From Microbacterium sp. CFH 31415 (GTDB lineage: Bacteria; Actinomycetota; Actinomycetes; Actinomycetales; Microbacteriaceae), in NCBI RefSeq assembly GCF_022538185.1, contig NZ_JAKYXC010000006.1, positions 232,778 through 296,777 on the forward strand: a stretch of 64,000 nucleotides of DNA, given 5' to 3'. The position numbers were made by a program, and so were the translations under genes. A model generated the notes under the pieces. It was not told the origin of the DNA and ran no database searches. It saw only the letters and a list, made by a program, of their open reading frames with translations. Positions within the stretch are counted from its first letter, which is position 1, and each line of letters opens with the position of its first letter. Below are positions 1 through 64,000 of the stretch, in pieces.

Positions 1-735
1 GAGACCGTCGCCGCGCTGATCGCCGAGCCCGTCATGGCCGCCGGCGGCGTGATCGTGCCGCCCGACACCTACTTCCCGAAGATCCAGGAAGTGCTCGACA
101 AGTACGACGTGCTTCTCATCGCCGACGAGGTCGTCAACGGCTTCGGCCGCCTCGGGGTCTCGTTCGGGAGCGTCTCGACGAACATGAAGCCCGACCTCAT
201 GACCGTCGCCAAGGGCATCACCTCGGCATACGTGCCGCTGTCGGCGGTGCTCGTCAGCGACAAGGTGTGGCAGGTGCTGCTCGACGGCTCGGCCAAGTAC
301 GGCAGCTTCGGCCACGGCTACACCTACTCGGCCCACCCGCTGGCCGCCGCCGCCGCGATGACCAACCTCGACATCATCGAGCGCGAGGGCCTCGTCGACC
401 GCGTCGCCGAGAACGGCGAGCTTCTCCACGAGCTGCTGCACAACGCCTTCGCCGATCACCCCAACGTTGGCGAGATCCGGGGCCGGGGCCTCATGGCCGC
501 CGTCGAGTTCGTCGAGTCGCGTGACCCGCTGCGCCCCTTCGCCCAGCAGGGCGCCTTCGCCGGCGCGGTCACGAGGGCGGCGCTCGAGAACGGCGTGATC
601 ACGCGGGCTCTGCCCGCCGCCGACACGGTGTCGTTCTCTCCGCCGTTCGTGACCACCCCCGATGAGCTCGAGCGCATGGTCGCGGGTGTGCGTGCAGGAC
701 TCGACCACGCCGTCGGCGAGCTGCGGAGCAAGTAG
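1..735 (+). CDS. class III (omega-amino acid type) aminotransferase, 5' end cut by window
   Basis: The frame is open from base 1 to a TAG at 733-735 and gives the last 244 residues of a PLP-dependent class III aminotransferase. The pyridine-nitrogen aspartate lies in IADEVVNGFGR (about residue 42 of the fragment), and the Schiff-base lysine in TVAKGITSAYVPLS (residue 71). The class usually has 430-460 residues, so nearly half the protein lies upstream. Substrates are usually omega-amino acids, diamines or beta-alanine with pyruvate or 2-oxoglutarate as acceptor; the exact one cannot be read here. It is followed at 10-30 bp by the AcoX-like gene and the GcvPA/PB-like pair, so it probably belongs to the same amino-acid catabolic operon. 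Confidence 0.9.
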   Translation, partial: ETVAALIAEPVMAAGGVIVPPDTYFPKIQEVLDKYDVLLIADEVVNGFGRLGVSFGSVSTNMKPDLMTVAKGITSAYVPLSAVLVSDKVWQVLLDGSAKYGSFGHGYTYSAHPLAAAAAMTNLDIIEREGLVDRVAENGELLHELLHNAFADHPNVGEIRGRGLMAAVEFVESRDPLRPFAQQGAFAGAVTRAALENGVITRALPAADTVSFSPPFVTTPDELERMVAGVRAGLDHAVGELRSK

Positions 736-745
736 CGTCGTCGTG

Positions 746-1858
746 GTGCGCGTAGGTGTGCTTATGAACCCGATCGAGGGCTTCGGTGGCATGCTCGCGC
801 TCCACGGCACCGACACGCTTGATCCGGCGCGCTACGGCGAAGCCGTGAGCGCGGGTCACGCCGCGCGCCGGCTGGTACGGGCGCTCGAGAGGTTCGCCGC
901 GGGGGGAGGGGATGCCTCGCTCGTCGCGGCGCCCGGAGTCCTGGGCGCCGAGGCGCTGGCCGCGGCATCCGTCCCGCACTCGGTGCTCGCGGGATTCGCG
1001 CCGGCGTCGCCCACGACCCGCGACGACACGATCGCCGTGGCGCGACGTCTCGCAACCCAGGGCGTGGACGTGATCCTCTTCGCGGGTGGCGACGGGACGG
1101 CCACCGACCTCGCCGAGGCGCTGGGCGAGACGGCTTCCGTCATCGGGGTGCCCTCGGGAGTGAAGATGCACTCCGAGGTCTTCTCGCGTTCGCCCGAGGC
1201 GGCCGGACGGCTGCTCGCCGACTTCGTCGCCGGTCGGGCTTCCGTCTCAGCCGCCGAGGTGCTCGACGTGGGCGCCGAGGGCGAGACGGGGGTGGTCGGC
1301 GTGCTCCGCGTGCCCCGCTCCCGCGAAGCGCTCCAGGGCGCGAAGACCGTGTCGCGGCCGCAGGCCGCAGAGGTCGTCGGCCACGCCATCGCGCACAACC
1401 TCGTCCGCGCCGCGGATCCGGCCACGACGTGGATCGTCGGCCCCGGCACGACCACGGGCACCGTCGGCGAGGCCCTCGGCTTCGCCCCGACCCTCCGCGG
1501 CGTCGACGTCCGCCACCCCGACGGCACGGTGGAGCTCGATGTGACCGAGCAGCGCCTGTACGAGATCGTCGTGTCCGCGGCTGAACCGCTCCTCGCCCTC
1601 GGGGTCGTCGGCGGCCAAGGATTCCTTCTCGGACGAGGAAACCAAGAGCTGAGCGCGCGGGTCATCGCGGCGATCGGCGCCGACCGCGTCCGCATCCTCG
1701 CCACCGAAGAGAAGGTCGGCGCGCTCTTCCCGCCCGTGCTGCTCGTCGATTCCGACCCGGCAGGCCACGGGGAGCAGCATCCGCTCCTCGGCTACCGGAG
1801 AGTCCACACCGGTCCGCGGCAGAGCACTGTGCTGAAGGTCGTCGACGCGGCGGCATGA
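746..1858 (+). CDS. ATP-NAD kinase-fold protein, AcoX-like
   Basis: 370 residues. The N-terminal strand VRVGVLMNPIEGFGG followed by HGTD resembles AcoX of acetoin operons, and the GGDGT motif of NAD/diacylglycerol kinase folds is present in LFAGGDGTATDL. AcoX-type proteins accompany acetoin and amino-acid catabolic operons, but their reaction is poorly defined. The start is uncertain: GTG at 746 (or 743) keeps the first beta strand, whereas the first ATG (764) would cut it. The gene lies between the aminotransferase and gcvPA and is probably co-transcribed. The C-terminal half contains GPGTTTG and LGRGNQELS segments typical of this family. Family assignment is good; role unknown. Confidence 0.75.
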   Translation: MRVGVLMNPIEGFGGMLALHGTDTLDPARYGEAVSAGHAARRLVRALERFAAGGGDASLVAAPGVLGAEALAAASVPHSVLAGFAPASPTTRDDTIAVARRLATQGVDVILFAGGDGTATDLAEALGETASVIGVPSGVKMHSEVFSRSPEAAGRLLADFVAGRASVSAAEVLDVGAEGETGVVGVLRVPRSREALQGAKTVSRPQAAEVVGHAIAHNLVRAADPATTWIVGPGTTTGTVGEALGFAPTLRGVDVRHPDGTVELDVTEQRLYEIVVSAAEPLLALGVVGGQGFLLGRGNQELSARVIAAIGADRVRILATEEKVGALFPPVLLVDSDPAGHGEQHPLLGYRRVHTGPRQSTVLKVVDAAA

Positions 1859-1892
1859 ACGAGTCCAACCAGAACGAGAGCAGGAGAGGCAC

Positions 1893-3290
1893 ATGAGTCA
1901 GTCGCACCCGTACATGGCGAACTCTGCGGAGGGCAGCAGACAGGCGCTGCTCGACGGGATCGGCATCACGGACGCAGAAGAGCTCTTCGCTCAGATCCCC
2001 GCCGACCACCGGGCCGACGACAAGGTTCAGCCGGTCCCGGGCATCAAGTCGGAGTTCGAACTGCGCCGCCTCATCGAGGGCCGGCTGCGCGGCGGCATCT
2101 CGACCGACTCGCACATCTCGTTCCTGGGCGGCGGGTACTGGAAGCACCACATCCCCGCCCTGTGCGATGAGATCGTGAACCGCCCCGAGATCTCCACGTC
2201 GGTGTGGGGCACGCCGAGCTCAGACCACGGCCGAAACCAGGCGTGGTTCGAGTTCGCCTCCGAACTCGGCGCCCTCCTCGACCTCGAGTTCGTCGGGCTC
2301 CCCGTGTACAGCTGGGGCTGCGCTGCCGGTCACGCGCTGCGGATGGCCGCACGGATGACCGGCCGCTCGGTCGTCGTGCTCCCCGACAACATCGACCGCG
2401 AGCGCCGCCTCGTGATCGAGACGTACGCCGGGTACCGCGAACTCGGCGGGTCGCTCGAGATCCGCGAGGTCGCGATCGACCCCGAGTCGGGCACGGTCTC
2501 GCTGGCCTCGCTCGAAGAGGCCCTCGGCGACGACGTCGCCGCCGTCTACCTCGAGACGCCGAACTCGTGGGGTGTCATCGAGCACGACGTCGCCCGGATC
2601 ATCGACGCCGCGCACGAGGCGGGCGCCGAGGCGATCGTCGGGGTCGACCCGATCTCGCTCGGCGGCCTGGCGTCGCCCGCCGCGTTCGGCGCCGACATCG
2701 TGGTCGGCTCGATCCAGCCGCTCGGCATCCACCTGAACGCGGGCGGCGGCGTGGGCGGCTTCATCGCCACCCGCGACGAGGAGCGCTACGCCCGACAGTT
2801 CCCGACTCTGCAGGTCAGCATCGCACCCACCACCCGCGAGGGTGAGCGCGCATTCGGAATGACGCTGTTCGGGCAGAGCTCTTACGGCGCACGCGAGCTC
2901 GGCAACGACTGGACGGGCAACTCCGTGTACCTGTGGGCCGTGCGTGCGGCGATCTACCTCGCCCTCCTCGGGCCCGCCGGCATGCGCGAGCTCGCCGAGA
3001 CGGTGGCCGCCAACGCGCGCCGCACCGCCGAGCTGATCGACGCCCTGCCGGGGGTGTCGGTGCGCTACAGCGACCGCATCTTCAAGGAGTTCATCGTCGA
3101 CTTCTCCGGCACCGGCCGCACGGTCTCCGACATCAACGCAGCGCTCCTGGAGCGGGGCATCCTGGGCGGTCACGACCTGACCGGCAGCCACGACGGACTC
3201 GATCAGTGCGCGCTCTACTGCGTGACCGAGGTGATCTCGGAAGACGACGTCCGACAACTGATCTCGGCGATCGAGGAGGTGGTGGCATGA
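1893..3290 (+). CDS. gcvPA: glycine dehydrogenase (decarboxylating) subunit 1-like protein
   Basis: 465 residues, starting at an ATG preceded by AGGAGAGG. It resembles the N-terminal half of P-protein (GcvPA): an early SFLGGGYWKHHIP segment, a Rossmann-like PLP fold type I core and VYLETPNSWGVIE. GcvPA has no Schiff-base lysine and forms a complex with GcvPB, which carries PLP. The stop overlaps the gcvPB start (ATGA, 3287-3290), as expected for a stoichiometric complex. In glycine cleavage the pair decarboxylates glycine onto the lipoyl H-protein. No gcvT or gcvH is in the window, so the true substrate may be another small amino acid. The family call is firm; the glycine specificity is not. 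Confidence 0.8.
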   Translation: MSQSHPYMANSAEGSRQALLDGIGITDAEELFAQIPADHRADDKVQPVPGIKSEFELRRLIEGRLRGGISTDSHISFLGGGYWKHHIPALCDEIVNRPEISTSVWGTPSSDHGRNQAWFEFASELGALLDLEFVGLPVYSWGCAAGHALRMAARMTGRSVVVLPDNIDRERRLVIETYAGYRELGGSLEIREVAIDPESGTVSLASLEEALGDDVAAVYLETPNSWGVIEHDVARIIDAAHEAGAEAIVGVDPISLGGLASPAAFGADIVVGSIQPLGIHLNAGGGVGGFIATRDEERYARQFPTLQVSIAPTTREGERAFGMTLFGQSSYGARELGNDWTGNSVYLWAVRAAIYLALLGPAGMRELAETVAANARRTAELIDALPGVSVRYSDRIFKEFIVDFSGTGRTVSDINAALLERGILGGHDLTGSHDGLDQCALYCVTEVISEDDVRQLISAIEEVVA

Positions 3291-4813
3291 GCACCGTCCG
3301 CAACTACCACGCCGCATCGTGGGACGAAGAGATCGTGTACGAGCTCGGAGCGCCCGGCCGCCGAGGGGTCGTGCCCCCGCAGTCGTGGGCACCGCAGGCC
3401 GGCTCGTCGCTCTTCCCCGAGGGACTCCGCCGCGACCGCGATGCCGACCTGCCCGAGCTCGCCGAGTACGAGGTGCGCCGCCACTTCACGCACCTGTCGC
3501 AGCAGACGATGGGCATGATGGGCATCAGCCTCTTCGGCACGTGCACAATGAAGCACAACCCGACCGTGAACGAGCAGATCACCGCGCGTTCCGAGGTCGC
3601 CGCGGTGCACCCCCGCCAGGACCCCTCGACGTACCAGGGCCTCCTCGGGATCGTGCACTCGCTCGAGGACGAGCTGCGCAACCTGTCGGGCATGGATGCG
3701 TTCAGCTTCCAGCCCGGAGGAGGGGCGGATGCCGCATACCTCCACGCCGTCGTCACCCGGGCCTATCACGCCTCACGTGGCGAGCTGGCGCAGCGGACGC
3801 ACATCGTCACCACGGCTCAGGCGCACCCCTGCAACCCGGCGACCGCCAAGGCGGCGGGATTCGAGGTCATCACGCTGCCCATCGAAGAGGACGGCTACCC
3901 GTCGGTCGAGGCGCTGAAGGCGGTCATCGGGCCGAACACGGCCGCGCTGATGCTGAACAATCCCGACGACATGGGCATCTACAACCCGCACATCAAGGAG
4001 TTCATCGACGCGGTGCACGAGGTCGGCGGGCTCGCGTTCTACGACAACGCGAACTTCAACGGCGTGATGACCCGCCTGCGCGCCCGCGACCTCGGCTTCG
4101 ACGCGTGCATGTACATGCTGCACAAGACGTTCGGTGTGCCCAAGGGCGGCAACGGGCCGTCGGTGGGGGCGTACGGATGCTCCGAAGAGCTCGCCCGGTT
4201 CCTCCCCGGTCCGCGAATCGTGAAGAACGGCGACGTCTACGACCTGATCGAGCCCGAGGACAGCGTCGGACGCGTGCGGGAGTTCCTCGGGAACGTGCAG
4301 CAGCTGGTGAAGGCCTACTCGTGGACCCGGGCGATGGGCACGGACGGGCTGCGCGAGGCATCCGATCTCTCCCTCCTCGCCAACAACTACATGGAGAAGC
4401 AGCTGATGGCGCTGAAGGGCGTCACCATGTCGTTCCCCGGCAAGGCGCTGCCGCGCATGGAGATGACGCGATACTCGCTCGAGGAGTACACCGCCGAGAC
4501 CGGCCTGTCGACCGTGGACGTGCAGAACCGGATGACGGACTTCGGCATCGACGCGTACTGGCTGGCCCACGAGCCGTGGATCGTGCCCGAGCCGTTCACG
4601 CCCGAGGCGGGCGAGATGTGGTCGAAGGAAGACCTCGACGAGTGGATCGCCGTGCTGGCTCACGTGCTCGAAGAGGGTCGCCGCGACCCCGAGCTCGTTC
4701 GCACCGCCCCGCACAATCAGGTGGTGGCGCAGATCGACGGGTCGGGTCTCGACAACCCCGACACGTGGGCCGTCACGTGGGCTGCGTATCGCCGCAAGCA
4801 CCTGCAGGGATGA
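3287..4813 (+). CDS. gcvPB: glycine dehydrogenase (decarboxylating) subunit 2-like protein
   Basis: 508 residues. The ATG at 3287 overlaps the gcvPA stop and has GAGGAGG just upstream; a longer frame-open extension inside gcvPA is spurious. Family motifs are GTCTMKHNPTVNEQI near the N-terminus, QPGGGADAAY, and the PLP-binding segment MLHKTFGVPKGGNGPSVGAYG, whose lysine should form the Schiff base. GcvPB normally has LHKTFSxPHGGGGPG, so the site is recognisable but altered (GVPKGGNGP). It acts with GcvPA as an amino-acid decarboxylase. The neighbours (aminotransferase, AcoX-like, SnoaL-like) are not those of a glycine-cleavage locus, so a specialised substrate is possible. Confidence 0.8.
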   Translation: MSTVRNYHAASWDEEIVYELGAPGRRGVVPPQSWAPQAGSSLFPEGLRRDRDADLPELAEYEVRRHFTHLSQQTMGMMGISLFGTCTMKHNPTVNEQITARSEVAAVHPRQDPSTYQGLLGIVHSLEDELRNLSGMDAFSFQPGGGADAAYLHAVVTRAYHASRGELAQRTHIVTTAQAHPCNPATAKAAGFEVITLPIEEDGYPSVEALKAVIGPNTAALMLNNPDDMGIYNPHIKEFIDAVHEVGGLAFYDNANFNGVMTRLRARDLGFDACMYMLHKTFGVPKGGNGPSVGAYGCSEELARFLPGPRIVKNGDVYDLIEPEDSVGRVREFLGNVQQLVKAYSWTRAMGTDGLREASDLSLLANNYMEKQLMALKGVTMSFPGKALPRMEMTRYSLEEYTAETGLSTVDVQNRMTDFGIDAYWLAHEPWIVPEPFTPEAGEMWSKEDLDEWIAVLAHVLEEGRRDPELVRTAPHNQVVAQIDGSGLDNPDTWAVTWAAYRRKHLQG

Positions 4814-4820
4814 CCTGACC

Positions 4821-5276
4821 GTGAGCGAGTTGTCGGACCTCCTCGACGAGCTGGCGATCAAGAACCTGTCGCACCGGTACGCGATCGCGCTCGACCGGGA
4901 TGACAGGAACGAGTGGGCATCGCTGTTCTCGGATGACATCGCGTTCGAGAGTGGCAGCTCGTCGCGCGGACTCGAGGACGTGCTCCGGATCCCGCGAGAG
5001 CAGCTCGCGCGCTACAAGAAGACCCTCCACTCGGTGACGACGCAGAAGATCTCTCTCGACGGCGACCGCGCCTCGGGGGAGGTCTACTGCGTCGCACACC
5101 ACCTCTATGAGGACTTCCACCAGAACAAGCGGCTCCCGTTCGACCTGAGCCACAACTTCCTCATCCGCTACGAGGACGAGTACGCCCGCATCGACGGTCG
5201 CTGGGTCTTCACTCGCCGCCGGGTGAACACCGAGGCGCGGTTCGTGGATCAGATCATCCCCGCCGCCCAGGGCTGA
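4821..5276 (+). CDS. SnoaL-like (NTF2-fold) protein
   Basis: 151 residues with a GTG start 8 bases after the gcvPB stop. The pattern DELAIKNLSHRYAIALDRDDRNEWASLFSDDIAFE followed by HHLYEDF and DGRWVFTRRRV is typical of the SnoaL_4/NTF2 superfamily (small alpha+beta cone with an internal pocket). Such proteins act as cyclases, isomerases, dehydratases or ligand binders, and the reaction cannot be told from sequence. Its position as last gene of the operon suggests it acts on a product of the aminotransferase and decarboxylase. A convergent pcaF starts 57 bp downstream, and the gap shows no clear terminator hairpin. Confidence 0.7.
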   Translation: MSELSDLLDELAIKNLSHRYAIALDRDDRNEWASLFSDDIAFESGSSSRGLEDVLRIPREQLARYKKTLHSVTTQKISLDGDRASGEVYCVAHHLYEDFHQNKRLPFDLSHNFLIRYEDEYARIDGRWVFTRRRVNTEARFVDQIIPAAQG

Positions 5277-5333
5277 CCGGGCGCGTGTCACGCGTGCTCG
5301 GCGTGACGAAGGGAGGGCCGGCGACGAGGTGGC

Positions 5334-6509
5334 TCAGCGCTCCAGCACCACCGCGAGACCCTGACCCACGCCGATGCAGATCGCCGCGACGGCGACACCG
5401 CCGCCCCGGCGGGCGAGCTCGTGCGCGGCGTGTCCGATGATGCGTCCGCCGGATGCACCCAGCGGGTGGCCGATCGCGATCGCGCCGCCGTGGATGTTGA
5501 TCCGCTCGGGGTCCAAGTCGGGCCAGCCCTTAGCGCAGGCGAGGGACTGGGAGGCGAACGCCTCGTTGAGTTCGACGAAGTCGACGTCGGCCCACGTCCG
5601 GCTGGCGCGGGCGAGCGCCTTGTTCGCCGCCTCGATGGGGGCGATCGGGAAGACGTCGGGATCCACGCCGTGCGCCGCCCGCCCCGCGATGCGAGCGAGC
5701 GGTTCTCCCGGCAGCACGCCCTCACCCGCGAGGAGGACCGCCGACGCCCCGTCGTTGATGGGGGAGGAGTTGCCCGCCGTCACCGTGCCCGAGCCGTCGG
5801 ATGCGAACAGCGCCTTCAACCCCGCGAGCTTCTCCGCCGACGTGTCGTCGCGGATGCCCTCGTCGCGCGAGAGGTCGGCGCCCGCCACGGGCACCGACTC
5901 GGCGTCGTACATCCCGTCGGCCCACGCCTGTGCGGCCAGACGGTGGGAACGGACCGAGAACTCGTCCTGCTGCTCGCGGGTGATGCCCCACTCGCGCGCG
6001 ATCTTCTCGGCCGACTGGCCGTTCGAGATCGTCCAGTGCGTCGGCAGCGCAGGGTTGGTCATCCGCCAGCCGATGGATGTGTTCCACAGTGTCTGGTTGC
6101 CCACTGCCGGCCACGGCCTGGGTGACTTCTCAACCACGTAGGGCGCCCGGCTCATCGACTCGACCCCGCCGGCCAGGATGATCTCGGCATCCCCAGACTC
6201 GATCGCCCGCGCGCCCTGGATGACCGCCTCGACGCCTGACGCGCACAGGCGATTGACGGTGGTGCCGGTCACGGGCGTGGGCAGCCCGGCGAGCAGCGCT
6301 CCCATGCGGGCGACGTTGCGGTTGTCTTCCCCCGCCTGGTTGGCGTCGCCGAAGATCACGTCGGCGATGCGTGCAGGGTCGAAGTCCTGGCGTTCGACGA
6401 CAGCCCGCATCACGTGCGCGGCGAGGTCGTCGGGTCGGATGTGCGAGAGCGCTCCGCCGGCTCGACCGAACGGAGTTCGGACCGCGTCGTAGATGTGCGT
6501 CTGAGTCAT
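5334..6509 (-). CDS. pcaF: beta-ketoadipyl-CoA thiolase (first copy)
   Basis: 391 residues, thiolase fold. The acyl-accepting cysteine is C89 in NRLCASGVEAV. The C-terminal motifs NEAFASQSLA, GGAIAIGHPLGASGGR (catalytic His) and AICIGVGQG (second Cys) are complete. It cleaves 3-oxoadipyl-CoA to succinyl-CoA and acetyl-CoA, the last step of the beta-ketoadipate pathway; a general acetyl-CoA acyltransferase role is the alternative. It sits 1 bp downstream of a CoA-transferase subunit B gene in a pcaI-pcaJ-pcaF order on the minus strand. It is closely similar to the second thiolase at 19794-20963 (same C89 and surrounding blocks), so it is a paralogous duplicate. Confidence 0.9.
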   Translation of the reverse strand: MTQTHIYDAVRTPFGRAGGALSHIRPDDLAAHVMRAVVERQDFDPARIADVIFGDANQAGEDNRNVARMGALLAGLPTPVTGTTVNRLCASGVEAVIQGARAIESGDAEIILAGGVESMSRAPYVVEKSPRPWPAVGNQTLWNTSIGWRMTNPALPTHWTISNGQSAEKIAREWGITREQQDEFSVRSHRLAAQAWADGMYDAESVPVAGADLSRDEGIRDDTSAEKLAGLKALFASDGSGTVTAGNSSPINDGASAVLLAGEGVLPGEPLARIAGRAAHGVDPDVFPIAPIEAANKALARASRTWADVDFVELNEAFASQSLACAKGWPDLDPERINIHGGAIAIGHPLGASGGRIIGHAAHELARRGGGVAVAAICIGVGQGLAVVLER

Positions 6510-6510
6510 G

Positions 6511-7167
6511 TCACATTCCGGAGGGGTGGGGGCCGGCGATGTCGAGGCCGATGAGCTCGGCCAGCGAGGCCGGGGTGTTGTCGCCGAACGCCTCGCGGAG
6601 GCGGAAGCGGCCGTCGACGACGTCGAAGACGGCGTGGTCGGTGTAGACGCGGGTGACGCAGCCGACGCCGGTCAGCGGGTACGTGCACTCGGCGACGAGT
6701 TTCGGCTCGCCCGCCTTCGTCAGCAGGTCGGTCATGACGTACACGGACTTGGCGCCGATCGCGAGGTCCATCGCGCCGCCGACGGCCGGGATCGCGCCGG
6801 GGGCGCCCGTCGACCAGTTGGCCAGGTCGCCGGACTGCGACACCTGGAACGCGCCGAGCACGCAGACGTCGAGGTGCCCGCCGCGCATCATGCCGAACGA
6901 GTCGGCGTGATGGAAGTACGCCGCACCGGCCAGAGCGGTCACGGGCTGCTTGCCCGCGTTGATGAGGTCCGGGTCCACCGAGCCCGTCACGGGAGTCGGT
7001 CCCATCCCGAGGAGCCCGTTCTCGGTGTGGAGGATGATCTCCTGGTCGTCGGGAAGATAGTCGGCTACGAGGGTGGGAGCACCGATCCCGAGGTTGACGT
7101 ACGAGCCCTCGGGGATGTCGACGGCGATGCGGGCTGCGAGCTCCAGTCGCGTGATGCGGGTCGTCAC
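6511..7167 (-). CDS. pcaJ: 3-oxoadipate CoA-transferase subunit B (first copy)
   Basis: 218 residues. The GTG start (7165-7167) overlaps the pcaI stop by 4 bp (GTGA), so the longer open frame upstream is not the real N-terminus. The SYVNLGIGAPTLVADYLP and LHTENGLLGMGP motifs mark the beta subunit of family I CoA-transferases; E49 in the TENG motif is the expected catalytic glutamate that carries CoA. It works with PcaI to transfer CoA from succinyl-CoA to 3-oxoadipate. It is very similar to the copy at 19121-19792. Confidence in family is high; 3-oxoadipate specificity rests on the linked pcaF. Confidence 0.9.
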   Translation of the reverse strand: MTTRITRLELAARIAVDIPEGSYVNLGIGAPTLVADYLPDDQEIILHTENGLLGMGPTPVTGSVDPDLINAGKQPVTALAGAAYFHHADSFGMMRGGHLDVCVLGAFQVSQSGDLANWSTGAPGAIPAVGGAMDLAIGAKSVYVMTDLLTKAGEPKLVAECTYPLTGVGCVTRVYTDHAVFDVVDGRFRLREAFGDNTPASLAELIGLDIAGPHPSGM

Positions 7168-7919
7168 GATCCGTCCCCTTCTGCGGACGCCTCGGCCAGC
7201 GGACGCCCTTCGATGTCGACGCCGCCGACGAAGGCGCCGTCGTGCAGCCAAGCCCGCGCGCCCACGGCGACCACGCGGTCGACGAAGATGCCGGGTGTGA
7301 CGACCGACTCGGGGTCGAGCGACCCCAGCGGCACGATCTGGTCGACCTGCACGACGGTCGTCGCCGCCGCGGTGGCCATGATCGGACCGAAGTTGCGGGC
7401 GGTCTCGCGGTAGACGAGGTTGCCCCAGCGGTCGCCCTTGAGCGCACTGACGAGCGCGACGTCGGCATGGATCGGGTACTCGAGCGCGTACTCGCGCCCG
7501 TCGATCGTTCGTGTCTCCTTGCCTGCGGCGAGCTCGGTGCCGACGCCGGTGGGGGTGAAGAAGGCCCCGATCCCCGCCCCGGCGGCGCGGATGCGTTCGG
7601 CGAGATTCCCCTGCGGAACGACCTCGAGCTCGATCTCGCCCGACCGATAGAGGGCGTCGAACACCCACGAGTCGTGCTGGCGGGGGAAGGAGCACACCAC
7701 GCGGCGCACCCGACCGAGTGCGAGCAGCCGGGCGAGGCCGATGTCGCCGTTGCCGGCGTTGTTGCTCACGATCGTGAGGCCCGACGCGCCCTGGTCGATG
7801 AGGGCGTCGATCAGCTCTACGGGCTGACCGGCCCGCCCGAACCCGCCGATCATCACCGTCGAACCGTCAGCGATGCCGGCGACGGCGGCCGCGGCATCCG
7901 GCACCGTCTTGTCGATCAC
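7164..7919 (-). CDS. pcaI: 3-oxoadipate CoA-transferase subunit A (first copy)
   Basis: 251 residues. It carries GGFGRAGQPVELIDALI, NNAGNGDIGLA and the GNLAERIRAAGAGI segment of CoA-transferase alpha subunits. The start was placed at GTG 7919 rather than the first in-frame ATG (7931), because GGAGG at 7925-7929 lies 5 bases upstream of the GTG. The second copy (18366) also begins with GTG and the same VIDKTV sequence. It forms a complex with PcaJ, whose gene overlaps by 4 bp. First gene of the minus-strand pcaI-pcaJ-pcaF operon; the promoter should lie in the 78 bp before the Lrp-type gene. Confidence 0.9.
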   Translation of the reverse strand: MIDKTVPDAAAAVAGIADGSTVMIGGFGRAGQPVELIDALIDQGASGLTIVSNNAGNGDIGLARLLALGRVRRVVCSFPRQHDSWVFDALYRSGEIELEVVPQGNLAERIRAAGAGIGAFFTPTGVGTELAAGKETRTIDGREYALEYPIHADVALVSALKGDRWGNLVYRETARNFGPIMATAAATTVVQVDQIVPLGSLDPESVVTPGIFVDRVVAVGARAWLHDGAFVGGVDIEGRPLAEASAEGDGS

Positions 7920-7997
7920 ACCGGCCTCCATGTGTTCGGCTTACGTACACCTGTTCGTTCTGCGCCCACTCTACTGCACAATGCGGCGAACGACGAG

Positions 7998-8468
7998 TCA
8001 ATCGAAGTCGGCCGCCAGGCCGTTGCGGTGGTACTCGAAGATGATGCTCGTGCGCGTCGAGGCGACACTGGGGTGCGCCGACATCCGCTCGACGACGAAC
8101 TGCCGCACCGCCGAGGAATCGGCGACGGCGATGTGGACCAGGAAGTCGTCGGACCCGCCGACGAAGAACACCTGCAGCACCTCGGGCAGTCGGCGCACGT
8201 GGTGGGTGAACGCGCGGATGCTCTCGTGCCGCGCGCCGGGCCTCAGCGTCACGCCGATGACCGCCTGGAGTCCGCGGCCGAGCGCCGTCTGGTCGGCGGC
8301 GGCATGGAACCCCGTGATCACGCCTCGTTCCATGAGGGAGCGCATCCGCGCATGCGCGGTCGACGGCGCGACGCCGAGGATGTCGGCCAGCGCGGCGTTC
8401 GTCATGCGTCCCTCGGTCGACAACAGGGCGAGGATCTGCTCGTCCACGGCATCAAGAGCACCTGGCAT
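7998..8468 (-). CDS. Lrp/AsnC-family regulator, likely controls ald (AldR-like)
   Basis: 156 residues from ATG 8468 (MPGALDAVDEQILALL), the usual Lrp start; an upstream in-frame start at 8507 would add 13 atypical residues. Residues 1-60 are the AsnC winged helix-turn-helix (TNAALADILGVAPSTAHARMRSL). Residues 70-150 are the ligand-sensing RAM domain, including VLQVFFVGGSDDFLVHIAV. It is divergent from the alanine dehydrogenase gene, an arrangement known for AldR in mycobacteria, where an Lrp protein responds to amino acids and controls ald. A perfect inverted repeat lies between the two genes. The gene could also affect the adjacent pcaIJF set, which reads in the same direction. Confidence 0.85.
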   Translation of the reverse strand: MPGALDAVDEQILALLSTEGRMTNAALADILGVAPSTAHARMRSLMERGVITGFHAAADQTALGRGLQAVIGVTLRPGARHESIRAFTHHVRRLPEVLQVFFVGGSDDFLVHIAVADSSAVRQFVVERMSAHPSVASTRTSIIFEYHRNGLAADFD

Positions 8469-8511
8469 GGTGAAGAGTATTCCGTAGATCCCGGTATCAC
8501 CGAACAATCAC

Positions 8512-8526
8512 CAGCGTATATCGCTG
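8512..8526. promoter_or_regulatory. inverted repeat in the lrp-ald intergenic region
   Basis: CAGCG-TATAT-CGCTG is a perfect 5-5-5 inverted repeat in the 175-bp divergent region, 44 bp upstream of the regulator start. Its size and A/T centre suit an Lrp-family operator. About 40 bp further toward ald there is a direct repeat (GCTTTTCGCG and GCTTTTGCGA, start to start 13 bp, near 8565-8587). Assignment to the Lrp protein is inference. Confidence 0.45.
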
Positions 8527-8643
8527 AATTACCGCATCCAGTCTCGTGAACATTCGACGAGTAGTGCTTTTCGCGGAAGCTTTTGCGAACCTCTAACCGA
8601 CTTGGCGGTCGCGGGACCGTCACCAGAGCGGGAGGAGACCCTG

Positions 8644-9726
8644 ATGCACATCGGTGTGCCGAAAGAGATCAAGAACAACGAGCGTCGGGTCGCGATGACC
8701 CCCGCGGCCGTCGACGCCCTCGTGCGCCGCGGCCACACCGTGACCGTGCAGAGCGGCGCTGGACTGGGCAGCGCGTTCTCGGACGACGCCTACCGGATCG
8801 CCGGCGCTCGCCTGGTCGACAGCGCGGCCGAGACCTGGGGATCGGCCGAGATGGTCGTCAAGGTCAAGGAGCCGATCGCCGCCGAGTACGGCCACCTGCG
8901 CGATGACCTCACCCTCTTCACCTTCCTGCACCTCGCCGCCGACCGGCCGCTGACCGACGCGCTCGTGAAGTCGGGCACGACCGCGATCGCCTACGAGACC
9001 GTGCAGACACCCGACCGGGCACTTCCTCTTCTTGCCCCGATGAGCGAGGTCGCCGGCCGGCTGTCGATCGCCGTCGGCGCGAACGCGCTGGTCAGTCCCG
9101 CAGGCCGCGGCATGCTGCTGGGCGGTGTGCCCGGCGCCCCGAAGGCGAAGGTCGTCGTCATCGGCGGCGGCGTCGCGGGTGAGCACGCCACGGCGAACGC
9201 GCTCGGCCTCGGAGCCGACGTCACCGTCATCGACATCTCCCTGCCGAAGCTGCGTTACCTCGAGGCGCGATATCAGGGCGCCATCCAGACGCGCTACTCG
9301 ACCCGTTACGAGATCGCCGAGCAGCTCGCCGAGGCCGACCTCGTCATCGGTTCGGTGCTCATCCCCGGCGCCGCAGCGCCGAAGCTGGTCACGGACGACA
9401 TGGTCGCCGGGATGAAGAAGGGCTCGGTTCTCGTCGACATCGCGATCGACCAGGGTGGATGCTTCGAAGGCTCGCGCCCGACAACCCACGACGAGCCCAC
9501 CTTCCCGGTGCACGATTCGCTCTACTACTGCGTCGCCAACATGCCCGGCGCCGCCCCGCACACCTCGACGCGTGCGCTGGTCAACGCCACTCTCCCCTAC
9601 GTCACGTCTGTGGCCGACGAGGGCTGGGATGCCGCGGCCGGGGCCGATGAGGCGCTGGCACTCGGACTGAACGTGCGCAGAGGCGAGGTCACCAACGCGG
9701 CGGTCCGCGCAGCGTTCTCGCTCTGA
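8644..9726 (+). CDS. ald: alanine dehydrogenase
   Basis: 360 residues, ATG 8644 with GGGAGGAG about 8 bases upstream. It catalyses NAD-dependent oxidative deamination of L-alanine to pyruvate and ammonia. Signature residues of the family are in their usual places: R15 in NNERRVAMTP, K75 in VVKVKEPI and H96 in FTFLHLAADR. The NAD-binding GGGVAGEHAT lies mid-protein, with the DIAIDQGGCFE segment further on. Length matches the family. It is divergent from an Lrp/AsnC gene that probably regulates it. Alanine could arise from the upstream pyruvate-dependent aminotransferase. Confidence 0.96.
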   Translation: MHIGVPKEIKNNERRVAMTPAAVDALVRRGHTVTVQSGAGLGSAFSDDAYRIAGARLVDSAAETWGSAEMVVKVKEPIAAEYGHLRDDLTLFTFLHLAADRPLTDALVKSGTTAIAYETVQTPDRALPLLAPMSEVAGRLSIAVGANALVSPAGRGMLLGGVPGAPKAKVVVIGGGVAGEHATANALGLGADVTVIDISLPKLRYLEARYQGAIQTRYSTRYEIAEQLAEADLVIGSVLIPGAAAPKLVTDDMVAGMKKGSVLVDIAIDQGGCFEGSRPTTHDEPTFPVHDSLYYCVANMPGAAPHTSTRALVNATLPYVTSVADEGWDAAAGADEALALGLNVRRGEVTNAAVRAAFSL

Positions 9727-9761
9727 GTGCCGGTCGGATACCGCCACGTGACACGGACGTC

Positions 9762-10082
9762 ATGATCACCGATCTCCACACGCTGCGCAGCTTCGTCGCG
9801 GTCGTCGAGTGCGGCTCGGTCGTGGCAGCTGCTCGCTGCAGGGGATACAGTGCGGCGGCGGTGTCGCGGCACCTCGGTCGGTTGCAGCGGCGGCTGGGGG
9901 TTGCTCTGTTCGAACCGGACGGCCGCGGTATCCGCCCGACTCAGCACGGACTGCAGCTCGCCGAGCAGGCCCGAGAGCTCATCGCCGAGGTGCGGCGGTT
10001 CGACGCCGCCGTCGCCGCCGTCGCCGCCGCGGCGCGGGCCGGTGGCTGTTCACCGACCTCGAGTCGGGTGCTCGAGGGCTGA
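9762..10082 (+). pseudogene. truncated LysR-type regulator (HTH only)
   Basis: 106 residues that cover only the LysR winged helix-turn-helix (LHTLRSFVAVVECGSVVAAARCRGYSAAAVSRHLGRLQRRLG) and the start of the linker helix. The roughly 200-residue effector domain is absent, and the frame ends in low-complexity sequence at 10082. It starts 36 bp after ald. Full-length LysR proteins have about 300 residues, so this looks like a broken gene. Expression as a DNA-binding fragment cannot be excluded. Confidence 0.6.
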
Positions 10083-10121
10083 GTCTGCCCTGTGTGAGCG
10101 CGGCGGGGTCGTCGAGCCGGC

Positions 10122-10200
10122 ACAGCCGTGGGCGAACCACGCTGTCGACACCAACCTCATCACCGGCCAGATCCCGCCGTCACCGCCACGTCGAAGCCCC
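10122..10200 (+). pseudogene. possible remnant of a DJ-1/PfpI-type C-terminus
   Basis: One frame encodes VDTNLITGQIPPSP, which resembles the NLITGQNPAS tail of DJ-1/PfpI (type 1 glutamine amidotransferase-like) proteins but has diverged. There is no start, active-site Cys or other domain. With the adjoining truncated LysR gene it suggests an old deletion between two genes. Low confidence, based on a short motif. Confidence 0.3.
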
Positions 10201-10223
10201 GCGAACCCTTTCCGCGCGCCTTG

Positions 10224-11528
10224 CTACTCGTAGCGGAGCGACTCCACCGGATCGGCGCGTGCGGCCCGGGCCGCCGGGAGGGTGCCGGCGAGAAAGGCGA
10301 TCGCCATGACGACGACGATGATGCCGGCGATGGCGACAGGGTCGAAAGCGATGAGGGTGAGGCCCGGCAGGTCTGCCAGCAGCGTTGTGGAGAGCGACGA
10401 GCTCAGCGCGCTGCCCGCGATGATGGCGACGGCCACTCCGATCGCGCTGCCGAGGAATCCGATGAATGCGGCCTCGAGGCTGAACAGGCTGAAGACCCGC
10501 CCGTTGCCCATGCCCATCGCCTTCATGAGGCCGATCTCGCGCGTGCGTTCCTGCACCGACATGAAGAGCGTGTTCACGATGCCGAAGCTCGCGGCGAGCA
10601 GGGCGATGATGGCGAACGCGTTCAGCACGAGCACGATCCCGTCGATCACGGTCTTGAACAGCCCGAGCTGATCGGCGACGGTGGATCCGGTGTAGCCGGC
10701 ATCGTTGAGACGCTTCTTCAGCGCGGTGACGTCGTCGTCGGTGGCTGCCGGGTCGAAGAAGACGCTCGCTTGCGCGTAGCGTTCCACCTCGTCGTCGGGG
10801 ACGCCGATGTTCTGGGCGTCGAAGAGCGCGTCGCTGAGTGCGGTGTTCGGCACGATGGTCGCGCCTGCGGGGGACGCGAGGCCTTCCTCGGCGACACCGA
10901 CCACGGTCGCCTCGACGAAGTGCTGGGTGCGTTCGGCGTCGGTGATCGCGAGCGTCACTGTCTCACCGATGGCCCGCTCCGGATCGCCCAGGCCCATCGG
11001 CTCGACGAAGGCGACGGGGAGGACGAGCTGCAGGGCGGAGGCGGCGTCGTCGGGCACGACTCCCGATTCGAGCGGGATCGTCTGTCCCGCGATGAGGATC
11101 CCGACTCCGATGACGTACTTCGTGCCGTCGCCTGCCTGGATGTAGTCGGGCGAGATCGCCCGGGTGGGCTGCACGTCGAGCACGCCGTCTATCCGCGCGA
11201 TGGCCTCGAGATCTTCGGGGGTGAGCGCCACCACCGTCGACCCGGGAGGGCCGGGCTGACCGCTCGCGATGGCATCCGGGTTGTACTTCACCGGGTCCGT
11301 GGCGTCGACGCCCGTCGCCCCTTCGGGGGTCGTCGTGACCGTCATCACATCGGAGGCGCCGATGGACGTGACGGTGTCGTCGATGAAGGCGTTGATCCCG
11401 GTGCCGAGCCCACTCGTCAGCGTGAGCGTGAAGGCGCCGACGAAGATCGCCAGGATCGTGAGGATGGTCCGCGTCTTCGAGCGGAACGTGTTCGCGACCG
11501 CGGAGGCGATCAGATCGATGGTCCTCAT
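10224..11528 (-). CDS. ABC transporter permease, MacB/FtsX type
   Basis: 434 residues. It has an N-terminal membrane helix (IASAVANTFRSKTRTILTILAIFVGAFTLTL), a large extracellular MacB-like periplasmic-core domain of roughly residues 45-290, and three C-terminal helices of the FtsX domain beginning at FKTVIDGIVLVLNAFAIIALLAASFGIVNTL. The REIGLMKAMGM motif is typical of MacB/FtsX permeases. It pairs with the ATPase whose stop overlaps its start by 4 bp. Such transporters export peptides, lipids or drugs, or signal envelope stress; the substrate is unknown. No link to the catabolic genes is evident. Confidence 0.9.
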   Translation of the reverse strand: MRTIDLIASAVANTFRSKTRTILTILAIFVGAFTLTLTSGLGTGINAFIDDTVTSIGASDVMTVTTTPEGATGVDATDPVKYNPDAIASGQPGPPGSTVVALTPEDLEAIARIDGVLDVQPTRAISPDYIQAGDGTKYVIGVGILIAGQTIPLESGVVPDDAASALQLVLPVAFVEPMGLGDPERAIGETVTLAITDAERTQHFVEATVVGVAEEGLASPAGATIVPNTALSDALFDAQNIGVPDDEVERYAQASVFFDPAATDDDVTALKKRLNDAGYTGSTVADQLGLFKTVIDGIVLVLNAFAIIALLAASFGIVNTLFMSVQERTREIGLMKAMGMGNGRVFSLFSLEAAFIGFLGSAIGVAVAIIAGSALSSSLSTTLLADLPGLTLIAFDPVAIAGIIVVVMAIAFLAGTLPAARAARADPVESLRYE

Positions 11529-12223
11529 GCGTGCACCGCCGCGGAGTCCGCGACGAGGAGCCCGTCGCGGATGAGCAGGCGTCGATCGCAGCGACTGGCC
11601 AGATCCTCGTCGTGGGTGACGACGATCAGGGTGATCCCGTGGTCGCGATGCAGCCCGAAGAGGATGTCTTCGACGATCGCGCCCGTGGTCGAGTCGAGGT
11701 TGCCCGTCGGTTCATCGGCGAAGATGATGCGCGGATCGTTCACCAGCGCGCGCGCGATGGCGGTGCGCTGCTTCTGCCCGCCCGACAGATCGACCGCCTT
11801 GTTCCTGGCCTTGTCGTCGAGCTCGAGCTGCTCGAGCGCCGCGTGGCCGCGGCGGAGCCGCTCGGAGCGACCGACGCCCGCGATCTTCAGCGGCAGGATC
11901 ACGTTCTCGAGCACGGAGGAGTTGCCCGTGAGGAAGAACTGCTGGAAGACGAAGCCGAACGTCTTGTTTCGTGTCCGGTTCAGTCGCCTGCCGCGCAGGG
12001 TGGAGGTGTCTATCCCCTCGAGTTCGACGGTGCCCGAGGTGGGGGCGTCCAGGAGCGCGAGCACGTGCATCAAGGTGGACTTCCCCGAGCCGCTCTTGCC
12101 GACGATCGCGACGCTCTCACCCTCGTGGACGTCGAAGCTGACGCCTCTCAGGGCATCGAAGCGGTTCTGTCTCCGGCCGTAGGACTTGTGCACGTCCCGA
12201 ACCGAGATGATCGGCGTCCTCAT
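11525..12223 (-). CDS. ABC transporter ATP-binding protein, MacB/LolD type
   Basis: 232 residues from ATG 12223 (GGGAG upstream); an in-frame start at 12250 would add nine unlikely residues. Walker A is VGKSGSGKST (residues 41-50), the signature LSGGQKQR (146-153), and Walker B IIFADEP with E171. The FFLTGNSSVLENVILPL segment after the Q-loop is typical of the MacB/LolD group. It energises the permease encoded immediately downstream; the genes overlap at 11525-11528. A near-palindrome centred on GTTAAC lies 30-42 bp upstream of the start and may be an operator. Confidence 0.93.
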   Translation of the reverse strand: MRTPIISVRDVHKSYGRRQNRFDALRGVSFDVHEGESVAIVGKSGSGKSTLMHVLALLDAPTSGTVELEGIDTSTLRGRRLNRTRNKTFGFVFQQFFLTGNSSVLENVILPLKIAGVGRSERLRRGHAALEQLELDDKARNKAVDLSGGQKQRTAIARALVNDPRIIFADEPTGNLDSTTGAIVEDILFGLHRDHGITLIVVTHDEDLASRCDRRLLIRDGLLVADSAAVHA

Positions 12224-12252
12224 GGCACTCCCTCGCTCTGAAGGCAACATCC

Positions 12253-12265
12253 CTAGTTAACCTAG
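12253..12265. promoter_or_regulatory. near-palindrome upstream of the ABC operon
   Basis: CTAGTTAACCTAG is centred on GTTAAC with CTAG on both sides, offset by one base. It sits about 30 bp upstream of the ATPase start in a 111-bp intergenic region. It could be the operator of a local-type repressor (TetR, PadR or GntR families use such sites), but no such gene is adjacent. Confidence 0.25.
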
Positions 12266-12334
12266 CGATCTCGCCGAGGTGCGGGCGCGTTACGGAGCAA
12301 TCCCTCGCGACATCTGAAAGTGCGACCGCGGTGA

Positions 12335-13522
12335 TCAGCGCGTCGCGTCGAGCGGCCAGCCGGTGTAGGCCTCGGCGAGGTAGGTGCTGCCGGCCTCGGA
12401 TTCGACGACGGAGCGCAGCTCCCCGAGCTGGCGCAGCCGGTCGAAGTCGGAGGCATCCGGCGCCACGTGCAGCATGCTCGTCATCCACCAGGAGAAGTGC
12501 TGCGCCTTCCAGATGCGGCGCAGTGCGGTCTCAGGGAATGCGGCCAGCAGCCGGTCGTCGCGGTCGAGCAGCAAGGCGCGCAGTGCGCGTTCGAGGATGA
12601 GCACATCGGCGACCGCCAGATTCATGCCCTTCGCGCCGGTCGGCGGGACGGTGTGCGCGGCATCGCCGACGAGAGCGACGCGTCCGTTCAGCAGCTGATG
12701 CGCGACGAAGCTGCGGAAGCGGAGCACATCGCGCTGGAAGATCGGGCCCTCGTTGAGCGTCGTCCCGGGTACCCGGCGCTGGAGCGCATCCCACAGTTCG
12801 GCCTCGGAGTACCCGGTCGGGTCGGTCTCGGGATCGCACTGGAAGTACATCCGCTGCACGGTGGCGCTGCGCTGGCTGACGAGGGCGAATCCGTCGGGGG
12901 AGTTGCTGTAGATCAGCTCCGCCGCCGAGGGCGGCGCTTCGCACAGGATGCCGAACCAGGCGAAGGGGTACTCCCGGAAGTAACCGCCGGTGGATGAGCC
13001 GGTCACCGCCTCACGTGCCACACTGCGTGATCCGTCGGCGCCGACCACGAAGTCGGCTTCGATCACGAGAGGCGAACCGCCGGCATCGGTGGCGATCACG
13101 CGCGGGCGGTCGGATGCTGCATCCTCCACCCGTTCGGCGGTGACGCCGAACCGCAGGTCCTGGCCGTCGGCGAGGCGGGTGGCGATGAGGTCCTTCAGCA
13201 CCTCGTGCTGCGGGTAGAGCCAGACCGACCGGCCGACGAGGGCGTCGAAGTCGATGCGATGGCCTTCGCCCGCGAACCGCAGTTCGATGCCGTCGTGGCG
13301 GCTCCCCGCGGTGCGGACCCGCGACGAAGCGCCGGTGGACTCGAGGATCTCGACCGTGCCCTGCTCCAGGATCCCGGCGCGGATCGTGCTCTCGATCTCC
13401 TCGCGCGAGCGCTGGTCGATGACGATCGACTCGATGCCGGCGTCGGCGAGCAGATGCGAGAGCAGGAGGCCTGCGGGGCCGGCGCCGATGATCGCCACTC
13501 GGGTTCGGACGGTCGTGGTCAT
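12335..13522 (-). CDS. pobA: 4-hydroxybenzoate 3-monooxygenase
   Basis: 395 residues from ATG 13522 (GAAGGAGACGAC upstream); the longer frame adds ten residues without support. It is a class A flavoprotein hydroxylase with N-terminal GAGPAGLLLSHLLADAG for FAD, GADGSRSVAR (DG motif) near residue 160 and GDAAHTVPPTGAKGMNLAVADV (GD motif) near residue 285. It converts 4-hydroxybenzoate to protocatechuate using NAD(P)H and O2. Length matches PobA. It lies next to an IclR regulator and the pca operon, which takes its product. A 15-bp inverted repeat upstream matches one upstream of pcaH. Confidence 0.95.
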   Translation of the reverse strand: MTTTVRTRVAIIGAGPAGLLLSHLLADAGIESIVIDQRSREEIESTIRAGILEQGTVEILESTGASSRVRTAGSRHDGIELRFAGEGHRIDFDALVGRSVWLYPQHEVLKDLIATRLADGQDLRFGVTAERVEDAASDRPRVIATDAGGSPLVIEADFVVGADGSRSVAREAVTGSSTGGYFREYPFAWFGILCEAPPSAAELIYSNSPDGFALVSQRSATVQRMYFQCDPETDPTGYSEAELWDALQRRVPGTTLNEGPIFQRDVLRFRSFVAHQLLNGRVALVGDAAHTVPPTGAKGMNLAVADVLILERALRALLLDRDDRLLAAFPETALRRIWKAQHFSWWMTSMLHVAPDASDFDRLRQLGELRSVVESEAGSTYLAEAYTGWPLDATR

Positions 13523-13586
13523 GTCGTCTCCTTCGACGGGGAACCGGATCATTCTGCGGTGCCCGGGGGCCCAGCATCCGAGCGAT

Positions 13587-13601
13587 TCCCGATCAACGGG
13601 A
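13587..13601. promoter_or_regulatory. putative IclR operator upstream of pobA
   Basis: TCCCG-ATCAA-CGGGA is a perfect 5-5-5 inverted repeat, 65 bp upstream of pobA and just past the IclR gene's 3' end. It is preceded by GCGAT, so it shares GCGATTCCC and the symmetric GGGA with the repeat at 14391-14405. The shared sequence suggests one regulator controls both pobA and pca. Confidence 0.6.
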
Positions 13602-13607
13602 GGCGAG

Positions 13608-14360
13608 TCAGTGGCGGTAGCCGAGCGATCGTTCGATGTCGCGGGCCGCCCGGTGCAGCTCGACGAGGGCGAACTCGACCTCCGCGTCCCGCGGGAGGAC
13701 GACCGAGAGCGCCGCGATCACGGCGCCCGTCTCGTCGCGTACCGGGACGGCGACACCCGTGGAGACCTCCTCGATGTACCCCGGAGCAATCGCATGCCCG
13801 ACGGTGCGGATCTCCGACAGCTTGCGTCGCAGCTGCGCCGGGTCGACGAGCGTCGACGGAGTCAGCCGGACGAGCGGCCCCGACATCACCCTGTCCTGGA
13901 GCGCCCGGTCGCCGAAAGCGAGCAGCACGAGGCCCGAGGACGAGGCGTGGACCGGCAGTCTTCCCGCGATTCGGGTGACGTTGGAGCCGGATGCTGGGGC
14001 GCTGAGCCGTTCGAGGAACAGGGCCTCGTCGTGCTCGAGGATCGCGAGCTGGGTGTGCTCGCGCACGCGCTGCTGAACGCGCTCCATGTAGGGCAGGGCC
14101 GCCTGACGCAGGCGCAGCGCCGAGGACGATCGCGTGGCGAGCTCCCACAGGCGGATCCCGATCCGCACTCGCCGCTCGTCATCGCGCTCCAGCAGTCCTG
14201 CCTCGACGAGCTCGCTCACGATCCGGTGGGCGGTCGAGCTCGGCAGCCCGCTGCGACGGCCGATCTCCGCCGCGGTCTGAGCCGTCCGGGTGGGGGTGAA
14301 CGTCTCGAGCACGCGCACCAGGCGGTCGGTGACCGATTCTCCGGACGGTGAGTTCGCCAT
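13608..14360 (-). CDS. IclR-family regulator of the pca/pob genes
   Basis: 250 residues from ATG 14360 (MANSPSGESVTDRLVRVLETF). Upstream in-frame starts lie inside the divergent promoter region and were rejected. The N-terminal helix-turn-helix (TAAEIGRRSGLPSSTAHRIVSELVEAGLL) is followed by the IclR effector domain, including HASSSGLVLLAFG and PGYIEEVSTGVAVPV. IclR proteins of the PcaR/PcaU/PobR branch control beta-ketoadipate genes and respond to protocatechuate, 4-hydroxybenzoate or beta-ketoadipate. Its location between pobA and divergent pcaH, with a matching inverted repeat at each promoter, supports this role. Confidence 0.88.
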   Translation of the reverse strand: MANSPSGESVTDRLVRVLETFTPTRTAQTAAEIGRRSGLPSSTAHRIVSELVEAGLLERDDERRVRIGIRLWELATRSSSALRLRQAALPYMERVQQRVREHTQLAILEHDEALFLERLSAPASGSNVTRIAGRLPVHASSSGLVLLAFGDRALQDRVMSGPLVRLTPSTLVDPAQLRRKLSEIRTVGHAIAPGYIEEVSTGVAVPVRDETGAVIAALSVVLPRDAEVEFALVELHRAARDIERSLGYRH

Positions 14361-14390
14361 GTGCTCAGCATGACACTTCCTCGACGCGAT

Positions 14391-14405
14391 TCCCATTGAG
14401 TGGGA
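14391..14405. promoter_or_regulatory. putative IclR operator between iclR and pcaH
   Basis: TCCCA-TTGAG-TGGGA is a perfect 5-5-5 inverted repeat in the 115-bp divergent region, preceded by GCGAT as in the site at 13587-13601. It lies 31 bp from the regulator start and 71 bp from pcaH, suitable for autoregulation and for control of the pca operon. Confidence 0.6.
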
Positions 14406-14475
14406 TCCTCGGCCCACGCTTCGCGCTGCCATCGCACCATGGATGCCAGCATCCTCACCGCGTCGAAGGAGACCC

Positions 14476-15285
14476 GTGTCGTACCGCACCGCAGCCGCGC
14501 CAGAGACTCTGCTCGCCTCGCCGGATCAGGCGTCGCAGTCGGCGATCACCGGCGAGATCACCGAGTTGCACGACCTCTACGCTCGCCGCGAGGCAGGCGG
14601 GGAGTCGTTGCCGGCCACGATGCACGACTTCCCCCCGTACCGGTCGAGCATCCTCCGCCACCCGACGAAGAACCCGAAGCTGGTCGACCCCGAGACGATC
14701 GAGCTGCTCTCCCCCGCGTTCGGCCAGCGCGACGTGGCGGCGATCGAGTCCGACCTCACACTCCAGCACGCCGGTGAGCCGCTCGGCGAGCGCCTGACCG
14801 TCCGAGGGCGTCTGCTCGACTCGTGGGGCCGCCCCCTGGCGAACCAGTTGATCGAGATCTGGCAGGCCAACTCGGCCGGTCGCTACATCCATCAGCGCGA
14901 TCAGCATCCGGCACCGCTCGACCCGAACTTCACGGGGGCGGGCCGCGCCGTGACGAACGACGCCGGGGAGTACCTCTTCACGACGATCAAGCCCGGGCCC
15001 TATCCGTGGAAGAACCACGTCAACGCGTGGCGCCCCGCGCACATCCACTTCTCGATCTTCGGCTCGTCGTTCACGCAGCGGCTGGTCACCCAGATGTACT
15101 TCCCCGGCGACCCGCTCTTCGCGCTCGACCCGATCTACAACACGATCTGGCGGCAGAAGGATCGCGACAGCCTCGTCGGCGTCTACGACCACGACCTGAC
15201 CTCGCCCGAGTGGTCCACCGGTTACCGCTTCGACATCGTCGTGGACGGCCCGGACTCCACCTGGTTCGAGCAGGAAGGCGAGTGA
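14476..15285 (+). CDS. pcaH: protocatechuate 3,4-dioxygenase beta subunit
   Basis: 269 residues from GTG 14476, which has GAAGGAGA upstream. The four Fe(III) ligands of intradiol dioxygenases are present with family spacing: Y137 (GRYIHQ), Y176 (GPYPW), H189 and H191 (RPAHIHFS). It cleaves protocatechuate between its hydroxyls to 3-carboxy-cis,cis-muconate as a heteromer with PcaG, which follows at 5 bp. First gene of the pcaHGBDCIJF operon, transcribed divergently from the IclR regulator. Confidence 0.97.
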   Translation: MSYRTAAAPETLLASPDQASQSAITGEITELHDLYARREAGGESLPATMHDFPPYRSSILRHPTKNPKLVDPETIELLSPAFGQRDVAAIESDLTLQHAGEPLGERLTVRGRLLDSWGRPLANQLIEIWQANSAGRYIHQRDQHPAPLDPNFTGAGRAVTNDAGEYLFTTIKPGPYPWKNHVNAWRPAHIHFSIFGSSFTQRLVTQMYFPGDPLFALDPIYNTIWRQKDRDSLVGVYDHDLTSPEWSTGYRFDIVVDGPDSTWFEQEGE

Positions 15286-15290
15286 CCCCG

Positions 15291-15851
15291 ATGACCGTCC
15301 CCGCCAAGACGCACCGCCCGACCCCCGGCCAGACGGCCGGCCCTTTCTTCGCGTACGGAGTCGAGTTTCCGAAGATGCACCAGGTCGCCTTCCCGCACTC
15401 GCCGGGTGCCATCGTGCTCGCGGGCACCGTGCTCGACGGCGCCGGGGCGCCGATCCCCGACGCGTTCGTCGAGATCTTCAGCGCTGACGCAGACGGGACG
15501 ATCCCGCGTGCGCGCGGCTCGTTCCACCGCGACGACCACACCTTCACGGGCTTCGGCCGCGCCTTCACGAGCGATGAGGGTCGCTTCGAGTTCTGGACCC
15601 GCAATCCGGGTGCGGTCGCGGGGCGCGCGCCCTTCTTCGCGGCCATCGTCTACGCCCGCGGGCTTCCCGACAAGCTCCACACGCGCATCTACCTTCCCGA
15701 TGACGCCGACGCCCTCGCCGCGGATCCGCTCCTCGCATCGCTCGAACCTGAAGACCGCGCGACCCTGATCGCGACCCGCACTCCCGACGGTCACCTGCAC
15801 CACGACATCCGCCTGCAGGGCGAGAACGAAACGGTGTTCCTTGCCTTCTGA
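15291..15851 (+). CDS. pcaG: protocatechuate 3,4-dioxygenase alpha subunit
   Basis: 186 residues from ATG 15291; a GTG at 15282 overlapping the pcaH stop is an alternative start. It opens with the PTPGQTAGPFFAYGV motif of alpha subunits and contains the intradiol beta-sandwich (LAGTVLDGAGAPIPDAFVEIFSADADG). It lacks the full iron-ligand set, as alpha subunits do, and completes the active site of PcaH. Slightly shorter than the roughly 200-residue Pseudomonas subunit. pcaB begins within its last codons. Confidence 0.95.
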   Translation: MTVPAKTHRPTPGQTAGPFFAYGVEFPKMHQVAFPHSPGAIVLAGTVLDGAGAPIPDAFVEIFSADADGTIPRARGSFHRDDHTFTGFGRAFTSDEGRFEFWTRNPGAVAGRAPFFAAIVYARGLPDKLHTRIYLPDDADALAADPLLASLEPEDRATLIATRTPDGHLHHDIRLQGENETVFLAF

Positions 15852-17193
15852 CGCGAGATCCTTCGACAGCGGGCTGCTGACTCCGGTGGCGGCCGGACAC
15901 GACGAACTCGTCGGCGACGGCGCCGTCCTCGACGCACTGGTGACCGCCGAAGTCGCTCTCCTGCGCGCGCTCGCCGCCGAGGGCCTGGTCTCCGGCGACG
16001 TGGCGGAGCGGGTCTCGCACGCGCTCGGCTGGCAGGGCAGCGAGATCGGATGCCGCGGCCACGGCGTGACGGCGGAAGAACTCGCCACCGCTGCCGTCGG
16101 CGGCGGCAACCCGGTCATCCCCCTGGTCGTGCGGCTTCGCACGGCGGTCGCCGATGACGACGCGCCGTGGATCCACCGCGGAGCGACCAGCCAGGACATC
16201 CTCGATACGGCACTCATGGCGATCGCGCGGTCCGCCGTCGCGCGGATCATCGGCGACCTCGACCGCACGGCGGACACCCTCGGCGCCCTGGCTCGAGCCC
16301 ATGCCGCCGAGGCCGCTGCGGCGAGGACCCTCACCCAGCACGCGGTGCCGACGACCGTCGGCGCCCGGATCGCCGGCTGGGAACGCGGCATCCGTCGTGC
16401 CATCGAACGCCTCGGTGGCGTGCACGGCGAACTGCCCGCGCAGCTCGGCGGAGCCGCAGGCACCCTCGCGTCGTACGTCGACGAGTTCGGCGCCGACGCC
16501 GCCTCCCGTCTCCCGCGCGCCTTCGCCGTCGAGCTCGGTCTGCGGGCTCCCGACGCGCCGTGGCACTCCGAGCGCTCGCCCGTCACAGAGCTCGGCGACA
16601 CGCTGGTGCAGGTGCTCGACGCGCTCGGCAAGATGGCATCCGACATCGCGACGCTCGGTCGCACCGAGATCGGTGAGCTCGCCGAGGGCGCCGGCGGAGG
16701 CTCGAGCGCGATGCCGCAGAAGCAGAACCCGGTCGCCTCCGTCCTGATCCGCTCGGCCGCCCTGCGCGCTCCACAGCTCGGGGCGACCCTTCACCTGACG
16801 TCTGCGCTCGCCGTCGACGAGCGTCCCGACGGCGCCTGGCACGCGGAGTGGCCGACGCTGCGCGAACTGCTGAGGCTCACGCTCGGGGCAGCGGCGCATG
16901 CGGCCGGGCTCGCAGCCGGGCTGCGAGTCCAGAAGGGCCCCGTCGCGCGCAACCTCGCGCTGACGGGCGGTCTCATCGTGAGCGAGCGCCTGCGTCATGC
17001 GCTGCAGCCTCTCATCGGCGTGGACCGTTTCGCGGCGCTGCTCGCGGGGCCCGGTGATGGCCTCGCCGCGCGCGTGCGCGCCCTCCCCGAAGCGGCGGCG
17101 TTCGACCTCGACGACCTGCTCGACCCCGCACGGTATACCGGGCTGGCCGAGGAGTTCGCGACCGGCGGCGGCGACACGGAGCGCGACTCATGA
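15841..17193 (+). CDS. pcaB: 3-carboxy-cis,cis-muconate cycloisomerase
   Basis: 450 residues with a TTG start at 15841 that overlaps the pcaG stop by 11 bp. It belongs to the fumarase/aspartase superfamily: the signature loop GGGSSAMPQKQNPVASVL sits near residue 280, with HRGATSQDILDTALM near residue 105. It converts 3-carboxymuconate to 4-carboxymuconolactone. The residues after the MPQKQNP loop are well conserved. It overlaps pcaD (ATGA at 17190-17193), so translation of the operon is probably coupled. Confidence 0.95.
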   Translation: MPSDARSFDSGLLTPVAAGHDELVGDGAVLDALVTAEVALLRALAAEGLVSGDVAERVSHALGWQGSEIGCRGHGVTAEELATAAVGGGNPVIPLVVRLRTAVADDDAPWIHRGATSQDILDTALMAIARSAVARIIGDLDRTADTLGALARAHAAEAAAARTLTQHAVPTTVGARIAGWERGIRRAIERLGGVHGELPAQLGGAAGTLASYVDEFGADAASRLPRAFAVELGLRAPDAPWHSERSPVTELGDTLVQVLDALGKMASDIATLGRTEIGELAEGAGGGSSAMPQKQNPVASVLIRSAALRAPQLGATLHLTSALAVDERPDGAWHAEWPTLRELLRLTLGAAAHAAGLAAGLRVQKGPVARNLALTGGLIVSERLRHALQPLIGVDRFAALLAGPGDGLAARVRALPEAAAFDLDDLLDPARYTGLAEEFATGGGDTERDS

Positions 17194-17984
17194 CCGTGCC
17201 GGTCGTCACGCTCACGTCGCCGATCGGCCCCGCGGACGCTCCGCTGCTCGTGCTCGGCCCGTCTCTCGGGACGTCGACGATCCTGTGGGAGACGGTCGCG
17301 CCGCTGCTCGCCGACCGGTTCCGGATCGTCGCGTGGGACCTGCCCGGACACGGCTCGTCCCCGGCCGCCGTCGCCGGCTTCAGCGTCGGCGAACTTTCCG
17401 ACGCCGTCGCGGAGTCCGTTCCTGCCGGCCCCTTCTTCTACGCGGGTGTCTCACTGGGCGGTGCGGCCGGCCTCGAGCTGATGCTGCGCCACCCCGACCG
17501 GGTGCGCGCCGCCGCGATCGTCGCCTCCGGGGCGCAGCTCGGCGAGCCCGAGGCCTGGCACGAACGGGCGGCGCAGGTGCGCGCGCAGAGCACGTCGAGT
17601 GTGATCATCGCGTCGGCGCAGCGCTGGTTCGCCGACGGGTCCGTGGCGAGGCATCCCGAGCTCACCGGGCGTCTGCTGCACGCACTGCAGGACGCCGACG
17701 ACCAGAGCTACGCCCTGTGCTGCGAAGCGCTGGCTCGGTACGACGTGCGCGACCGGCTCGCTGAGATCGAGGCGCCCGTCCTCGCGCTGTGGGGGGAGCA
17801 CGACGGCGTCGCCCCACGCGAGAAGGCCGCAGAGATCGCCTCGGGTACGAAGCGCGGAGGCATCGAGATGGTGCCGGATGCTGCGCATCTGCCGCCCGCC
17901 GAACAGCCAGAGGCAGTCGCCGCGATGCTCAGAGACTTCTTCGCCCGAGTGGAAGGAACGGCCGATGACACGACCGGACGGTGA
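17190..17984 (+). CDS. pcaD: 3-oxoadipate enol-lactonase
   Basis: 264 residues, alpha/beta hydrolase. The nucleophile is S88 in AGVSLGGAAG, the oxyanion region is GPSLGTST, and the C-terminal GEHDGVAP (Asp) and DAAHLPPAEQP (His) complete the triad. It hydrolyses beta-ketoadipate enol-lactone to 3-oxoadipate. In some actinobacteria PcaD is fused to PcaC (PcaL); here the two are separate genes that overlap by 20 bp (pcaC starts at 17965). No transmembrane or signal segment; cytoplasmic. Confidence 0.94.
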   Translation: MTVPVVTLTSPIGPADAPLLVLGPSLGTSTILWETVAPLLADRFRIVAWDLPGHGSSPAAVAGFSVGELSDAVAESVPAGPFFYAGVSLGGAAGLELMLRHPDRVRAAAIVASGAQLGEPEAWHERAAQVRAQSTSSVIIASAQRWFADGSVARHPELTGRLLHALQDADDQSYALCCEALARYDVRDRLAEIEAPVLALWGEHDGVAPREKAAEIASGTKRGGIEMVPDAAHLPPAEQPEAVAAMLRDFFARVEGTADDTTGR

Positions 17985-18369
17985 GGGACTCACCGACGAG
18001 GAGCGCTACGACCAGGGCATGGTCGTTCGCCGCGAGGTGCTCTCCGACGCTCACGTCGACCGGGCGATCGCAGGGACGACCGAGCTGACAGCGGATTTCC
18101 AGGACTTCATCACCCGTGTCGCGTGGGGGGACGTCTGGTCGCGCCCGGGGCTCGATCGCCGGTCGCGCTCGATCGCCGTGCTGACGTCGCTGATCGCGCA
18201 CGGTCACCACGAGGAACTCGCCATGCACGTGCGGGCGGCGTTGCGCAATGGGCTCACCGTCGACGAGATCCGCGAGGTGATTCTGCAGTCCGCCGTGTAC
18301 TCGGGGGTCCCCGCCGCCAACACGGCCTTCCGCGTGGCGAACGAGGTCCTGGCGGAGGAGACCTCGTGA
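17965..18369 (+). CDS. pcaC: 4-carboxymuconolactone decarboxylase
   Basis: 134 residues from ATG 17965 with GGAAGGA upstream; longer in-frame extensions overlap pcaD further and are unlikely. It has the AhpD-like carboxymuconolactone decarboxylase fold: ERYDQGMVVRREVLSDAHVDRA at the N-terminus, then SRSIAVLTSLIAHGHHEELAMHVRAALRNG and the EVILQSAVYSGVPAAN segment. It decarboxylates 4-carboxymuconolactone to the enol-lactone used by PcaD. The stop overlaps the pcaI GTG start. Confidence 0.95.
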   Translation: MTRPDGEGLTDEERYDQGMVVRREVLSDAHVDRAIAGTTELTADFQDFITRVAWGDVWSRPGLDRRSRSIAVLTSLIAHGHHEELAMHVRAALRNGLTVDEIREVILQSAVYSGVPAANTAFRVANEVLAEETS

Positions 18370-19124
18370 TCGACAAGACGGTGACGGATGCCGCAGCCGC
18401 GGTCTCGGGCATCCAGGACGGCGCGACGGTGATGATCGGGGGGTTCGGCCGCGCCGGGCAGCCGGTCGAGCTCATCGACGCCCTGATCGAGCAGGGGGCT
18501 TCCGACCTCACGATCGTGAACAACAACGCCGGAAACGGCGACACCGGTCTGGCGGCGCTGCTCGCGAAGGGACGGGTGCGCAGGGTCGTCTGCTCGTTCC
18601 CGCGTCAGCATGACTCGTGGGTGTTCGACAGGCTCTACCGTGCCGGCGAGATCGAACTCGAGCTGGTCCCGCAGGGCAACCTGGCTGAGCGGATCCGGGC
18701 GGCCGGTGCCGGCATCGGGGCGTTCTTCTCCCCCACCGGCGTGGGAACCGAGCTCGCCGAGGGAAAGGAGCTGCGCGAGATCGACGGCCGGATGTTCGTG
18801 CTGGAGCATCCGATCAAAGCCGACTACGCCCTGATCTCGGCGCTGCGCGCCGACCGGTGGGGCAATCTCGTCTACCGCGAGACGGCCCGCAACTTCGGAC
18901 CCATCATGGCCACCGCCGCGACGACGACGATCGTCCAGGTGGATGAGCTCGTCCCGCTCGGCTGGATCGACCCCGAGACGGTCGTGACGCCGGGCATCTT
19001 CGTGGACCGTGTCGTCGCTGTGGGCGAGCGCTCGTGGCTGCGCGACGGCACCTTCGTCGGAGGCGTGGACATCGAAGGACGCCCGGCGCATCCGGTTGAG
19101 GCACCTGCGGAGGTGGACCAATGA
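18366..19124 (+). CDS. pcaI: 3-oxoadipate CoA-transferase subunit A (second copy)
   Basis: 252 residues from GTG 18366, which overlaps the pcaC stop (GTGA). Motifs GGFGRAGQPVELIDALIEQG and GNLAERIRAAGAGIGAF match the alpha subunit of succinyl-CoA:3-oxoacid CoA-transferases. It is very similar along its whole length to the copy at 7164-7919. Placed in the pca operon, it transfers CoA to 3-oxoadipate with PcaJ. The extended frame upstream in pcaC is not used. Confidence 0.95.
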   Translation: MIDKTVTDAAAAVSGIQDGATVMIGGFGRAGQPVELIDALIEQGASDLTIVNNNAGNGDTGLAALLAKGRVRRVVCSFPRQHDSWVFDRLYRAGEIELELVPQGNLAERIRAAGAGIGAFFSPTGVGTELAEGKELREIDGRMFVLEHPIKADYALISALRADRWGNLVYRETARNFGPIMATAATTTIVQVDELVPLGWIDPETVVTPGIFVDRVVAVGERSWLRDGTFVGGVDIEGRPAHPVEAPAEVDQ

Positions 19125-19792
19125 GCAGCCGGATCAGCCGGGATGCGCTCGCCGCCCGGATCGCCGCCGACATCCCCGAGGGCTCGTACGTGAACCTCGG
19201 GATCGGTGCTCCGACGCTCGTGGCCAACTACCTGCCCGATGATCTGGAGATCATCCTGCACACCGAGAACGGCTTGCTGGGGATGGGGTCGGCGCCGGAG
19301 TCGGGCTCGATCGACCCCGACCTCATCAACGCCGGCAAGCAGCCGGTGACGGCACTCGCCGGCGCCGCGTACTTCCACCACGCCGACTCCTTCGCGATGA
19401 TGCGCGGTGGCCACCTCGACGTGTGCGTGCTCGGCGCGTTCCAGGTCTCGCAGAGCGGTGACCTCGCCAACTGGTCGACCGGCGCACCGGGCGCGATCCC
19501 CGCCGTCGGAGGAGCGATGGACCTCGCCATCGGCGCCAAGGAGGTCTTCGTGATGACCGACCTCCTCACGAAGGCGGGCGAGTCCAAGCTCGTCGCCGCA
19601 TGCACCTACCCGCTCACTGGCGTCGGATGCGTCACGCGCGTGTACACGGACCACGCCGTCTTCGACGTGGTCGACGGCCGGTTCGTGGTCCGCGAGGCAT
19701 TCGGCGACAACACGGTCGCGTCGCTCGCCGAGCTCACGGGCCTCGAGCTGGCATCGATGGCGGATGCCGCGGCATCCGTCGAGGGCACCTGA
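19121..19792 (+). CDS. pcaJ: 3-oxoadipate CoA-transferase subunit B (second copy)
   Basis: 223 residues; the ATG overlaps the pcaI stop by 4 bp. The GSYVNLGIGAPTLVANYLP and LHTENGLLGMG motifs are present, with E49 the expected catalytic glutamate. It forms the active CoA-transferase with PcaI. Close paralogue of the gene at 6511-7167. Followed at 1 bp by pcaF, so the pca operon ends with the same I-J-F order as the first set. Confidence 0.95.
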   Translation: MSSRISRDALAARIAADIPEGSYVNLGIGAPTLVANYLPDDLEIILHTENGLLGMGSAPESGSIDPDLINAGKQPVTALAGAAYFHHADSFAMMRGGHLDVCVLGAFQVSQSGDLANWSTGAPGAIPAVGGAMDLAIGAKEVFVMTDLLTKAGESKLVAACTYPLTGVGCVTRVYTDHAVFDVVDGRFVVREAFGDNTVASLAELTGLELASMADAAASVEGT

Positions 19793-19793
19793 C

Positions 19794-20963
19794 ATGCTCG
19801 CCGCATATGTCTACGACGCCGTCCGCACGCCGTTCGGCCGCGCCGGCGGCGCACTGGCGGGGGTCCGGCCCGACGATCTCGCCGCGGTGGTGATGCGGGC
19901 CGTCGTCGACCGGACGGGCCTGGATCCGGCGCGCATCGACGATGTGATCTTCGGCGACGCCAACCAGGCCGGGGAGGACAACCGCAACGTCGCCCGTTTC
20001 GGCGCCCTCCTCGCGGGCTTCCCCACATCGGTGTCGGGGGTGACGGTGAACCGGCTCTGCGGATCCTCGGTGGAGGCGGTCATCCAGGGGTCACGGGCGA
20101 TCGAGGCCGGTGATGTCTCGGTCGTGCTCGCCGGGGGCGTCGAGTCGATGAGCCGCGCCCCGTTCGTCGTCGAGAAGTCGCCGAAGCCATGGCCGGCGGT
20201 GGGGAATCAGACGCTGTGGAACACCGCGATCGGCTGGCGGATGACGAACCCGAGGCTGCCGCAGGAGTGGACGATCTCGAACGGGCAGTCGGCGGAGAAG
20301 CTGGCCGGCATCTACGGGATCCCCCGCGATGCGCAGGACGCGTTCGCCCTGCGCAGCCATCGGCTCGCCGCCGAGGCCTGGGCAGCAGGCGCCTACGACG
20401 CCGAGATCGTGCAGGTTCCCGGTGCTGCGCTCACGCGCGATGAGGGGATTCGCGACGACACCTCGCTGGAGAAGCTGGGGTCGCTCAGGGCCCTGTTCGC
20501 GGCTGACGGAACGGTGACAGCGGGCAACTCGTCGCCGATCAACGACGGAGCCTCGGCCGTTCTCCTGGGCGCCGAAGGCGCCCTCGACTCGGATCCGCTC
20601 GCGCGGATCACGGGTCGAGGGGTGTTCGGAAACGATCCCGACGTTTTCGGCGTCGCACCTGTCGAAGCCGCGAACCGGGCATTGGCGCGGGCCGGGCGCA
20701 CATGGGCGGACGTGGATCTGGTCGAGCTCAACGAGGCCTTCGCGTCGCAGTCGCTCGCATGTCTCGCCGGGTGGCCGGACCTCGATCCCGCGAAGGTCAA
20801 CGTCCACGGCGGGGCGATCGCGATCGGACACCCCCTCGGCGCGTCCGGGGGACGGATCATCGGGCATGCCGCCCATGAGCTGCGTCGCCGGGGCGGCGGG
20901 GTCGCCGTCGCGGCCCTCTGCATCGGCGTCGGTCAGGGGCTGGCGGTCGTGCTGGAGCGCTGA
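19794..20963 (+). CDS. pcaF: beta-ketoadipyl-CoA thiolase (second copy)
   Basis: 389 residues from ATG 19794, 1 bp after pcaJ. C89 (NRLCGSSVEAV), the NEAFASQSLAC motif, the GGAIAIGHPLGASGGR histidine and the C-terminal LCIGVGQG cysteine are all present. It releases succinyl-CoA and acetyl-CoA from 3-oxoadipyl-CoA. It is the last gene of the pca operon and overlaps the convergent SDR gene by 31 bp. Close paralogue of the thiolase at 5334-6509. Confidence 0.95.
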   Translation: MLAAYVYDAVRTPFGRAGGALAGVRPDDLAAVVMRAVVDRTGLDPARIDDVIFGDANQAGEDNRNVARFGALLAGFPTSVSGVTVNRLCGSSVEAVIQGSRAIEAGDVSVVLAGGVESMSRAPFVVEKSPKPWPAVGNQTLWNTAIGWRMTNPRLPQEWTISNGQSAEKLAGIYGIPRDAQDAFALRSHRLAAEAWAAGAYDAEIVQVPGAALTRDEGIRDDTSLEKLGSLRALFAADGTVTAGNSSPINDGASAVLLGAEGALDSDPLARITGRGVFGNDPDVFGVAPVEAANRALARAGRTWADVDLVELNEAFASQSLACLAGWPDLDPAKVNVHGGAIAIGHPLGASGGRIIGHAAHELRRRGGGVAVAALCIGVGQGLAVVLER

Positions 20964-21745
20964 GCCCGGTCGGACGGACGGCCGGCGATGCGGTCCGCGA
21001 TGAGCTTCGCACCGCCGGACGATGTGAAGCCGCCATCGACGGGCAGCTCGGCGCCGGTCACGTACGAGGCGGCGTCGGACAGCAGGAAGGCGACCGTCCG
21101 GGCGACTTCGTCGGCGTCCGCCGTGCGTTCGAGCGGCGTGAGCTCGAGCTGTGCGGTGCGCATCGAGCCGGGAGCCGACGACGTCATCGGAGTCTCGACG
21201 AACCCGGGATGGACGATGTTCACCCGGATGCCGCGCGGTCCGAGCTCGGTCGCGGCGGCGTGAGTGAGTCCGCGCAGTCCCCACTTGCTCGCGGTGTAGG
21301 CCGCGGGGTAATGGCCCGTCAGCGCAGCGGACGATCCGACGTTGACGATGGACGAGCCTGCGTGCAGGACAGGCAGCACGCTCTGGATGCCGAGCATGGC
21401 GCCCGTGAGGTTGACCGAGAGCACTCGATCCCAGTCCGCGCGCTCGAGATGGCCGAGGCGAGCCCGGTGCGTGATGCCGGCGTTGTTGACCAGACCGTGC
21501 AGCGGCCGGCCGCCGAGCTCGCCGCGCAGCCATTCGGCGTATTCGGCCCAGTCGGCTTCGTCGGCCACGTCGAGCCGGCGGTAGGCCGCCCCCGCCTCGC
21601 GCAGCGAAGCGGGGATCTTCTCGCCGAGGTCCGACGCGAAGACCACCGCACCGGCGTCCGCGAGCAACCGGACCTCGGCAAGACCCTGTCCTGCAGCAGC
21701 GCCGGTGACGACGACGGTTGCACCGTCCAGGCCGGGGAAGGTCAT
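20933..21745 (-). CDS. short-chain dehydrogenase/reductase
   Basis: 270 residues from ATG 21745. Classical SDR: the cofactor motif TGAAAGQGLAE near residue 15, NNAG near residue 90, catalytic Ser in NVGSSAALTG and YTASK as the Tyr-Lys pair, followed by PGFVETPM and ELPVDGGF. It is an NAD(P)-dependent alcohol/ketone oxidoreductase; the substrate is not predictable. Its start overlaps the stop of the LysR gene by 4 bp, so the two are co-transcribed and the regulator may respond to the SDR's substrate. The 3' end overlaps convergent pcaF. Confidence 0.88.
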   Translation of the reverse strand: MTFPGLDGATVVVTGAAAGQGLAEVRLLADAGAVVFASDLGEKIPASLREAGAAYRRLDVADEADWAEYAEWLRGELGGRPLHGLVNNAGITHRARLGHLERADWDRVLSVNLTGAMLGIQSVLPVLHAGSSIVNVGSSAALTGHYPAAYTASKWGLRGLTHAAATELGPRGIRVNIVHPGFVETPMTSSAPGSMRTAQLELTPLERTADADEVARTVAFLLSDAASYVTGAELPVDGGFTSSGGAKLIADRIAGRPSDRAQRSSTTASP

Positions 21746-22695
21746 CGCTGGGTCTGGACTGTGAGTTCGTGGCCGCCGGCGGCGACTTCCTCGGCCGCGC
21801 GCGCGAAGATGCCGCGCATCCAGGTGTGCTCGGGGTCGCGCGCATGGACCGGATGCCACCATAGGGCGTTGACGACGGGTGTCGCGTCGAAGGGCACCTC
21901 GAGCACGCGGATGCCGTCCACCCTGCTCGCCGTCGATGCCAGGCCAGCCTGGATGAGCCCCAGACGGTTGGTCCCGGCGATGAAGTGCGGCAGCGCGAGG
22001 AAGCTCTCGACGACGGCTTCGACGCGTGGCTCGACGCCGAGCTGCTGGAGCTGCCGCGCCGCGGAGGTGAAGGCGGTCCGGGTCTGGAACGTGAAGACCC
22101 AGGGAAGCCGGCCGAGCACCTCCATGGTCAGTGCGTCGCCGATCTCGTCGTTGTCGTCGGAGGCGAGGACGACCCAGCCGTCGCGCCAGAGGTCGGCGTA
22201 GGGCAGCTCAGTGAGGTGGCCGTGCGGGATCACCATGCCGTCCACGGACCGCAGGCGCACGGCGGCGTCCTCGACGATCGAGGGGTTGTGGAGCATGAAC
22301 CGCAGACGCACGCCCGGCGCCTCCTCTGCGGCGAGCCGCGACACAGCAGCTCCGATCGTGGCGAACCCGTAGTCGGAGCCGTAGATGGAGAACTCGCGCG
22401 AGGAGTCGTGCGGCGTCCAGATGGCCTGGCTCTCGAACACCCGCCGCGCGGCATCCAGTGCCGTCGTCGTGTGCTCGGTCAGCCGCAGGGCGAGGGGGGT
22501 GAGTTCGTAGGTGTTGCCCCGCCGGGCGAGGATCGGGTCATTGAAGTGGGTGCGAAGCCGGGCGAGCGATGCGCTGAGGGCCGGCTGGCTGAGATGAAGG
22601 CGCTCCGCAGCCCGCGTCACGCTGCGCTCCGTCAGGAGCGCGTCCAGGGCGACCAGCAGGTTGAGATCGAGACGAGAGAGCAGGGGATCGGACAC
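21742..22695 (-). CDS. LysR-type regulator (NodD/LinR-like)
   Basis: 317 residues from GTG 22695, preceded by GAAGGA about 10 bases upstream; a GTG at 22731 is the alternative. The N-terminal HTH (LDLNLLVALDALLTERSVTRAAERLHLSQPALSASLARLRTHFNDPIL) is of the NodD/LinR type, a branch often tied to aromatic inducers such as flavonoids or chlorinated phenols. The C-terminal effector domain is complete. It is divergent from the first DUF6379-TIM fusion gene across a 188-bp region with a hairpin and a direct repeat, so it may control that gene as well as its own SDR partner. Confidence 0.85.
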   Translation of the reverse strand: MSDPLLSRLDLNLLVALDALLTERSVTRAAERLHLSQPALSASLARLRTHFNDPILARRGNTYELTPLALRLTEHTTTALDAARRVFESQAIWTPHDSSREFSIYGSDYGFATIGAAVSRLAAEEAPGVRLRFMLHNPSIVEDAAVRLRSVDGMVIPHGHLTELPYADLWRDGWVVLASDDNDEIGDALTMEVLGRLPWVFTFQTRTAFTSAARQLQQLGVEPRVEAVVESFLALPHFIAGTNRLGLIQAGLASTASRVDGIRVLEVPFDATPVVNALWWHPVHARDPEHTWMRGIFARAAEEVAAGGHELTVQTQR

Positions 22696-22765
22696 GGCGT
22701 TGTGTTCCTTCGGACTAAGTTCGCTGAGCACAGTGTATCCGTGTGATCTATATGGTGCCGAGGGG

Positions 22766-22784
22766 CCATCGCCCGTGGCGATGG
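22766..22784. repeat. 8-bp perfect stem-loop in the divergent lysR/fusion promoter region
   Basis: CCATCGCC-CGT-GGCGATGG is a perfect inverted repeat with a 3-base centre. It lies between the LysR gene and the fusion gene at 22884. It may be an operator or an mRNA hairpin; no U-tract follows in either direction. Confidence 0.5.
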
Positions 22785-22790
22785 GCTCCG

Positions 22791-22823
22791 TCTTAGTTAT
22801 GCGCGTATAGATCTTACTTATGC
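22791..22823. promoter_or_regulatory. two direct repeats, TCTTA(G/C)TTATGC, 21 bp apart
   Basis: TCTTAGTTATGC (22791-22802) and TCTTACTTATGC (22812-22823) differ at one base and start 21 bp apart, two helical turns, so a dimeric regulator could bind both on one DNA face. The region is A/T-rich relative to its surroundings and includes TATAGA at 22806-22811, a possible -10 element. It lies 60-93 bp upstream of the fusion gene. Confidence 0.45.
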
Positions 22824-22883
22824 ATGAATACAGCTAAACAGAGTAGGCTCGCGAGGAATCGCCCCTGCAGAGAGTGAGCATCG

Positions 22884-24188
22884 ATGCTTCTCGAACGAGA
22901 CCTGATCCAGTCCGTCGGCTTCCGCAACGTCCGCGAGGGGAGCGAGGTCATCGGCTTCCAGCTGCGCCTGCGCATGCAGTCGTACCGCGGGATGGCGGCA
23001 TCCCTCATCGACGGCGTCTCGGTGCGCGTCGGCGACGTCGTCGACGTCGGACCGGAGGTGCCGCTGTGGACGCTGCAGGGGCGCACATACTCGCTGGCGG
23101 AGCTGTGGGACTCGGACGACGTGCGGTGGCCGCTCGAGGATCCCGCGATCATCACGGTTCCGTTCGCCGGAGGCCTGCCCGAGGGCATCCACGAGGTGAG
23201 CGTCGAACTGCGGCTGCGGATGTCGTACATCCCTCTCGAGCATCAGCCGTCGACCTACCGCCAGACCAAGCGCATCACCTTGACCTCGGATCTCGACGGC
23301 GGCCCGTTCCGCTACGGCGTGAGCCTCTACAGCTTCATGCACGACTTCGGGACGGTGCTCGACCTCGAGACCGCACTCGCCCACGTCGCCGATGTCGGTG
23401 CGACGGGCGTCGAGATCCTCGGCGAGGGCCACGTCGCCGGTTATCCCGAGCCGTCCACCCAGTGGATCGACACGTGGTTCACCCTGCTCGACCGATACGG
23501 GCTGGAGCCGACGAACTACGGCTCGTGGATCGACACCAGACTGCATTCGAGCGGACCGAACGCACGGGATCTCACCGCTCGGGAAGGTGCCGCGCTGCTG
23601 CAGCGCGACCTCAGGCTCGCGAAGCGCCTCGGGTTCTCTTTCGTGCGCCCGAAGATCGGCGTGATCACGAGCGACCTGGTGCCTCACCCGAGCTGGACTG
23701 AAGCCGTCGAGCGCAGCCTCGACCTCGCCGCCGAGCTCGACGTCGTCATCGCTCCCGAGATCCACTCGCCGACCCCGATCAAGCACGAGGTCGTCGACGA
23801 CTACGTCGACCTCATCCAGCGCACCGGCACCCAGCACTTCGGCCTGCTGATCGACACCGGCATCTTCCAGGACCGGCCGATCCCGCTGCGACCGGGCGAG
23901 CTGCCCGGTCAGCGCCCGGCCTTCCTCGACGGCATCGGCGTCGACCCTGCGGACCTGATCGACATCGGTGAGTACGTCGTGTTCGTGCAGGCCAAGTTCC
24001 ACGACATCGACGACGACCTCGTCGACCAGCAGATCCGGTGGGAGCCGGTGCTGCAGGGGCTCAAGGACGCCGGCTACGCCGGCTGGCTGTCCAGCGAGTA
24101 CGAGGGCGACCGTGCCCCATGGCGCTCGATCGAGCAGGTGCGCCGCCAGCACGCGCTGATGCGCCGTGTCGCCTCCCGGCTGCGCTAG
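22884..24188 (+). CDS. fused C-deglycosidase-like protein 1 (DUF6379-like domain + TIM barrel)
   Basis: 434 residues. Residues about 8-135 match the small beta-sandwich subunit of CarC/DgpC-type C-deglycosidases (I believe DUF6379). Residues about 143-430 are a xylose-isomerase-like TIM barrel like CarB/DgpB, beginning YGVSLYSF. Known enzymes of this family are complexes of separate chains that cleave the C-C bond of 3-oxo-C-glycosides; here both are on one chain. Candidate metal ligands are E292 (PEIHSP), D324 (LLIDTG) and E405 (SSEYEG). The usual histidine of the HAKF motif is Q369, with H373 four residues on. First gene of the island, 35 bp before a second fusion. Function is inferred. Confidence 0.75.
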   Translation: MLLERDLIQSVGFRNVREGSEVIGFQLRLRMQSYRGMAASLIDGVSVRVGDVVDVGPEVPLWTLQGRTYSLAELWDSDDVRWPLEDPAIITVPFAGGLPEGIHEVSVELRLRMSYIPLEHQPSTYRQTKRITLTSDLDGGPFRYGVSLYSFMHDFGTVLDLETALAHVADVGATGVEILGEGHVAGYPEPSTQWIDTWFTLLDRYGLEPTNYGSWIDTRLHSSGPNARDLTAREGAALLQRDLRLAKRLGFSFVRPKIGVITSDLVPHPSWTEAVERSLDLAAELDVVIAPEIHSPTPIKHEVVDDYVDLIQRTGTQHFGLLIDTGIFQDRPIPLRPGELPGQRPAFLDGIGVDPADLIDIGEYVVFVQAKFHDIDDDLVDQQIRWEPVLQGLKDAGYAGWLSSEYEGDRAPWRSIEQVRRQHALMRRVASRLR

Positions 24189-24223
24189 CGCCGGCATCCC
24201 ATCTGATCCGACAGGAGACCCGC

Positions 24224-25750
24224 ATGCCCAATGGGCTGATTCACGACGACAGCCTGCGGCCTCACCGCGAAGGACTGGCCCTGAGGCTGACCCTGCCGTG
24301 GTACCGCAGCCTCTGGCTCTCGTCGGTCTCGACGCTCGAGCTCACCGTAGACGGGCAGCGCGTGCCCGCAGTCGATCTCGTGCTCGAGCACGCAGGCAGG
24401 CGGTATTCCCTCGATGAACTGCCCGCGCAGAGCGAGGCCCTGTGGTTTCTGCAGGAGCATCCGCTGCTGATCGCAAGGCGTTCGGCGCCCCTCGCCGTCG
24501 GCGAGCAGCACGACATCGTCTTGCACGGCGAGTTGCGTCTGCCGTACATGCAGATCACGCCCGGGGAGGACGGCGGTCCCGGGCTCTACGTGCCGAACAT
24601 CGTGCACGACGCGAAGCGCCTGACGGTGACGGAGACGGATGCCCCGGCCCCGGCGCTCATGCCGGATGTGGCGCCCCCACCGCCGGCGAGCGAGTCCGAT
24701 CCGTTCCGACTGGGCCTGACGCTCTACTCGGCGAGCGCCGAGTTCCGCGCCGGATGGTTTGATTTCGCCGGGCTGCTCGACCGGGTCGCCGAGCTCGGCA
24801 TCGGGCCGGGCATCGAGATCGTCGCCTCTCAGGTGCTGCCCACCTACCCCGTCGTCTCCGACGACTTCGTGCGGGCGTGGCGCGACGCGTTCGACCGACA
24901 CGGTTTCGTCGCCAGCTCGTTCGGCGCGAACCTCGACATGGGCCGCCGGCGTGACCGCGACATGACGGCGGACGAGGAGTTCGAGTTCTCGGAAGTCATG
25001 CTGGACGGCGCCAAGAAGCTCGGGTTCCCGCTCGTGCGCATCCAGTCCGCCAAGCCCGCACTGCTGCGCCGCCTGCTGCCTGTCGCCGAGCGGCTCGAGC
25101 TGCAGCTGGCCTATGAGATCCACGCTCCGCTGGGGCCGAACGCGGAGCCGATCCTGCGTGTCCGCGAGACGTACGCAGACCTGGAGTCGCCGCTTCTCGG
25201 CTTCGTGGCGGACTTCTCCTCCACGATGCATGCCATGTCGCCCACGCTGCTGCGCGCAGTGCGGCGTGCCGGACTGGACGATGAAGCAGTCGCCACCCTC
25301 CAGCGGGTCTGGGCCACGGACGCTCCGATCCGCGAGCGCCAGCAGGAGTTCATCGGGTACCTGCAGGGTCGTGACTTCGATCCGGGCCGGCTCGGGGCGT
25401 TCGCTCACCTCGCCTTCAACATGCACGGGCACGTCGACCCGCACGAGTGGGCCGACATCATGCCGCAGATCCTGCACGTGCACGCCAAGTTCTACGACAT
25501 CGACGAGTCCGGTCAGGAGCCCGCCATCGACTACCCCGAGCTCGTGCGCGTGTTCGTCGAGAGGGGCTATCGCGGATTCTGGTCGAGCGAATGGGAGGGG
25601 CACGCCTTCGCTGAGCTCGGGGAGGTCGACCCCCTGCTGCTCGTGCGCCGCCAGCACGATCTCATCCGCCGCTCGATGCGCAACCTCCAGCCCCCGACAC
25701 CGGCGCCGATCACGGCCACATCGACCCTGCCGACCCCGCCGCGCGTCTGA
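24224..25750 (+). CDS. fused C-deglycosidase-like protein 2 (DUF6379-like domain + TIM barrel)
   Basis: 508 residues from ATG 24224, with AGGAGACCCGC upstream. Residues 10-135 (LPWYRSLWLSSV to GGPGLYVPN) resemble the small protein at 43173-43589. A Pro/Ala-rich linker spans about 139-158. Residues 161-480 resemble the TIM barrel at 41339-42388, including GANLDMGRRRDRDMTADEE, YEIHAP, ADFSSTMHAMSPTLL, HVHAKFYDID and SSEWEGHAF. All four expected metal ligands are kept: E298, D330, H420, E456. It is therefore a single-chain version of the split pair found 17 kb away. Probable reaction: C-C bond cleavage of a 3-oxo-C-glycoside; the barrel could also isomerise keto-sugars. Confidence 0.8.
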   Translation: MPNGLIHDDSLRPHREGLALRLTLPWYRSLWLSSVSTLELTVDGQRVPAVDLVLEHAGRRYSLDELPAQSEALWFLQEHPLLIARRSAPLAVGEQHDIVLHGELRLPYMQITPGEDGGPGLYVPNIVHDAKRLTVTETDAPAPALMPDVAPPPPASESDPFRLGLTLYSASAEFRAGWFDFAGLLDRVAELGIGPGIEIVASQVLPTYPVVSDDFVRAWRDAFDRHGFVASSFGANLDMGRRRDRDMTADEEFEFSEVMLDGAKKLGFPLVRIQSAKPALLRRLLPVAERLELQLAYEIHAPLGPNAEPILRVRETYADLESPLLGFVADFSSTMHAMSPTLLRAVRRAGLDDEAVATLQRVWATDAPIRERQQEFIGYLQGRDFDPGRLGAFAHLAFNMHGHVDPHEWADIMPQILHVHAKFYDIDESGQEPAIDYPELVRVFVERGYRGFWSSEWEGHAFAELGEVDPLLLVRRQHDLIRRSMRNLQPPTPAPITATSTLPTPPRV

Positions 25751-25822
25751 CGATCGACGCCATCGCGCAGTGGCTGGCAGGCTGAAGCAGGGCAGCGTGC
25801 GTCAGCACCATGAAGGAGCGAA

Positions 25823-27010
25823 GTGAACCAGGAGAGCGCCGAACTCATCCGGGCGAGCATGCGGGGGAATGTCGACGTCGAGGCAACCGCGACCGGCCTG
25901 AAGCCGGTGCGGTTGCCGCTGAGAGCGCGCGCTCAGTCCGACTCGGACTGGATGTGGTTCGCGGCGGAGAACGCGTCAGGCGTGCGCTGCGAGTTCCGGA
26001 CGGCGGCGACCTGGATCGAGCTCACGGTGGAGACGACCGGTCTGCGTCTGCCGTGGGTTCCCGTTCAGGAATGGTGGGCCGTATTCTCGGCGACGGTGGA
26101 CGGCCGGCCGGTCGGTGATGCGCGTGTCACGGGTGGATCGGAACTGCACCTGGGGTGGCCGGGCGGACCGCGACTCGTCCAGGGCGAGCCGGTCGTCGTG
26201 CGATTCGATCTGGGTGGGACGGGAGCTGAGGACCGCCGCATCGTCGTCTGGCTTCCTCAGACCGAGGCCGTCGAGATCCGCGACATACGGGCCGATGCAC
26301 TGCTTCGATCTGCCGAACGCCTGGACCAGCTGCGGTGGTGGCACCACGGCAGCTCCATCAGCCACTGCATCGAAGCGGCGACTCCCCTCGGCGTATGGCC
26401 CGTCGCGGCAGCCGACGAGCTGGATCTCGACGTGACCAACCTCGGCTTCGCCGCGAACGCTCACCTGGATCCCTTCACCGCGCGGGCGATGCGCGACTCC
26501 GGTGCCGACCTCCTCAGCCTGAAGATCGGCATCAACATCGTGGGTGGTGACACCATGAAGCGGCGGACGTTCGTCCCCGCCGTGCACGGGTTCCTCGACA
26601 CGATCCGCGAGGGCGCCCCGACGACGCCGATCCTGCTGGTCTCGCCGATTCTCTGCCCCATGCACGAGGACGCACCCGGCCCGACCGTCACCGACCCCGA
26701 GACGGGCGAGCGTCGCGGAACGCCCGTCGGCACGCCCGACCCGTTCAATCCGCCCCTCACGCTGCGCTCGGTGCGCGAGATCCTGCAAGACGTCGTCCGG
26801 ACGCGCGCGGTCGCCGACCGCGCGCTCTTCTACCTCGACGGTCTGGACCTCTTCGGTGCGGGCGACATCGCCGAGCTGCCTGATGGCCTTCACCCGAGCG
26901 CCGCCGGATATCTGATGATTGCGGAGCGCTTCGCCGCAGCTCCCGTCGTCGCCGAGTGGATGGCCGCGGCGGGGCCGGGCGCCGGGCTTCGACAGGACGC
27001 CGAGCAATGA
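25823..27010 (+). CDS. SGNH/GDSL-type hydrolase, likely carbohydrate esterase
   Basis: 395 residues with a GTG start and GAAGGAG upstream. Residues about 20-150 form an N-terminal beta-rich domain (FRTAATWIELTVETTGLRLPW). The SGNH hydrolase follows: HHGSSISHC with S178 as probable nucleophile, KIGIN (N238) and DGLHPSAAGY with D354 and H357. The two-domain layout resembles carbohydrate esterases that remove acetyl or acyl groups from plant sugars. No signal peptide is seen, so it probably acts in the cytoplasm on imported glycosides. It overlaps the GH43 gene (ATGA), suggesting they act on the same substituent-bearing sugar. Confidence 0.8.
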   Translation: MNQESAELIRASMRGNVDVEATATGLKPVRLPLRARAQSDSDWMWFAAENASGVRCEFRTAATWIELTVETTGLRLPWVPVQEWWAVFSATVDGRPVGDARVTGGSELHLGWPGGPRLVQGEPVVVRFDLGGTGAEDRRIVVWLPQTEAVEIRDIRADALLRSAERLDQLRWWHHGSSISHCIEAATPLGVWPVAAADELDLDVTNLGFAANAHLDPFTARAMRDSGADLLSLKIGINIVGGDTMKRRTFVPAVHGFLDTIREGAPTTPILLVSPILCPMHEDAPGPTVTDPETGERRGTPVGTPDPFNPPLTLRSVREILQDVVRTRAVADRALFYLDGLDLFGAGDIAELPDGLHPSAAGYLMIAERFAAAPVVAEWMAAAGPGAGLRQDAEQ

Positions 27011-28479
27011 CCGGCCAGAACACCTTCCGGAACCCGGTGCTCGGGGGCGACCGTCCTGATCCCGCCGTCATCCGGGTCGGCGATGAGTACTGGATGACGT
27101 ACTCGTCGTTCGAGTCGGCACCCGGCCTGCTGCTCTACCGATCTTCGGACCTCGTGAACTGGACCTACGCCGGATCAGCGCTCGCCGAACCGGTCGGCAG
27201 CACCTTCGCGGTCGACATCGCGGAGGTGGGCGGACGTTTCTTCATCTACATCCCGTTCATCCCCGCGCCGTGGTCGACCCTCACTGCTCCCGCGATCTTC
27301 GTGATCCACGCCGATTCGATGGAGGGTCCGTGGTCGGACCCGATCGACCTCGGCATCCGCGGCGCGATCGACCCGGGCCACGTCGTCGGCGAGGACGGCA
27401 AGCGGTACCTGTTCGTCAACGGCATCCGTCGCATCCAGCTCACCGACGACGGGCTGGCGACGGTCGGCGACCTCGAGCAGGTCTACGACGGGTGGCGCTA
27501 TCCCGACGAATGGATCACCGAGGCGTACGCGCTCGAGGGTCCGAAGCTCTTCTGGCGCGACGGATGGCTCTATCTCGTGAGCGCGGTCGGAGGCACCGGC
27601 GGTCCGCCGACGGGTCACATGGTGATCGTCGCGCGATCCCGGTCAGTGGACGGTCCGTGGGAGAACAGCCCGCACAACCCGGTGACGCGGACGAAGGATG
27701 CTGCCGAGAAGTGGTGGTCGCGCGGACACGCGACGATCCTCGCCGGACCCGCGGGCGACGGATGGTGGATGCTGTCCCACGGCTACGAGAACGGCTACCG
27801 CACGCTCGGACGGCAGATCCTCCTCGAGCCGGTGACCTGGTCCGATGACGGATGGCCTGTGGGCGCGACGGACATCAGTGAGCTCGCAGCCCCCGCGGGG
27901 GCGGCGCCCCAGCGGACCGCTGCCGGGTTCCACGACGACTTCCAGACCCTCCGGCTGGGGGAGCGCTGGACCTTTCACGCGCCGTCGCCCGGCGAGCTCG
28001 GTCGGGTCCGCGCCGCTGGTGACGGTCTTGTGCTCGCGGGCAAGGGCGCGTCCGTGGGCGATACATCGCCGCTCACGGTCGTCGTCGATCAGCACGCCTA
28101 CGAGATCGAGGTCGACGTCGAACTCACCGACGGCGGCACGGAGGCAGGTCTTCTCCTCTACTTCAACGACCGGCTGTTCTGCGGCATGGGCGTCGACGGC
28201 GAACGGATGCTGAGCTACATGGGCGGACATGTCTCGCACTGGCGTGAACCGGCGCCCGTCACCCGCCGGCTGCAGCTCCGGCTGCAGAACGATCGCCACA
28301 TCGTCACCGGGTGGTATCGCGCGCCAGGCGGTGAGTGGACGCGGCACCAGATCCGGTACGAGACCTCGGGTTACCACGCCAACACGATGGGCGACCTGCT
28401 GAGTCTGCGCCCCGCCCTCTTCGCGGTCGGCACGGGCTCTGCGCGGTTCCGGGGCTTCCGGTACCGCCCGCTCAGCTGA
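27007..28479 (+). CDS. glycoside hydrolase family 43 (xylosidase/arabinofuranosidase type)
   Basis: 490 residues from ATG 27007, overlapping the esterase stop. Five-bladed propeller with the GH43 catalytic residues in place: D18 (DRPDPAVI, general base), D122 (AIDPGHV, pKa modulator) and E177 (ALEGPK, general acid). Residues about 310-490 form a beta-sandwich like the GH43 C2 domain (HDDFQTLRLGERWTF). It releases xylose or arabinose from glycosides or oligosaccharides. No signal peptide, so an intracellular role after import is likely. Its 3' end overlaps the convergent GH3 gene by 8 bp. Confidence 0.9.
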   Translation: MTGQNTFRNPVLGGDRPDPAVIRVGDEYWMTYSSFESAPGLLLYRSSDLVNWTYAGSALAEPVGSTFAVDIAEVGGRFFIYIPFIPAPWSTLTAPAIFVIHADSMEGPWSDPIDLGIRGAIDPGHVVGEDGKRYLFVNGIRRIQLTDDGLATVGDLEQVYDGWRYPDEWITEAYALEGPKLFWRDGWLYLVSAVGGTGGPPTGHMVIVARSRSVDGPWENSPHNPVTRTKDAAEKWWSRGHATILAGPAGDGWWMLSHGYENGYRTLGRQILLEPVTWSDDGWPVGATDISELAAPAGAAPQRTAAGFHDDFQTLRLGERWTFHAPSPGELGRVRAAGDGLVLAGKGASVGDTSPLTVVVDQHAYEIEVDVELTDGGTEAGLLLYFNDRLFCGMGVDGERMLSYMGGHVSHWREPAPVTRRLQLRLQNDRHIVTGWYRAPGGEWTRHQIRYETSGYHANTMGDLLSLRPALFAVGTGSARFRGFRYRPLS

Positions 28480-30637
28480 CGAGAAGTTCGACCGACTGCA
28501 TCGATGCGAGCGTCGATCCGACGTGCAGGCGGAAGACGCCCGGTTCGACGACGAAACGGGGTTGCGCGGCATCCGTCATCCAGAATCCCAGCTGGTCCCG
28601 CCCGATCTCGAACGTGAATGACGCAGTCTCCCCTGGAGTGAGGGTGCGGCGCTCGAAGGCGACGAGCCGGCGCACGGGCGGGGCGACGCTGGCGACCACG
28701 TCTTCGACGTAGACCTGCACCACGTCGTCGCCGGACCGGGCCGACGTATTCGTGACGTCGAGAGACACGGTCACGGCGGCTCCGGCATCCAAGGCGGAGC
28801 ACTCTACGTGCTCGCGGGAGACCGTGGGCGAGCCACACGCGAACGTGGCGTAGCTCGAACCGTGGCCGAAGGAGAACTGCGGCCCGAGCTCGAGGTCAAG
28901 GTACTTCGACGTGAACTTGTCCTGCAGGTTGTCGGGTCCGTGAAGACCGACATCGGTCTCGTCGGCGCTGAGGGTTCCCCCCGTCGTGGCAGGGCGGCCG
29001 GTGTTCTCGTGGGCGTAGTGGATGGGGATCTGCCCGACGGACCGCGGCCACGACATCGGCAGGCGACCGGCCGGATCCTCGTCGCCGAGGAGCACGTCGA
29101 CGATCGCAGCAGGGGCCTCGGTTCCTCCGTGCCACGCGGCGACGACCGTAGGGGCGTGCTCGATCCAGTCCGCCACGACCAACGGACGGCCCGACTCGAG
29201 CACGACGACGAACGGAGTCCCGGTGCCGGCAACGGCGCGGATGAGGTCCTCCTGGCGCCCGGGAAGGCGCAGGTCGCTGCGTGAGGCGGCTTCACCCGAC
29301 AGTGCGCTCGGCTCTCCGGCGCAGATCACGACCACGTCGGCGGAGTGGGCGGCCGCGACGACGGCGGGAATCCCGGACCCGTCTTCGTCGAGGAATCCCA
29401 CCCCGGGGAGGATCTCGAGGACTGCGTCGGGCAGGCGATCGCGGAGTCGGTCGGCGATCGTTCCGGCGCGCGCTCCGAAGTACTGCGTCCACGCGCCGAG
29501 ATGGTCCGTCGAGTCTGCGTAGGGGCCGGTGACCACGACGCGCCGGGGCGAGCCGAGAGGAAGCGTCCCGTCGTTGCGGAGCAGCACACACGCACGTGCG
29601 GCCGCGCGGCGCACGAGTCGGCGGCTGCGCGCTGACGGCTCGGTGATCTCCGCATCCTCGTCGACGTACGGGTCGTCGAACAGGCCGAGCCGCTCCTTGA
29701 GTGCGAGCACGCGCGCGACGGCGTCGTCCAGCCGGCGACCGTCGATGCGGGTCAGTGCCTCGTCCGTGAGGTCGGCGGGTGCCCCGCCCATCTCGACGTC
29801 GAGTCCCGCCTCGAACGCGAGCACGACGGCGGCCGCCTCGTCGCCGGCCACCCGATGCGCGACGAGGTTGCGCACGCCCTCGGCGTCGCCGACGACCACC
29901 CCGTCGAAGCCCCACTCGTCCTTCAGCACTCCTGTCAGCAGGCGCCGATTGGCGTGCATCGGCACGCCTGCCACGGTGTTGAACGCCGCCATGACGCCGG
30001 CAGCACCCTCCTCCACCGCGGCGCGGAAGGGCTCGAGGTGCACGTTGCGCAGCTGGTGGTCCGAGGCATCCACACCGTTGTAGTCTCGTCCGCCCTCGGG
30101 CGCGCCATACGCGACGAAGTGCTTGGCGGTCGCAGCAAGGGAAGTGCGCGACGTGAGGTCGCCCCCCTGGTAGCCCCGCACCATCGCGCGCACCATCGTG
30201 CTCGTCAGGTGCACGTCCTCGCCGAAGCCCTCCACGACCCGGCCCCATCGAGGATCCCGCGAGATGTCCGCCATGGGCGAGAAGGTCCAGGTGACCCCGC
30301 CCGATCGCGCCTCGGCCGCAGCGAGCGCGGCCAGCTCCGTTACGAGAGCAGGATCGAACCCGGCAGCCTGTGCGAGCGGGACCGGCGCGATCGTCCGCTG
30401 CCCGTGGATCACGTCGAGCCCGACGAGGACCGGGATGCCGAGCCGGGACTCCTCGACGGCGACGCGCTGCAGCGAGTTCGTGGCCGCAGCCGACGGCGGC
30501 CAGAACACTGACCCGAGGCCGGCGCGCACGAGCTCGGCGGCGTCTTCGAGCTTCGGCCGGAAGACGATCTGCAGCTGACCGAGCTTCTCGCGCAGCGTCA
30601 TGCGGTCGATCAGTTCACGGATGCGGTCCATCGACAT
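28472..30637 (-). CDS. glycoside hydrolase family 3 beta-glucosidase/xylosidase
   Basis: 721 residues from ATG 30637 (GAGGAGGAACCCG upstream). Three-domain GH3: a TIM barrel with DISRDPRWGRVVEGFGED, KHFVAYG and the nucleophile D251 in VVVGDAEGV; an alpha/beta sandwich from about 340; and a C-terminal fibronectin III-like domain (VSLDVTNTSARSGDDVVQVYVED). The nucleophile context is GDAEG rather than the common SDW, which may affect specificity. No signal peptide. It follows the solute-binding protein gene after a strong hairpin, so it probably hydrolyses the imported glycoside. Confidence 0.92.
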   Translation of the reverse strand: MSMDRIRELIDRMTLREKLGQLQIVFRPKLEDAAELVRAGLGSVFWPPSAAATNSLQRVAVEESRLGIPVLVGLDVIHGQRTIAPVPLAQAAGFDPALVTELAALAAAEARSGGVTWTFSPMADISRDPRWGRVVEGFGEDVHLTSTMVRAMVRGYQGGDLTSRTSLAATAKHFVAYGAPEGGRDYNGVDASDHQLRNVHLEPFRAAVEEGAAGVMAAFNTVAGVPMHANRRLLTGVLKDEWGFDGVVVGDAEGVRNLVAHRVAGDEAAAVVLAFEAGLDVEMGGAPADLTDEALTRIDGRRLDDAVARVLALKERLGLFDDPYVDEDAEITEPSARSRRLVRRAAARACVLLRNDGTLPLGSPRRVVVTGPYADSTDHLGAWTQYFGARAGTIADRLRDRLPDAVLEILPGVGFLDEDGSGIPAVVAAAHSADVVVICAGEPSALSGEAASRSDLRLPGRQEDLIRAVAGTGTPFVVVLESGRPLVVADWIEHAPTVVAAWHGGTEAPAAIVDVLLGDEDPAGRLPMSWPRSVGQIPIHYAHENTGRPATTGGTLSADETDVGLHGPDNLQDKFTSKYLDLELGPQFSFGHGSSYATFACGSPTVSREHVECSALDAGAAVTVSLDVTNTSARSGDDVVQVYVEDVVASVAPPVRRLVAFERRTLTPGETASFTFEIGRDQLGFWMTDAAQPRFVVEPGVFRLHVGSTLASMQSVELLVS

Positions 30638-30674
30638 CGGGTTCCTCCTCGGCGATCATCGGGGTGAAACGGCA

Positions 30675-30708
30675 GGTGCCGCCCGGGACCGAAATCCCGG
30701 GCGGCACC
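30675..30708 (-). terminator. strong intercistronic hairpin after the solute-binding protein gene
   Basis: A perfect 14-bp stem (GGTGCCGCCCGGGA and its complement) with a 6-base loop lies 20 bp beyond the binding-protein stop and 38 bp before GH3. There is no strong U-tract on the minus strand, so it may be a partial terminator or an mRNA-stabilising element that keeps binding-protein mRNA more abundant, as is common for ABC operons. Confidence 0.7.
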
Positions 30709-30727
30709 GCCGTGCGCTGTCAGCCGA

Positions 30728-32029
30728 TCAGCTGTCCCACGCCGCGTCCATGTCCTCGAGGACCTGGTCGACCGTCTTCTGACCGGTCAGCAGACCCTGG
30801 ACGCCGGTGCCGAGCGCGTCATAGACGGCGGGGTTCGGCCAGGTGGCGTTCGGGAGTCCGGCGTAGGAGCCGCTGGCGAGCAGGTCGCCGATGGGCTCGT
30901 ACTGCGGAAGCAGGGTGGCCGGGTCGATGCCCGTGATCGGAACGCTTCCGGAGAGCTCGGCGTACGCCTGTGCGTTCTCGGGCTGGGCGACCCAGTCGAG
31001 GAAGGCCTGTGCCGACGCCTTGACGTCGTCGTCGGACGAGGCGTTGATGCCCCACGCGTAGTTCGCGCCGGTGACCGTGAAGGGCTCCTGGCCATCGGCC
31101 GGCGGGAACGCCTGCACGTTGAGCTCCGCACCGGTGGCTCCGCTGATCGAGGCGGCGGCGCTGCCCGGGACTGCGGCCGTCAGCGACGTGCCGCCGCCGA
31201 GCCCCTGCGTGATGTTGTCGAAGGTGCCGCCGGCGGCGCCGTCCTGGAAGCAGCCCGAGTCGTTCATCTCGACGATGTCCTCGAGCACATCGCGCCAGCC
31301 GCTGTCCGCGAAGGTGACGTCACCTGCGGCGCGCTGCTCGTTCCAGTCGGGGTCGGCTGCGTAGACGCGGGTCGCCGAGACGAGCATCGAGAACAGGCCC
31401 GTGTTGAACGGGATGCCGCCGGCGAGGACCGTGAATGTCTTGCCGCCGTCGCGGGCGGTCGTGCACGCGTCGAGCAGCTCCTCGTAGGTCGCCGGGTACT
31501 CCGAGACGCCGGCCTCGTCGGCAGCGGTGACGTTGTAGACCATTCCGACCGGCGTCAGCGCCGTCGGCTGGGCGTACGTGTCGCCGTCGATCTGGAACTC
31601 GGCCTCGGCTCCTGCGGGGATGATGCCGGCGGATGTCTCGTCCAGAGGCTCCAGGAAGTCCGCTTCGGCGAGGGTGATCACCGAGATCGGCTGACCAGTG
31701 CCGGGCGCGAGGATCATCACGTCGGCGGCATTGCCCGCCTGCAGCTGCGTGGTGACCTGGTTGTTGTACGCGTCGGAGGGGTAGGGGATGACCTCGACTT
31801 CGACGCCCGTCTCGTCCGTATACTGCTGGATGATCTGTGCGTAGAAGTCGTCCTGGTCGTTCGCCTGAGCGACCATGACGCTGAAGGGGGCGGTAGCGTC
31901 GCCGCCGTCATCTCCGCTGTTGTCGCCGCCGTTGTCGCCGCCGCCGGAGCAGCCGGCGAGGATGAGGACTCCCGTGAGCGGCGCCGCCAGGAGCGTCCAC
32001 CGGAGCCGGGAAGCTGTGTGCTGTGGCAT
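30728..32029 (-). CDS. sugar ABC transporter, substrate-binding lipoprotein
   Basis: 433 residues from ATG 32029 (GAAAGGG upstream); the open frame continues far upstream but only this start gives a signal peptide. Lipoprotein signal: RLRWTLLAAPLTGVLILAGC with the lipobox cysteine C27, then a Gly/Asp-rich linker. The rest is a family 1 extracellular solute-binding protein (FSVMVAQANDQDDFYAQIIQQYTDETGVEVEVIPYP, with Trp-rich C-terminus). It captures an oligosaccharide or glycoside for the permeases at 35548-37348. It lies between GH106 and GH3 on the minus strand; its promoter shares a module with that of the permease genes. Confidence 0.92.
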   Translation of the reverse strand: MPQHTASRLRWTLLAAPLTGVLILAGCSGGGDNGGDNSGDDGGDATAPFSVMVAQANDQDDFYAQIIQQYTDETGVEVEVIPYPSDAYNNQVTTQLQAGNAADVMILAPGTGQPISVITLAEADFLEPLDETSAGIIPAGAEAEFQIDGDTYAQPTALTPVGMVYNVTAADEAGVSEYPATYEELLDACTTARDGGKTFTVLAGGIPFNTGLFSMLVSATRVYAADPDWNEQRAAGDVTFADSGWRDVLEDIVEMNDSGCFQDGAAGGTFDNITQGLGGGTSLTAAVPGSAAASISGATGAELNVQAFPPADGQEPFTVTGANYAWGINASSDDDVKASAQAFLDWVAQPENAQAYAELSGSVPITGIDPATLLPQYEPIGDLLASGSYAGLPNATWPNPAVYDALGTGVQGLLTGQKTVDQVLEDMDAAWDS

Positions 32030-32095
32030 TTCGACCCTTTCGTGACTTCGTTGTCGCCAGCGTCGGGTTGCTGGCTCGGCCGCTGGCCGCGCAAT

Positions 32096-32131
32096 CACTC
32101 TGACACACATTCGCCGGTTTCTGACATTAGT
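32096..32131 (-). promoter_or_regulatory. promoter module of the binding-protein gene, shared with the permease genes
   Basis: Read on the minus strand: ACTAATGT, ten bases, then CGAATGTGTGTCAGAGTG. The same layout, with the same ten-base gap and 22 of 26 positions identical, lies upstream of the permease gene (35467-35502). TAATGT could be the -10 hexamer and the downstream block an operator. The start codon lies about 67 bases further on. Confidence 0.5.
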
Positions 32132-32178
32132 ATCGTTTATGTGGTGCAATAGCCCCAGTGATTCGCGTATTCGGCCGA

Positions 32179-35100
32179 TCACACCGGGTTTTCGCGAAGC
32201 AGGACCACAGGCCCCGCGAGTCCTGCCGGCAGTGGTTCCGCGAACGGCTCGAACACCGTCGTCATCGGGGGGAAGATCTGCCCCGTCGGTCGGTCGGCCC
32301 CCGCGATCAGTCGATTGCGCCAGGGCGTCGCCACCTCGACCTGGATCACGTTCGCACCCTCGCGCAGCGCGGAAGTGACATCCACGCGGAAGGGCGCCGT
32401 CCACGCGACCCCGCAGTCGACGCCGTTGACGACGACGCGCGCGACATCGTGCACCCGCCCGAGGTCGACCCACACCCGCGCGTCGTCGAGAGGGAGACTC
32501 TGCTCGAATCGCGACCGGTAGATCGCCGTACCTGAGAACCCGCGCGCCTCGTCGTCCAGCTCCGTCCATAGTGCCGGTCGCGGCAGCGCGATCTCGTCCC
32601 GACCGGGCAGGCTCAGCGCCCACTGGTCGCCGCGGAGCGGAACGACGCGGCACGCTGCCAGTCCGTCGCTCGCGGGCTCTTCCTGGGCTGCCCACCCGGC
32701 CGGCACCACGAACACGGATCCGAATGGCGGCAGAACGAGCTCGACCACCGTCCGCCCGTCCTGGGTGAGTTCGCCGGACAGCGGCGTCGCCCGCAGCTCG
32801 ATGGGATCCCACGCACTGAGGGCCCCGACGCGCTGCGGCACCGAGAAACGGACCCGCGCATCCTCGTGCGAGGGGTTGGCCAGAAACGTGACCCGCTGAC
32901 CGTCGACGATGCGGGCGATGGTGCGGACGGGCGCCCCTGTGAGCTCGAAGTCCGACCGCAGTCCGAGGGAAGCGAACGCCCCCGCCAGGTCCGACGTCGA
33001 GATGACGTGCCCGGGCTGGCGGGCACCGGCCCAGATGGCGTCCCGGAGGCGTCGGAAGGCGACCTCGTCATCAGCGAGCGATGGCGTCGACTGCGGGGGC
33101 AGCCCCACGACCGTCGCCCCCGCGTCGGCGAGCCGCTCGAGGTGGCGCAGCGCCGAAACGGTGAGGCGGCGGCTCGACCCGCCGAGGACGAGCAGTCGGT
33201 ACCGGGCGCCCGCAGATCGCAGGGTGCCGTCCACGTCGACGCGCAGGAGCGCCAGCCCCTCGGCATCCACATAGTCGAAGTCGAATCCGTCCGGCACGGT
33301 CGTATCGAACTCGTCTCCGAACAGGGCGGTGACCGGAGCCTCCTCGCCGACGAAGACTGCCACGTCGACCGCGGGCTCGCCGGCGGAGAGCACCGCGGAG
33401 CAGCGGGCCAGGTAGTCGATCCACGGTCCCGCCATGCCGGCCCACGTCTCCGTCGCCGTGAACGCCTGACCCAGGAACGGCGCCAGGGCCACGCCAGGCG
33501 GCGGCGCCGCGAGCGGCTGATGCGGCGAGGTGTGGATGCAGAAGCGCGTCACGCCGAGGGCCAGCTGCAGGTCGGCGACGTGCTTGAGAGTGCGGGGCGA
33601 CGACGCCCACGGCCGGTCGAAACTGGTGAACGCCTCGGAGCCCGTCCACCTCTTTCCGTGCACATGAGCGACGGATGCCGCACCCTTGAGGTCTGCGACG
33701 TACGTCGGCCGCGGCCCCGCCTCCGGATCGAACGTCCACATGGCACCCATCGGCACATCCGCGTGCGACCGCATCGCGAGGTCGTCCCCGAGCTGCGGGC
33801 GACGGTCCTCGAGGGCCTCTGCGTAGTAGCGCATGCCGCGACGGTGGGCCTCGGCGGCGAGAGTGGCGTAGTACTCGCCGGAGAGCAGTTCGGCGAGGGT
33901 GCGTCGGTAGTCGTACAGGAACCGGTCCGAACAGTCCCCGTCGTCCACGAGGTAGCCGGCGAGCGTCGGCAGCCAGGGCGTGGGGTCGTAGCCGCGCCGG
34001 TTCTGGAACCTCTCCGTGATGCGGTCGGTCCAGTTCTGGCTGCCGGCCTCGATGCTGTCGCTGAGCAGCGCGTCGAAGCCTTCCGCCTCGAACCGCGTCA
34101 GATGGCGCTGCAGGAACATCTCGACCCGGGCGCCGTCCAGCTTGTCGACTTCGAGGCCGGTCGCGTCCACGAGTGCGGGGCCGTTGGTCTGGCCGGTCAG
34201 GGACGCTCCCAGCCGCAGGACGCGCCACCGTCCCGGGGGAGCGTCCCAGTCCAGGCGTCCGTCTCTCACGAGCGCCGTGAGATCGTGCACATCCGATGCT
34301 CTGACCGCGGCGGCATCCGCTCGTGCGTCCGTGTCGACGGCGTAGTAGTCCCGCACGACGCCGAAGCCGGCCTTCGTCTCGGCGTGGTGGATGCGGCCGC
34401 CCTCGCGGAGTGCGAACTCGGAGACGAGGAAGGCGTCGCTGCGGCGCAGAACCGGCGGCATGCGCACGCCGTCGGCGACGGGCGGGAGAGCCTCGGCAGC
34501 ACTCGCCCCCGACAGGATCAGCCGGAACCGGCGTGCGGTGACGGGCGCGAACGCGACAGTGCGCGCGGGAACGGAAGTGGCTTCGAGGTGCGCGATGGTC
34601 CGAAAGCCGGTGGCGTCGTCGTCGGCCTCGAGCACGGCATCGGGCGGTGGCGCCGCACCGAAGCCGCGCGGACCCGGGAGCCCCACCGTCACGGCGCGGA
34701 CAGTCACAGGCTCGTCGAACTGGAGTTCGAGCCACGCCGACGACCACCGGTCGGGATCCCGCGGCAGCTCGAGCGCGGCCTCGAAAGAGCCGTCCGTGAG
34801 GCAGGCGACGTCGGCCAGTGGAGCCGAGCCGCCGACGCGGTCGGGTCGGAGCACGTCGTGGGCGTCGTCCGCGGGGAAGCCGACGACGCGCCAGTCCGTA
34901 GCCCACGGCTCCCGCGGAGCGGCGCCCCAGCGGCGGGCGTCCTGGAAGAGGCCGGCAGCATCCGGAAGCGGGGGCAGCGTCACGGTGCGCCTGCCGCCTC
35001 CCTCGACGATCGCCTCCGACCACACGATCTTCTTCATCGCATCGCGCGGCTCCACCCATGGGCCTCCGGCGGCACTCCAGCCCGCCGAGGTGGCGACCGC

Positions 35101-35400
35101 CAGCTCGAGGCCGAGGTCGGAAGCCGTGCGCATGGCGGTCTGGATCGCCTCGCTCCATGCCGCAGATCCCGGACGTACGGGCTCTGGCACGACGAGTGGA
35201 ACGCCCATGCCGCCGTCGAACAGCTGAACGCCCCGCACCCCGACGGAGTGGAGCCAGGTGAGGTCGCGGACGATGCCCTCAGGATCGACGTTCCCGTCCA
35301 TCCAGTGCCACCACGCCCGAGGTCGCGCGTCGTCCGGCGGGCGGAGGAACCTGTTCCAGAGCGCCGCCGGGGTCGGCTTCGAGGGGAGGATCTCCGGCAT
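32179..35400 (-). CDS. glycoside hydrolase family 106-like alpha-L-rhamnosidase
   Basis: 1073 residues. The N-terminal PRAWWHWMDGNVDPEGIVRDLTWLHSVGVRGVQLFDGGMGVP and AVATSAGWSAAGGPWVEPRDAMKKIVWSE are characteristic of GH106-type proteins. The central part carries LLSDSIEAGSQNWTDRITERFQNRRGYDPTPWLPTLAGY and WTGSEAFTSF, and C-terminal beta-sandwich domains follow. GH106 removes terminal alpha-L-rhamnose, a usual decoration of flavonoid glycosides (rutin, naringin). No signal peptide, so a cytoplasmic enzyme is likely. Divergent from the ABC permease genes. Rhamnosidase activity is inferred from family. Confidence 0.82.
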   Translation of the reverse strand: MPEILPSKPTPAALWNRFLRPPDDARPRAWWHWMDGNVDPEGIVRDLTWLHSVGVRGVQLFDGGMGVPLVVPEPVRPGSAAWSEAIQTAMRTASDLGLELAVATSAGWSAAGGPWVEPRDAMKKIVWSEAIVEGGGRRTVTLPPLPDAAGLFQDARRWGAAPREPWATDWRVVGFPADDAHDVLRPDRVGGSAPLADVACLTDGSFEAALELPRDPDRWSSAWLELQFDEPVTVRAVTVGLPGPRGFGAAPPPDAVLEADDDATGFRTIAHLEATSVPARTVAFAPVTARRFRLILSGASAAEALPPVADGVRMPPVLRRSDAFLVSEFALREGGRIHHAETKAGFGVVRDYYAVDTDARADAAAVRASDVHDLTALVRDGRLDWDAPPGRWRVLRLGASLTGQTNGPALVDATGLEVDKLDGARVEMFLQRHLTRFEAEGFDALLSDSIEAGSQNWTDRITERFQNRRGYDPTPWLPTLAGYLVDDGDCSDRFLYDYRRTLAELLSGEYYATLAAEAHRRGMRYYAEALEDRRPQLGDDLAMRSHADVPMGAMWTFDPEAGPRPTYVADLKGAASVAHVHGKRWTGSEAFTSFDRPWASSPRTLKHVADLQLALGVTRFCIHTSPHQPLAAPPPGVALAPFLGQAFTATETWAGMAGPWIDYLARCSAVLSAGEPAVDVAVFVGEEAPVTALFGDEFDTTVPDGFDFDYVDAEGLALLRVDVDGTLRSAGARYRLLVLGGSSRRLTVSALRHLERLADAGATVVGLPPQSTPSLADDEVAFRRLRDAIWAGARQPGHVISTSDLAGAFASLGLRSDFELTGAPVRTIARIVDGQRVTFLANPSHEDARVRFSVPQRVGALSAWDPIELRATPLSGELTQDGRTVVELVLPPFGSVFVVPAGWAAQEEPASDGLAACRVVPLRGDQWALSLPGRDEIALPRPALWTELDDEARGFSGTAIYRSRFEQSLPLDDARVWVDLGRVHDVARVVVNGVDCGVAWTAPFRVDVTSALREGANVIQVEVATPWRNRLIAGADRPTGQIFPPMTTVFEPFAEPLPAGLAGPVVLLRENPV

Positions 35401-35466
35401 GCTCTCATCCTCTCCGCCGCACGGCCCTCGACGTGGACCGCGCCACTTATATCCGATATCGCTAGG

Positions 35467-35502
35467 ACTAATGTGTGCTTTCGACGCAAGTGTGTGAAAG
35501 TG
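35467..35502 (+). promoter_or_regulatory. promoter module of the sugar permease genes
   Basis: ACTAATGT, ten bases, CGCAAGTGTGTGAAAGTG: the same arrangement as upstream of the binding-protein gene. TAATGT (35469-35474) is a possible -10, about 74 bp before the start codon. A short inverted repeat ATATC-C-GATAT (35449-35459) lies just upstream, and the divergent GH106 promoter must lie in the same 147-bp region. Confidence 0.5.
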
Positions 35503-35547
35503 GCATCAGCGCCACTGACGGCGTGTGACGACGAGGTCAGAGAGCAG

Positions 35548-36510
35548 ATGACAGTGACGATTGAGCGCGATGCCACTCGCACCCTCACGGTGCCTCCCGA
35601 AGCCCGCCGGACCCCCCGGCCCCGCGGCCGGCGACCGCTGATCAGCTACGGGCACTGGTGGTGGGCGCTGCCCGCGATCATCCTCGTGATCGCGGTGCAC
35701 TACGTCGCCAACCTGACCGGCGGGTTCTTCGCCTTCACCAACTGGACCGGCCTGGGCGACTGGGAGTTCATCGGCCTCGACAACTTCGTCCGCATCTTCC
35801 AGGACCCGCTGCTCGTCGGGGCGGTGGTCAACACGCTGTTCCTGGCGTTCGGCGCAGTGATCCTGACGAACATCCTCGGACTGGGATTCGCTCTCGCGAT
35901 CAACCGCACCCTGAAGACGCGCTACATCCTGCGCACGCTGCTCTTCATCCCCGTCGTCCTCAGCCCGCTCGCCGTCGCCTACATCTGGAAGTTCATCTTC
36001 CAGTTCAACGGACCGCTCAACGGCTTCCTCGGGGCGATCGGCCTGGAGTCATGGCAGAAGGTGTGGCTGGCCGATCCCACCTGGTCGATCTGGGCCATCC
36101 TCCTCACCGTGGTGTGGCAGCAGACCGGCTTCGTCATGGTCATCTACCTCGCCGGCCTCGCTTCGGTGCCGGTCGAGATCGAAGAGGCGGCCGCGCTGGA
36201 CGGCGCCAACATCTGGCAGCGCTTCTGGCACGTGACGGTCCCGGCCATCCGCCCGTCGATCGCCATCGCCACGACCCTCGGCATCATCCAGGGGCTGCGC
36301 ATCTTCGACCAGATCTTCGCGCTCACCGGCGGTGGTCCTGCCGGCGCGACCGAGACGCTCGCAACGCAGGTCTACAAGCAGGCGTTCTCCCTCGGTCAGT
36401 TCGGGTTCGGCTCGGCGCTGGCGCTCGTCCTCACGCTCATCATCCTGGTCTTCGCCATCCTCCAGCAGTACGCCACCCGCGACCGCAACGCCGTCGGAAG
36501 GGCCGCCTGA
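35548..36510 (+). CDS. sugar ABC transporter permease (MalF/UgpA type)
   Basis: 320 residues from ATG 35548; the frame stays open for 2.7 kb upstream, antisense to GH106, which is an artefact. Six predicted membrane helices, starting with WWWALPAIILVIAVHYVANL. The cytoplasmic EAA loop is EEAAALDGANIWQRFWHVTVPAIRPS. It forms the channel with the next permease and the lipoprotein at 30728-32029. No ATPase gene is in the window, so a shared MsiK-type ATPase elsewhere probably energises it. The next gene starts 1 bp after its stop. Confidence 0.93.
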   Translation: MTVTIERDATRTLTVPPEARRTPRPRGRRPLISYGHWWWALPAIILVIAVHYVANLTGGFFAFTNWTGLGDWEFIGLDNFVRIFQDPLLVGAVVNTLFLAFGAVILTNILGLGFALAINRTLKTRYILRTLLFIPVVLSPLAVAYIWKFIFQFNGPLNGFLGAIGLESWQKVWLADPTWSIWAILLTVVWQQTGFVMVIYLAGLASVPVEIEEAAALDGANIWQRFWHVTVPAIRPSIAIATTLGIIQGLRIFDQIFALTGGGPAGATETLATQVYKQAFSLGQFGFGSALALVLTLIILVFAILQQYATRDRNAVGRAA

Positions 36511-36511
36511 C

Positions 36512-37348
36512 ATGTTCCGCTACACCAAACTCACCGCGGTCCGCGAGGTCGCGATCTGGATCGTCACGCTCATCGGGCTGCTGCCGTTCTACTTCCTCGT
36601 CGCCACCGCGTTCAAGACCGACGAGGAGACCCTCACCACGAGCGCGATGACCCCGCCGTCGTCGCTGGACTTCACCGCGTTCGTGGAGGTGCTCACCACG
36701 GGTGGCCGCAACAGCATCCCGATGAGCATCCTGAACAGCGTGGTCATCACTGCCGGAGCGATCGCCGGACTCGTGCTGTTCGGCTCCGTAGCGGCCTACG
36801 TGATCACCCGCCGTACGAGGACCTGGACGAATCTCACCTTCTACCTCGTGCTGATCGCCATCATCCTCCCCGCGCAGCTGGGCACGGTGCCCCTCTACAT
36901 CGGTGCGCGAACCGTCGGCCTCACCGGCAACGCGATCGGCATGATCCTGCTCTGGATCGGCATCCTGCTCCCGCTGTCGGTCTTCCTGTACGCGAGCTTC
37001 TTCCGCGGGCTGACCACGGAATACGAGGAGGCGGCGGTCATCGATGGCGCCTCACCGACCCAGGCGTTCTTCCGCGTGGTGCTCCCGCTGATGGCACCGG
37101 CGACGGGAACCGTCGCGATCCTCGCGGGGCTGATCGTGTGGAATGACTTCTTCAATTCCCTGATCTTCCTCGGGGGATCGACCACGCAGACGCTGCCCGT
37201 GGCGATGTACACCTACGTCGGCGGCCTGGTGTCGGCATGGAACAAGATCTTCTCCGTCGTGATCATCTCCATGATCCCGATCCTGCTGTTCTACATGTTC
37301 GCGCAGAAGAAGTTCATCCAGGGCTTCGGCGGAGGCCTCAAGGGCTGA
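36512..37348 (+). CDS. sugar ABC transporter permease (MalG/UgpE type)
   Basis: 278 residues from ATG 36512, 1 bp after the first permease. Six predicted helices; the first is VAIWIVTLIGLLPFYFLVATAF. The EAA motif is EEAAVIDGASPTQAFFRVVLPLMAP. The C-terminus (KKFIQGFGGGLKG) is typical of carbohydrate-uptake CUT1 permeases. It works with the MalF-type partner and the lipoprotein to import a glycoside. It is followed at 100 bp by the isomerase and CarA-like genes. Confidence 0.93.
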   Translation: MFRYTKLTAVREVAIWIVTLIGLLPFYFLVATAFKTDEETLTTSAMTPPSSLDFTAFVEVLTTGGRNSIPMSILNSVVITAGAIAGLVLFGSVAAYVITRRTRTWTNLTFYLVLIAIILPAQLGTVPLYIGARTVGLTGNAIGMILLWIGILLPLSVFLYASFFRGLTTEYEEAAVIDGASPTQAFFRVVLPLMAPATGTVAILAGLIVWNDFFNSLIFLGGSTTQTLPVAMYTYVGGLVSAWNKIFSVVIISMIPILLFYMFAQKKFIQGFGGGLKG

Positions 37349-37448
37349 CGCCGGGCACCGATTCGGGGGCGGCCGGATCGTCGAGCGGACCGCGGGGTCA
37401 CCCGTGCCGCACGTCGCCCACTCATTCGACACACTGACCGGAGACCCC

Positions 37449-38239
<791 letters not shown>

Positions 38240-38243
<4 letters not shown>

Positions 38244-39766
38244 GCCGGTACCCCGAGTCCGTCGACGTCGCGATCGTCGGGAGCGGACCCGCGGGGGCCA
38301 CGTACGCCCGCATCCTGAGCGAGCGCGCTCCCGGCGCCACGGTCGCCCTCTTCGAAGTGGGCCCCACGATCACGGATCCGCCCGGTGCCCACGTGAAGAA
38401 CATCGCCGACCCGTCCGAGCGGGCCCGCGCGCAGACCCGGTCGGAGGGTCCGCACGCCAGGGCGAGCGAGGACCGGACGGGCGGGATCGTCAAGACCACG
38501 CAGCGCCGGGCGCGACCGGGGACCTTTCTGCTCGAGAGCGGCTATCAGGTCGAGGGCGAAGACGGTCTGCCCGTCGCTGCCATGTCGAGCAACGTCGGCG
38601 GGATGGCCGCGCACTGGACCGGCGCCTGCCCTCGACCCAATGACAGCGAGCGGATCGCGGTCCTCGACGCGGACGCGACCTTCGACGAGCTGCTCGCCGA
38701 GGGGGAGCGACTGCTCGGGGTGACGACGGACGCGTTCGACAGCTCGCCGTATGCCGGACTCGTGCGCGAGCGGCTCTCCGCAGCCGAGGATGCAGGACGC
38801 ACCGCCACGACACGCGTACAGAGGATGCCGCTGGCGGTGCACCGCAGAGGCGACGGGAATCTCGTGTGGTCGGGCTCGGACGTCGTGTTCGGCGACGTCA
38901 CGCGTGGGAACGCGCAGTTCACTCTGTACGACGAGTCCCTCGTCACACGTGTGCTGGTCGAAGACGGCCGCGCGGCGGGAGTCGCCGTCGCGGACAGGCG
39001 GACGGGCGAGACCTCCGAGATCCGCGCGCGGTTCGTGGTCGTGGCCGCCGACGCCCTGCGCACCCCGCAGCTTCTCTGGGCTTCCGGCGTCCGTCCCGAG
39101 GCCCTCGGCCGCTACCTCAACGACCAGGCGCAGATCGTGTTCGCCGTGCGCATCCGCGACCTCGAACCGGCGGAGGGCGAGGACAAAGCGGGTGCCACAG
39201 GCCTGAGCGAGTACAGCGGCGTCACGTGGGTGCCCTTCACCGACGATATGCCGTTCCACGGTCAGGTGATGCAGCTGGATGCCTCGCCCGTGAAGCTCGC
39301 GGACGACGACCCCGCCGCACCCGGCTCCATCGTCGGGCTCGGGCTGTTCTGCGCGAAGGACCTGCAGGCCTCGGATCGCGTGGAGTTCTCCGACGAGGAG
39401 GTGGACGGATACGGGATGCCGGCGATGACCGTGCACTACCGTCTCACCCCGCTCGACGAGGCGGTGATCGCGCGCGGCAAGGAGGAGATCGTCCGCCTCG
39501 GGAAGGCCGTAGGGGAACCGCTCGACGACCGGCCGTTCATGATGCCGCTGGGAGCCTCGCTCCACTATCAGGGCACGACGCGACTCGGTGCGGTCGACGA
39601 CGGCACGAGCGTCTGCTCGGTCGAGAGTGAGGTCTGGGGCGTCGCAGGGCTGTTCGTCGCCGGCAACGGCGTCATTCCCACCGCGACGGCGTGCAACCCC
39701 ACGCTCACCGGCGTCGCGCTCGCCGTGAACGGCGCTCGGACCATCGCCGCTCGTCTGGCCGAGTGA
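38240..39766 (+). CDS. CarA-like FAD-dependent glycoside 3-oxidase (GMC oxidoreductase) 1
   Basis: 508 residues. FAD-binding VAIVGSGPAGATYARIL at residues 10-26; substrate/flavin region SNVGGMAAHWTGACPRP. C-terminal GMC domain with H442 (LHYQGTTRLG) and N486 (NPTLTG) as the likely catalytic pair. The family includes pyranose oxidases and the bacterial C-glycoside 3-oxidase CarA of Microbacterium, which oxidises the sugar C3-OH and makes the C-C bond labile. No signal peptide. It lies directly upstream of the carC/carB-like genes but is separated from them by a promoter. A related protein is encoded at 61859-63451. Confidence 0.85.
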
Positions 39767-39772
39767 CTCCGC

Positions 39773-39801
39773 TTGCTTATGTCGATATTCGACATTACAC
39801 T
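39773..39801 (+). promoter_or_regulatory. promoter with a 17-bp operator filling the -35/-10 spacer
   Basis: TTGCTT (39773-39778) and TACACT (39796-39801) are separated by exactly 17 bp, and those 17 bp are the perfect inverted repeat ATGTCGA-TAT-TCGACAT (39779-39795). The start codon of the CarC-like gene is 33 bp downstream. A protein bound here would block or remodel RNA polymerase. The regulator is not identified. Confidence 0.65.
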
Positions 39802-39834
39802 GCATAAAGAACGACAAAGTAGTCAGGAGACCCC

Positions 39835-40239
39835 GTGATCCCCGATCGAATCATCGAGCAGGACACGCTCACGATCGACGGCGACCGCGCCTCGGTCGAG
39901 GTGCGCCTGCCCTGGTACCGGGCTCTGCCCGCCTCGTGCATCGCCGGCGCCACCCTCACCATCGACGGCGTGACGGCTCCCGCCGACTCGCTGCGCTGGG
40001 AGATGAACGGCCGCACCTTCACGTTCGCCGAGCTCAGGCGCAACATCGAGGAGTGGTGGTTCCCCACCGACTCCGCCGTCCTCTCGGGCGGCCTCGCGCT
40101 GGATGAGACCGCGGAGCACAAGGTCGAGGTCGGACTCATCCTGTACATCCCATACATCGTCATCGGCGCCGACGAGGTGCTCCACATCGAGGAGCACGAC
40201 GCCAAGACCATGACCGCACGAAAGGCGGTGGCAGCATGA
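39835..40239 (+). CDS. C-deglycosidase small subunit, CarC-like (1)
   Basis: 134 residues with a GTG start (AGGAGACCCC upstream). It is an all-beta protein with the family block VEVRLPWYRALPASCIAGATLTIDG, then EEWWFPTDSAVL and VGLILYIPYIVIG. It corresponds to CarC/DgpC, the small subunit (I believe DUF6379) that joins the TIM-barrel subunit in C-glycoside deglycosidases. The gene for its partner starts inside its stop codon (ATGA at 40236), so the two are probably made in equal amounts. First gene after the operator promoter. Confidence 0.82.
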   Translation: MIPDRIIEQDTLTIDGDRASVEVRLPWYRALPASCIAGATLTIDGVTAPADSLRWEMNGRTFTFAELRRNIEEWWFPTDSAVLSGGLALDETAEHKVEVGLILYIPYIVIGADEVLHIEEHDAKTMTARKAVAA

Positions 40240-41342
40240 GTGCGCTGGGCACCCCCATCCAGGGCGTCACGCTCTACAGCTTCACGCGTGCCTTCCACGG
40301 ACGCGAGTACGACCTCGAAGGCCTGATCCGCAAGGTCGCGGCCGACGGCTACGGCCCCGGACTCGAGATCATCGGCTTCTCGAGCTTCCGCGGCTTCCCC
40401 GCGATCGACGACCGGTTCGCCGGCCGGTTCCGCGACCTCGTCGCCGAGACCGGGCTGGTGACGACCTCGCTCGCCGTGAACGCTGACATCGGCATCCACC
40501 GCGACCGGCTCCTGACCCAGGATGAGCTCCTGGAGTACATGCGCCTCCAGATCCGGGCCGCAGCCAAGCTCGGATTCCCGATCGCCCGCGTGCAGATCTC
40601 GATCACGCCCGACTCCATGGAGGCGCTCGCGCCGATCGCCGAGGAGTACGGCGTGACGCTCGCCCTCGAGGTGCACGCCGACCAGTACGCGTCGCACCCG
40701 CGCATCCTCGCGCTCCGCGACCGCTACGAGAAGGTCGGTTCGCCGTTCCTCGGCTTCACGATGGACTGGGGCGCGACCGTCTCCGGCTTCGCTCCCTCCC
40801 TCATCGAGGCGTACCGCCGCCGCGGCGCGTCGGAGGACCTTCTCGCCAAGGTCGTCGCGCTGTGGGACGAGTTCTATGAGCAGGGTCCGCCGGCCGACCA
40901 GGCCGAGCACGGCCAGCGGTTCGGACGCTTCATCGGCCTCGCCGCCCAGAACGGCCGTCCCGACCTGGGCATCGACTTCGGCATCAACGGCACCGGGCTG
41001 TTCGGACCTGCCCGCGTGGACGACTGGCTCGAGATCTTCCCGTGGATCAAGCACGTCCACGGCAAGTTCTTCGGCATCGACGAGACCGGCGAAGAGCCGT
41101 CCGTCCCGGTGCGCGACCTCGTCCGTCTCCTCGTCGAGAACGGCTACTCCGGAGCGATCTCCAGCGAGTACGAGGGATGGCACTGGAACTACTGGCAGTC
41201 GCCATTCGACATCATCGCCGGCGAGCAGGCCGTGCAGCGCTCTGCTGCAGAGGCTGCCGGATCACACATGACCACGGATGCGGCCGCCGCACGTGCGCAG
41301 CTCGCGCAGTGGCTGCCCACCACGACGGGAGCAAGCGCATGA
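40236..41342 (+). CDS. C-deglycosidase TIM-barrel subunit, CarB-like (1)
   Basis: 368 residues. Xylose-isomerase-like barrel starting GVTLYSFTRAF. Expected divalent-metal ligands are E145 (LALEVHAD), D177 (FTMDWGA), H275 (KHVHGKFFGID) and E311 (SSEYEG). It pairs with the preceding CarC-like protein. In characterised CarB/CarC and DgpB/DgpC the complex cleaves the C-C bond between a 3-oxo-sugar and the aglycone by beta-elimination-like chemistry. It overlaps both neighbours by 4 bp. A keto-sugar isomerase function is the main alternative. Confidence 0.82.
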   Translation: MSALGTPIQGVTLYSFTRAFHGREYDLEGLIRKVAADGYGPGLEIIGFSSFRGFPAIDDRFAGRFRDLVAETGLVTTSLAVNADIGIHRDRLLTQDELLEYMRLQIRAAAKLGFPIARVQISITPDSMEALAPIAEEYGVTLALEVHADQYASHPRILALRDRYEKVGSPFLGFTMDWGATVSGFAPSLIEAYRRRGASEDLLAKVVALWDEFYEQGPPADQAEHGQRFGRFIGLAAQNGRPDLGIDFGINGTGLFGPARVDDWLEIFPWIKHVHGKFFGIDETGEEPSVPVRDLVRLLVENGYSGAISSEYEGWHWNYWQSPFDIIAGEQAVQRSAAEAAGSHMTTDAAAARAQLAQWLPTTTGASA

Positions 41343-42388
41343 CCTCTGATGGAATCGCCGGAACCGGCATCAAGCTCGGCACGACCCTGTACTCCATGAC
41401 GAGCGAGTTCGCGGCAGGGCTCTACACGCCCGAGACGCTCATCGCCGCCGTGGCTGAGCACGGCATCGGGCCGGGCGTCGAGTTCAACATCGCCCAGCTG
41501 CTGCGGACCTACCCCGATGTCGACCAGGACTTCGTCAGGCTCTGGTTCGACTCGCTCGAGAAGTACGGCCTCGAGGCGAGCGCGGTCGGGACGAATCTCG
41601 ACATGGGTCGCCGCAAGGACCGCGACATGACGCCCGATGAGGAGCACGACTTCCTCGCGCGCCAGCTCGAGACCGCCCACAGGCTCGGGTTCAAGAAGGT
41701 CGTCATCCGCTCGCACGGCAAGGAGCTGCTGCGCGGCCTTCTCCCGCTCGCCGAGAAGTACGACCAGTACCTCGGCTACGAGATCCACGCGCCGTCAGGA
41801 CCGAACAACCCGCAGGTCCTGCAGATGCGTGAGATGTACGACGAGCTGCAGTCCGAGCGACTGGGTTTCACCGCCGACTTCTCGTCGACGATGCACAGCC
41901 TGTCCCCGACGCTGCTCGCGCAGCTGGGGAAGATGGGCATGGACGAGAAGCACTTCACGATCATGGATGAGATCTGGCACGAGCCGACTCCCATGCACGT
42001 GCGCAACCAGAAGTTCGAGGACTACCTCGTGAGCGAGGGCGTCGACCCGCTGACGTTCGGCCCGTTCACGCGCCTCGCCTTCAACATGCACGGTCTCGTA
42101 CCGCCCGAGGAGTGGCTCGACATCATGCCGCAGATCTTCCACGTGCACGCGAAGTTCTACGACATCGGTGCCGACGGTGAAGAGCCGGCGATGGACATCC
42201 CGCGCATCGTCAGGCAGTTCGTCGTGGGTGGCTACCAGGGGTACCTCTCCAGCGAGTGGGAGGGACACGCCTTCCAGGACCTCGGCGAGGCCGATCCGAT
42301 CGACCTCGTGAAGAAGCAGCACGCGCTGATGCGCAAAGCCATCGAAGACACCGTCGCCGAGCAGTCGAAGGAGACCGCGAATGTCTGA
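41339..42388 (+). CDS. C-deglycosidase TIM-barrel subunit, CarB-like (2)
   Basis: 349 residues from ATG 41339, overlapping the previous stop. Barrel starting IKLGTTLYSMTSEF. Ligand candidates E148 (YEIHAP), D180 (ADFSSTMHSLSP), H270 (HVHAKFYDI) and E306 (SSEWEGHAF). Very similar to the C-terminal part of the fusion at 24224-25750 (shared NLDMGRR and RDRDMT segments). Its likely small-subunit partner is at 43173, separated by a SnoaL-like gene. It probably has another aglycone or glycoside preference than CarB-like 1, with which it shares only the general fold and ligand set. Confidence 0.82.
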   Translation: MTSDGIAGTGIKLGTTLYSMTSEFAAGLYTPETLIAAVAEHGIGPGVEFNIAQLLRTYPDVDQDFVRLWFDSLEKYGLEASAVGTNLDMGRRKDRDMTPDEEHDFLARQLETAHRLGFKKVVIRSHGKELLRGLLPLAEKYDQYLGYEIHAPSGPNNPQVLQMREMYDELQSERLGFTADFSSTMHSLSPTLLAQLGKMGMDEKHFTIMDEIWHEPTPMHVRNQKFEDYLVSEGVDPLTFGPFTRLAFNMHGLVPPEEWLDIMPQIFHVHAKFYDIGADGEEPAMDIPRIVRQFVVGGYQGYLSSEWEGHAFQDLGEADPIDLVKKQHALMRKAIEDTVAEQSKETANV

Positions 42389-43163
42389 CACCGCCACCGA
42401 GGTCTCGGTCACCGAGCTCGCTGCCGAGCTCGCCGCCCTCCGCCACGAAGTCGTCGCCGCGCGCGCTCTCGCGCAGCGGGCCGAGGACCGCGGCCAGGTC
42501 GAGAACCTCTTCAACCGCTACATGTACCTGCACAACGCGTTCGAGGACGAGCAGATCATTCCGCTGTGGGTCAGGGAAGGCACGGAGGGCATCCGCGCCC
42601 GCTACACGAACGCCGGGCAGTACACGACCTGGAAGAGCGTCACCGACTACCACCGTGGCCGCCCGCACCCCGAAGGCAAGCTCATCCTCCACGCGACGAC
42701 AACGCCTGTCATCGAGGTCGCCGCCGACGGCAGGACCGCCAAGGGCGTGTGGATGATGGCCGGCACCGAGTCCGGACTCACCGACCCGAAGGTCGCCGAA
42801 GCGTTCCCCGACATGTACTCGCCCGAGGAGGTGCTCGGCAAGAAGGTCTGGGCGCACTGGGTGTGGTGCAAGTACGCCATCGACTTCCTCAAGCAGGACG
42901 GCGAGTGGAAGTTCTGGAAGTTCCGCTGCTACGAGCTCGCCCGCGCGCCGTTCGAGGAGAACTGGGTCAGCTTCGGCCTGAAGAACCAGGGCGCGTTCGA
43001 TCTCGACCTCATGTACTTCGGCGACGACGGGAAGCCCGTCTTCATGCCGCCGGCCGACGAGCCGGTCCCCTCGACGAACCACCCCTACAGCCCCGAGACC
43101 GTGCAGAAGCTCGAGCCGGTCCCGCCGGTGGCGCACGAGTCCTTCACCGACACCTACGCCTGA
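42381..43163 (+). CDS. SnoaL/NTF2-like protein in the deglycosidase operon
   Basis: 260 residues, overlapping the end of the CarB-like 2 gene by 8 bp. An N-terminal helix (ELAALRHEVVAARALAQRAEDRGQVENLFNRYMYLHNAFEDEQII) precedes an NTF2-type cone (KVWAHWVWCKYAIDFLKQDGEWKFWKFRCYELARAPFEENW). Longer than usual SnoaL proteins because of a C-terminal extension rich in Pro. No function is established. Its place between the two subunits of one deglycosidase set suggests a partner or a later step on the aglycone or sugar. A second, shorter SnoaL-like protein is at 4821. Confidence 0.7.
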   Translation: MSDTATEVSVTELAAELAALRHEVVAARALAQRAEDRGQVENLFNRYMYLHNAFEDEQIIPLWVREGTEGIRARYTNAGQYTTWKSVTDYHRGRPHPEGKLILHATTTPVIEVAADGRTAKGVWMMAGTESGLTDPKVAEAFPDMYSPEEVLGKKVWAHWVWCKYAIDFLKQDGEWKFWKFRCYELARAPFEENWVSFGLKNQGAFDLDLMYFGDDGKPVFMPPADEPVPSTNHPYSPETVQKLEPVPPVAHESFTDTYA

Positions 43164-43172
43164 GGATCAGCC

Positions 43173-43589
43173 ATGGCCACCCACAACTCTCTCTTCTCCG
43201 AGAAGGACATCCGCCGCACCGACAGCGGCATCGCCGTCGCGGTCCAGCTGCCCTGGTACCGGAGCCTGTGGCTCTCGGCGGTCGACGATGTCGCGGCATC
43301 CGTCAACGGCGTCGAGATCGCGAAGGACTCGCTGCGCTTCGAGCTGCAGGGCACGAGCTACCGCATCGAGGAGCTGCCCGAGCAGTCCGAGACACTGTGG
43401 TTCGTCGCCGACAAGCCAGAGGTCGTCATCGATCTGGGTCGCGCACCCGAGCCCGGTGAGAAGCTGACCATCGAGGTCGTCCTCACGATGCGTCTGCTCT
43501 ACATGCAGATCATGCCCGGTGTCGACGGCGGCCCGGGCCGATACGTCACCAACCGTGTCCCGGTCGAACGCGAGGTCGTCCTCGCATGA
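43173..43589 (+). CDS. C-deglycosidase small subunit, CarC-like (2)
   Basis: 138 residues. It contains VAVQLPWYRSLWLSAVDDVAASVNG and LLYMQIMPGVDGGPGRYVTN, very close to the N-terminal domain of the fusion at 24224-25750 (LPWYRSLWLSSV, LPYMQITPGEDGGPGLYVPN). It should pair with CarB-like 2 encoded two genes upstream. The stop overlaps the Gfo/Idh start (ATGA at 43586), which ties deglycosylation to an oxidoreductase. Confidence 0.8.
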   Translation: MATHNSLFSEKDIRRTDSGIAVAVQLPWYRSLWLSAVDDVAASVNGVEIAKDSLRFELQGTSYRIEELPEQSETLWFVADKPEVVIDLGRAPEPGEKLTIEVVLTMRLLYMQIMPGVDGGPGRYVTNRVPVEREVVLA

Positions 43590-44767
43590 CCCTCCGCGTG
43601 GCCATGATCGGCTACGGGTTCATGGGAGCCGCGCACTCCGTCGGATGGCGCCAGGCACCGCGCGTGTTCACCCTCCCCGAGGACGTCGAGATGTCGGTCG
43701 TCGTCGGTCGCAACGCAGACGCGGTGGCGGATGCCGCCACCCGGTGGGGCTGGCAGGAGTCGGCCACCGACTGGCGCGAGGTCATCGCGCGCGACGACAT
43801 CGACATCGTCGACATCGTCACGCCGGGCGACTCTCACGCCGAGATCGCGATCGCCGCGCTCGAGGCCGGTAAGCACGTGCTGTGTGAGAAGCCTCTCGCG
43901 AACACGGTGGCGGAGGCGGAGGCGATGGCGGATGCCGCGTCCCGCGCCGCTGCGCGAGGCATCCGCTCGATGGTCGGCTTCACGTACCGACGCGTTCCCG
44001 CAGTGACGTTCCTGCGCGACCTCATCGCGCAGGGCGCGGTCGGGAAGATCGCGCAGGTGCGCGCGGCCTACCGACAGGACTGGCTCGTCGACCGCGGGAT
44101 GCCGCTCGCGTGGCGCCTGCAGAAGGAGCACGCCGGCTCGGGGGCGCTGGGTGACATCGGCGCGCACATCATCGACATGACGCAGTTCGTGACCGGACTC
44201 GACGTCGTCGCCGTGTCGGGGACGGTCGAGACGCTCGTGAAGGAGCGGCCCCTGCTGGGGGGCGGCTCGGGACTCTCCGGCACCGCGGCCGAGGGCTTCG
44301 GGCAGGTGACCGTAGACGACATCGCGCTCTTCTCCGGAAGGCTGTCCACCGGGGCTCTCGTGTCGTTCGAGGCATCCCGCTTCGCGACCGGACGAAAGAA
44401 CGACCTCTCGATCGAGGTCTCGGGCGACAGGGGCGCGCTGCGGTTCGACCTCGAGGATCTCAACACGCTCTGGTTCTACGACCGCACCGCGCCAGAGGTG
44501 ACCCAGGGGTTCACACGCATCCTGGTCACCGAACCGCAGCATCCCTACGTCGCGGCGTGGTGGCCTGCCGGTCACACGCTCGGCTACGAGCACGGCTTCA
44601 GTCACCAGGTCGTGGACTTCGTGGCCGCGATCGCGGCGGGCACGGACCCGCGGCCCTCGTTCGCCGAGGGCCTGTCGGTGCAGCGCGTGCTCGAAGCGGT
44701 GGAGCGCTCGAGCGAGAACGAGTCCGCCTGGCTCCGCGTCGCCGCGGACGTCCCGGCATCCGCCTGA
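43586..44767 (+). CDS. Gfo/Idh/MocA-family oxidoreductase 1
   Basis: 393 residues. Rossmann domain with [15 protein letters not shown] at the start and the CEKPLANT motif near residue 105 (lysine of the active site). The C-terminal alpha/beta domain includes [14 protein letters not shown]. Family members are NAD(P)-dependent sugar dehydrogenases or reductases; DgpA of gut puerarin degraders is one that oxidises the glycoside C3. Here it could oxidise the glycoside in parallel with CarA or reduce the released 3-oxo-sugar. It is translationally coupled to the CarC-like gene. Confidence 0.88.
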
Positions 44768-44790
44768 GAATCGATCCGAGGGAGAACCCG

Positions 44791-45795
44791 ATGGCGCGTC
44801 CGATCACCCTGTTCACCGGCCAGTGGGCCGATCTGCCATTCGAAGAGGTTGCGCGCCTGGCGGGCGAGTGGGGCTATGACGGCCTCGAGATCGCCTGCTG
44901 GGGCGACCACCTCGATGTGTCCCGGTGGGACGACGCCGCGTACGTCCAGTCGCGGCTGGACATCCTCGAGCGCAACGGGCTCAAGGTCTGGGCGATCTCG
45001 AACCACCTCACCGGCCAGGCAGTGTGCGACGACCCGATCGATGAGCGGCACCGCGACATCCTGTCGGACCGCGTGTGGGGCGACGGCGACCCCGAGGGTG
45101 TGCGTCAGCGCGCCGCGGAGGACATGAAGAACACCGCCCGGTTCGCCGCGAAGCTCGGCGTGACCACGGTGAACGGGTTCACCGGTTCCTCGATCTGGAA
45201 GGCCGTCGCGATGTTCCCGCCCGCGTCGGAGGAATTCGTCGCCCGCGGCTACCAGGACTTCGCCGACAGGTGGAACCCGATCCTCGACGTGTTCGAAGAG
45301 GTCGGCGTGCGCTTCGCGCTCGAGGTGCACCCGTCCGAGATCGCGTACGACTACTGGACCGCGAAGGACACCCTCGACGCGATCGGGCAGCGCAAGAGCT
45401 TCGGGTTCAACTTCGACCCGTCGCACTTCGTCTGGCAGCAGCTGGACTATGTCGCGTTCGTGCTGGACTTCGCGCCGCACATCTTCCACGTGCACGTGAA
45501 GGAGTCGATCACCAACCTCGACGGCCGCAACGGCGTCATGAGCTCGCACCGCCCCTGGGCCGACCAGCGGCGCGGGTGGACCTTCGTCTCCACGGGCCAC
45601 GGCGCGGTGCGATGGGAGCCGCTGTTCCGGGCGCTCAACGCGATCGGCTACACCGGACCGACCTCGGTCGAATGGGAGGACGCCGGCATGGACCGCCTCG
45701 TCGGCGCACCCGAGGCGCTCGCGATGGTCCGCGCGCTCAACGCGATCACCCCACCCGCCGCCGCTTTCGACGCCGCCTTCTCCACAAAGCCCTGA
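44791..45795 (+). CDS. sugar phosphate isomerase/epimerase-like TIM barrel
   Basis: 334 residues from ATG 44791 (GAGGGAGAA upstream). AP-endonuclease-2/xylose-isomerase fold: [38 protein letters not shown], then FALEVHPSE (Glu), NFDPSHF (Asp), HVHVKE (His) and [11 protein letters not shown] (Glu). It belongs to the group that accompanies Gfo/Idh enzymes in keto-sugar and inositol catabolism. It likely interconverts keto-sugars, for example the 3-oxo-sugar and its 2-oxo isomer. Its last base overlaps the next Gfo/Idh gene (TGATG). Confidence 0.82.
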
Positions 45796-46784
45796 TGCGT
45801 TCCATCGGCATCGGCATCCTGGGGGCGGCGGGCATCACCGAGCGCGCGATCGTCGAGCCGGCGCGCGAGCTCGATGGGGTGCGTGTCGTCGCGATCGGCG
45901 CGCGCGACGCCGAGCGCGCCCGGGAGACGGCCGACCGTCTCGGCGTGCCCGACGCGGGAGACTACGCCGCCGTGCTCGCGAACCCGGCCGTGGACCTCGT
46001 CTACATCCCGTTGCCGTCCACTGTGCAGGCGGAGTGGGCGGTGCGCGCGCTGGAGGCGGGCAAGCACGTGCTGTGCGAGAAGCCGTTGACGGCGAATGCG
46101 ACATCGGCGGCCGCCGTCGCCGCGGCTGCCGCGCGGACCGGCCGGCGCGCGTTCGTCGGCTTCCACTACCGCCTGCATGGTTTCACGTGTCGGCTGCTCG
46201 AGGTGCTCCGCTCGGGGACGCTGGGAGACATCCGCCGCGTCGACATCGACTTCAGCATCCCCCACTTCGTCGTGAAGCCCGGCAACATCCGTCTCGACGC
46301 CGACCTCGGCGGCGGCTCGTTCATGGACGTCGGCTGCTACGCGGTCGACCTGGTGCGCGCGGCGTGGGGTGAGCCGACAGTCGTCTCGGCCGAGTCGGTG
46401 CTGTACAAGGCGGATCCGCGCGTCGATCTGCAGACGGATGCCGCGCTCGAACTCCCCGGCGGCATCTCGGTCAGCATCCGCTCGTCGTTCATCGGCGATG
46501 ACCAGGGCAGCATGGCGCTGCGGGTCGAGGGATCGGCCGCTTCCCTCGTAGCGACGAGCGTGATCGTGCCGCAGTGGGGTGCTGTGCTGAGCGTGACGGC
46601 GGGGGAAGACGTGCTGCTTGAGGAGAAGGCCGTCGAGGGCGAGAACAGCTACGCCCGCCAGCTCGAGCAGGTGGTCGCCGCGCTGCGCACGGGTGAGCCG
46701 AGTGAGCTCGACGCCGCGCTCGGCGTCGGCACGATGGCCGTGGTCGATGCGGTCTACCGCGCCGCGGGCCTGCAGCCGCGCTGA
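45795..46784 (+). CDS. Gfo/Idh/MocA-family oxidoreductase 2
   Basis: 329 residues from ATG 45795. Rossmann start GIGILGAAGITERAIVEPA, active-site CEKPLTANA near residue 98, and C-terminal GGGSFMDVGCYAVDLVRAAWG. It is shorter and quite different from Oxidoreductase 1, so probably acts on another substrate or in the reverse direction. The 1-bp overlap with the isomerase gene suggests consecutive steps on the released oxo-sugar. Last gene of the plus-strand sugar operon; the 71-bp gap to the convergent HNH gene shows no obvious hairpin. Confidence 0.88.
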   Translation: MRSIGIGILGAAGITERAIVEPARELDGVRVVAIGARDAERARETADRLGVPDAGDYAAVLANPAVDLVYIPLPSTVQAEWAVRALEAGKHVLCEKPLTANATSAAAVAAAAARTGRRAFVGFHYRLHGFTCRLLEVLRSGTLGDIRRVDIDFSIPHFVVKPGNIRLDADLGGGSFMDVGCYAVDLVRAAWGEPTVVSAESVLYKADPRVDLQTDAALELPGGISVSIRSSFIGDDQGSMALRVEGSAASLVATSVIVPQWGAVLSVTAGEDVLLEEKAVEGENSYARQLEQVVAALRTGEPSELDAALGVGTMAVVDAVYRAAGLQPR

Positions 46785-46855
46785 GAGAGCGGTGTGCGGT
46801 CCAGGCCGTCCGGGAATCCAGCACCTGCCGGGTCATGTCGTCCCGCTGGGCGATC

Positions 46856-48193
46856 TCAGAACGGCGCGAGCTCGTGGTCGCACTCCGGGTCAGGTGCGAA
46901 CGCCACGGTGCTGACCGGCCGGTCGGCATAGGTGGAGCCGGTCGGACTCGTCCATTCGAGCACGCCGCCGGAGCGCTGCACGACCGTCCACGCGGTCTGG
47001 TGTTTCAACGTGTGATGTCTTCGGCACAGGTTCGCCAGGTTCTCGATCGTCGTCTCACCGCCGAGTGCGAAGTCGATCGTATGGTCGGCGTCGCACCGCC
47101 TTGTGGGCATGCGACACCCGGGAAATCGGCAGTGCTGATCGCGCACACGCAGATGTCGGCGCATCTCTTCGCTCGGTCTGTACCGGTCGACGGCCACGAC
47201 CGCTCCGGTGATCGGGTGGGTCAGGATACGGTCCCAACCCGGCGCGTCCGCGGTCAGCATTCGGGCGGTGTCGATGTCGACCGGGGCGTGCCCGTCGAGC
47301 ATGATCGCCTCGAAAGGGTCACGGACGGCGGCGTCGATGAGCGCCAAGACCGGGACGGTGATGCTGACGGAGGCGCGGATCGCGCCGAGCTCCGTGTCGT
47401 GGCCGACCGGATCGGCGGCGAGGAGCAGGTCGAGCAGGATGTCGGCGCGCAGCTGATCGGCGTTACGGGCGTCGACAGGACTCTCCGCATCGTCAGCGGT
47501 GCCGTCCGCGATGTCGCCCGGTGCGGCATCCGCCGCCGGCTGGCCCTTGACGGCGTGTCCGAGTTGAGACAGGCGATCGTGTGCCGCGTGGACGAGGAAC
47601 GCGGGCGCGACGACGTGCAGCTCGCCCATGCCGTCGTCCAGATCCTCCACCCAGACGCGTCGTCCGCTCCGCGCCAGACGGTGGCGCTCGTCGATCGTGA
47701 CGTCGGCGAACCACTCCGCGCGTCGCCTGGCGATGGGCGTGAGCCGCGCCGCGGACTCGGACATCGCGTAGTCCAGCACGGACGCCTCGAACTCGGCCCT
47801 CAGCTCCGAGCGTTGGATGATCTGTCCGGTGGTGACGATGGCGCGTGCGTGAGCCGCCGTGATCGTGCCGGAAGCCAGCGCGGCGTGCGTCTCGGGATAC
47901 TCGTCGACGAGCGTTGCCGCATCATTCATCTGGCGCTGCACGGTGCGGTCGCTGACCCGCCACGCGACCGCGATCTCGGCGGCGACCGATCGGTGCGGAA
48001 ACTCTGCCGTACTCGTCGCGTCGAGGCCGGCATCCGTCGTCCAGTCGTCGGCGATCGAACGTGCCTGTGCGAGGAGTTCTGCTTCTTCGGCCTGCAGCCG
48101 GGACATCTCACGTCGCGTCTCGACGAGCCTCGGCACCAGGTGAGCCATCCGCGCCGCGGCCCGCTCTGCGGCGGCGACGGATGCGATGCTCAT
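46856..48193 (-). CDS. DUF222/HNH endonuclease-domain protein
   Basis: 445 residues. An N-terminal helical DUF222 (13E12-repeat) domain (ASVAAAERAAARMAHLVPRLVETRREMS through EVAWRVSDRTVQRQMNDAATL) is followed by a C-terminal HNH nuclease: RDQHCRFPGCRMPTRRCDADHTIDFALGGETTIENLANLCRRHHTLKHQ. These proteins are numerous in Microbacterium, Mycobacterium and relatives and are often dispersed as repeats; function is unknown, possibly DNA mobility or defence. It splits the two sugar modules and has no metabolic link to them. The start follows MSIASVAAAE; the upstream 115 bp holds nothing recognisable. Confidence 0.9.
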   Translation of the reverse strand: MSIASVAAAERAAARMAHLVPRLVETRREMSRLQAEEAELLAQARSIADDWTTDAGLDATSTAEFPHRSVAAEIAVAWRVSDRTVQRQMNDAATLVDEYPETHAALASGTITAAHARAIVTTGQIIQRSELRAEFEASVLDYAMSESAARLTPIARRRAEWFADVTIDERHRLARSGRRVWVEDLDDGMGELHVVAPAFLVHAAHDRLSQLGHAVKGQPAADAAPGDIADGTADDAESPVDARNADQLRADILLDLLLAADPVGHDTELGAIRASVSITVPVLALIDAAVRDPFEAIMLDGHAPVDIDTARMLTADAPGWDRILTHPITGAVVAVDRYRPSEEMRRHLRVRDQHCRFPGCRMPTRRCDADHTIDFALGGETTIENLANLCRRHHTLKHQTAWTVVQRSGGVLEWTSPTGSTYADRPVSTVAFAPDPECDHELAPF

Positions 48194-48308
48194 GCTTCGA
48201 TTCTGCCGAGGGCCTCCGACATCGACGCAGGGACTTCGGCCCGGTCAGGAGGTGAATAAGCCCGTCGTGCAGGGTATCGGGGACCGACGCGCGGCGGCTC
48301 GCAGCAGC

Positions 48309-49181
48309 TCAGCCCTCGTGGTCGTAGTACGGCCAGGGGAGGAAGCGGCGATCCCCGCGCCGGTCCGGCCCAGTCAGCGTGACGGAGCCGGTCGCGGCCC
48401 ACTCGACGCCGCGCGGGAACATGCGGATGAACTCGATGCGCCGGAACGTGTCGATGTCGTGCCCGATCGTGATCGTGAACGAGCGGCCGGCGCCGTACTC
48501 GTTGATCCACGCGATCGGCTGATCGGTGTTCATGCCGTTGAGTTCGGAGATGCCCGCCTCGGGGATCACGACCGGATAGTGCGACATGGGCCACACGGGG
48601 GCGTTCTCGTACGCGTCGAGGTCGTCGAAGGTCGTCAGGAGCACCTGAGCGCCCTCGTAGAGGTCGACGCCCGTGAGGATGTCGTCGCCCGTGACGGTCC
48701 AGGTCGGGCTGATGCCCTCGGTGATCGGGTGCCGCGGGTCCGCCGTCCGGAGGAGCGCCTCGCCCCACGGGCGGGGGCGCAGGCCGGTCTCGTAGGCGCT
48801 CAGCTTGGCGCCGCGCATGACGTTGTACTCCTCGGGGTAGCCCCACGAATCCTCCTGCGCGGCCGACCCATGGAACCACACGATGCCCTTGCCGTCGTCG
48901 TGGACGAAGCGCAGGATGACGGCATCCGTCTCGGCGCCGAAGCCGACGGCCCTGTCGAAGTAGCCGTCGCGCCCCTCGAAGACGACGATCAGCACGTCGT
49001 ACTTGTCGATGATCTCGGTCCCCAGCCCTCGGGGATCCTCGACGACCCGAACACGGAAGCGCGCCGTATCCTCGAGCAGCGTGGTGATCCAGTGGTTGTG
49101 CTGGCGGAAGCTGCGGTGCTCGTTGTCGTGCTCGCGGGTCATGTGACCCGAGAGGATCAGCACATTCAGGACGTCGGTCAT
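48309..49181 (-). CDS. ThuA-domain protein
   Basis: 290 residues from ATG 49181, overlapping the preceding fusion gene's stop by 4 bp. It has the class I glutamine amidotransferase-like ThuA fold: LNVLILSGHMTREHDNEHRSFRQHNHWITTLLED, YDVLIVVFEGRDGYFD, GIVWFHGSAAQEDS and WINEYGAGRSFTITIGHDIDTF. ThuA-type proteins occur in trehalose and 3-keto-sugar utilisation loci and are proposed sugar-modifying enzymes. Linked to the third fusion and the ROK regulator, it probably handles the released oxo-sugar. No signal peptide. Confidence 0.83.
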   Translation of the reverse strand: MTDVLNVLILSGHMTREHDNEHRSFRQHNHWITTLLEDTARFRVRVVEDPRGLGTEIIDKYDVLIVVFEGRDGYFDRAVGFGAETDAVILRFVHDDGKGIVWFHGSAAQEDSWGYPEEYNVMRGAKLSAYETGLRPRPWGEALLRTADPRHPITEGISPTWTVTGDDILTGVDLYEGAQVLLTTFDDLDAYENAPVWPMSHYPVVIPEAGISELNGMNTDQPIAWINEYGAGRSFTITIGHDIDTFRRIEFIRMFPRGVEWAATGSVTLTGPDRRGDRRFLPWPYYDHEG

Positions 49182-50638
49182 CGGTGATCCGTTCGGTGGG
49201 CGGTCGTCATCGGTGCGCGGTCGCCGAGTGCCGCGCGGGCGAGCGCGAGATGCGCGCGGGTCATCGCGACCGGGTCGTCGTCGAGCCACTCGTGCCCGCC
49301 CCACTCGCTGGTGAGGGTGCCGGTGAATCCGGCGCTGCGGAGCGCGCCGCCGATGTCGGCGATCGGACCCGACACCCGGGCGTCGGTGTCGTCCAGATCC
49401 CAGAACTTCAGGTGGACGCCCTCGGTCAGCGGCAGGAGGGGGGCGACGTCGTCGATCGTGGACCGTCCGAAGCGCACGAGGAGGTTCATGAAGAGCGTGT
49501 GCGCCACGCCCGGGACCTCGCCGCCCCGGAGGGCGCCGAGCACGGCGGCGTGGGTGTCAGGTGCGCGCCAGTCGCTCGCCAGGCGGTCGACGAGAGCACC
49601 GCACACTCCTGCGTCGCGAAGAGCGGCGAGGTAGCTCGTCGGCAGTGAGGGCATCAGCATGCTGATGTCGATCAGCACTCGGATGCGCGGGTCGTCGAGC
49701 TCCTCGAGCAGTTCGAGGTTGGCGGCGTTCGCTGCCACGTCGAGCGTCTGCTGACCCTGGATCTCTTCGTAGAGCACGATGTCCAGTTCCGCGAGGACCG
49801 GCTGGAGCAGACGCAGCAGCTCGGGGCCCGCCTGTCCGAACGGCACGCGCACGCCCCGAGCCCCGAGCTGTGCAGCCGCGCGCAGCTGGGGTGTGAGGAA
49901 GGCCAGCCGCTCCGCTTCGGTGCGGCGTCGGCCCGAGGACCCCCAATCGTCGATGCTCCCACCGAGGATCGTCACCGCTCCGCCGGCAAGCTCCAGTCGT
50001 TCGCGGAAGGCGAGCACGTCGAGCGAGGTCGGTTCCGGAAACGACCGCCACAGCTGACCGGGCTCGACTTCGATCGTCGGGGCGATCCCCGCTTCGACGA
50101 TTCCCGCGACGATATCGAGGGCGTCGCGCTCGGCACGGATGATCTCGGGCGTCCAGTTGAACGCGCTCGCCGACAGCGCCCAGCTCCCGTCCGGCGCGGG
50201 CGCAGCCTCCGCCGGACGCGGATCGGGCGTCGTGCTCGCGGCGCCCGGCGACGCGGGCCGGGTACCGGGTGCAGGGTTCTCGAGCGCAGCGTCGGCACGG
50301 AAGGACAGCGTCAGCGGGCCCTCGGAACCCGCCTGGAGGTAGGGAACCACGAGCGCGAACGACACTGCGACGTCGTGGGCGCCCGGGCGCAGCATCCGTC
50401 GCCCCTCGAGCATGAGCCGGTCCTGGACGAACCACCATCCCGGTTCAGTCGAGAGGGCGCCGGGGGAGACGCGGCGCCGTCCGAGCCGTACCTCCACCTC
50501 GACGGGTTCGCCGTCGATCGTAACGGTGAGGTCGATGACGCCCGCGAGCGGGAGCGAGCGGATCCACGGGAGGCTCACCGCGAGGGTGAACCCTCCATCC
50601 GTCGCGTCGAGCGCATCGTCGAGCAGGACTGGGAGCAT
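49178..50638 (-). CDS. fused C-deglycosidase-like protein 3 (DUF6379-like domain + TIM barrel)
   Basis: 486 residues. Residues 15-118 resemble the small CarC-like subunit (VSLPWIRSLPLAG, WWFVQDRLMLEGRRMLRPGAHDVAVSFALVVPYLQ). A Pro/Ala-rich linker of roughly 30 residues (119-152) connects to a diverged xylose-isomerase-like barrel that begins SASAFNWTPEI rather than LTLYS. Likely ligands are E292 (YEEIQG), D324 (LIDISM), H409 (VHLKFWDLD) and E445 (SEWGGHE), so the metal site is intact. It is the most divergent of the three fusions. It belongs to a minus-strand group with ROK and ThuA. Deglycosidase activity is inferred. Confidence 0.72.
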   Translation of the reverse strand: MLPVLLDDALDATDGGFTLAVSLPWIRSLPLAGVIDLTVTIDGEPVEVEVRLGRRRVSPGALSTEPGWWFVQDRLMLEGRRMLRPGAHDVAVSFALVVPYLQAGSEGPLTLSFRADAALENPAPGTRPASPGAASTTPDPRPAEAAPAPDGSWALSASAFNWTPEIIRAERDALDIVAGIVEAGIAPTIEVEPGQLWRSFPEPTSLDVLAFRERLELAGGAVTILGGSIDDWGSSGRRRTEAERLAFLTPQLRAAAQLGARGVRVPFGQAGPELLRLLQPVLAELDIVLYEEIQGQQTLDVAANAANLELLEELDDPRIRVLIDISMLMPSLPTSYLAALRDAGVCGALVDRLASDWRAPDTHAAVLGALRGGEVPGVAHTLFMNLLVRFGRSTIDDVAPLLPLTEGVHLKFWDLDDTDARVSGPIADIGGALRSAGFTGTLTSEWGGHEWLDDDPVAMTRAHLALARAALGDRAPMTTAHRTDHR

Positions 50639-50670
50639 CGTCGCGCCTCACTTCGGTCGGGTTCAGACAG

Positions 50671-50685
50671 AAAGCTACACGCTTT
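50671..50685. promoter_or_regulatory. inverted repeat upstream of fusion gene 3
   Basis: AAAGC-TACAC-GCTTT is a perfect 5-5-5 inverted repeat 33 bp upstream of the fusion start. On the minus strand TTCGGG and TAGCTT are 17 bp apart and could be -35 and -10, with the repeat over the spacer/-10. It shares the half-sequences CTAAAGC and GTAGCTTT with the repeat at 60228-60245. The ROK regulator gene directly upstream is the likeliest partner. Confidence 0.45.
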
Positions 50686-50708
50686 AGTCGAAATCCCGAA
50701 GAAGTTCT

Positions 50709-51977
50709 TCAGGCGGCGTCGGTGAAGATGCCCTCGATCGTCGGTCGGCCCGCGGCGAACCACCGGGGGAACGTCACGTCGAAGAGCTGCTCGCGCACCA
50801 TCTCCGCGCCACCTCGCAGCGGCTCCCGTGCGTCGTTGACGGACTGGGCGATCGTGAGGTCTCGCGTGGCGAGCGGCAGCGAGAGTTCGTACACCCGCTG
50901 GCGCACTTCGGCGAGGAAGATCTCGCCCGCAGACGGCACAGCGCCTCCGACGACGATCGTTGCCGGGTTGAACATGTTGACGAGCGCGGCGATCGACTCC
51001 CCGACCACGCGCGCCGACCGCTGCACCAGCGCGATGGCCACCGCGTCTCCGTCCTCGGCGGCGAGTGAGATCGCCTCGGGGCGCAGCGGCTCGCCGTCGT
51101 CGGACCACCGCGCGAGGTACCCCGTCGCGCCGTCGGCGATCGCCTTCTCGGCATCGCGGACGAGGGCCCAGCCCCCCGCGACGGCCTCCAGGCATCCGGT
51201 CTTCCCGCACCGGCAGGGCACATCGGCGTCCCGCACGCGCACGTGCCCGATGTCGCCCGCCGCGCCGTTCGCGCCGCGGTGGAGCCGGCCCTGCGAGAGC
51301 AGCCCGGCGCCGATGCCGGTGCCGACCTTGCAGTAGATCAGGTCGGCGTGCTCGTCCCGGCGCCGCGCCCGCTCGTTGAGGGCGAGCAGGTTGACGTCGT
51401 TGTCGACCCACACCGGCGCACCGTAGCGCTGCTCGAACTTCCGGCGCACGTCGAACCCGTTCCATCCCGGCATGATCGGTGGGGCCACAGGTCGGCCGGA
51501 GCCGAAGTCGACGGGGCCGGGAACTCCGACAGCCACTCCCCAGACCGGGACGTCCGGTGTGCGGGCGAGCAGCTGGTCGATCATCTCCATTGCGGTGTCG
51601 AGCGTCTCGGCGGGTCCTCGCGAGATGTCCCAGGGGCGGTGCTCGGCGTCGAGCACGTCACCGTCGAGCAGGGTGACGCCGACGTGGATGTGCAGAGCGC
51701 CGAGCGCGCAGATGACGATGCGGCCGCGATCACTGCGGAAGCGCAGCGTGCGCGGGGCTCTGCCGCCGGACGACGGACCGAACTCCCCGTCTGCGAGGAA
51801 GCCCATCTCGATCGCCTGGTCGACGCGCTGCGTGACGACTCCGCGGCCGAGCCCCGTGACGCGCCCGATCTCGGGCCGCGTGGTCGCCTCATGTGTGCGA
51901 ACGAGGTTGACGACGCGGAGAAGGCTCGTGACCTCGTCTGTCTGGGCGCCGAAGCGCAGCGTGGACTGTTTGGCCAT
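50709..51977 (-). CDS. ROK-family transcriptional regulator
   Basis: 422 residues from ATG 51977. The N-terminal winged helix (VVNLVRTHEATTRPEIGRVTGLGRGVVTQRVDQAIEMGFL) precedes a ROK sugar-kinase-like domain with GVAVGVPGPVD, VDNDVNLLALNE and GAAGDIGHV. The zinc motif CRCGKTGCLEA is intact. ROK repressors such as NagC and XylR bind sugars or sugar phosphates. Upstream of the fusion and ThuA genes and divergent from a Gfo/Idh gene, it probably senses a sugar product of the pathway. Its promoter region contains a 17-bp inverted repeat. Confidence 0.9.
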   Translation of the reverse strand: MAKQSTLRFGAQTDEVTSLLRVVNLVRTHEATTRPEIGRVTGLGRGVVTQRVDQAIEMGFLADGEFGPSSGGRAPRTLRFRSDRGRIVICALGALHIHVGVTLLDGDVLDAEHRPWDISRGPAETLDTAMEMIDQLLARTPDVPVWGVAVGVPGPVDFGSGRPVAPPIMPGWNGFDVRRKFEQRYGAPVWVDNDVNLLALNERARRRDEHADLIYCKVGTGIGAGLLSQGRLHRGANGAAGDIGHVRVRDADVPCRCGKTGCLEAVAGGWALVRDAEKAIADGATGYLARWSDDGEPLRPEAISLAAEDGDAVAIALVQRSARVVGESIAALVNMFNPATIVVGGAVPSAGEIFLAEVRQRVYELSLPLATRDLTIAQSVNDAREPLRGGAEMVREQLFDVTFPRWFAAGRPTIEGIFTDAA

Positions 51978-52042
51978 AGCTGATCTTGACACAACTTCTG
52001 TCGATCAGGGACTCTTTCCAGCGTCCTATAGTCACTTCGAAG

Positions 52043-52059
52043 AAGACTTATGTAGTCTT
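52043..52059. promoter_or_regulatory. 17-bp inverted repeat between rok and the Gfo/Idh gene
   Basis: AAGACT-TATGT-AGTCTT is a perfect 6-5-6 inverted repeat in the 103-bp divergent region, 22 bp upstream of the Gfo/Idh start and just before its ribosome binding site (AGGAGGTGA). A bound protein would block both promoter use and translation initiation. Most likely partner: the adjacent ROK regulator. Confidence 0.55.
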
Positions 52060-52080
52060 TATGCGAAAGAGGAGGTGAGG

Positions 52081-53112
52081 ATGCCTCACGGAGTCGGCAT
52101 CGTCGGCGCGGGCCCCGGGGTCTCGGCGCTCCATCTGCCCACCCTCGCGCGGATGCCCGAGCACTTCGCCGTCGTCCACGTCGCAGACGCGGGCAGTGGG
52201 CGTGCCGCCGACCTCGCGGCGCGCGTAGGCGCGCGATCCTCCCGCGGGACCGACGAGATCCTGGCCGATCCGCGGGTGGAGGTCCTCGCGATCTGCAGCC
52301 CGCCCGCCGAGCACGCCGCGCAGATCCTCGCCGCGGTATCCGCCGGGAAGCGCGCGATCTTCTGCGAGAAGCCGATCGGCACGACCGTCGCAGCGGCTGA
52401 GGCCGCCGTCGAGGCGTGCCGCGCGGCCGGCGTTGCGCTGATCGTCGGCACGAACCACTACTACGACCCCGCCTGGGGGAGGGCCAGGCACCATCTCCAG
52501 ACATCAGGCGGACCCGTGGTCTCCATCTCGGTCACGCTCGCCCTGCCGCCGAACGGGCGCTATCACGACGTCGTGACCGAGTTGCCGCAGCCCCTCGCGG
52601 GCCGGCCTGCTCCCGACCTCTCCCGTGGCGACGTGGCGGCGGCTGTCGTGCGTCAGCTTCTCACCGGCCTCGCCATCCACGACCTTCCACTCGTCCGCGA
52701 CCTCGCGCCGGTATTCGAGCGTGTGGTCTTCGCGCGGCCCGTCGCGCCGCTCGGCTACGCCGTCGGCTTCGTCGCGAGTGGCATCCCGGTGCAGCTCACC
52801 ACCGTCATGCTTCCCGCGGGAGGCGACGCGCTCTGGCGCCTGACGGTGACGACGACGTCCGATCGGCTGGACGTCACCTTTCCGCCGGCGTTCGTGCACG
52901 TCGGGAGCGCGAGCGTGCGCGTCGTGAGTGCCGATGGACGCGACACGGCGTATGCGGGGCAGGCGGAGGACGGCTACCTCGCCGAGTGGCGCGCGCTCGC
53001 GCAGGTGATCGAGGACGGCGTGCCGGTCGAGTACGACGAACTCCTCGACGACGTGCGCTACAGCCTTCGGCTGGCAGAGGATGCCGCAGCACTCGTGGAG
53101 GCGACGGGATGA
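52081..53112 (+). CDS. Gfo/Idh/MocA-family oxidoreductase 3
   Basis: 343 residues from ATG 52081, which has a consensus AGGAGGTGA ribosome binding site; longer frames run into the ROK gene. VGIVGAGPGVSALHLPTLARMP is the Rossmann start and FCEKPIGTT carries the active-site lysine near residue 100. The C-terminal domain ends with a long helix (YDELLDDVRYSLRLAEDAAAL). It is an NAD(P)-dependent sugar oxidoreductase of unknown specificity. The stop overlaps the start of the companion gene (ATGA). Divergent from ROK. Confidence 0.87.
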   Translation: MPHGVGIVGAGPGVSALHLPTLARMPEHFAVVHVADAGSGRAADLAARVGARSSRGTDEILADPRVEVLAICSPPAEHAAQILAAVSAGKRAIFCEKPIGTTVAAAEAAVEACRAAGVALIVGTNHYYDPAWGRARHHLQTSGGPVVSISVTLALPPNGRYHDVVTELPQPLAGRPAPDLSRGDVAAAVVRQLLTGLAIHDLPLVRDLAPVFERVVFARPVAPLGYAVGFVASGIPVQLTTVMLPAGGDALWRLTVTTTSDRLDVTFPPAFVHVGSASVRVVSADGRDTAYAGQAEDGYLAEWRALAQVIEDGVPVEYDELLDDVRYSLRLAEDAAALVEATG

Positions 53113-53873
53113 GCGCCGTCGGCGTGTGGGCCGAACTTCCCGCGTATCGTGCGGCGACCGCGGAGCTGCCGGTCAGCGCACGCGCCGTCGCGCACGCTGA
53201 GGGTGCTCTCGCCGTCGTCGACGGCTCGGGCCGGTGGTGGTCCGCGGCGCTCTCCGCGATCGCGGCCGGCGCTGTTGGCGTGGTGGTCGCTCGTCCCGAG
53301 CGCATGCCGGAACCGGGACTGGACGAGCTCGCCGCGTCGGGCGCGCCGATCGTCGTCGAGCGCCCGCTCGTGCGGGCGGACATGGCCGCCCGGGGGGCCC
53401 TCGAGGGCGTCCGGCCGGCGTTCGTGACCGTCGAGTGCCATGCTCCGGCGCTGACGACGGTGCTTCGCGATGCCCTCGGGTGGGGCCGGGCCATCGCAGA
53501 CGCTCCGCTTGTGCTGCGACAGGCGGAGTCGTCCGCGCACGGGCGGAGTCTCGCACTTCTGGAGAGTCCGGCGGGGGTCGCGGTGTCGGTGGTCGCGACC
53601 GTCCAGGCGGGCGCGCCGGGTGGGGGGCGGATCCGCGTGACCGCCGTGGGAGATCGGCTGATCGAGGTCGACGGCGGCGTCGGCACGCTGCGCGTCACGA
53701 CATCCGATGCCGACGGTCGCCGCGTCGCCCCGAGGCGCTGGGAGAGTTCCGAGCGACTCGCCCTCCGCCGCGCGATCGAGGCGGTGGCGACCGGATCCGC
53801 GCCGGAAGACCTCGAGGAGCTGCAGCACGACGAGCGCCTCGCCGGCGCCATCGCGGACCGCTCCCGTCCATAA
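53109..53873 (+). CDS. hypothetical companion of the Gfo/Idh protein
   Basis: 254 residues, overlapping the preceding gene by 4 bp. I do not recognise a family. The central IVVERPLVRADMAARGALEGVRPAF echoes the EKP loop of Gfo/Idh proteins, and the end (SERLALRRAIEAVATGSAPEDLEELQHDERLAGAI) resembles their terminal helices. There is no glycine-rich nucleotide-binding start, and the EKP lysine is replaced (ERP). It could be a degenerate, non-catalytic relative that associates with the upstream enzyme. Ala-rich and of normal GC. No signal peptide or membrane helix. Confidence 0.6.
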   Translation: MSAVGVWAELPAYRAATAELPVSARAVAHAEGALAVVDGSGRWWSAALSAIAAGAVGVVVARPERMPEPGLDELAASGAPIVVERPLVRADMAARGALEGVRPAFVTVECHAPALTTVLRDALGWGRAIADAPLVLRQAESSAHGRSLALLESPAGVAVSVVATVQAGAPGGGRIRVTAVGDRLIEVDGGVGTLRVTTSDADGRRVAPRRWESSERLALRRAIEAVATGSAPEDLEELQHDERLAGAIADRSRP

Positions 53874-53921
53874 ACGCCGTCGATCCCTCAGATAGGCGAT
53901 CGCTCGTTCCCTGATAAGCCG

Positions 53922-53960
53922 GTCTTCGACAAAAGTAGGTGACGGGATCACCCCGAAGAC
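53922..53960. promoter_or_regulatory. bipartite inverted repeat upstream of the ring-cleavage operon
   Basis: Outer arms GTCTTCG (53922-53928) and CGAAGAC (53954-53960) enclose inner arms GGTGA (53938-53942) and TCACC (53948-53952). The structure lies 20-58 bp before the dioxygenase ATG. It may be an operator with two half-sites or a leader hairpin upstream of the ribosome binding site. No adjacent regulator gene exists for this operon. Confidence 0.5.
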
Positions 53961-53979
53961 TCACCGAAAGGGATCGAAG

Positions 53980-54999
53980 ATGATCAAGCTGCTCTCCCAC
54001 CTCTCGTTCGTCGCGATCACGACGCCCGACCTCGAGGCATCCGTCGACTTCTACGTCAATCAGGTCGGCCTCATCGAAGTCGGGCGTGAGGACGATCGCG
54101 TCTACCTCCGCTGCTGGGGGGACTACTACAAGTACTCCGTCGTCGTTGTGAAGGGCGACGAGCCCTCGCTCGAGACGATGGCGTGGCGCACCTCCTCGGC
54201 CGAGGCCCTCCATGCGGCCGCCGAGAAGATCGAGGCAGCCGGCATCACCGGTGAGTGGTTCGAAGGCAACGGCATCGGCCGTGCGTATCGCTTCGTCGGT
54301 CCGTGGGGCCACTCGATGACCCTGCACTGGGACGTGACCCGCCACCACGACACCGAAGGCGATGCCGCCTCCATCTACCCTGACCGCCCGTCGCGGCGCA
54401 GCAAGGTCGCCGGTGCACCCCGTCAGCTCGACCACGTCACGGTCGCCACCAGCGACGTGGACGCTTTCGTTCAGTGGTACGTCGATGTCCTCGGCTTCCG
54501 CTTCATGGCGCGCACCCAGCTCGACGAAGCGCCGATCTCGGTCTTCTCGGTGCTCACCACCAACGAGAAATCGCATGACCTCGGCGTGGTGCTCGACGGT
54601 TCCACCCGCGCCGGCCGCGTCAACCACTACGCGTTCTGGGTCGACACCCGCGAAGAGCTCCTCATCGCGGCGGACATCCTCGGCGAGAACGGCTATCCCA
54701 TCGAGTACGGACCCTCGATCCACGGCATCGGCGAGCAGAACTTCCTCTACTACCGCGAGCCCTCGAGCCTCCGCATCGAGCTCAACACGGGTGGCTACCG
54801 CAACTACGTCCCGGACTGGGAGGCCAACACCTGGAAGCCGTCCCAGGGCTCGAACAACTTCTACCGCAACAGCGCGATGCCGATGTCGATGACCGAATCC
54901 TTCCCGCCTGCCGACGGGCCCTCGGCCACCGAGGAGGGCGTGCCCGACGAGATCAAGGACGCGCTCCTGAACCCCTACGCCAAGCACGGTCAGGGCTGA
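53980..54999 (+). CDS. extradiol (type I, VOC-fold) ring-cleavage dioxygenase
   Basis: 339 residues with two VOC modules, about 5-120 and 148-270. The Fe(II) ligands of catechol 2,3-dioxygenases are present with family spacing: H152 (QLDHVTVA), H216 (VNHYAFW) and E267 (LRIELNTGG). The second-sphere H199 and Y257 are also in place. It opens a catecholic or hydroxyquinol-type ring next to the diol. A C-terminal extension of about 60 residues follows the VOC core. First gene of the operon with FAH hydrolases, a flavin monooxygenase and an amidohydrolase. The substrate is probably a polyphenol, given the glycoside genes nearby. Confidence 0.9.
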   Translation: MIKLLSHLSFVAITTPDLEASVDFYVNQVGLIEVGREDDRVYLRCWGDYYKYSVVVVKGDEPSLETMAWRTSSAEALHAAAEKIEAAGITGEWFEGNGIGRAYRFVGPWGHSMTLHWDVTRHHDTEGDAASIYPDRPSRRSKVAGAPRQLDHVTVATSDVDAFVQWYVDVLGFRFMARTQLDEAPISVFSVLTTNEKSHDLGVVLDGSTRAGRVNHYAFWVDTREELLIAADILGENGYPIEYGPSIHGIGEQNFLYYREPSSLRIELNTGGYRNYVPDWEANTWKPSQGSNNFYRNSAMPMSMTESFPPADGPSATEEGVPDEIKDALLNPYAKHGQG

Positions 55000-55005
55000 C
55001 AGCTT

Positions 55006-55046
55006 CGCGGGCGACCCGGTGCTCCCCATAGCCTGGGTCGCCCGCG
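55006..55046 (+). terminator. 12-bp stem hairpin between the dioxygenase and FAH genes
   Basis: CGCGGGCGACCC (55006-55017) and its exact complement (55035-55046) enclose a 17-base loop directly after the dioxygenase stop. No U-tract follows, so it is more likely an mRNA-stabilising or processing hairpin, or a weak terminator that reduces expression of the downstream genes relative to the dioxygenase. Confidence 0.65.
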
Positions 55047-55078
55047 ACACCAGTTCGCACGATGATGAGCGAGAACGG

Positions 55079-56047
55079 ATGACGATGACGATCGAACGCT
55101 TCGACGCCCCCTTTGCGCTGGTGCGCTACCGCACCGGCTCCGGCGTGCGCCTCGGGTTGCTGTCGGGGGACCGGGTGCGCCCGCTCGGGCGCGATGAGCT
55201 GGGCTCGCCCACGCTGAACGACTTCCTCGCCGCACCGGACTGGGAACATCTGGCCGCGCTCACCGACGACGATGACGAGTGGATGCCGCTGGCTGAGGTC
55301 ACGCTCACCGCGCCGGTCGAACCCCGCCAGGTGCTGCAGACGGGAGCGAACTATCGTCAGCACGTCATCGAGCTCGTCGTGGCCGGACTGACCCAGGATG
55401 GCTCTCGGACGCCCGATCAGGCCCGCTCCTTCGCGGCGGACATCATGGACGAGCGCAAGCGGTCCGGTGAGCCGTACTTCTTCATCGGACTTCCCGCCTG
55501 CGTCGTCGGCGAGGACGCTGCGCTCGCCCTCCCCGGTTACAGCAAGGTGCACGACTGGGAACTCGAGCTCGCCGTCGTGATCGGCCGCGAGGCCTTCCGC
55601 GTGCGTCGCGAGGACGCGCTCGACCACGTCGCCGGGTACACGATCGTCAACGACATCACCACGCGTGATCTCGTGTTCCGGAAGGACATGAAGGAGATCG
55701 GAACGGACTGGTACCGGGCGAAGAACGCGCCGGGGTTCCTGCCGACCGGTCCTCTCCTGGTTCCGGCGCCGTTCGTCGACGCCTCCGACGTCAACGTCCG
55801 GCTCGAGCTGAACGGCGAGGTGATGCAGGATGCCTCGACGTCCGACCTCCTCTTCGACATCCCGGCCCTCATCTCGGGCGCCTCGCAGACGATGCCTCTG
55901 CTTCCCGGGGACCTCCTGCTCACCGGAAGCCCGGCCGGCAACGGACAGCACTGGAAGCGGTTCCTTCAGGACGGCGACGTCATGACCGGCAGCATCGCGG
56001 GTCTCGGAACCCAGGTGGTCCGCTGCGTGGCGGAGGGCGCACGATGA
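55079..56047 (+). CDS. fumarylacetoacetate hydrolase (FAH)-family protein 1
   Basis: 322 residues from ATG 55079; an upstream extension crosses the hairpin and is unlikely. An N-terminal beta domain (RYRTGSGVRLGLLSGDRVRPL) precedes the FAH fold with VHDWELELAVVIG supplying the two metal glutamates, NDITTRDLV and LTGSPAGNG. The family hydrolyses C-C bonds of 1,3-diketones, or hydrates or decarboxylates oxo-acids, from ring cleavage. It likely processes the open-ring product of the dioxygenase upstream. It overlaps the cyclase gene by 4 bp. Confidence 0.87.
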   Translation: MTMTIERFDAPFALVRYRTGSGVRLGLLSGDRVRPLGRDELGSPTLNDFLAAPDWEHLAALTDDDDEWMPLAEVTLTAPVEPRQVLQTGANYRQHVIELVVAGLTQDGSRTPDQARSFAADIMDERKRSGEPYFFIGLPACVVGEDAALALPGYSKVHDWELELAVVIGREAFRVRREDALDHVAGYTIVNDITTRDLVFRKDMKEIGTDWYRAKNAPGFLPTGPLLVPAPFVDASDVNVRLELNGEVMQDASTSDLLFDIPALISGASQTMPLLPGDLLLTGSPAGNGQHWKRFLQDGDVMTGSIAGLGTQVVRCVAEGAR

Positions 56048-57042
56048 CCGCTCCGTCGGAGAACCCGGCCGACCTCGACCGCACCGACCCCGAGGCCGAG
56101 ATCGCGGCGCGAGCCGAGGCGTTCCGCAACTGGGGTCGCTGGGGCGAGGATGACGTGCTCGGCACACTGAACTTCATCGATCCCGCGAAACGCGTCGAGG
56201 CCGCCGAGCTCGTGCGCGAAGGTCTCGTCGTGTCGCTGTCGCAGAGATTCGACACCGACGGCCCTCAGAAGGGCTGGCGTCGCCGGACCAATCCCGTCCA
56301 CACGATGACCGACACCGGGACCGACGCCGAGCGCGGCAACCAGGGATTCCCTCATGGCATCGGCGGAGCCGACGACGTCATCGCGATGCCGCTCCAGTGC
56401 TCGACGCAGTGGGACGGACTCGGCCACATCTTCGACCATGGCAACGCCTGGAACGGACGGAGGGCAGGCGACGTCGTCACAAGCGACGGCGACCTGGTGA
56501 CGGGCATCGAGCACACGGCATCCGTCATCGTCTCCCGCGGTGTGCTGCTCGACGTCGGTCGGCACCTGCAGCCCGCGACCGGCGAGCTGGCGGACGGATA
56601 TGCCATCACCGCGGCCGACCTGGAGTCGTGCATCGCCGCGCAGGGACCATCGAGCACGGTGACACGCGGCGACATCGTTCTCGTTCGCACAGGACAGTAT
56701 GCGCGCACCCGCCGCGACGGCTGGGGCGACTATGCAGGCGGGCCGGCGCCGGGGCTGTCGCTCACCACTGCGGGCTGGCTGCACCGCACCGAGATCGCGG
56801 CGATCGCCACCGACACGTGGGGCTTCGAGGTGCGGCCGAACGAGTTCGATGTGCCCGCGTTCCAGCCGCTGCATCAGGTCGTGATCCCCAACCTCGGACT
56901 GACCATCGGCGAGATGTGGAACCTCGACGCGCTCGCCGACGAGTGCGCAAGACTCGGGCGATACTCCTTCCTCCTGTCGGCCGCTCCGCTGCCGATCACC
57001 GGGGCCGTCGGCTCGCCGATCAACCCCGTCGCCATCCTCTAG
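56044..57042 (+). CDS. cyclase-family (kynurenine formamidase-like) hydrolase
   Basis: 332 residues. The family core CSTQWDGLGHIFDHGNAWNGR holds D124 and H128 as metal-site candidates, a variant of the HxGTHxDxPxH motif. Other segments are RGDIVLVRTGQ and LHQVVIPNLGLTIGEMWNLDALA. Members hydrolyse amides, lactones or cyclic compounds in aromatic degradation; here it may open a lactone or an enol ester after ring cleavage. It is the long (over 300 residues) variety of the family. Coupled to FAH 1 upstream; the FAD monooxygenase gene follows after 36 bp. Confidence 0.82.
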   Translation: MTAPSENPADLDRTDPEAEIAARAEAFRNWGRWGEDDVLGTLNFIDPAKRVEAAELVREGLVVSLSQRFDTDGPQKGWRRRTNPVHTMTDTGTDAERGNQGFPHGIGGADDVIAMPLQCSTQWDGLGHIFDHGNAWNGRRAGDVVTSDGDLVTGIEHTASVIVSRGVLLDVGRHLQPATGELADGYAITAADLESCIAAQGPSSTVTRGDIVLVRTGQYARTRRDGWGDYAGGPAPGLSLTTAGWLHRTEIAAIATDTWGFEVRPNEFDVPAFQPLHQVVIPNLGLTIGEMWNLDALADECARLGRYSFLLSAAPLPITGAVGSPINPVAIL

Positions 57043-57078
57043 ACGCACTCCACACAGACAGAACAGGGAGGTTCTGAC

Positions 57079-58215
57079 ATGACCGCAGTCTCCAAGGTCG
57101 CGATCGCCGGCGCCGGCGTCGTCGGACTGGCCGCCGCGATCCAGCTGGCCAAGGCCGGTGTCGAGGTCGATCTCTTCGAGTCCAAGGCCGAGCTCAGTGC
57201 GCTGGGTTCCGGCATCTCGCTCCAGGGCAACGCGCTGCGGGCCTTCGACGCGCTCGGCGCGTGGGACGACATCCGCGCCGCGGGGTACCCGTTCGAGGGC
57301 CTGACGCTCCGAGCCCCGGGACCGGATGCCCCCGTTGTGGCGAATCTGCCGGATGTGAAGACCGGTGGTCCCGACTATCCGGCTGCGATGGGGATGCCCC
57401 GGCCCGAACTGGCGCGCATCCTGCTCGAGCATGCTCAGCGTGCCGGCGCACGAGTGCACTTCGGCCGCAAAGTCACCGGGCTCGATGCCCGTGCCGACGA
57501 CGGCGTCGAGGTGTTCGTCGACGAGAAGTCCGCCGGCGTCTACGACCTGCTCATCGGAGCGGACGGTCTGAACTCCGCCGTGCGCGGGCTGATGGGGATC
57601 GATACGGCGCCCGAGCCGAACGGCATGGGCATCTGGCGCACCTTCGTGTCACGGCCGGCCGAGGTCGAGCGCAGCGAGCTGTACTACGGGGGTCCGGTCT
57701 ACATCGCGGGCTACACCCCGACCGGCGAGAACTCGATGTACGCATTCCTGGTCGAGAAGGCGCAGGACAGGTTCGGCGTCTCCGACGAAGAGGCATCCAA
57801 GATCATGCTCGACGAGTCGCGCGCGTACGGCGGCCCGTGGAACTCGATCCGTGCCGACCTCGAGAAGGGCGCACACGCGAACTACACGTGGTTCACCAAG
57901 CACCTCGTCGAGGGGCCCTGGAACCGCGGCCGGGTCGTCATCATCGGAGACGCCGCGCACTCGTGCCCCCCGACGATCGCGCAGGGCGCAGCGCAGGGCC
58001 TCGAGGACGCCGTCGTGCTCACCGACCTCCTGACCGGACGCGACGCGGTCGACGAGGGTCTGTGGGACGCGTTCCACGCTCGTCGCCTGCCGCGAGCCAA
58101 GGCCGTGGTCGAGGCATCCGCTCAGCTCGCGCAATGGCAGATCGACGGCAACCGTGACGCGGACGCCGGCGGGCTGATCTTCGGCATCGCCCAGCAGATG
58201 GCTGTGCCGGCATGA
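57079..58215 (+). CDS. FAD-dependent aromatic monooxygenase
   Basis: 378 residues. Class A flavoprotein hydroxylase: FAD-binding AGAGVVGLAAAIQLAKAGVEVDLFES at residues 10-35, GADGLNSAVRG near residue 160 and GDAAHSCPPTIAQGAAQGLEDAVVL near residue 290. It hydroxylates a phenolic ring, probably creating the vicinal diol for the extradiol dioxygenase. Naringenin catabolism by Fde proteins in Herbaspirillum uses such a pair; the similarity in layout is suggestive, not proven. It overlaps the amidohydrolase gene by 4 bp. Confidence 0.9.
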   Translation: MTAVSKVAIAGAGVVGLAAAIQLAKAGVEVDLFESKAELSALGSGISLQGNALRAFDALGAWDDIRAAGYPFEGLTLRAPGPDAPVVANLPDVKTGGPDYPAAMGMPRPELARILLEHAQRAGARVHFGRKVTGLDARADDGVEVFVDEKSAGVYDLLIGADGLNSAVRGLMGIDTAPEPNGMGIWRTFVSRPAEVERSELYYGGPVYIAGYTPTGENSMYAFLVEKAQDRFGVSDEEASKIMLDESRAYGGPWNSIRADLEKGAHANYTWFTKHLVEGPWNRGRVVIIGDAAHSCPPTIAQGAAQGLEDAVVLTDLLTGRDAVDEGLWDAFHARRLPRAKAVVEASAQLAQWQIDGNRDADAGGLIFGIAQQMAVPA

Positions 58216-59252
58216 CCGAGCTCGATTCGGTCAGGGGCGACCGGATGCCGGTTGTCGACGTCCACGCCCACCTTCTCCTGCCTCAGCTGCACGCCGAGGT
58301 CGAGCGACGCGCCCCCGAACTCGTCGCCGGGGCCGCCGACCTGGAGCGCCGCCGCAACGGGGTCGAGAGCCTGAAGGCTTCGGGGGCGATGATCGGTGCG
58401 CGCATCCCGAAGCTGACGGATGTCTCAGCGCGCCTGGCCGCCATGGACGAGCAGGGGGTGGACACCCAGTGGGTCAGTGTGTCGCCGAACCACTTCTACC
58501 CGTGGGCGCCCGAAGGACTCGCGGTGTGGGTGGCGATGGAGACGAACCGACTCATCGCCGAGCATGTCGCCCAGGCATCGGACCGCCTCGTCGGCCTGGG
58601 CGTGGTCCCGCTGCAGCATCCCTCGCGCGTCGTCGAGTACCTCGACGACGCCGTCCTCGGGCGCGGTCTCGCCGGTGTCGAGATCTCCTCGTTCGCGGGC
58701 GATGTCGAGCTGTCCGACGAGCGTCTCGAGCCGTTCTGGGCCCGCGCAGCCGAACTCGGCTGCGTCGTCTTCCTCCATCCCTTCGGGTGCAGCCTCGACG
58801 AGCGCCTGGACCGGTTCTACCTCTCGAACACCGTCGGGCAGCCGACCGAGAATGCGGTCGCCCTCTCGCACCTCATCTTCGCGGGCGTGCTCGACCGGCA
58901 TCCGGAGCTCAAGATCGTCGCCGCGCACGGCGGCGGCTACCTGCCCTTCGCCATCGGCCGGTCGGACCGGGCGTGGAAGGTCCGGCCCGAGGCGCAGCGA
59001 TGCGCGCACGCGCCGTCGACTTACCTGCGCAAGCTGTGGTTCGACACCGTCGTCCACGACTCGCTGGCGCTGCGTCACCTGGTGGAGGCTGCGGGGGGAT
59101 CCCGCGTGCTGCTGGGCAGCGACTTCCCGTTCGACATGGGGCTCGATGACCCCGTCGCGTTCGTGCGATCAGCGGAACTGCCGACCGAGATCACGGCGCG
59201 GATCCTCGGGGAGAACGCCGAAGAGGTCTTGCGGACGCGGGTGCGCGCGTGA
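58212..59252 (+). CDS. amidohydrolase-2 family protein (ACMSD-like)
   Basis: 346 residues. Metal-dependent TIM-barrel amidohydrolase: H18 and H20 in VDVHAHLL, FLHPFG, AAHGGGYLPFAIGRSDRAWKV and LGSDFPFDMG with the catalytic Asp. The layout resembles aminocarboxymuconate-semialdehyde and gamma-resorcylate decarboxylases, which act on ring-cleavage or phenolic acids. A decarboxylase or hydrolase in aromatic breakdown is the best guess. The stop overlaps the FAH 2 GTG start (GTGA at 59249). Confidence 0.87.
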   Translation: MTELDSVRGDRMPVVDVHAHLLLPQLHAEVERRAPELVAGAADLERRRNGVESLKASGAMIGARIPKLTDVSARLAAMDEQGVDTQWVSVSPNHFYPWAPEGLAVWVAMETNRLIAEHVAQASDRLVGLGVVPLQHPSRVVEYLDDAVLGRGLAGVEISSFAGDVELSDERLEPFWARAAELGCVVFLHPFGCSLDERLDRFYLSNTVGQPTENAVALSHLIFAGVLDRHPELKIVAAHGGGYLPFAIGRSDRAWKVRPEAQRCAHAPSTYLRKLWFDTVVHDSLALRHLVEAAGGSRVLLGSDFPFDMGLDDPVAFVRSAELPTEITARILGENAEEVLRTRVRA

Positions 59253-60229
59253 AAGTCGCCCGCTGGAGGGACGGGGCAGAGCTCGGCGAGGGATTCGTCG
59301 TCGGCGATCGGGTCGTCCCCTTTCCGAACGGGCTGCGGGTCGCCCAGGTGCTCGCTCAGGGGCTGCCGGCCGCCCGCCGACTCTTCGAGCGCGTCGCCGA
59401 CGAGCGGGGGACCGCGCTGGACTCGGTGCGGCTGCTGGCGCCGCTCGTGCCCACGTCGATCCGCGACTTCGTCGCCTTCGAGGAGCATGTCGAGGGGGTG
59501 AGCGCGGGAGTGGAGGGAAAGAGCCACGTGGCGCCGGAGTGGTACGAGGCGCCGACCTTCTACTTCACCAATCCGCACACGATCCTCGGGCCGGGCGAGC
59601 CCGTGGCGCCGCCGCAGACCGAGCGGCTCGACTTCGAACTCGAGCTCGCCGTCGTCATCGGGGCGGTCGACGGGTCGGACGGCCGCAACCTGCGTCCGGA
59701 TGAGGCGGGTGCGCACATCTTCGGGTACACGATCATGAACGACTGGTCGGCCCGCGACCTCCAGGCGCGCGAGATGAAGGTGCGGCTGGGGCCGGCCAAG
59801 GGCAAGGACTTCGGGATGTCCCTCGGACCCTGGATCGTCACCGCCGATGAGCTCGAACCGCACCTCGACGACGAGGGCTTCCTCGAGCTTCGCGCCGAGG
59901 TGTACGTCAACGACGACCTCATCGGGTACGACCTGGTGTCGAACGCCGGCTGGCCGTTCCCAGAGTTCGTCGCCTACGCCTCGCGCAACTCGCGGGTGGT
60001 GCCGGGCGACGTGCTGGGCTCGGGAACGGTGGGCAATGGTGGCTGCCTCGGCGAGCTGTGGGGCCGCAACGGCAGCCTCACCCCGCCTCCCCTGGTCACC
60101 GGCGACGTCGTCCGGATGAGGATCGAGGGAATCGGGGAACTGGCCGGACCCGTAGGAGAGCAGGTCGTCGCGCCTGGCGTCCCCGCAGCGCGGCACCGCG
60201 CTCGGCGTCGATCGCGCGAACTTTCGTAG
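59249..60229 (+). CDS. fumarylacetoacetate hydrolase (FAH)-family protein 2
   Basis: 326 residues with a GTG start. FAH fold: FELELAVVIG with the metal glutamates, NDWSARDLQ and LGSGTVGNGGCLGE near the end. It shares the family with FAH 1 but differs in sequence, so the operon probably has two successive C-C hydrolase or hydratase steps. The N-terminal part contains DFVAFEEHVEG, typical of the fumarylacetoacetase-like branch. Last gene of the ring-cleavage operon; its stop lies inside the operator-like repeat at 60228-60245. Confidence 0.87.
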   Translation: MKVARWRDGAELGEGFVVGDRVVPFPNGLRVAQVLAQGLPAARRLFERVADERGTALDSVRLLAPLVPTSIRDFVAFEEHVEGVSAGVEGKSHVAPEWYEAPTFYFTNPHTILGPGEPVAPPQTERLDFELELAVVIGAVDGSDGRNLRPDEAGAHIFGYTIMNDWSARDLQAREMKVRLGPAKGKDFGMSLGPWIVTADELEPHLDDEGFLELRAEVYVNDDLIGYDLVSNAGWPFPEFVAYASRNSRVVPGDVLGSGTVGNGGCLGELWGRNGSLTPPPLVTGDVVRMRIEGIGELAGPVGEQVVAPGVPAARHRARRRSRELS

Positions 60230-60255
60230 CTTTTCTACTAAAGCTGTGCTATCAT
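60228..60255 (+). promoter_or_regulatory. inverted repeat and promoter upstream of the MFS transporter
   Basis: AGCTTT-TCTACT-AAAGCT (60228-60245) is a perfect 6-6-6 inverted repeat; TATCAT (60250-60255) is a possible -10. The repeat shares GTAGCTTT and CTAAAGC with the region upstream of fusion gene 3 (50671-50685), in opposite order. If TATCAT is the -10, the ATG at 60254 cannot be used, so translation would start at 60356. Confidence 0.5.
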
Positions 60256-60355
60256 GTTCATGACGTCGGGGCCTACGGGTCCGTTCCCGTTCGCGAAGTC
60301 GCGAGCGGGGCACACACCGTCGCGTCGATGGCCCGATCGTTCGGGCGACCCGCGC

Positions 60356-61840
60356 ATGCAGCTGTCTCCAGTGAGGCTCCGCCTCCTCGTCATCTCCCTT
60401 CTGTCCGTCTCGTTCCTGGGCGCCCTCGACCACACGGTCGTGTCCACCTCGCTCGCCACGATCGCCGGAGACCTCGGAGCCCTCGAACACATGAGCTGGG
60501 TGGTCGTCGGCTACACGCTGGCGAGCACCGTCCTGCTTCCGGTGATCGGAAAGCTCGGCGACGCCGTCGGGCCGCGGCTCGTGTTCGTGACCTCGCTCGT
60601 CGTCTTCCTCGGGGCCTCGGTTCTGTGCGGGTTCGCGCAGAGCATGACGTGGCTCGTGATCGCCCGCGTGATCCAGGGCATGAGCTCGGCTGGGCTCCAG
60701 CTCATGTCGCAGACGATCATCGCCCACGTGACCTCACCCCGGGAGCGACCGCGGCACATGGCCGTCATCGGTGCGGCCTTCCCCATCGCGATCCTCGTCG
60801 GCCCCGTCCTCGGCGGGCTCATCACCGAGTACTGGGGCTGGCAGTGGGTGTTCTGGATCAACGTCCCGGTCGGCCTCGCTGCGCTGGCTCTGGCGATCGT
60901 CGCCGTGCCGCACATCGAAGCCGCCGCGCCCCGGCGCTTCGACGTCGCCGGCGCCGCGTGGTTCACGGCGTCGCTCGTCGCTCTGGTGCTCGCCGTGTCG
61001 TGGGCCGGCGACCGCTCGAGCTCGGCCGCCGTGGTGGCATTCGTGATCGCGCTCTGCGCCTTCGCCGCGTTCCTCTTCGTCGAGCTCCGCGCACCGGAGC
61101 CCATCGTTCCCCTCGCGATGTTCGCCGACCGCACGATCGCGGCCGGGCTGGCGCTCTCGGCGATCATCGGCGTCGGGCTGTTCTCGGTGACGGCCTATCT
61201 GCCGACCTACTTCCAGATGGCCTATCGCACGTCGGTGACGGTGTCGGGTCTCGTGCCCATCGCGACGGTGTTCGGGATGCTCGTGAGCAACCTCGTCACC
61301 GGATGGCTCGCCAGCCGCTCCGGCCGCTACCGCGTCTTCGCGATCTCCGGCACCAGCCTTGCGGCCGTCGGGCTGCTGACGATGTCGCTTCTTCCGGTCG
61401 GACTTCCGCTGTGGGTGCCGATGATCGTCATGTTCGCGGTTGGCGTGGGCACCGGAGCATTCATGAGCTTGATCATCGCGGTCGTGCAGAGTGCGGTCCC
61501 CCGCTCCGAACTGGGATCCGCCACCGCATCCGTGAATCTCGTCCGGCAGGTGGGCGCCACGGTCACCACCGCGGTGATCGGGGGAGTGATCGCCGCAGGG
61601 GTCACCTCGCTGCTGCCCTCCACGGTCGATGCCGCCACGCTGACCCCCCAGCTCGTCCACGCCGCATCGCCCTCGATTCAGGCCGAGATCGCTGGGATCT
61701 ACACGAGCGTGTTCGCGCCCATCTTCGTCGGACTCGCCATCACCTACGGCATCGGCGTGATCGCCGCCGTCCTGCTTCCCGCCGGCCGCCTGCCCGAGGA
61801 GCAAGCCGCCGCACGGGACCCCGAACCGCTTCGCGCCTGA
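60356..61840 (+). CDS. MFS transporter, DHA2 (EmrB/QacA) type
   Basis: 494 residues from ATG 60356; an ATG at 60254 would add 34 polar residues and lies within the probable -10 element. About 14 membrane helices, the first in LRLLVISLLSVSFLGALDHTVVSTSLATIAGDLG. The GKLGDAVGPR loop is the MFS motif A variant and LGPVLGGLI-like sequence (VGPVLGGLITEYWGW) is motif C of the DHA family. It is a proton-driven exporter, or an importer of aromatic compounds. Coupled with the CarA-like gene after 18 bp, it may move a glycoside, aglycone or toxic phenol. Confidence 0.9.
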   Translation: MQLSPVRLRLLVISLLSVSFLGALDHTVVSTSLATIAGDLGALEHMSWVVVGYTLASTVLLPVIGKLGDAVGPRLVFVTSLVVFLGASVLCGFAQSMTWLVIARVIQGMSSAGLQLMSQTIIAHVTSPRERPRHMAVIGAAFPIAILVGPVLGGLITEYWGWQWVFWINVPVGLAALALAIVAVPHIEAAAPRRFDVAGAAWFTASLVALVLAVSWAGDRSSSAAVVAFVIALCAFAAFLFVELRAPEPIVPLAMFADRTIAAGLALSAIIGVGLFSVTAYLPTYFQMAYRTSVTVSGLVPIATVFGMLVSNLVTGWLASRSGRYRVFAISGTSLAAVGLLTMSLLPVGLPLWVPMIVMFAVGVGTGAFMSLIIAVVQSAVPRSELGSATASVNLVRQVGATVTTAVIGGVIAAGVTSLLPSTVDAATLTPQLVHAASPSIQAEIAGIYTSVFAPIFVGLAITYGIGVIAAVLLPAGRLPEEQAAARDPEPLRA

Positions 61841-61858
61841 AACCGAGAAGGAGACGTC

Positions 61859-63451
61859 ATGTCCAACCCTCCCCACGTCGTCATCGTCGGCAGTGGCCCG
61901 ATCGGGTCCGCCTACGCCCGGATCATCCTCGAGTCGCACCCCAGCGCCACTGTCACCATGTTCGAGGCGGGTCCCCAGCTCACCGCCATCCCGGGCGAGA
62001 GCGTCCGCAACATCGAGGACCCCGTCGCCAAGGAGCGCGCCCGCGAGATGTCGCAAGGGCCTCAGGCCGGTGCCCTGCGCGAGAGCCTCGGCATCCCGGC
62101 CGGAGTCGTCGTCGAGGGGATGTTCACCGCCCGGCAAGGCACGCATCTTCTCGACTTCGGCGGCGAGGGGTCGGCTCATGCGCCGACGTTCCCCGCTGCG
62201 GCGGCCGCCACCAACGTCGGCGGGCAAGGAGCGCACTGGACGTGCGCCATCCCTCGCCCGGCGTTCAGCGAGAGGGTCTCGTTCATCCCGGGTGCGGAGT
62301 GGGACGGCCTCATCGAGACGGCCGAGTCGCTCCTGCACGCGCAGAGCGCGGCGTTCGCCGACTCGGCGATCGGCGGGGCCATCCGGATGCTGCTCGAGGA
62401 CGAGTTCGGCGGCGAGCTGCCGGACGGCTACGGGGTGAGCACGCTTCCGGTCGCGGGCGATCCTCAGCCCGACGGATCGATGCGTTGGGCGGGTGCCGAT
62501 GTCGTGCTGGGGCCGCTCATCGATGCCGGGAACCCGCTCGCGGGCCGCTTCGAGCTTCGCGACCTGTCGCTCGTGAGGAAGGTCGAGCACGACGGCGTGC
62601 GGGCCACCGGGGTCGTCGTGGAGGACCTGCGCACGCGCGAGGTGTCGACCGTGCCCGCCGATGTCGTGGTGGTGGCAGCCGATGCGTTCCGCTCGCCGCA
62701 GCTGCTGTGGGCATCGGGGATCCGTCCCGAGGCTCTCGGGCGGTACCTCACGGAGCATCACGTCGTGATCTCGACGGTCGCCCTCGACGGCGAGCGCATG
62801 GGTGCGCTCGTGAGCGATGACGAACTGAAGGACGAGCTCGCCCGGCGCGCCAAGCATGCCGCCGATCCCATCGCAGCCGTCAACCGCATCCCGTTCTCGG
62901 AGCCGGGGCATCCTTTCTCCCTCCAGGTCATGTACGCGGAGAACCCGCCGTTCCCGCTCGACCCGTCGAGCGCGCACGCCGGCAACCGCTGGGGCTACGT
63001 CAACATGGGCTACGGAGTGCGCAAGCACCCGCGCGTCGAGGACGGCGTCCGCTTCTCGGACGATGACCTCGACTACCGGGGGATGCCGAACATGACGATC
63101 GAGTATGCGCTCACCGAGGTCGAGGAACGCGAGATCGCCGAGGCGACGGAGCGCCTTCGGCGCGCCGGGGGCGCCTTGGGCAGCTTCGTCGCCGAGCCCC
63201 GTCTGCTGCCGAACGGCTCGAGCCTGCACTACATGGGGACCCTGCGGATGGGCCAGGCCGACGACGGCACGTCGGTCGCCGATCCCTACTCCCGGGTGTG
63301 GGGATTCGAGAACCTCATCGTGGGTGGCAACGCTCTGATCCCGACCGCGAACACGATGAATCCGACGCTGATGAGCGTCGCGATCGCCGTGCGCGGAGCG
63401 CGGGCGGTCGCGGCCGGCCTGGACGCCTACGCGGACGAGTCGCAAGGGTGA
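61859..63451 (+). CDS. CarA-like FAD-dependent glycoside 3-oxidase (GMC oxidoreductase) 2
   Basis: 530 residues, with AAGGAGACGTC before the ATG. FAD-binding VVIVGSGPIGSAYARII; ATNVGGQGAHWTCAIPRP corresponds to SNVGGMAAHWTGACPRP in the first copy. Catalytic pair H457 (LHYMGTLRMG) and N501 (MNPTLM). It shares LWASGIRPEALGRYL with the first oxidase. Family: pyranose oxidase/C-glycoside 3-oxidase. Placement with the MFS transporter and the ring-cleavage operon suggests a glycoside substrate different from that of copy 1. Last intact gene of the island. Confidence 0.84.
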   Translation: MSNPPHVVIVGSGPIGSAYARIILESHPSATVTMFEAGPQLTAIPGESVRNIEDPVAKERAREMSQGPQAGALRESLGIPAGVVVEGMFTARQGTHLLDFGGEGSAHAPTFPAAAAATNVGGQGAHWTCAIPRPAFSERVSFIPGAEWDGLIETAESLLHAQSAAFADSAIGGAIRMLLEDEFGGELPDGYGVSTLPVAGDPQPDGSMRWAGADVVLGPLIDAGNPLAGRFELRDLSLVRKVEHDGVRATGVVVEDLRTREVSTVPADVVVVAADAFRSPQLLWASGIRPEALGRYLTEHHVVISTVALDGERMGALVSDDELKDELARRAKHAADPIAAVNRIPFSEPGHPFSLQVMYAENPPFPLDPSSAHAGNRWGYVNMGYGVRKHPRVEDGVRFSDDDLDYRGMPNMTIEYALTEVEEREIAEATERLRRAGGALGSFVAEPRLLPNGSSLHYMGTLRMGQADDGTSVADPYSRVWGFENLIVGGNALIPTANTMNPTLMSVAIAVRGARAVAAGLDAYADESQG

Positions 63452-63502
63452 GCCCGGAGGCGCTCCGCGGCGCGCTGGCTCGCTGACCCGTCTCAGCGCT
63501 TA

Positions 63503-63620
63503 CCAGTACTCGGACCTGCTGGCGCGGCCCGAGAACGCGGCGTACTTGCAGAAGAACCGGCGATGCCTGCCCGAAGAGGCGCCGTACAGCGGATCGGCGA
63601 GCGAAGCCGAGGAGGGTGTG
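63503..63620 (-). pseudogene. remnant of a DUF805 protein N-terminus
   Basis: On the minus strand DPLYGASSGRHRRFFCKYAAFSGRASRSEYW runs into a stop. This matches the usual beginning of DUF805 membrane proteins (KYxxFxGRASRSEYWW), whose membrane helices should follow but are missing. The upstream residues are also unlike the family. It is a short leftover of a deleted gene. Confidence 0.5.
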
Positions 63621-63740
63621 CTCATGCGCGACACTCTGCTGACCCAGCGCCTCCCGAGGTGGACGATATGCGACCCCAGCGCCCCTGCTTTCCCGAAGTG
63701 CAATCAGTTGCTCAATGTAAATTAAACCCACAGAACTCCT

Positions 63741-64000
63741 TCATTCGTCGGCGCCGGGATCTCGTGGTGAGGAGGGTGCGCTGCTGGGCCCGTCGATCAT
63801 GCCCGGCGGGTCGGACGAGTCGTGGGTCACGCTCGGTCCGATCCTGCGCTCGATCGCGGCGGTCGCCGAGGGTGAGCCGTGCGTGACGCACATCGGCCAC
63901 GACGGTGCCGGTCACTTCGTGAAGATGGTGCACAACGGCATCGAGTACGCCGACATGCAGCTCATCGCCGAGGCGTATGACCTGATCCGCCGCGGCACCG
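63741..64000 (+). pseudogene. 6-phosphogluconate dehydrogenase fragment, 5'-truncated and frameshifted
   Basis: SFVGAGIS is read at 63741-63764, and after a single-base shift at 63765 the frame continues [15 protein letters not shown] and ends with [35 protein letters not shown] at the window edge. This is the NADP-dependent 6-phosphogluconate dehydrogenase core (catalytic KMVHNGIEY). The first 120 residues (Rossmann domain) are absent and the sequence upstream does not continue them. The gene is broken at its 5' end; the 3' part lies outside the window. A frameshift by sequencing error would not explain the missing N-terminus. Confidence 0.75.

What the first reader, a model, noticed from the sequence alone, without database searches (positions are those of the whole stretch)
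22884..25750. Single-chain C-deglycosidase-like enzymes: two tandem DUF6379-TIM-barrel fusions
Characterised C-glycoside deglycosidases (CarB/CarC of actinobacteria, DgpB/DgpC of gut bacteria) are complexes of separate TIM-barrel and small beta subunits. Here two consecutive genes each encode the small domain followed by the barrel on one chain; the second has a Pro/Ala-rich linker and a full metal site (E298, D330, H420, E456). Its two halves each resemble a separate protein encoded at 41339 and 43173. This is a natural fusion that supports subunit pairing and may be an undescribed enzyme form.
Basis: partly seen in the sequence, partly recalled or inferred. Interest (0 to 1): 0.88.

Follow-up and report, generated by a model that had tools for sequence, protein, structure and literature searches.

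The report
Two single-chain C-glycoside-cleaving enzymes
Two neighbouring bacterial genes each encode, on one chain, both halves of an enzyme known mostly as a two-chain complex, and the proteins are predicted to free plant aromatics from sugars held by carbon-carbon bonds; the single-chain form itself is already known from a solved close relative of the first protein.

Summary
ORF A (22884-24188) and ORF B (24224-25750) each join a C-glycoside deglycosidase (CGD) beta domain (Pfam CGDB, called DUF6379 in many records) to a TIM barrel. The claim of an undescribed form is not: A is 77% identical in each domain to PDB 8QRZ/8UN2, a single-chain "Microbacterium testaceum C-glucosyl deglycosidase" released in April 2025, and B has 882 homologues at E up to 1e-10. 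(2) B keeps every metal and catalytic residue tested; A has Gln at one metal ligand, as do 8QRZ and unfused kin. (3) Fused B lies just behind A in 25 of 28 same-genus genomes with full-length A. (4) A confident model of B matches both AgCGD2 subunits, but not the domain arrangement of 8UN2. (5) A third fusion, C (49178-50638, minus), keeps the metal ligands but has lost base His, its partner Glu and beta Tyr, nearly without exception in 120 homologues; it sits in 31 of 32 genomes with an A match and 0 of 117 others. Likely function of A and B: beta-elimination of 3-keto C-glycosides, perhaps C6 (A) and C8 (B).

The parts
22884..23291 (+). fusion A, beta (CGDB/DUF6379) domain, residues 1-136; Tyr equivalent to Tyr39beta of PuCGE kept
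23292..23306 (+). fusion A, short linker, about residues 137-141
   Evidence: inferred from the alignments
23307..24188 (+). fusion A, TIM barrel without lid, EuCGD/8QRZ type; base His and its Glu kept, metal ligand His269 is Gln (AgCGD2 numbering); stop included
24224..24625 (+). fusion B, beta (CGDB) domain, residues 1-134; Tyr27 = Tyr39beta of PuCGE
24626..24703 (+). fusion B, Pro/Ala-rich linker, about residues 135-160
24704..25750 (+). fusion B, TIM barrel with lid, AgCGD2 type; E298, H300, D330, H420, K422, E456, E458 all kept; stop included
39835..40239 (+). unfused CGD beta subunit 1, overlaps the next gene by 4 bases
40236..41342 (+). unfused CGD alpha subunit 1; the metal and base positions tested are kept
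41339..42388 (+). unfused CGD alpha subunit 2, AgCGD2 type, 53% identical to the barrel of B
42381..43163 (+). SnoaL-like protein between alpha 2 and beta 2
43173..43589 (+). unfused CGD beta subunit 2, 42% identical to the beta domain of B
38240..39766 (+). GMC oxidase close to PDB 7dve (906 bits), a likely C-glycoside 3-oxidase for the step before CGD
44785..45795 (+). TIM-barrel protein matching 8ro4, 2-hydroxy-3-keto-glucal hydratase (121 bits), the likely next step; its best match is 2zds (500 bits, named putative DNA-binding protein)
43586..44767 (+). Gfo/Idh/MocA oxidoreductase, possible 3-keto-sugar reductase
49178..50638 (-). third fusion C: divergent CGDB-like domain plus barrel; metal ligands kept, base His to Gln, Glu307 to Gly, beta Tyr to Ile
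50709..51992 (-). ROK-family gene beside C, found beside C in 19 of 20 loci (own included)
21742..22731 (-). LysR-type regulator divergent from fusion A

Best explanation
Two neighbouring genes at 22884-25750 each encode, on one chain, the small beta domain and the TIM barrel of a C-glycoside deglycosidase, and both proteins are predicted to break the carbon-carbon bond between a C3-oxidised sugar and an aromatic aglycone. Shown by sequence: the domain content, the catalytic residues, the separate kinship of the two fusions and their conserved tandem. Inferred mechanism, following the published CGD scheme (PMC8563793, PMC10628242): an oxidase, likely the GMC protein at 38240, makes the 3-keto glycoside; the barrel's metal holds the 3-keto group; His (AgCGD2 His149), helped by Glu307, takes the C2 proton; the beta-domain Tyr activates the aglycone; beta-elimination frees the aglycone and 2-hydroxy-3-keto-glucal. 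The protein at 44785 would hydrate that product and a Gfo/Idh/MocA protein would reduce it; the pca genes at 14443-20963 would use the ring once it is cut down to protocatechuate. The fusion would keep the two halves of the active site at 1:1. Also inferred, and less sure: A (EuCGD-like, no lid) takes C6-glycosides and B (AgCGD2-like, Met249 kept) takes C8-glycosides, so that the tandem covers both positions.
Against: No activity data here. A lacks the metal ligand His269 (Gln instead), and the Ala mutant at that position is dramatically reduced in PuCGD and MiCGD; 8QRZ has the same Gln and is named CGD by its depositors, but I could not read its paper. PuCGE also cleaves 3-keto O-glucosides, so C- versus O- preference is open. 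The C6/C8 split rests on kinship and one residue. B's PDB kin and model do not share the domain arrangement of 8UN2.
Confidence: 0.78

Rival explanations
1. A and B are mainly 3-keto O-glycoside eliminases that use the same metal site on O-glucosides.
For: PuCGE cleaves 3-keto-phlorizin as well as C-glucosides. The window also holds O-glycoside enzymes: GH3 and GH106 and GH43.
Against: In PuCGE the Tyr39beta to Phe change costs about 12,000-fold on 3-keto C-glucosides but 2.4-fold on the O-glucoside; that Tyr is kept in A, in B and in 120 of 120 listed B homologues.
Confidence: 0.12
2. They are ordinary sugar-phosphate isomerases or epimerases, as many database names say, with an accessory beta-sandwich.
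For: Names such as sugar phosphate isomerase/epimerase; the barrel fold also occurs in epimerases.
Against: CGD chains outrank the epimerases listed in structure, the strong sequence matches and 8 are CGD chains, and the CGD residues Glu307 and beta Tyr are kept.
Confidence: 0.04
3. The fusions are assembly errors or chance read-through of overlapping genes.
For: Some unfused relatives have 4-base GTGA or ATGA overlaps, where one frame change would join the genes; a few loci are frame-broken (L128, L079; G900).
Against: 64 of 80 named genome loci carry two fused frames; 8QRZ is one chain.
Confidence: 0.01

Closest known systems
Microbacterium testaceum C-glucosyl deglycosidase, PDB 8QRZ/8UN2
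   Same: Single chain, beta domain then barrel; A matches residues 1-433; the same Gln at the metal His position (alignment).
   Different: B is only about 23% identical by Foldseek and its model does not superpose on the whole chain (16.5 A over 387 residues; 18.1 A over 509 columns), so its domain arrangement differs.
AgCGD2 (AgCarB2-C2) of Arthrobacter globiformis, PDB 7DNM/7DNN
   Same: B's two domains, all five metal ligands, base His, Glu307, Tyr17, Asn248 and Met249.
   Different: AgCGD2 is an alpha-beta heterodimer of two chains; B is one chain with a linker of about 26 residues. Arg123 of AgCGD2 is Gln in B.
EuCGD (DfgA-DfgB), PDB 7BVS
   Same: Best-scoring two-chain relative of A (201 bits); no lid domain.
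   Different: Two chains in an alpha4beta4 complex, with the metal His present (alignment).
PuCGD/PuCGE (DgpB-DgpC), PDB 7BVR/7EXZ
   Same: Mechanistic model for the base His and the beta Tyr.
   Different: Gut enzyme of two chains, in another clade than A and B.

Membership tests
C-glycoside deglycosidase (A and B) | beta domain of the CGDB family | tested here: met
   A 2e-31, B 9.2e-13, both over the cut-off
C-glycoside deglycosidase (A and B) | alpha barrel homologous to CGD alpha chains | tested here: met
   A: 8qrz_A and 7bvs_A; B: 7dnm_A 429 bits; B is 1 bit under the Pfam cut-off of the general barrel family
C-glycoside deglycosidase (B) | metal ligands Glu147, Asp179, His269, Lys271, Glu305 | tested here: met
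   all five in B
C-glycoside deglycosidase (A) | metal ligands Glu147, Asp179, His269, Lys271, Glu305 | tested here: inconclusive
   four kept, His269 is Gln as in 8QRZ and five unfused relatives
C-glycoside deglycosidase (A and B) | base His149, Glu307 and beta Tyr39 | tested here: met
C-glycoside deglycosidase (A and B) | active site formed between alpha and beta parts | tested here: inconclusive
   B model confident across both domains; coordinates were not at hand to compare with the 7DNM heterodimer; A was not modelled
C-glycoside deglycosidase (A and B) | cleavage of 3-keto C-glycosides | not testable with these tools
   needs an assay
single-chain CGD of the 8QRZ type (A) | end-to-end match to 8QRZ | tested here: met
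   778 bits, residues 1-433
single-chain CGD of the 8QRZ type (B) | closest kinship to 8QRZ and the same domain arrangement | tested here: not met
   AU test rejects A and B as one clade, p 3e-7; 16.5-18 A whole-chain rmsd
C-glycoside deglycosidase (C, 49178-50638) | base His149, Glu307 and beta Tyr39 | tested here: not met
   Gln, Gly and Ile in C; the same in 119 of 120, 120 of 120 and 116 of 116 homologues; so C is not filed as a CGD

The most novel reading that the evidence does not exclude
The third fusion, C, founds a new enzyme class built on the CGD scaffold. It keeps all five metal ligands but has replaced the base His by Gln, Glu307 by Gly and the beta Tyr by Ile, and carries a fixed signature of its own (a second Glu before the metal Glu, FNWT, Arg at 175, Trp four places after the metal His). 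It is part of the same pathway, in 31 of 32 sampled same-genus genomes with an A match and none of the other 117, and would act on a keto-sugar or an unusual glycoside by chemistry other than C-C beta-elimination. A weaker companion idea: the A-type and B-type single chains place their beta domains differently, A with a short linker serving a neighbouring chain, B serving its own barrel.
Probability: 0.4. Interest if true: 0.66.

Novelty: new variant of a known kind. Interest (0 to 1): 0.45.

Why it matters
CGDs build the active site between two subunits, and those of PuCGD and EuCGD cannot be exchanged. Natural single chains of EuCGD-like and AgCGD2-like kinds give ready one-gene catalysts for C-glycoside cleavage or, as shown for PuCGE in PMC13273386, for C-glycosylation in reverse, and let the role of subunit pairing be tested directly. 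The conserved C family asks what a CGD scaffold does once its acid-base groups are gone.

Tried and rejected
Undescribed form: rejected, because of 8QRZ/8UN2. Its paper was not found: searches for 8QRZ, 8UN2/8QVC/8UMC/8QVD/DUF6379 and Microbacterium testaceum with C-glucosyl gave none, so what its depositors report is unknown to me. That the fused form is missing from print is therefore not claimed. Searches with fused, single polypeptide or single-chain terms listed no paper on such a CGD; one search matched 4,089 papers and listed 10. The held library lacks most subscription journals.

Loss of the metal His as a mark of fusion or decay: rejected, since unfused L032, L033, L034, L045 and L046 have the same Gln.

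One origin of all fusions: the tree with all fused barrels together is rejected (p 6.5e-8), but the counts cannot tell fusion from fission. The rejection of "A fused only" (same call) used a group named after the tree was seen.

The single-sequence AF2 model of B (pLDDT 46) was not used. A first barrel tree had lost most A-type rows through a length filter and was rebuilt. Rows over 75% identical with the same state were thinned before (39 of 200 kept). In one search I relabelled L035 from unfused to fused by hand (one 452-aa frame) and left L129 (contig edge) and L079 (frame broken) out of the counts; with the labels as first scripted the count was 9 changes.

C as a decaying pseudogene: disfavoured, because the changed positions are near-fixed across 120 homologues and 29 positions (polar, aromatic, Met or Cys) are at least 97% one residue in C and another in B. 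C as the hydratase of the pathway: not excluded, but 44785 already matches the known hydratase, which C's search did not list.

NCBIfam gave no match to A, B or C at E up to 1e-5. PF19906 matched 5 of 396 genomes drawn from the phylum, 16 of 396 from the order and 7 of 38 relatives, own genome included in each.

Full report
What is there. The two ORFs are real and lie where stated. A (434 aa) and B (508 aa from the ATG at 24224) each carry a CGDB domain followed by an AP_endonuc_2 barrel. CGDB is Pfam's name for the family that many records call DUF6379.

Is the form new? No. Against the sequences of all solved structures A finds 8qrz_A with 778 bits over residues 1-433. The entry title is [quoted passage not shown], with a cryo-EM twin 8UN2, both released 2025-04-23. 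The two domains of A are each 77% identical to it. I found no held paper on it. B's relatives are also common: 882 homologues with E up to 1e-10 among the 7995 candidates scored, of which the best 120 were listed, 79-89% identical and 489-498 aa long, several already named [quoted passage not shown].

Kinship. A careful tree of 39 barrels puts A with 8QRZ and EuCGD, B with AgCGD2 and alpha 2, and C far from both. The best tree with A and B held together is rejected (p 3e-7). With corrected labels (14 fused, 23 unfused, 2 not counted) the state changes at least 6 times, 5 of them forced by well-supported branches. A tree of 33 beta domains also keeps A, B and C apart and needs 6 changes. It agrees with the barrels in the main, with one difference: beta 2 falls inside the fused B-type domains (95/72), while alpha 2 lies outside the fused B-type barrels. 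EuCGD and AgCGD2 beta chains were not in that tree. The trees do not tell fusion from fission. Two unfused relatives, of A and of C, have 4-base overlaps between beta and alpha (L046 ATGA; L029 GTGA), and genes 39835 and 40236 of pair 1 in this window overlap by 4 bases, so a small frame change could join them. In L109 the pair is separate without such an overlap.

Distribution. The five CGDB copies found in the own genome all lie in this window (the copy in C is below the family cut-off). A scan of genome contigs found 310 relatives of A, of which the best 80 were kept; 64 of these 80 loci have two fused frames, in two of them (L096, L106) with the B-like frame upstream. They include Microbacterium, Agromyces, Arthrobacter, Pseudarthrobacter and Leifsonia, and also Arthrobacter globiformis NBRC 12137 and Microbacterium trichothecenolyticum DSM 8608. 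PMC8563793 (passages, outline and four sections seen) took AgCGD1, AgCGD2 and MtCGD from those two species and found them to be heterodimers; that DSM 8608 equals its strain NBRC 15077 is recalled. In 149 genomes drawn from the window's own genus, 32 match A at E up to 1e-60, 28 of them full length at 75% identity or more. 25 of the 28 have fused B 11-90 bases downstream; 17 of these matches hold no stop and the other 8, which run over a stop, were checked as single frames (G009, G012, G018; G826, G828, G854, G874, G880). In G900 the two parts of B are in different frames, and G914 and G020 show no full-length B.

Catalysis. Positions follow PMC8563793 (sections seen) and PMC10628242 (passages seen). 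B, alpha 1 and alpha 2 keep all five metal ligands, His149 and Glu307. A keeps all but His269, which is Gln. Unfused relatives share that Gln, so it is not a sign of fusion. The beta Tyr, decisive for C- but not O-glycosides in PuCGE, is kept in A and B and visible in both unfused beta subunits of the window. B keeps Met249, which is Ala or Gly in the C6-cleaving MiCGD, AgCGD1 and MtCGD. A is EuCGD-like and lacks the lid; EuCGD is modelled to accept the C6 compound homoorientin. The C6/C8 division is a prediction.

Pathway. 38240 is close to 7dve (906 bits), which PMC11673046 names as MtCarA (passage). 61859 is a second pyranose-oxidase-like protein, nearest 8qve (368 bits). 44785 matches the 2-hydroxy-3-keto-glucal hydratase 8ro4 with 121 bits, behind 2zds with 500 bits. 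43586 and 45801 are Gfo/Idh/MocA oxidoreductases; 43586 is nearer to 4h3v (531 bits) than to DgpA (88 bits). 14443-20963 holds protocatechuate dioxygenase beta and PcaC (over their cut-offs), PcaB- and PcaD-like genes (under them), CoA-transferase and thiolase genes. This is a plausible route from C-glycosyl flavonoids to central metabolism, by inference.

The third fusion. C (49178-50638, minus strand) is a weak CGDB match (0.0085) and barrel match (7.3e-05), both under the cut-offs, with a barrel nearest AgCGD2 (68 bits). In its 120 listed homologues (of 663) all five metal ligands are 120 of 120, while His149 is Gln in 119 of 120, Glu307 is Gly in 120 of 120 and the beta Tyr is Ile in 116 of 116 with a letter there. 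The 20 genome loci fetched (own included, of 31 genomes with C) agree at all the barrel positions. C is fused in 9 of these 20 loci and split in 11. A ROK gene lies beside it in 19 of 20; in the twentieth, L160, C starts at the contig edge. C-type proteins occur in 31 of the 32 genomes with an A match and in none of the other 117 at E up to 1e-20; the hit in G870 is its B protein (Fisher p 3e-31, which ignores the relatedness of the genomes). C fails the CGD membership test but goes with the pathway; its reaction is unknown, and a changed chemistry on a keto-sugar is my best guess.

Verdict. A correct observation with a partly outdated claim of novelty: the single-chain CGD exists as a solved structure. 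The remaining interest lies in the separate B fusion, its different domain arrangement, and the conserved, catalytically altered C family.

Noticed in passing
49178-50638 (-): Third beta-barrel fusion with metal ligands kept and base His, Glu307 and beta Tyr replaced, near-fixed across its family; split in 11 of 20 loci.
   Followed up: yes
50709-51992 (-): ROK-family gene beside C in 19 of 20 loci, a possible regulator tied to C.
   Followed up: partly
41339-43589: In unfused pair 2 a SnoaL-like gene (42381-43163) lies between alpha and beta.
   Followed up: partly
53980-63451: Second cluster: extradiol dioxygenase-like, FAA hydrolases, cyclase, FAD monooxygenase, amidohydrolase, MFS transporter and a second pyranose-oxidase-like GMC protein at 61859.
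   Followed up: partly
5334-7931 (-) and 18366-20963 (+): Two sets of 3-oxoadipyl-CoA-thiolase-like and CoA-transferase genes in one window.
   Followed up: partly
28472-35400 (-): GH3 and a 1073-aa GH106 alpha-rhamnosidase near the CGD genes, perhaps trimming O-linked sugars first.
   Followed up: partly
L047 (genome G261): Two tandem fused proteins of yet another CGD line, near PuCGD in the tree, so a further fusion group.
   Followed up: partly
48309-49304 (-): ThuA-domain gene overlapping the end of C; found near C in only some loci and in varying positions.
   Followed up: partly
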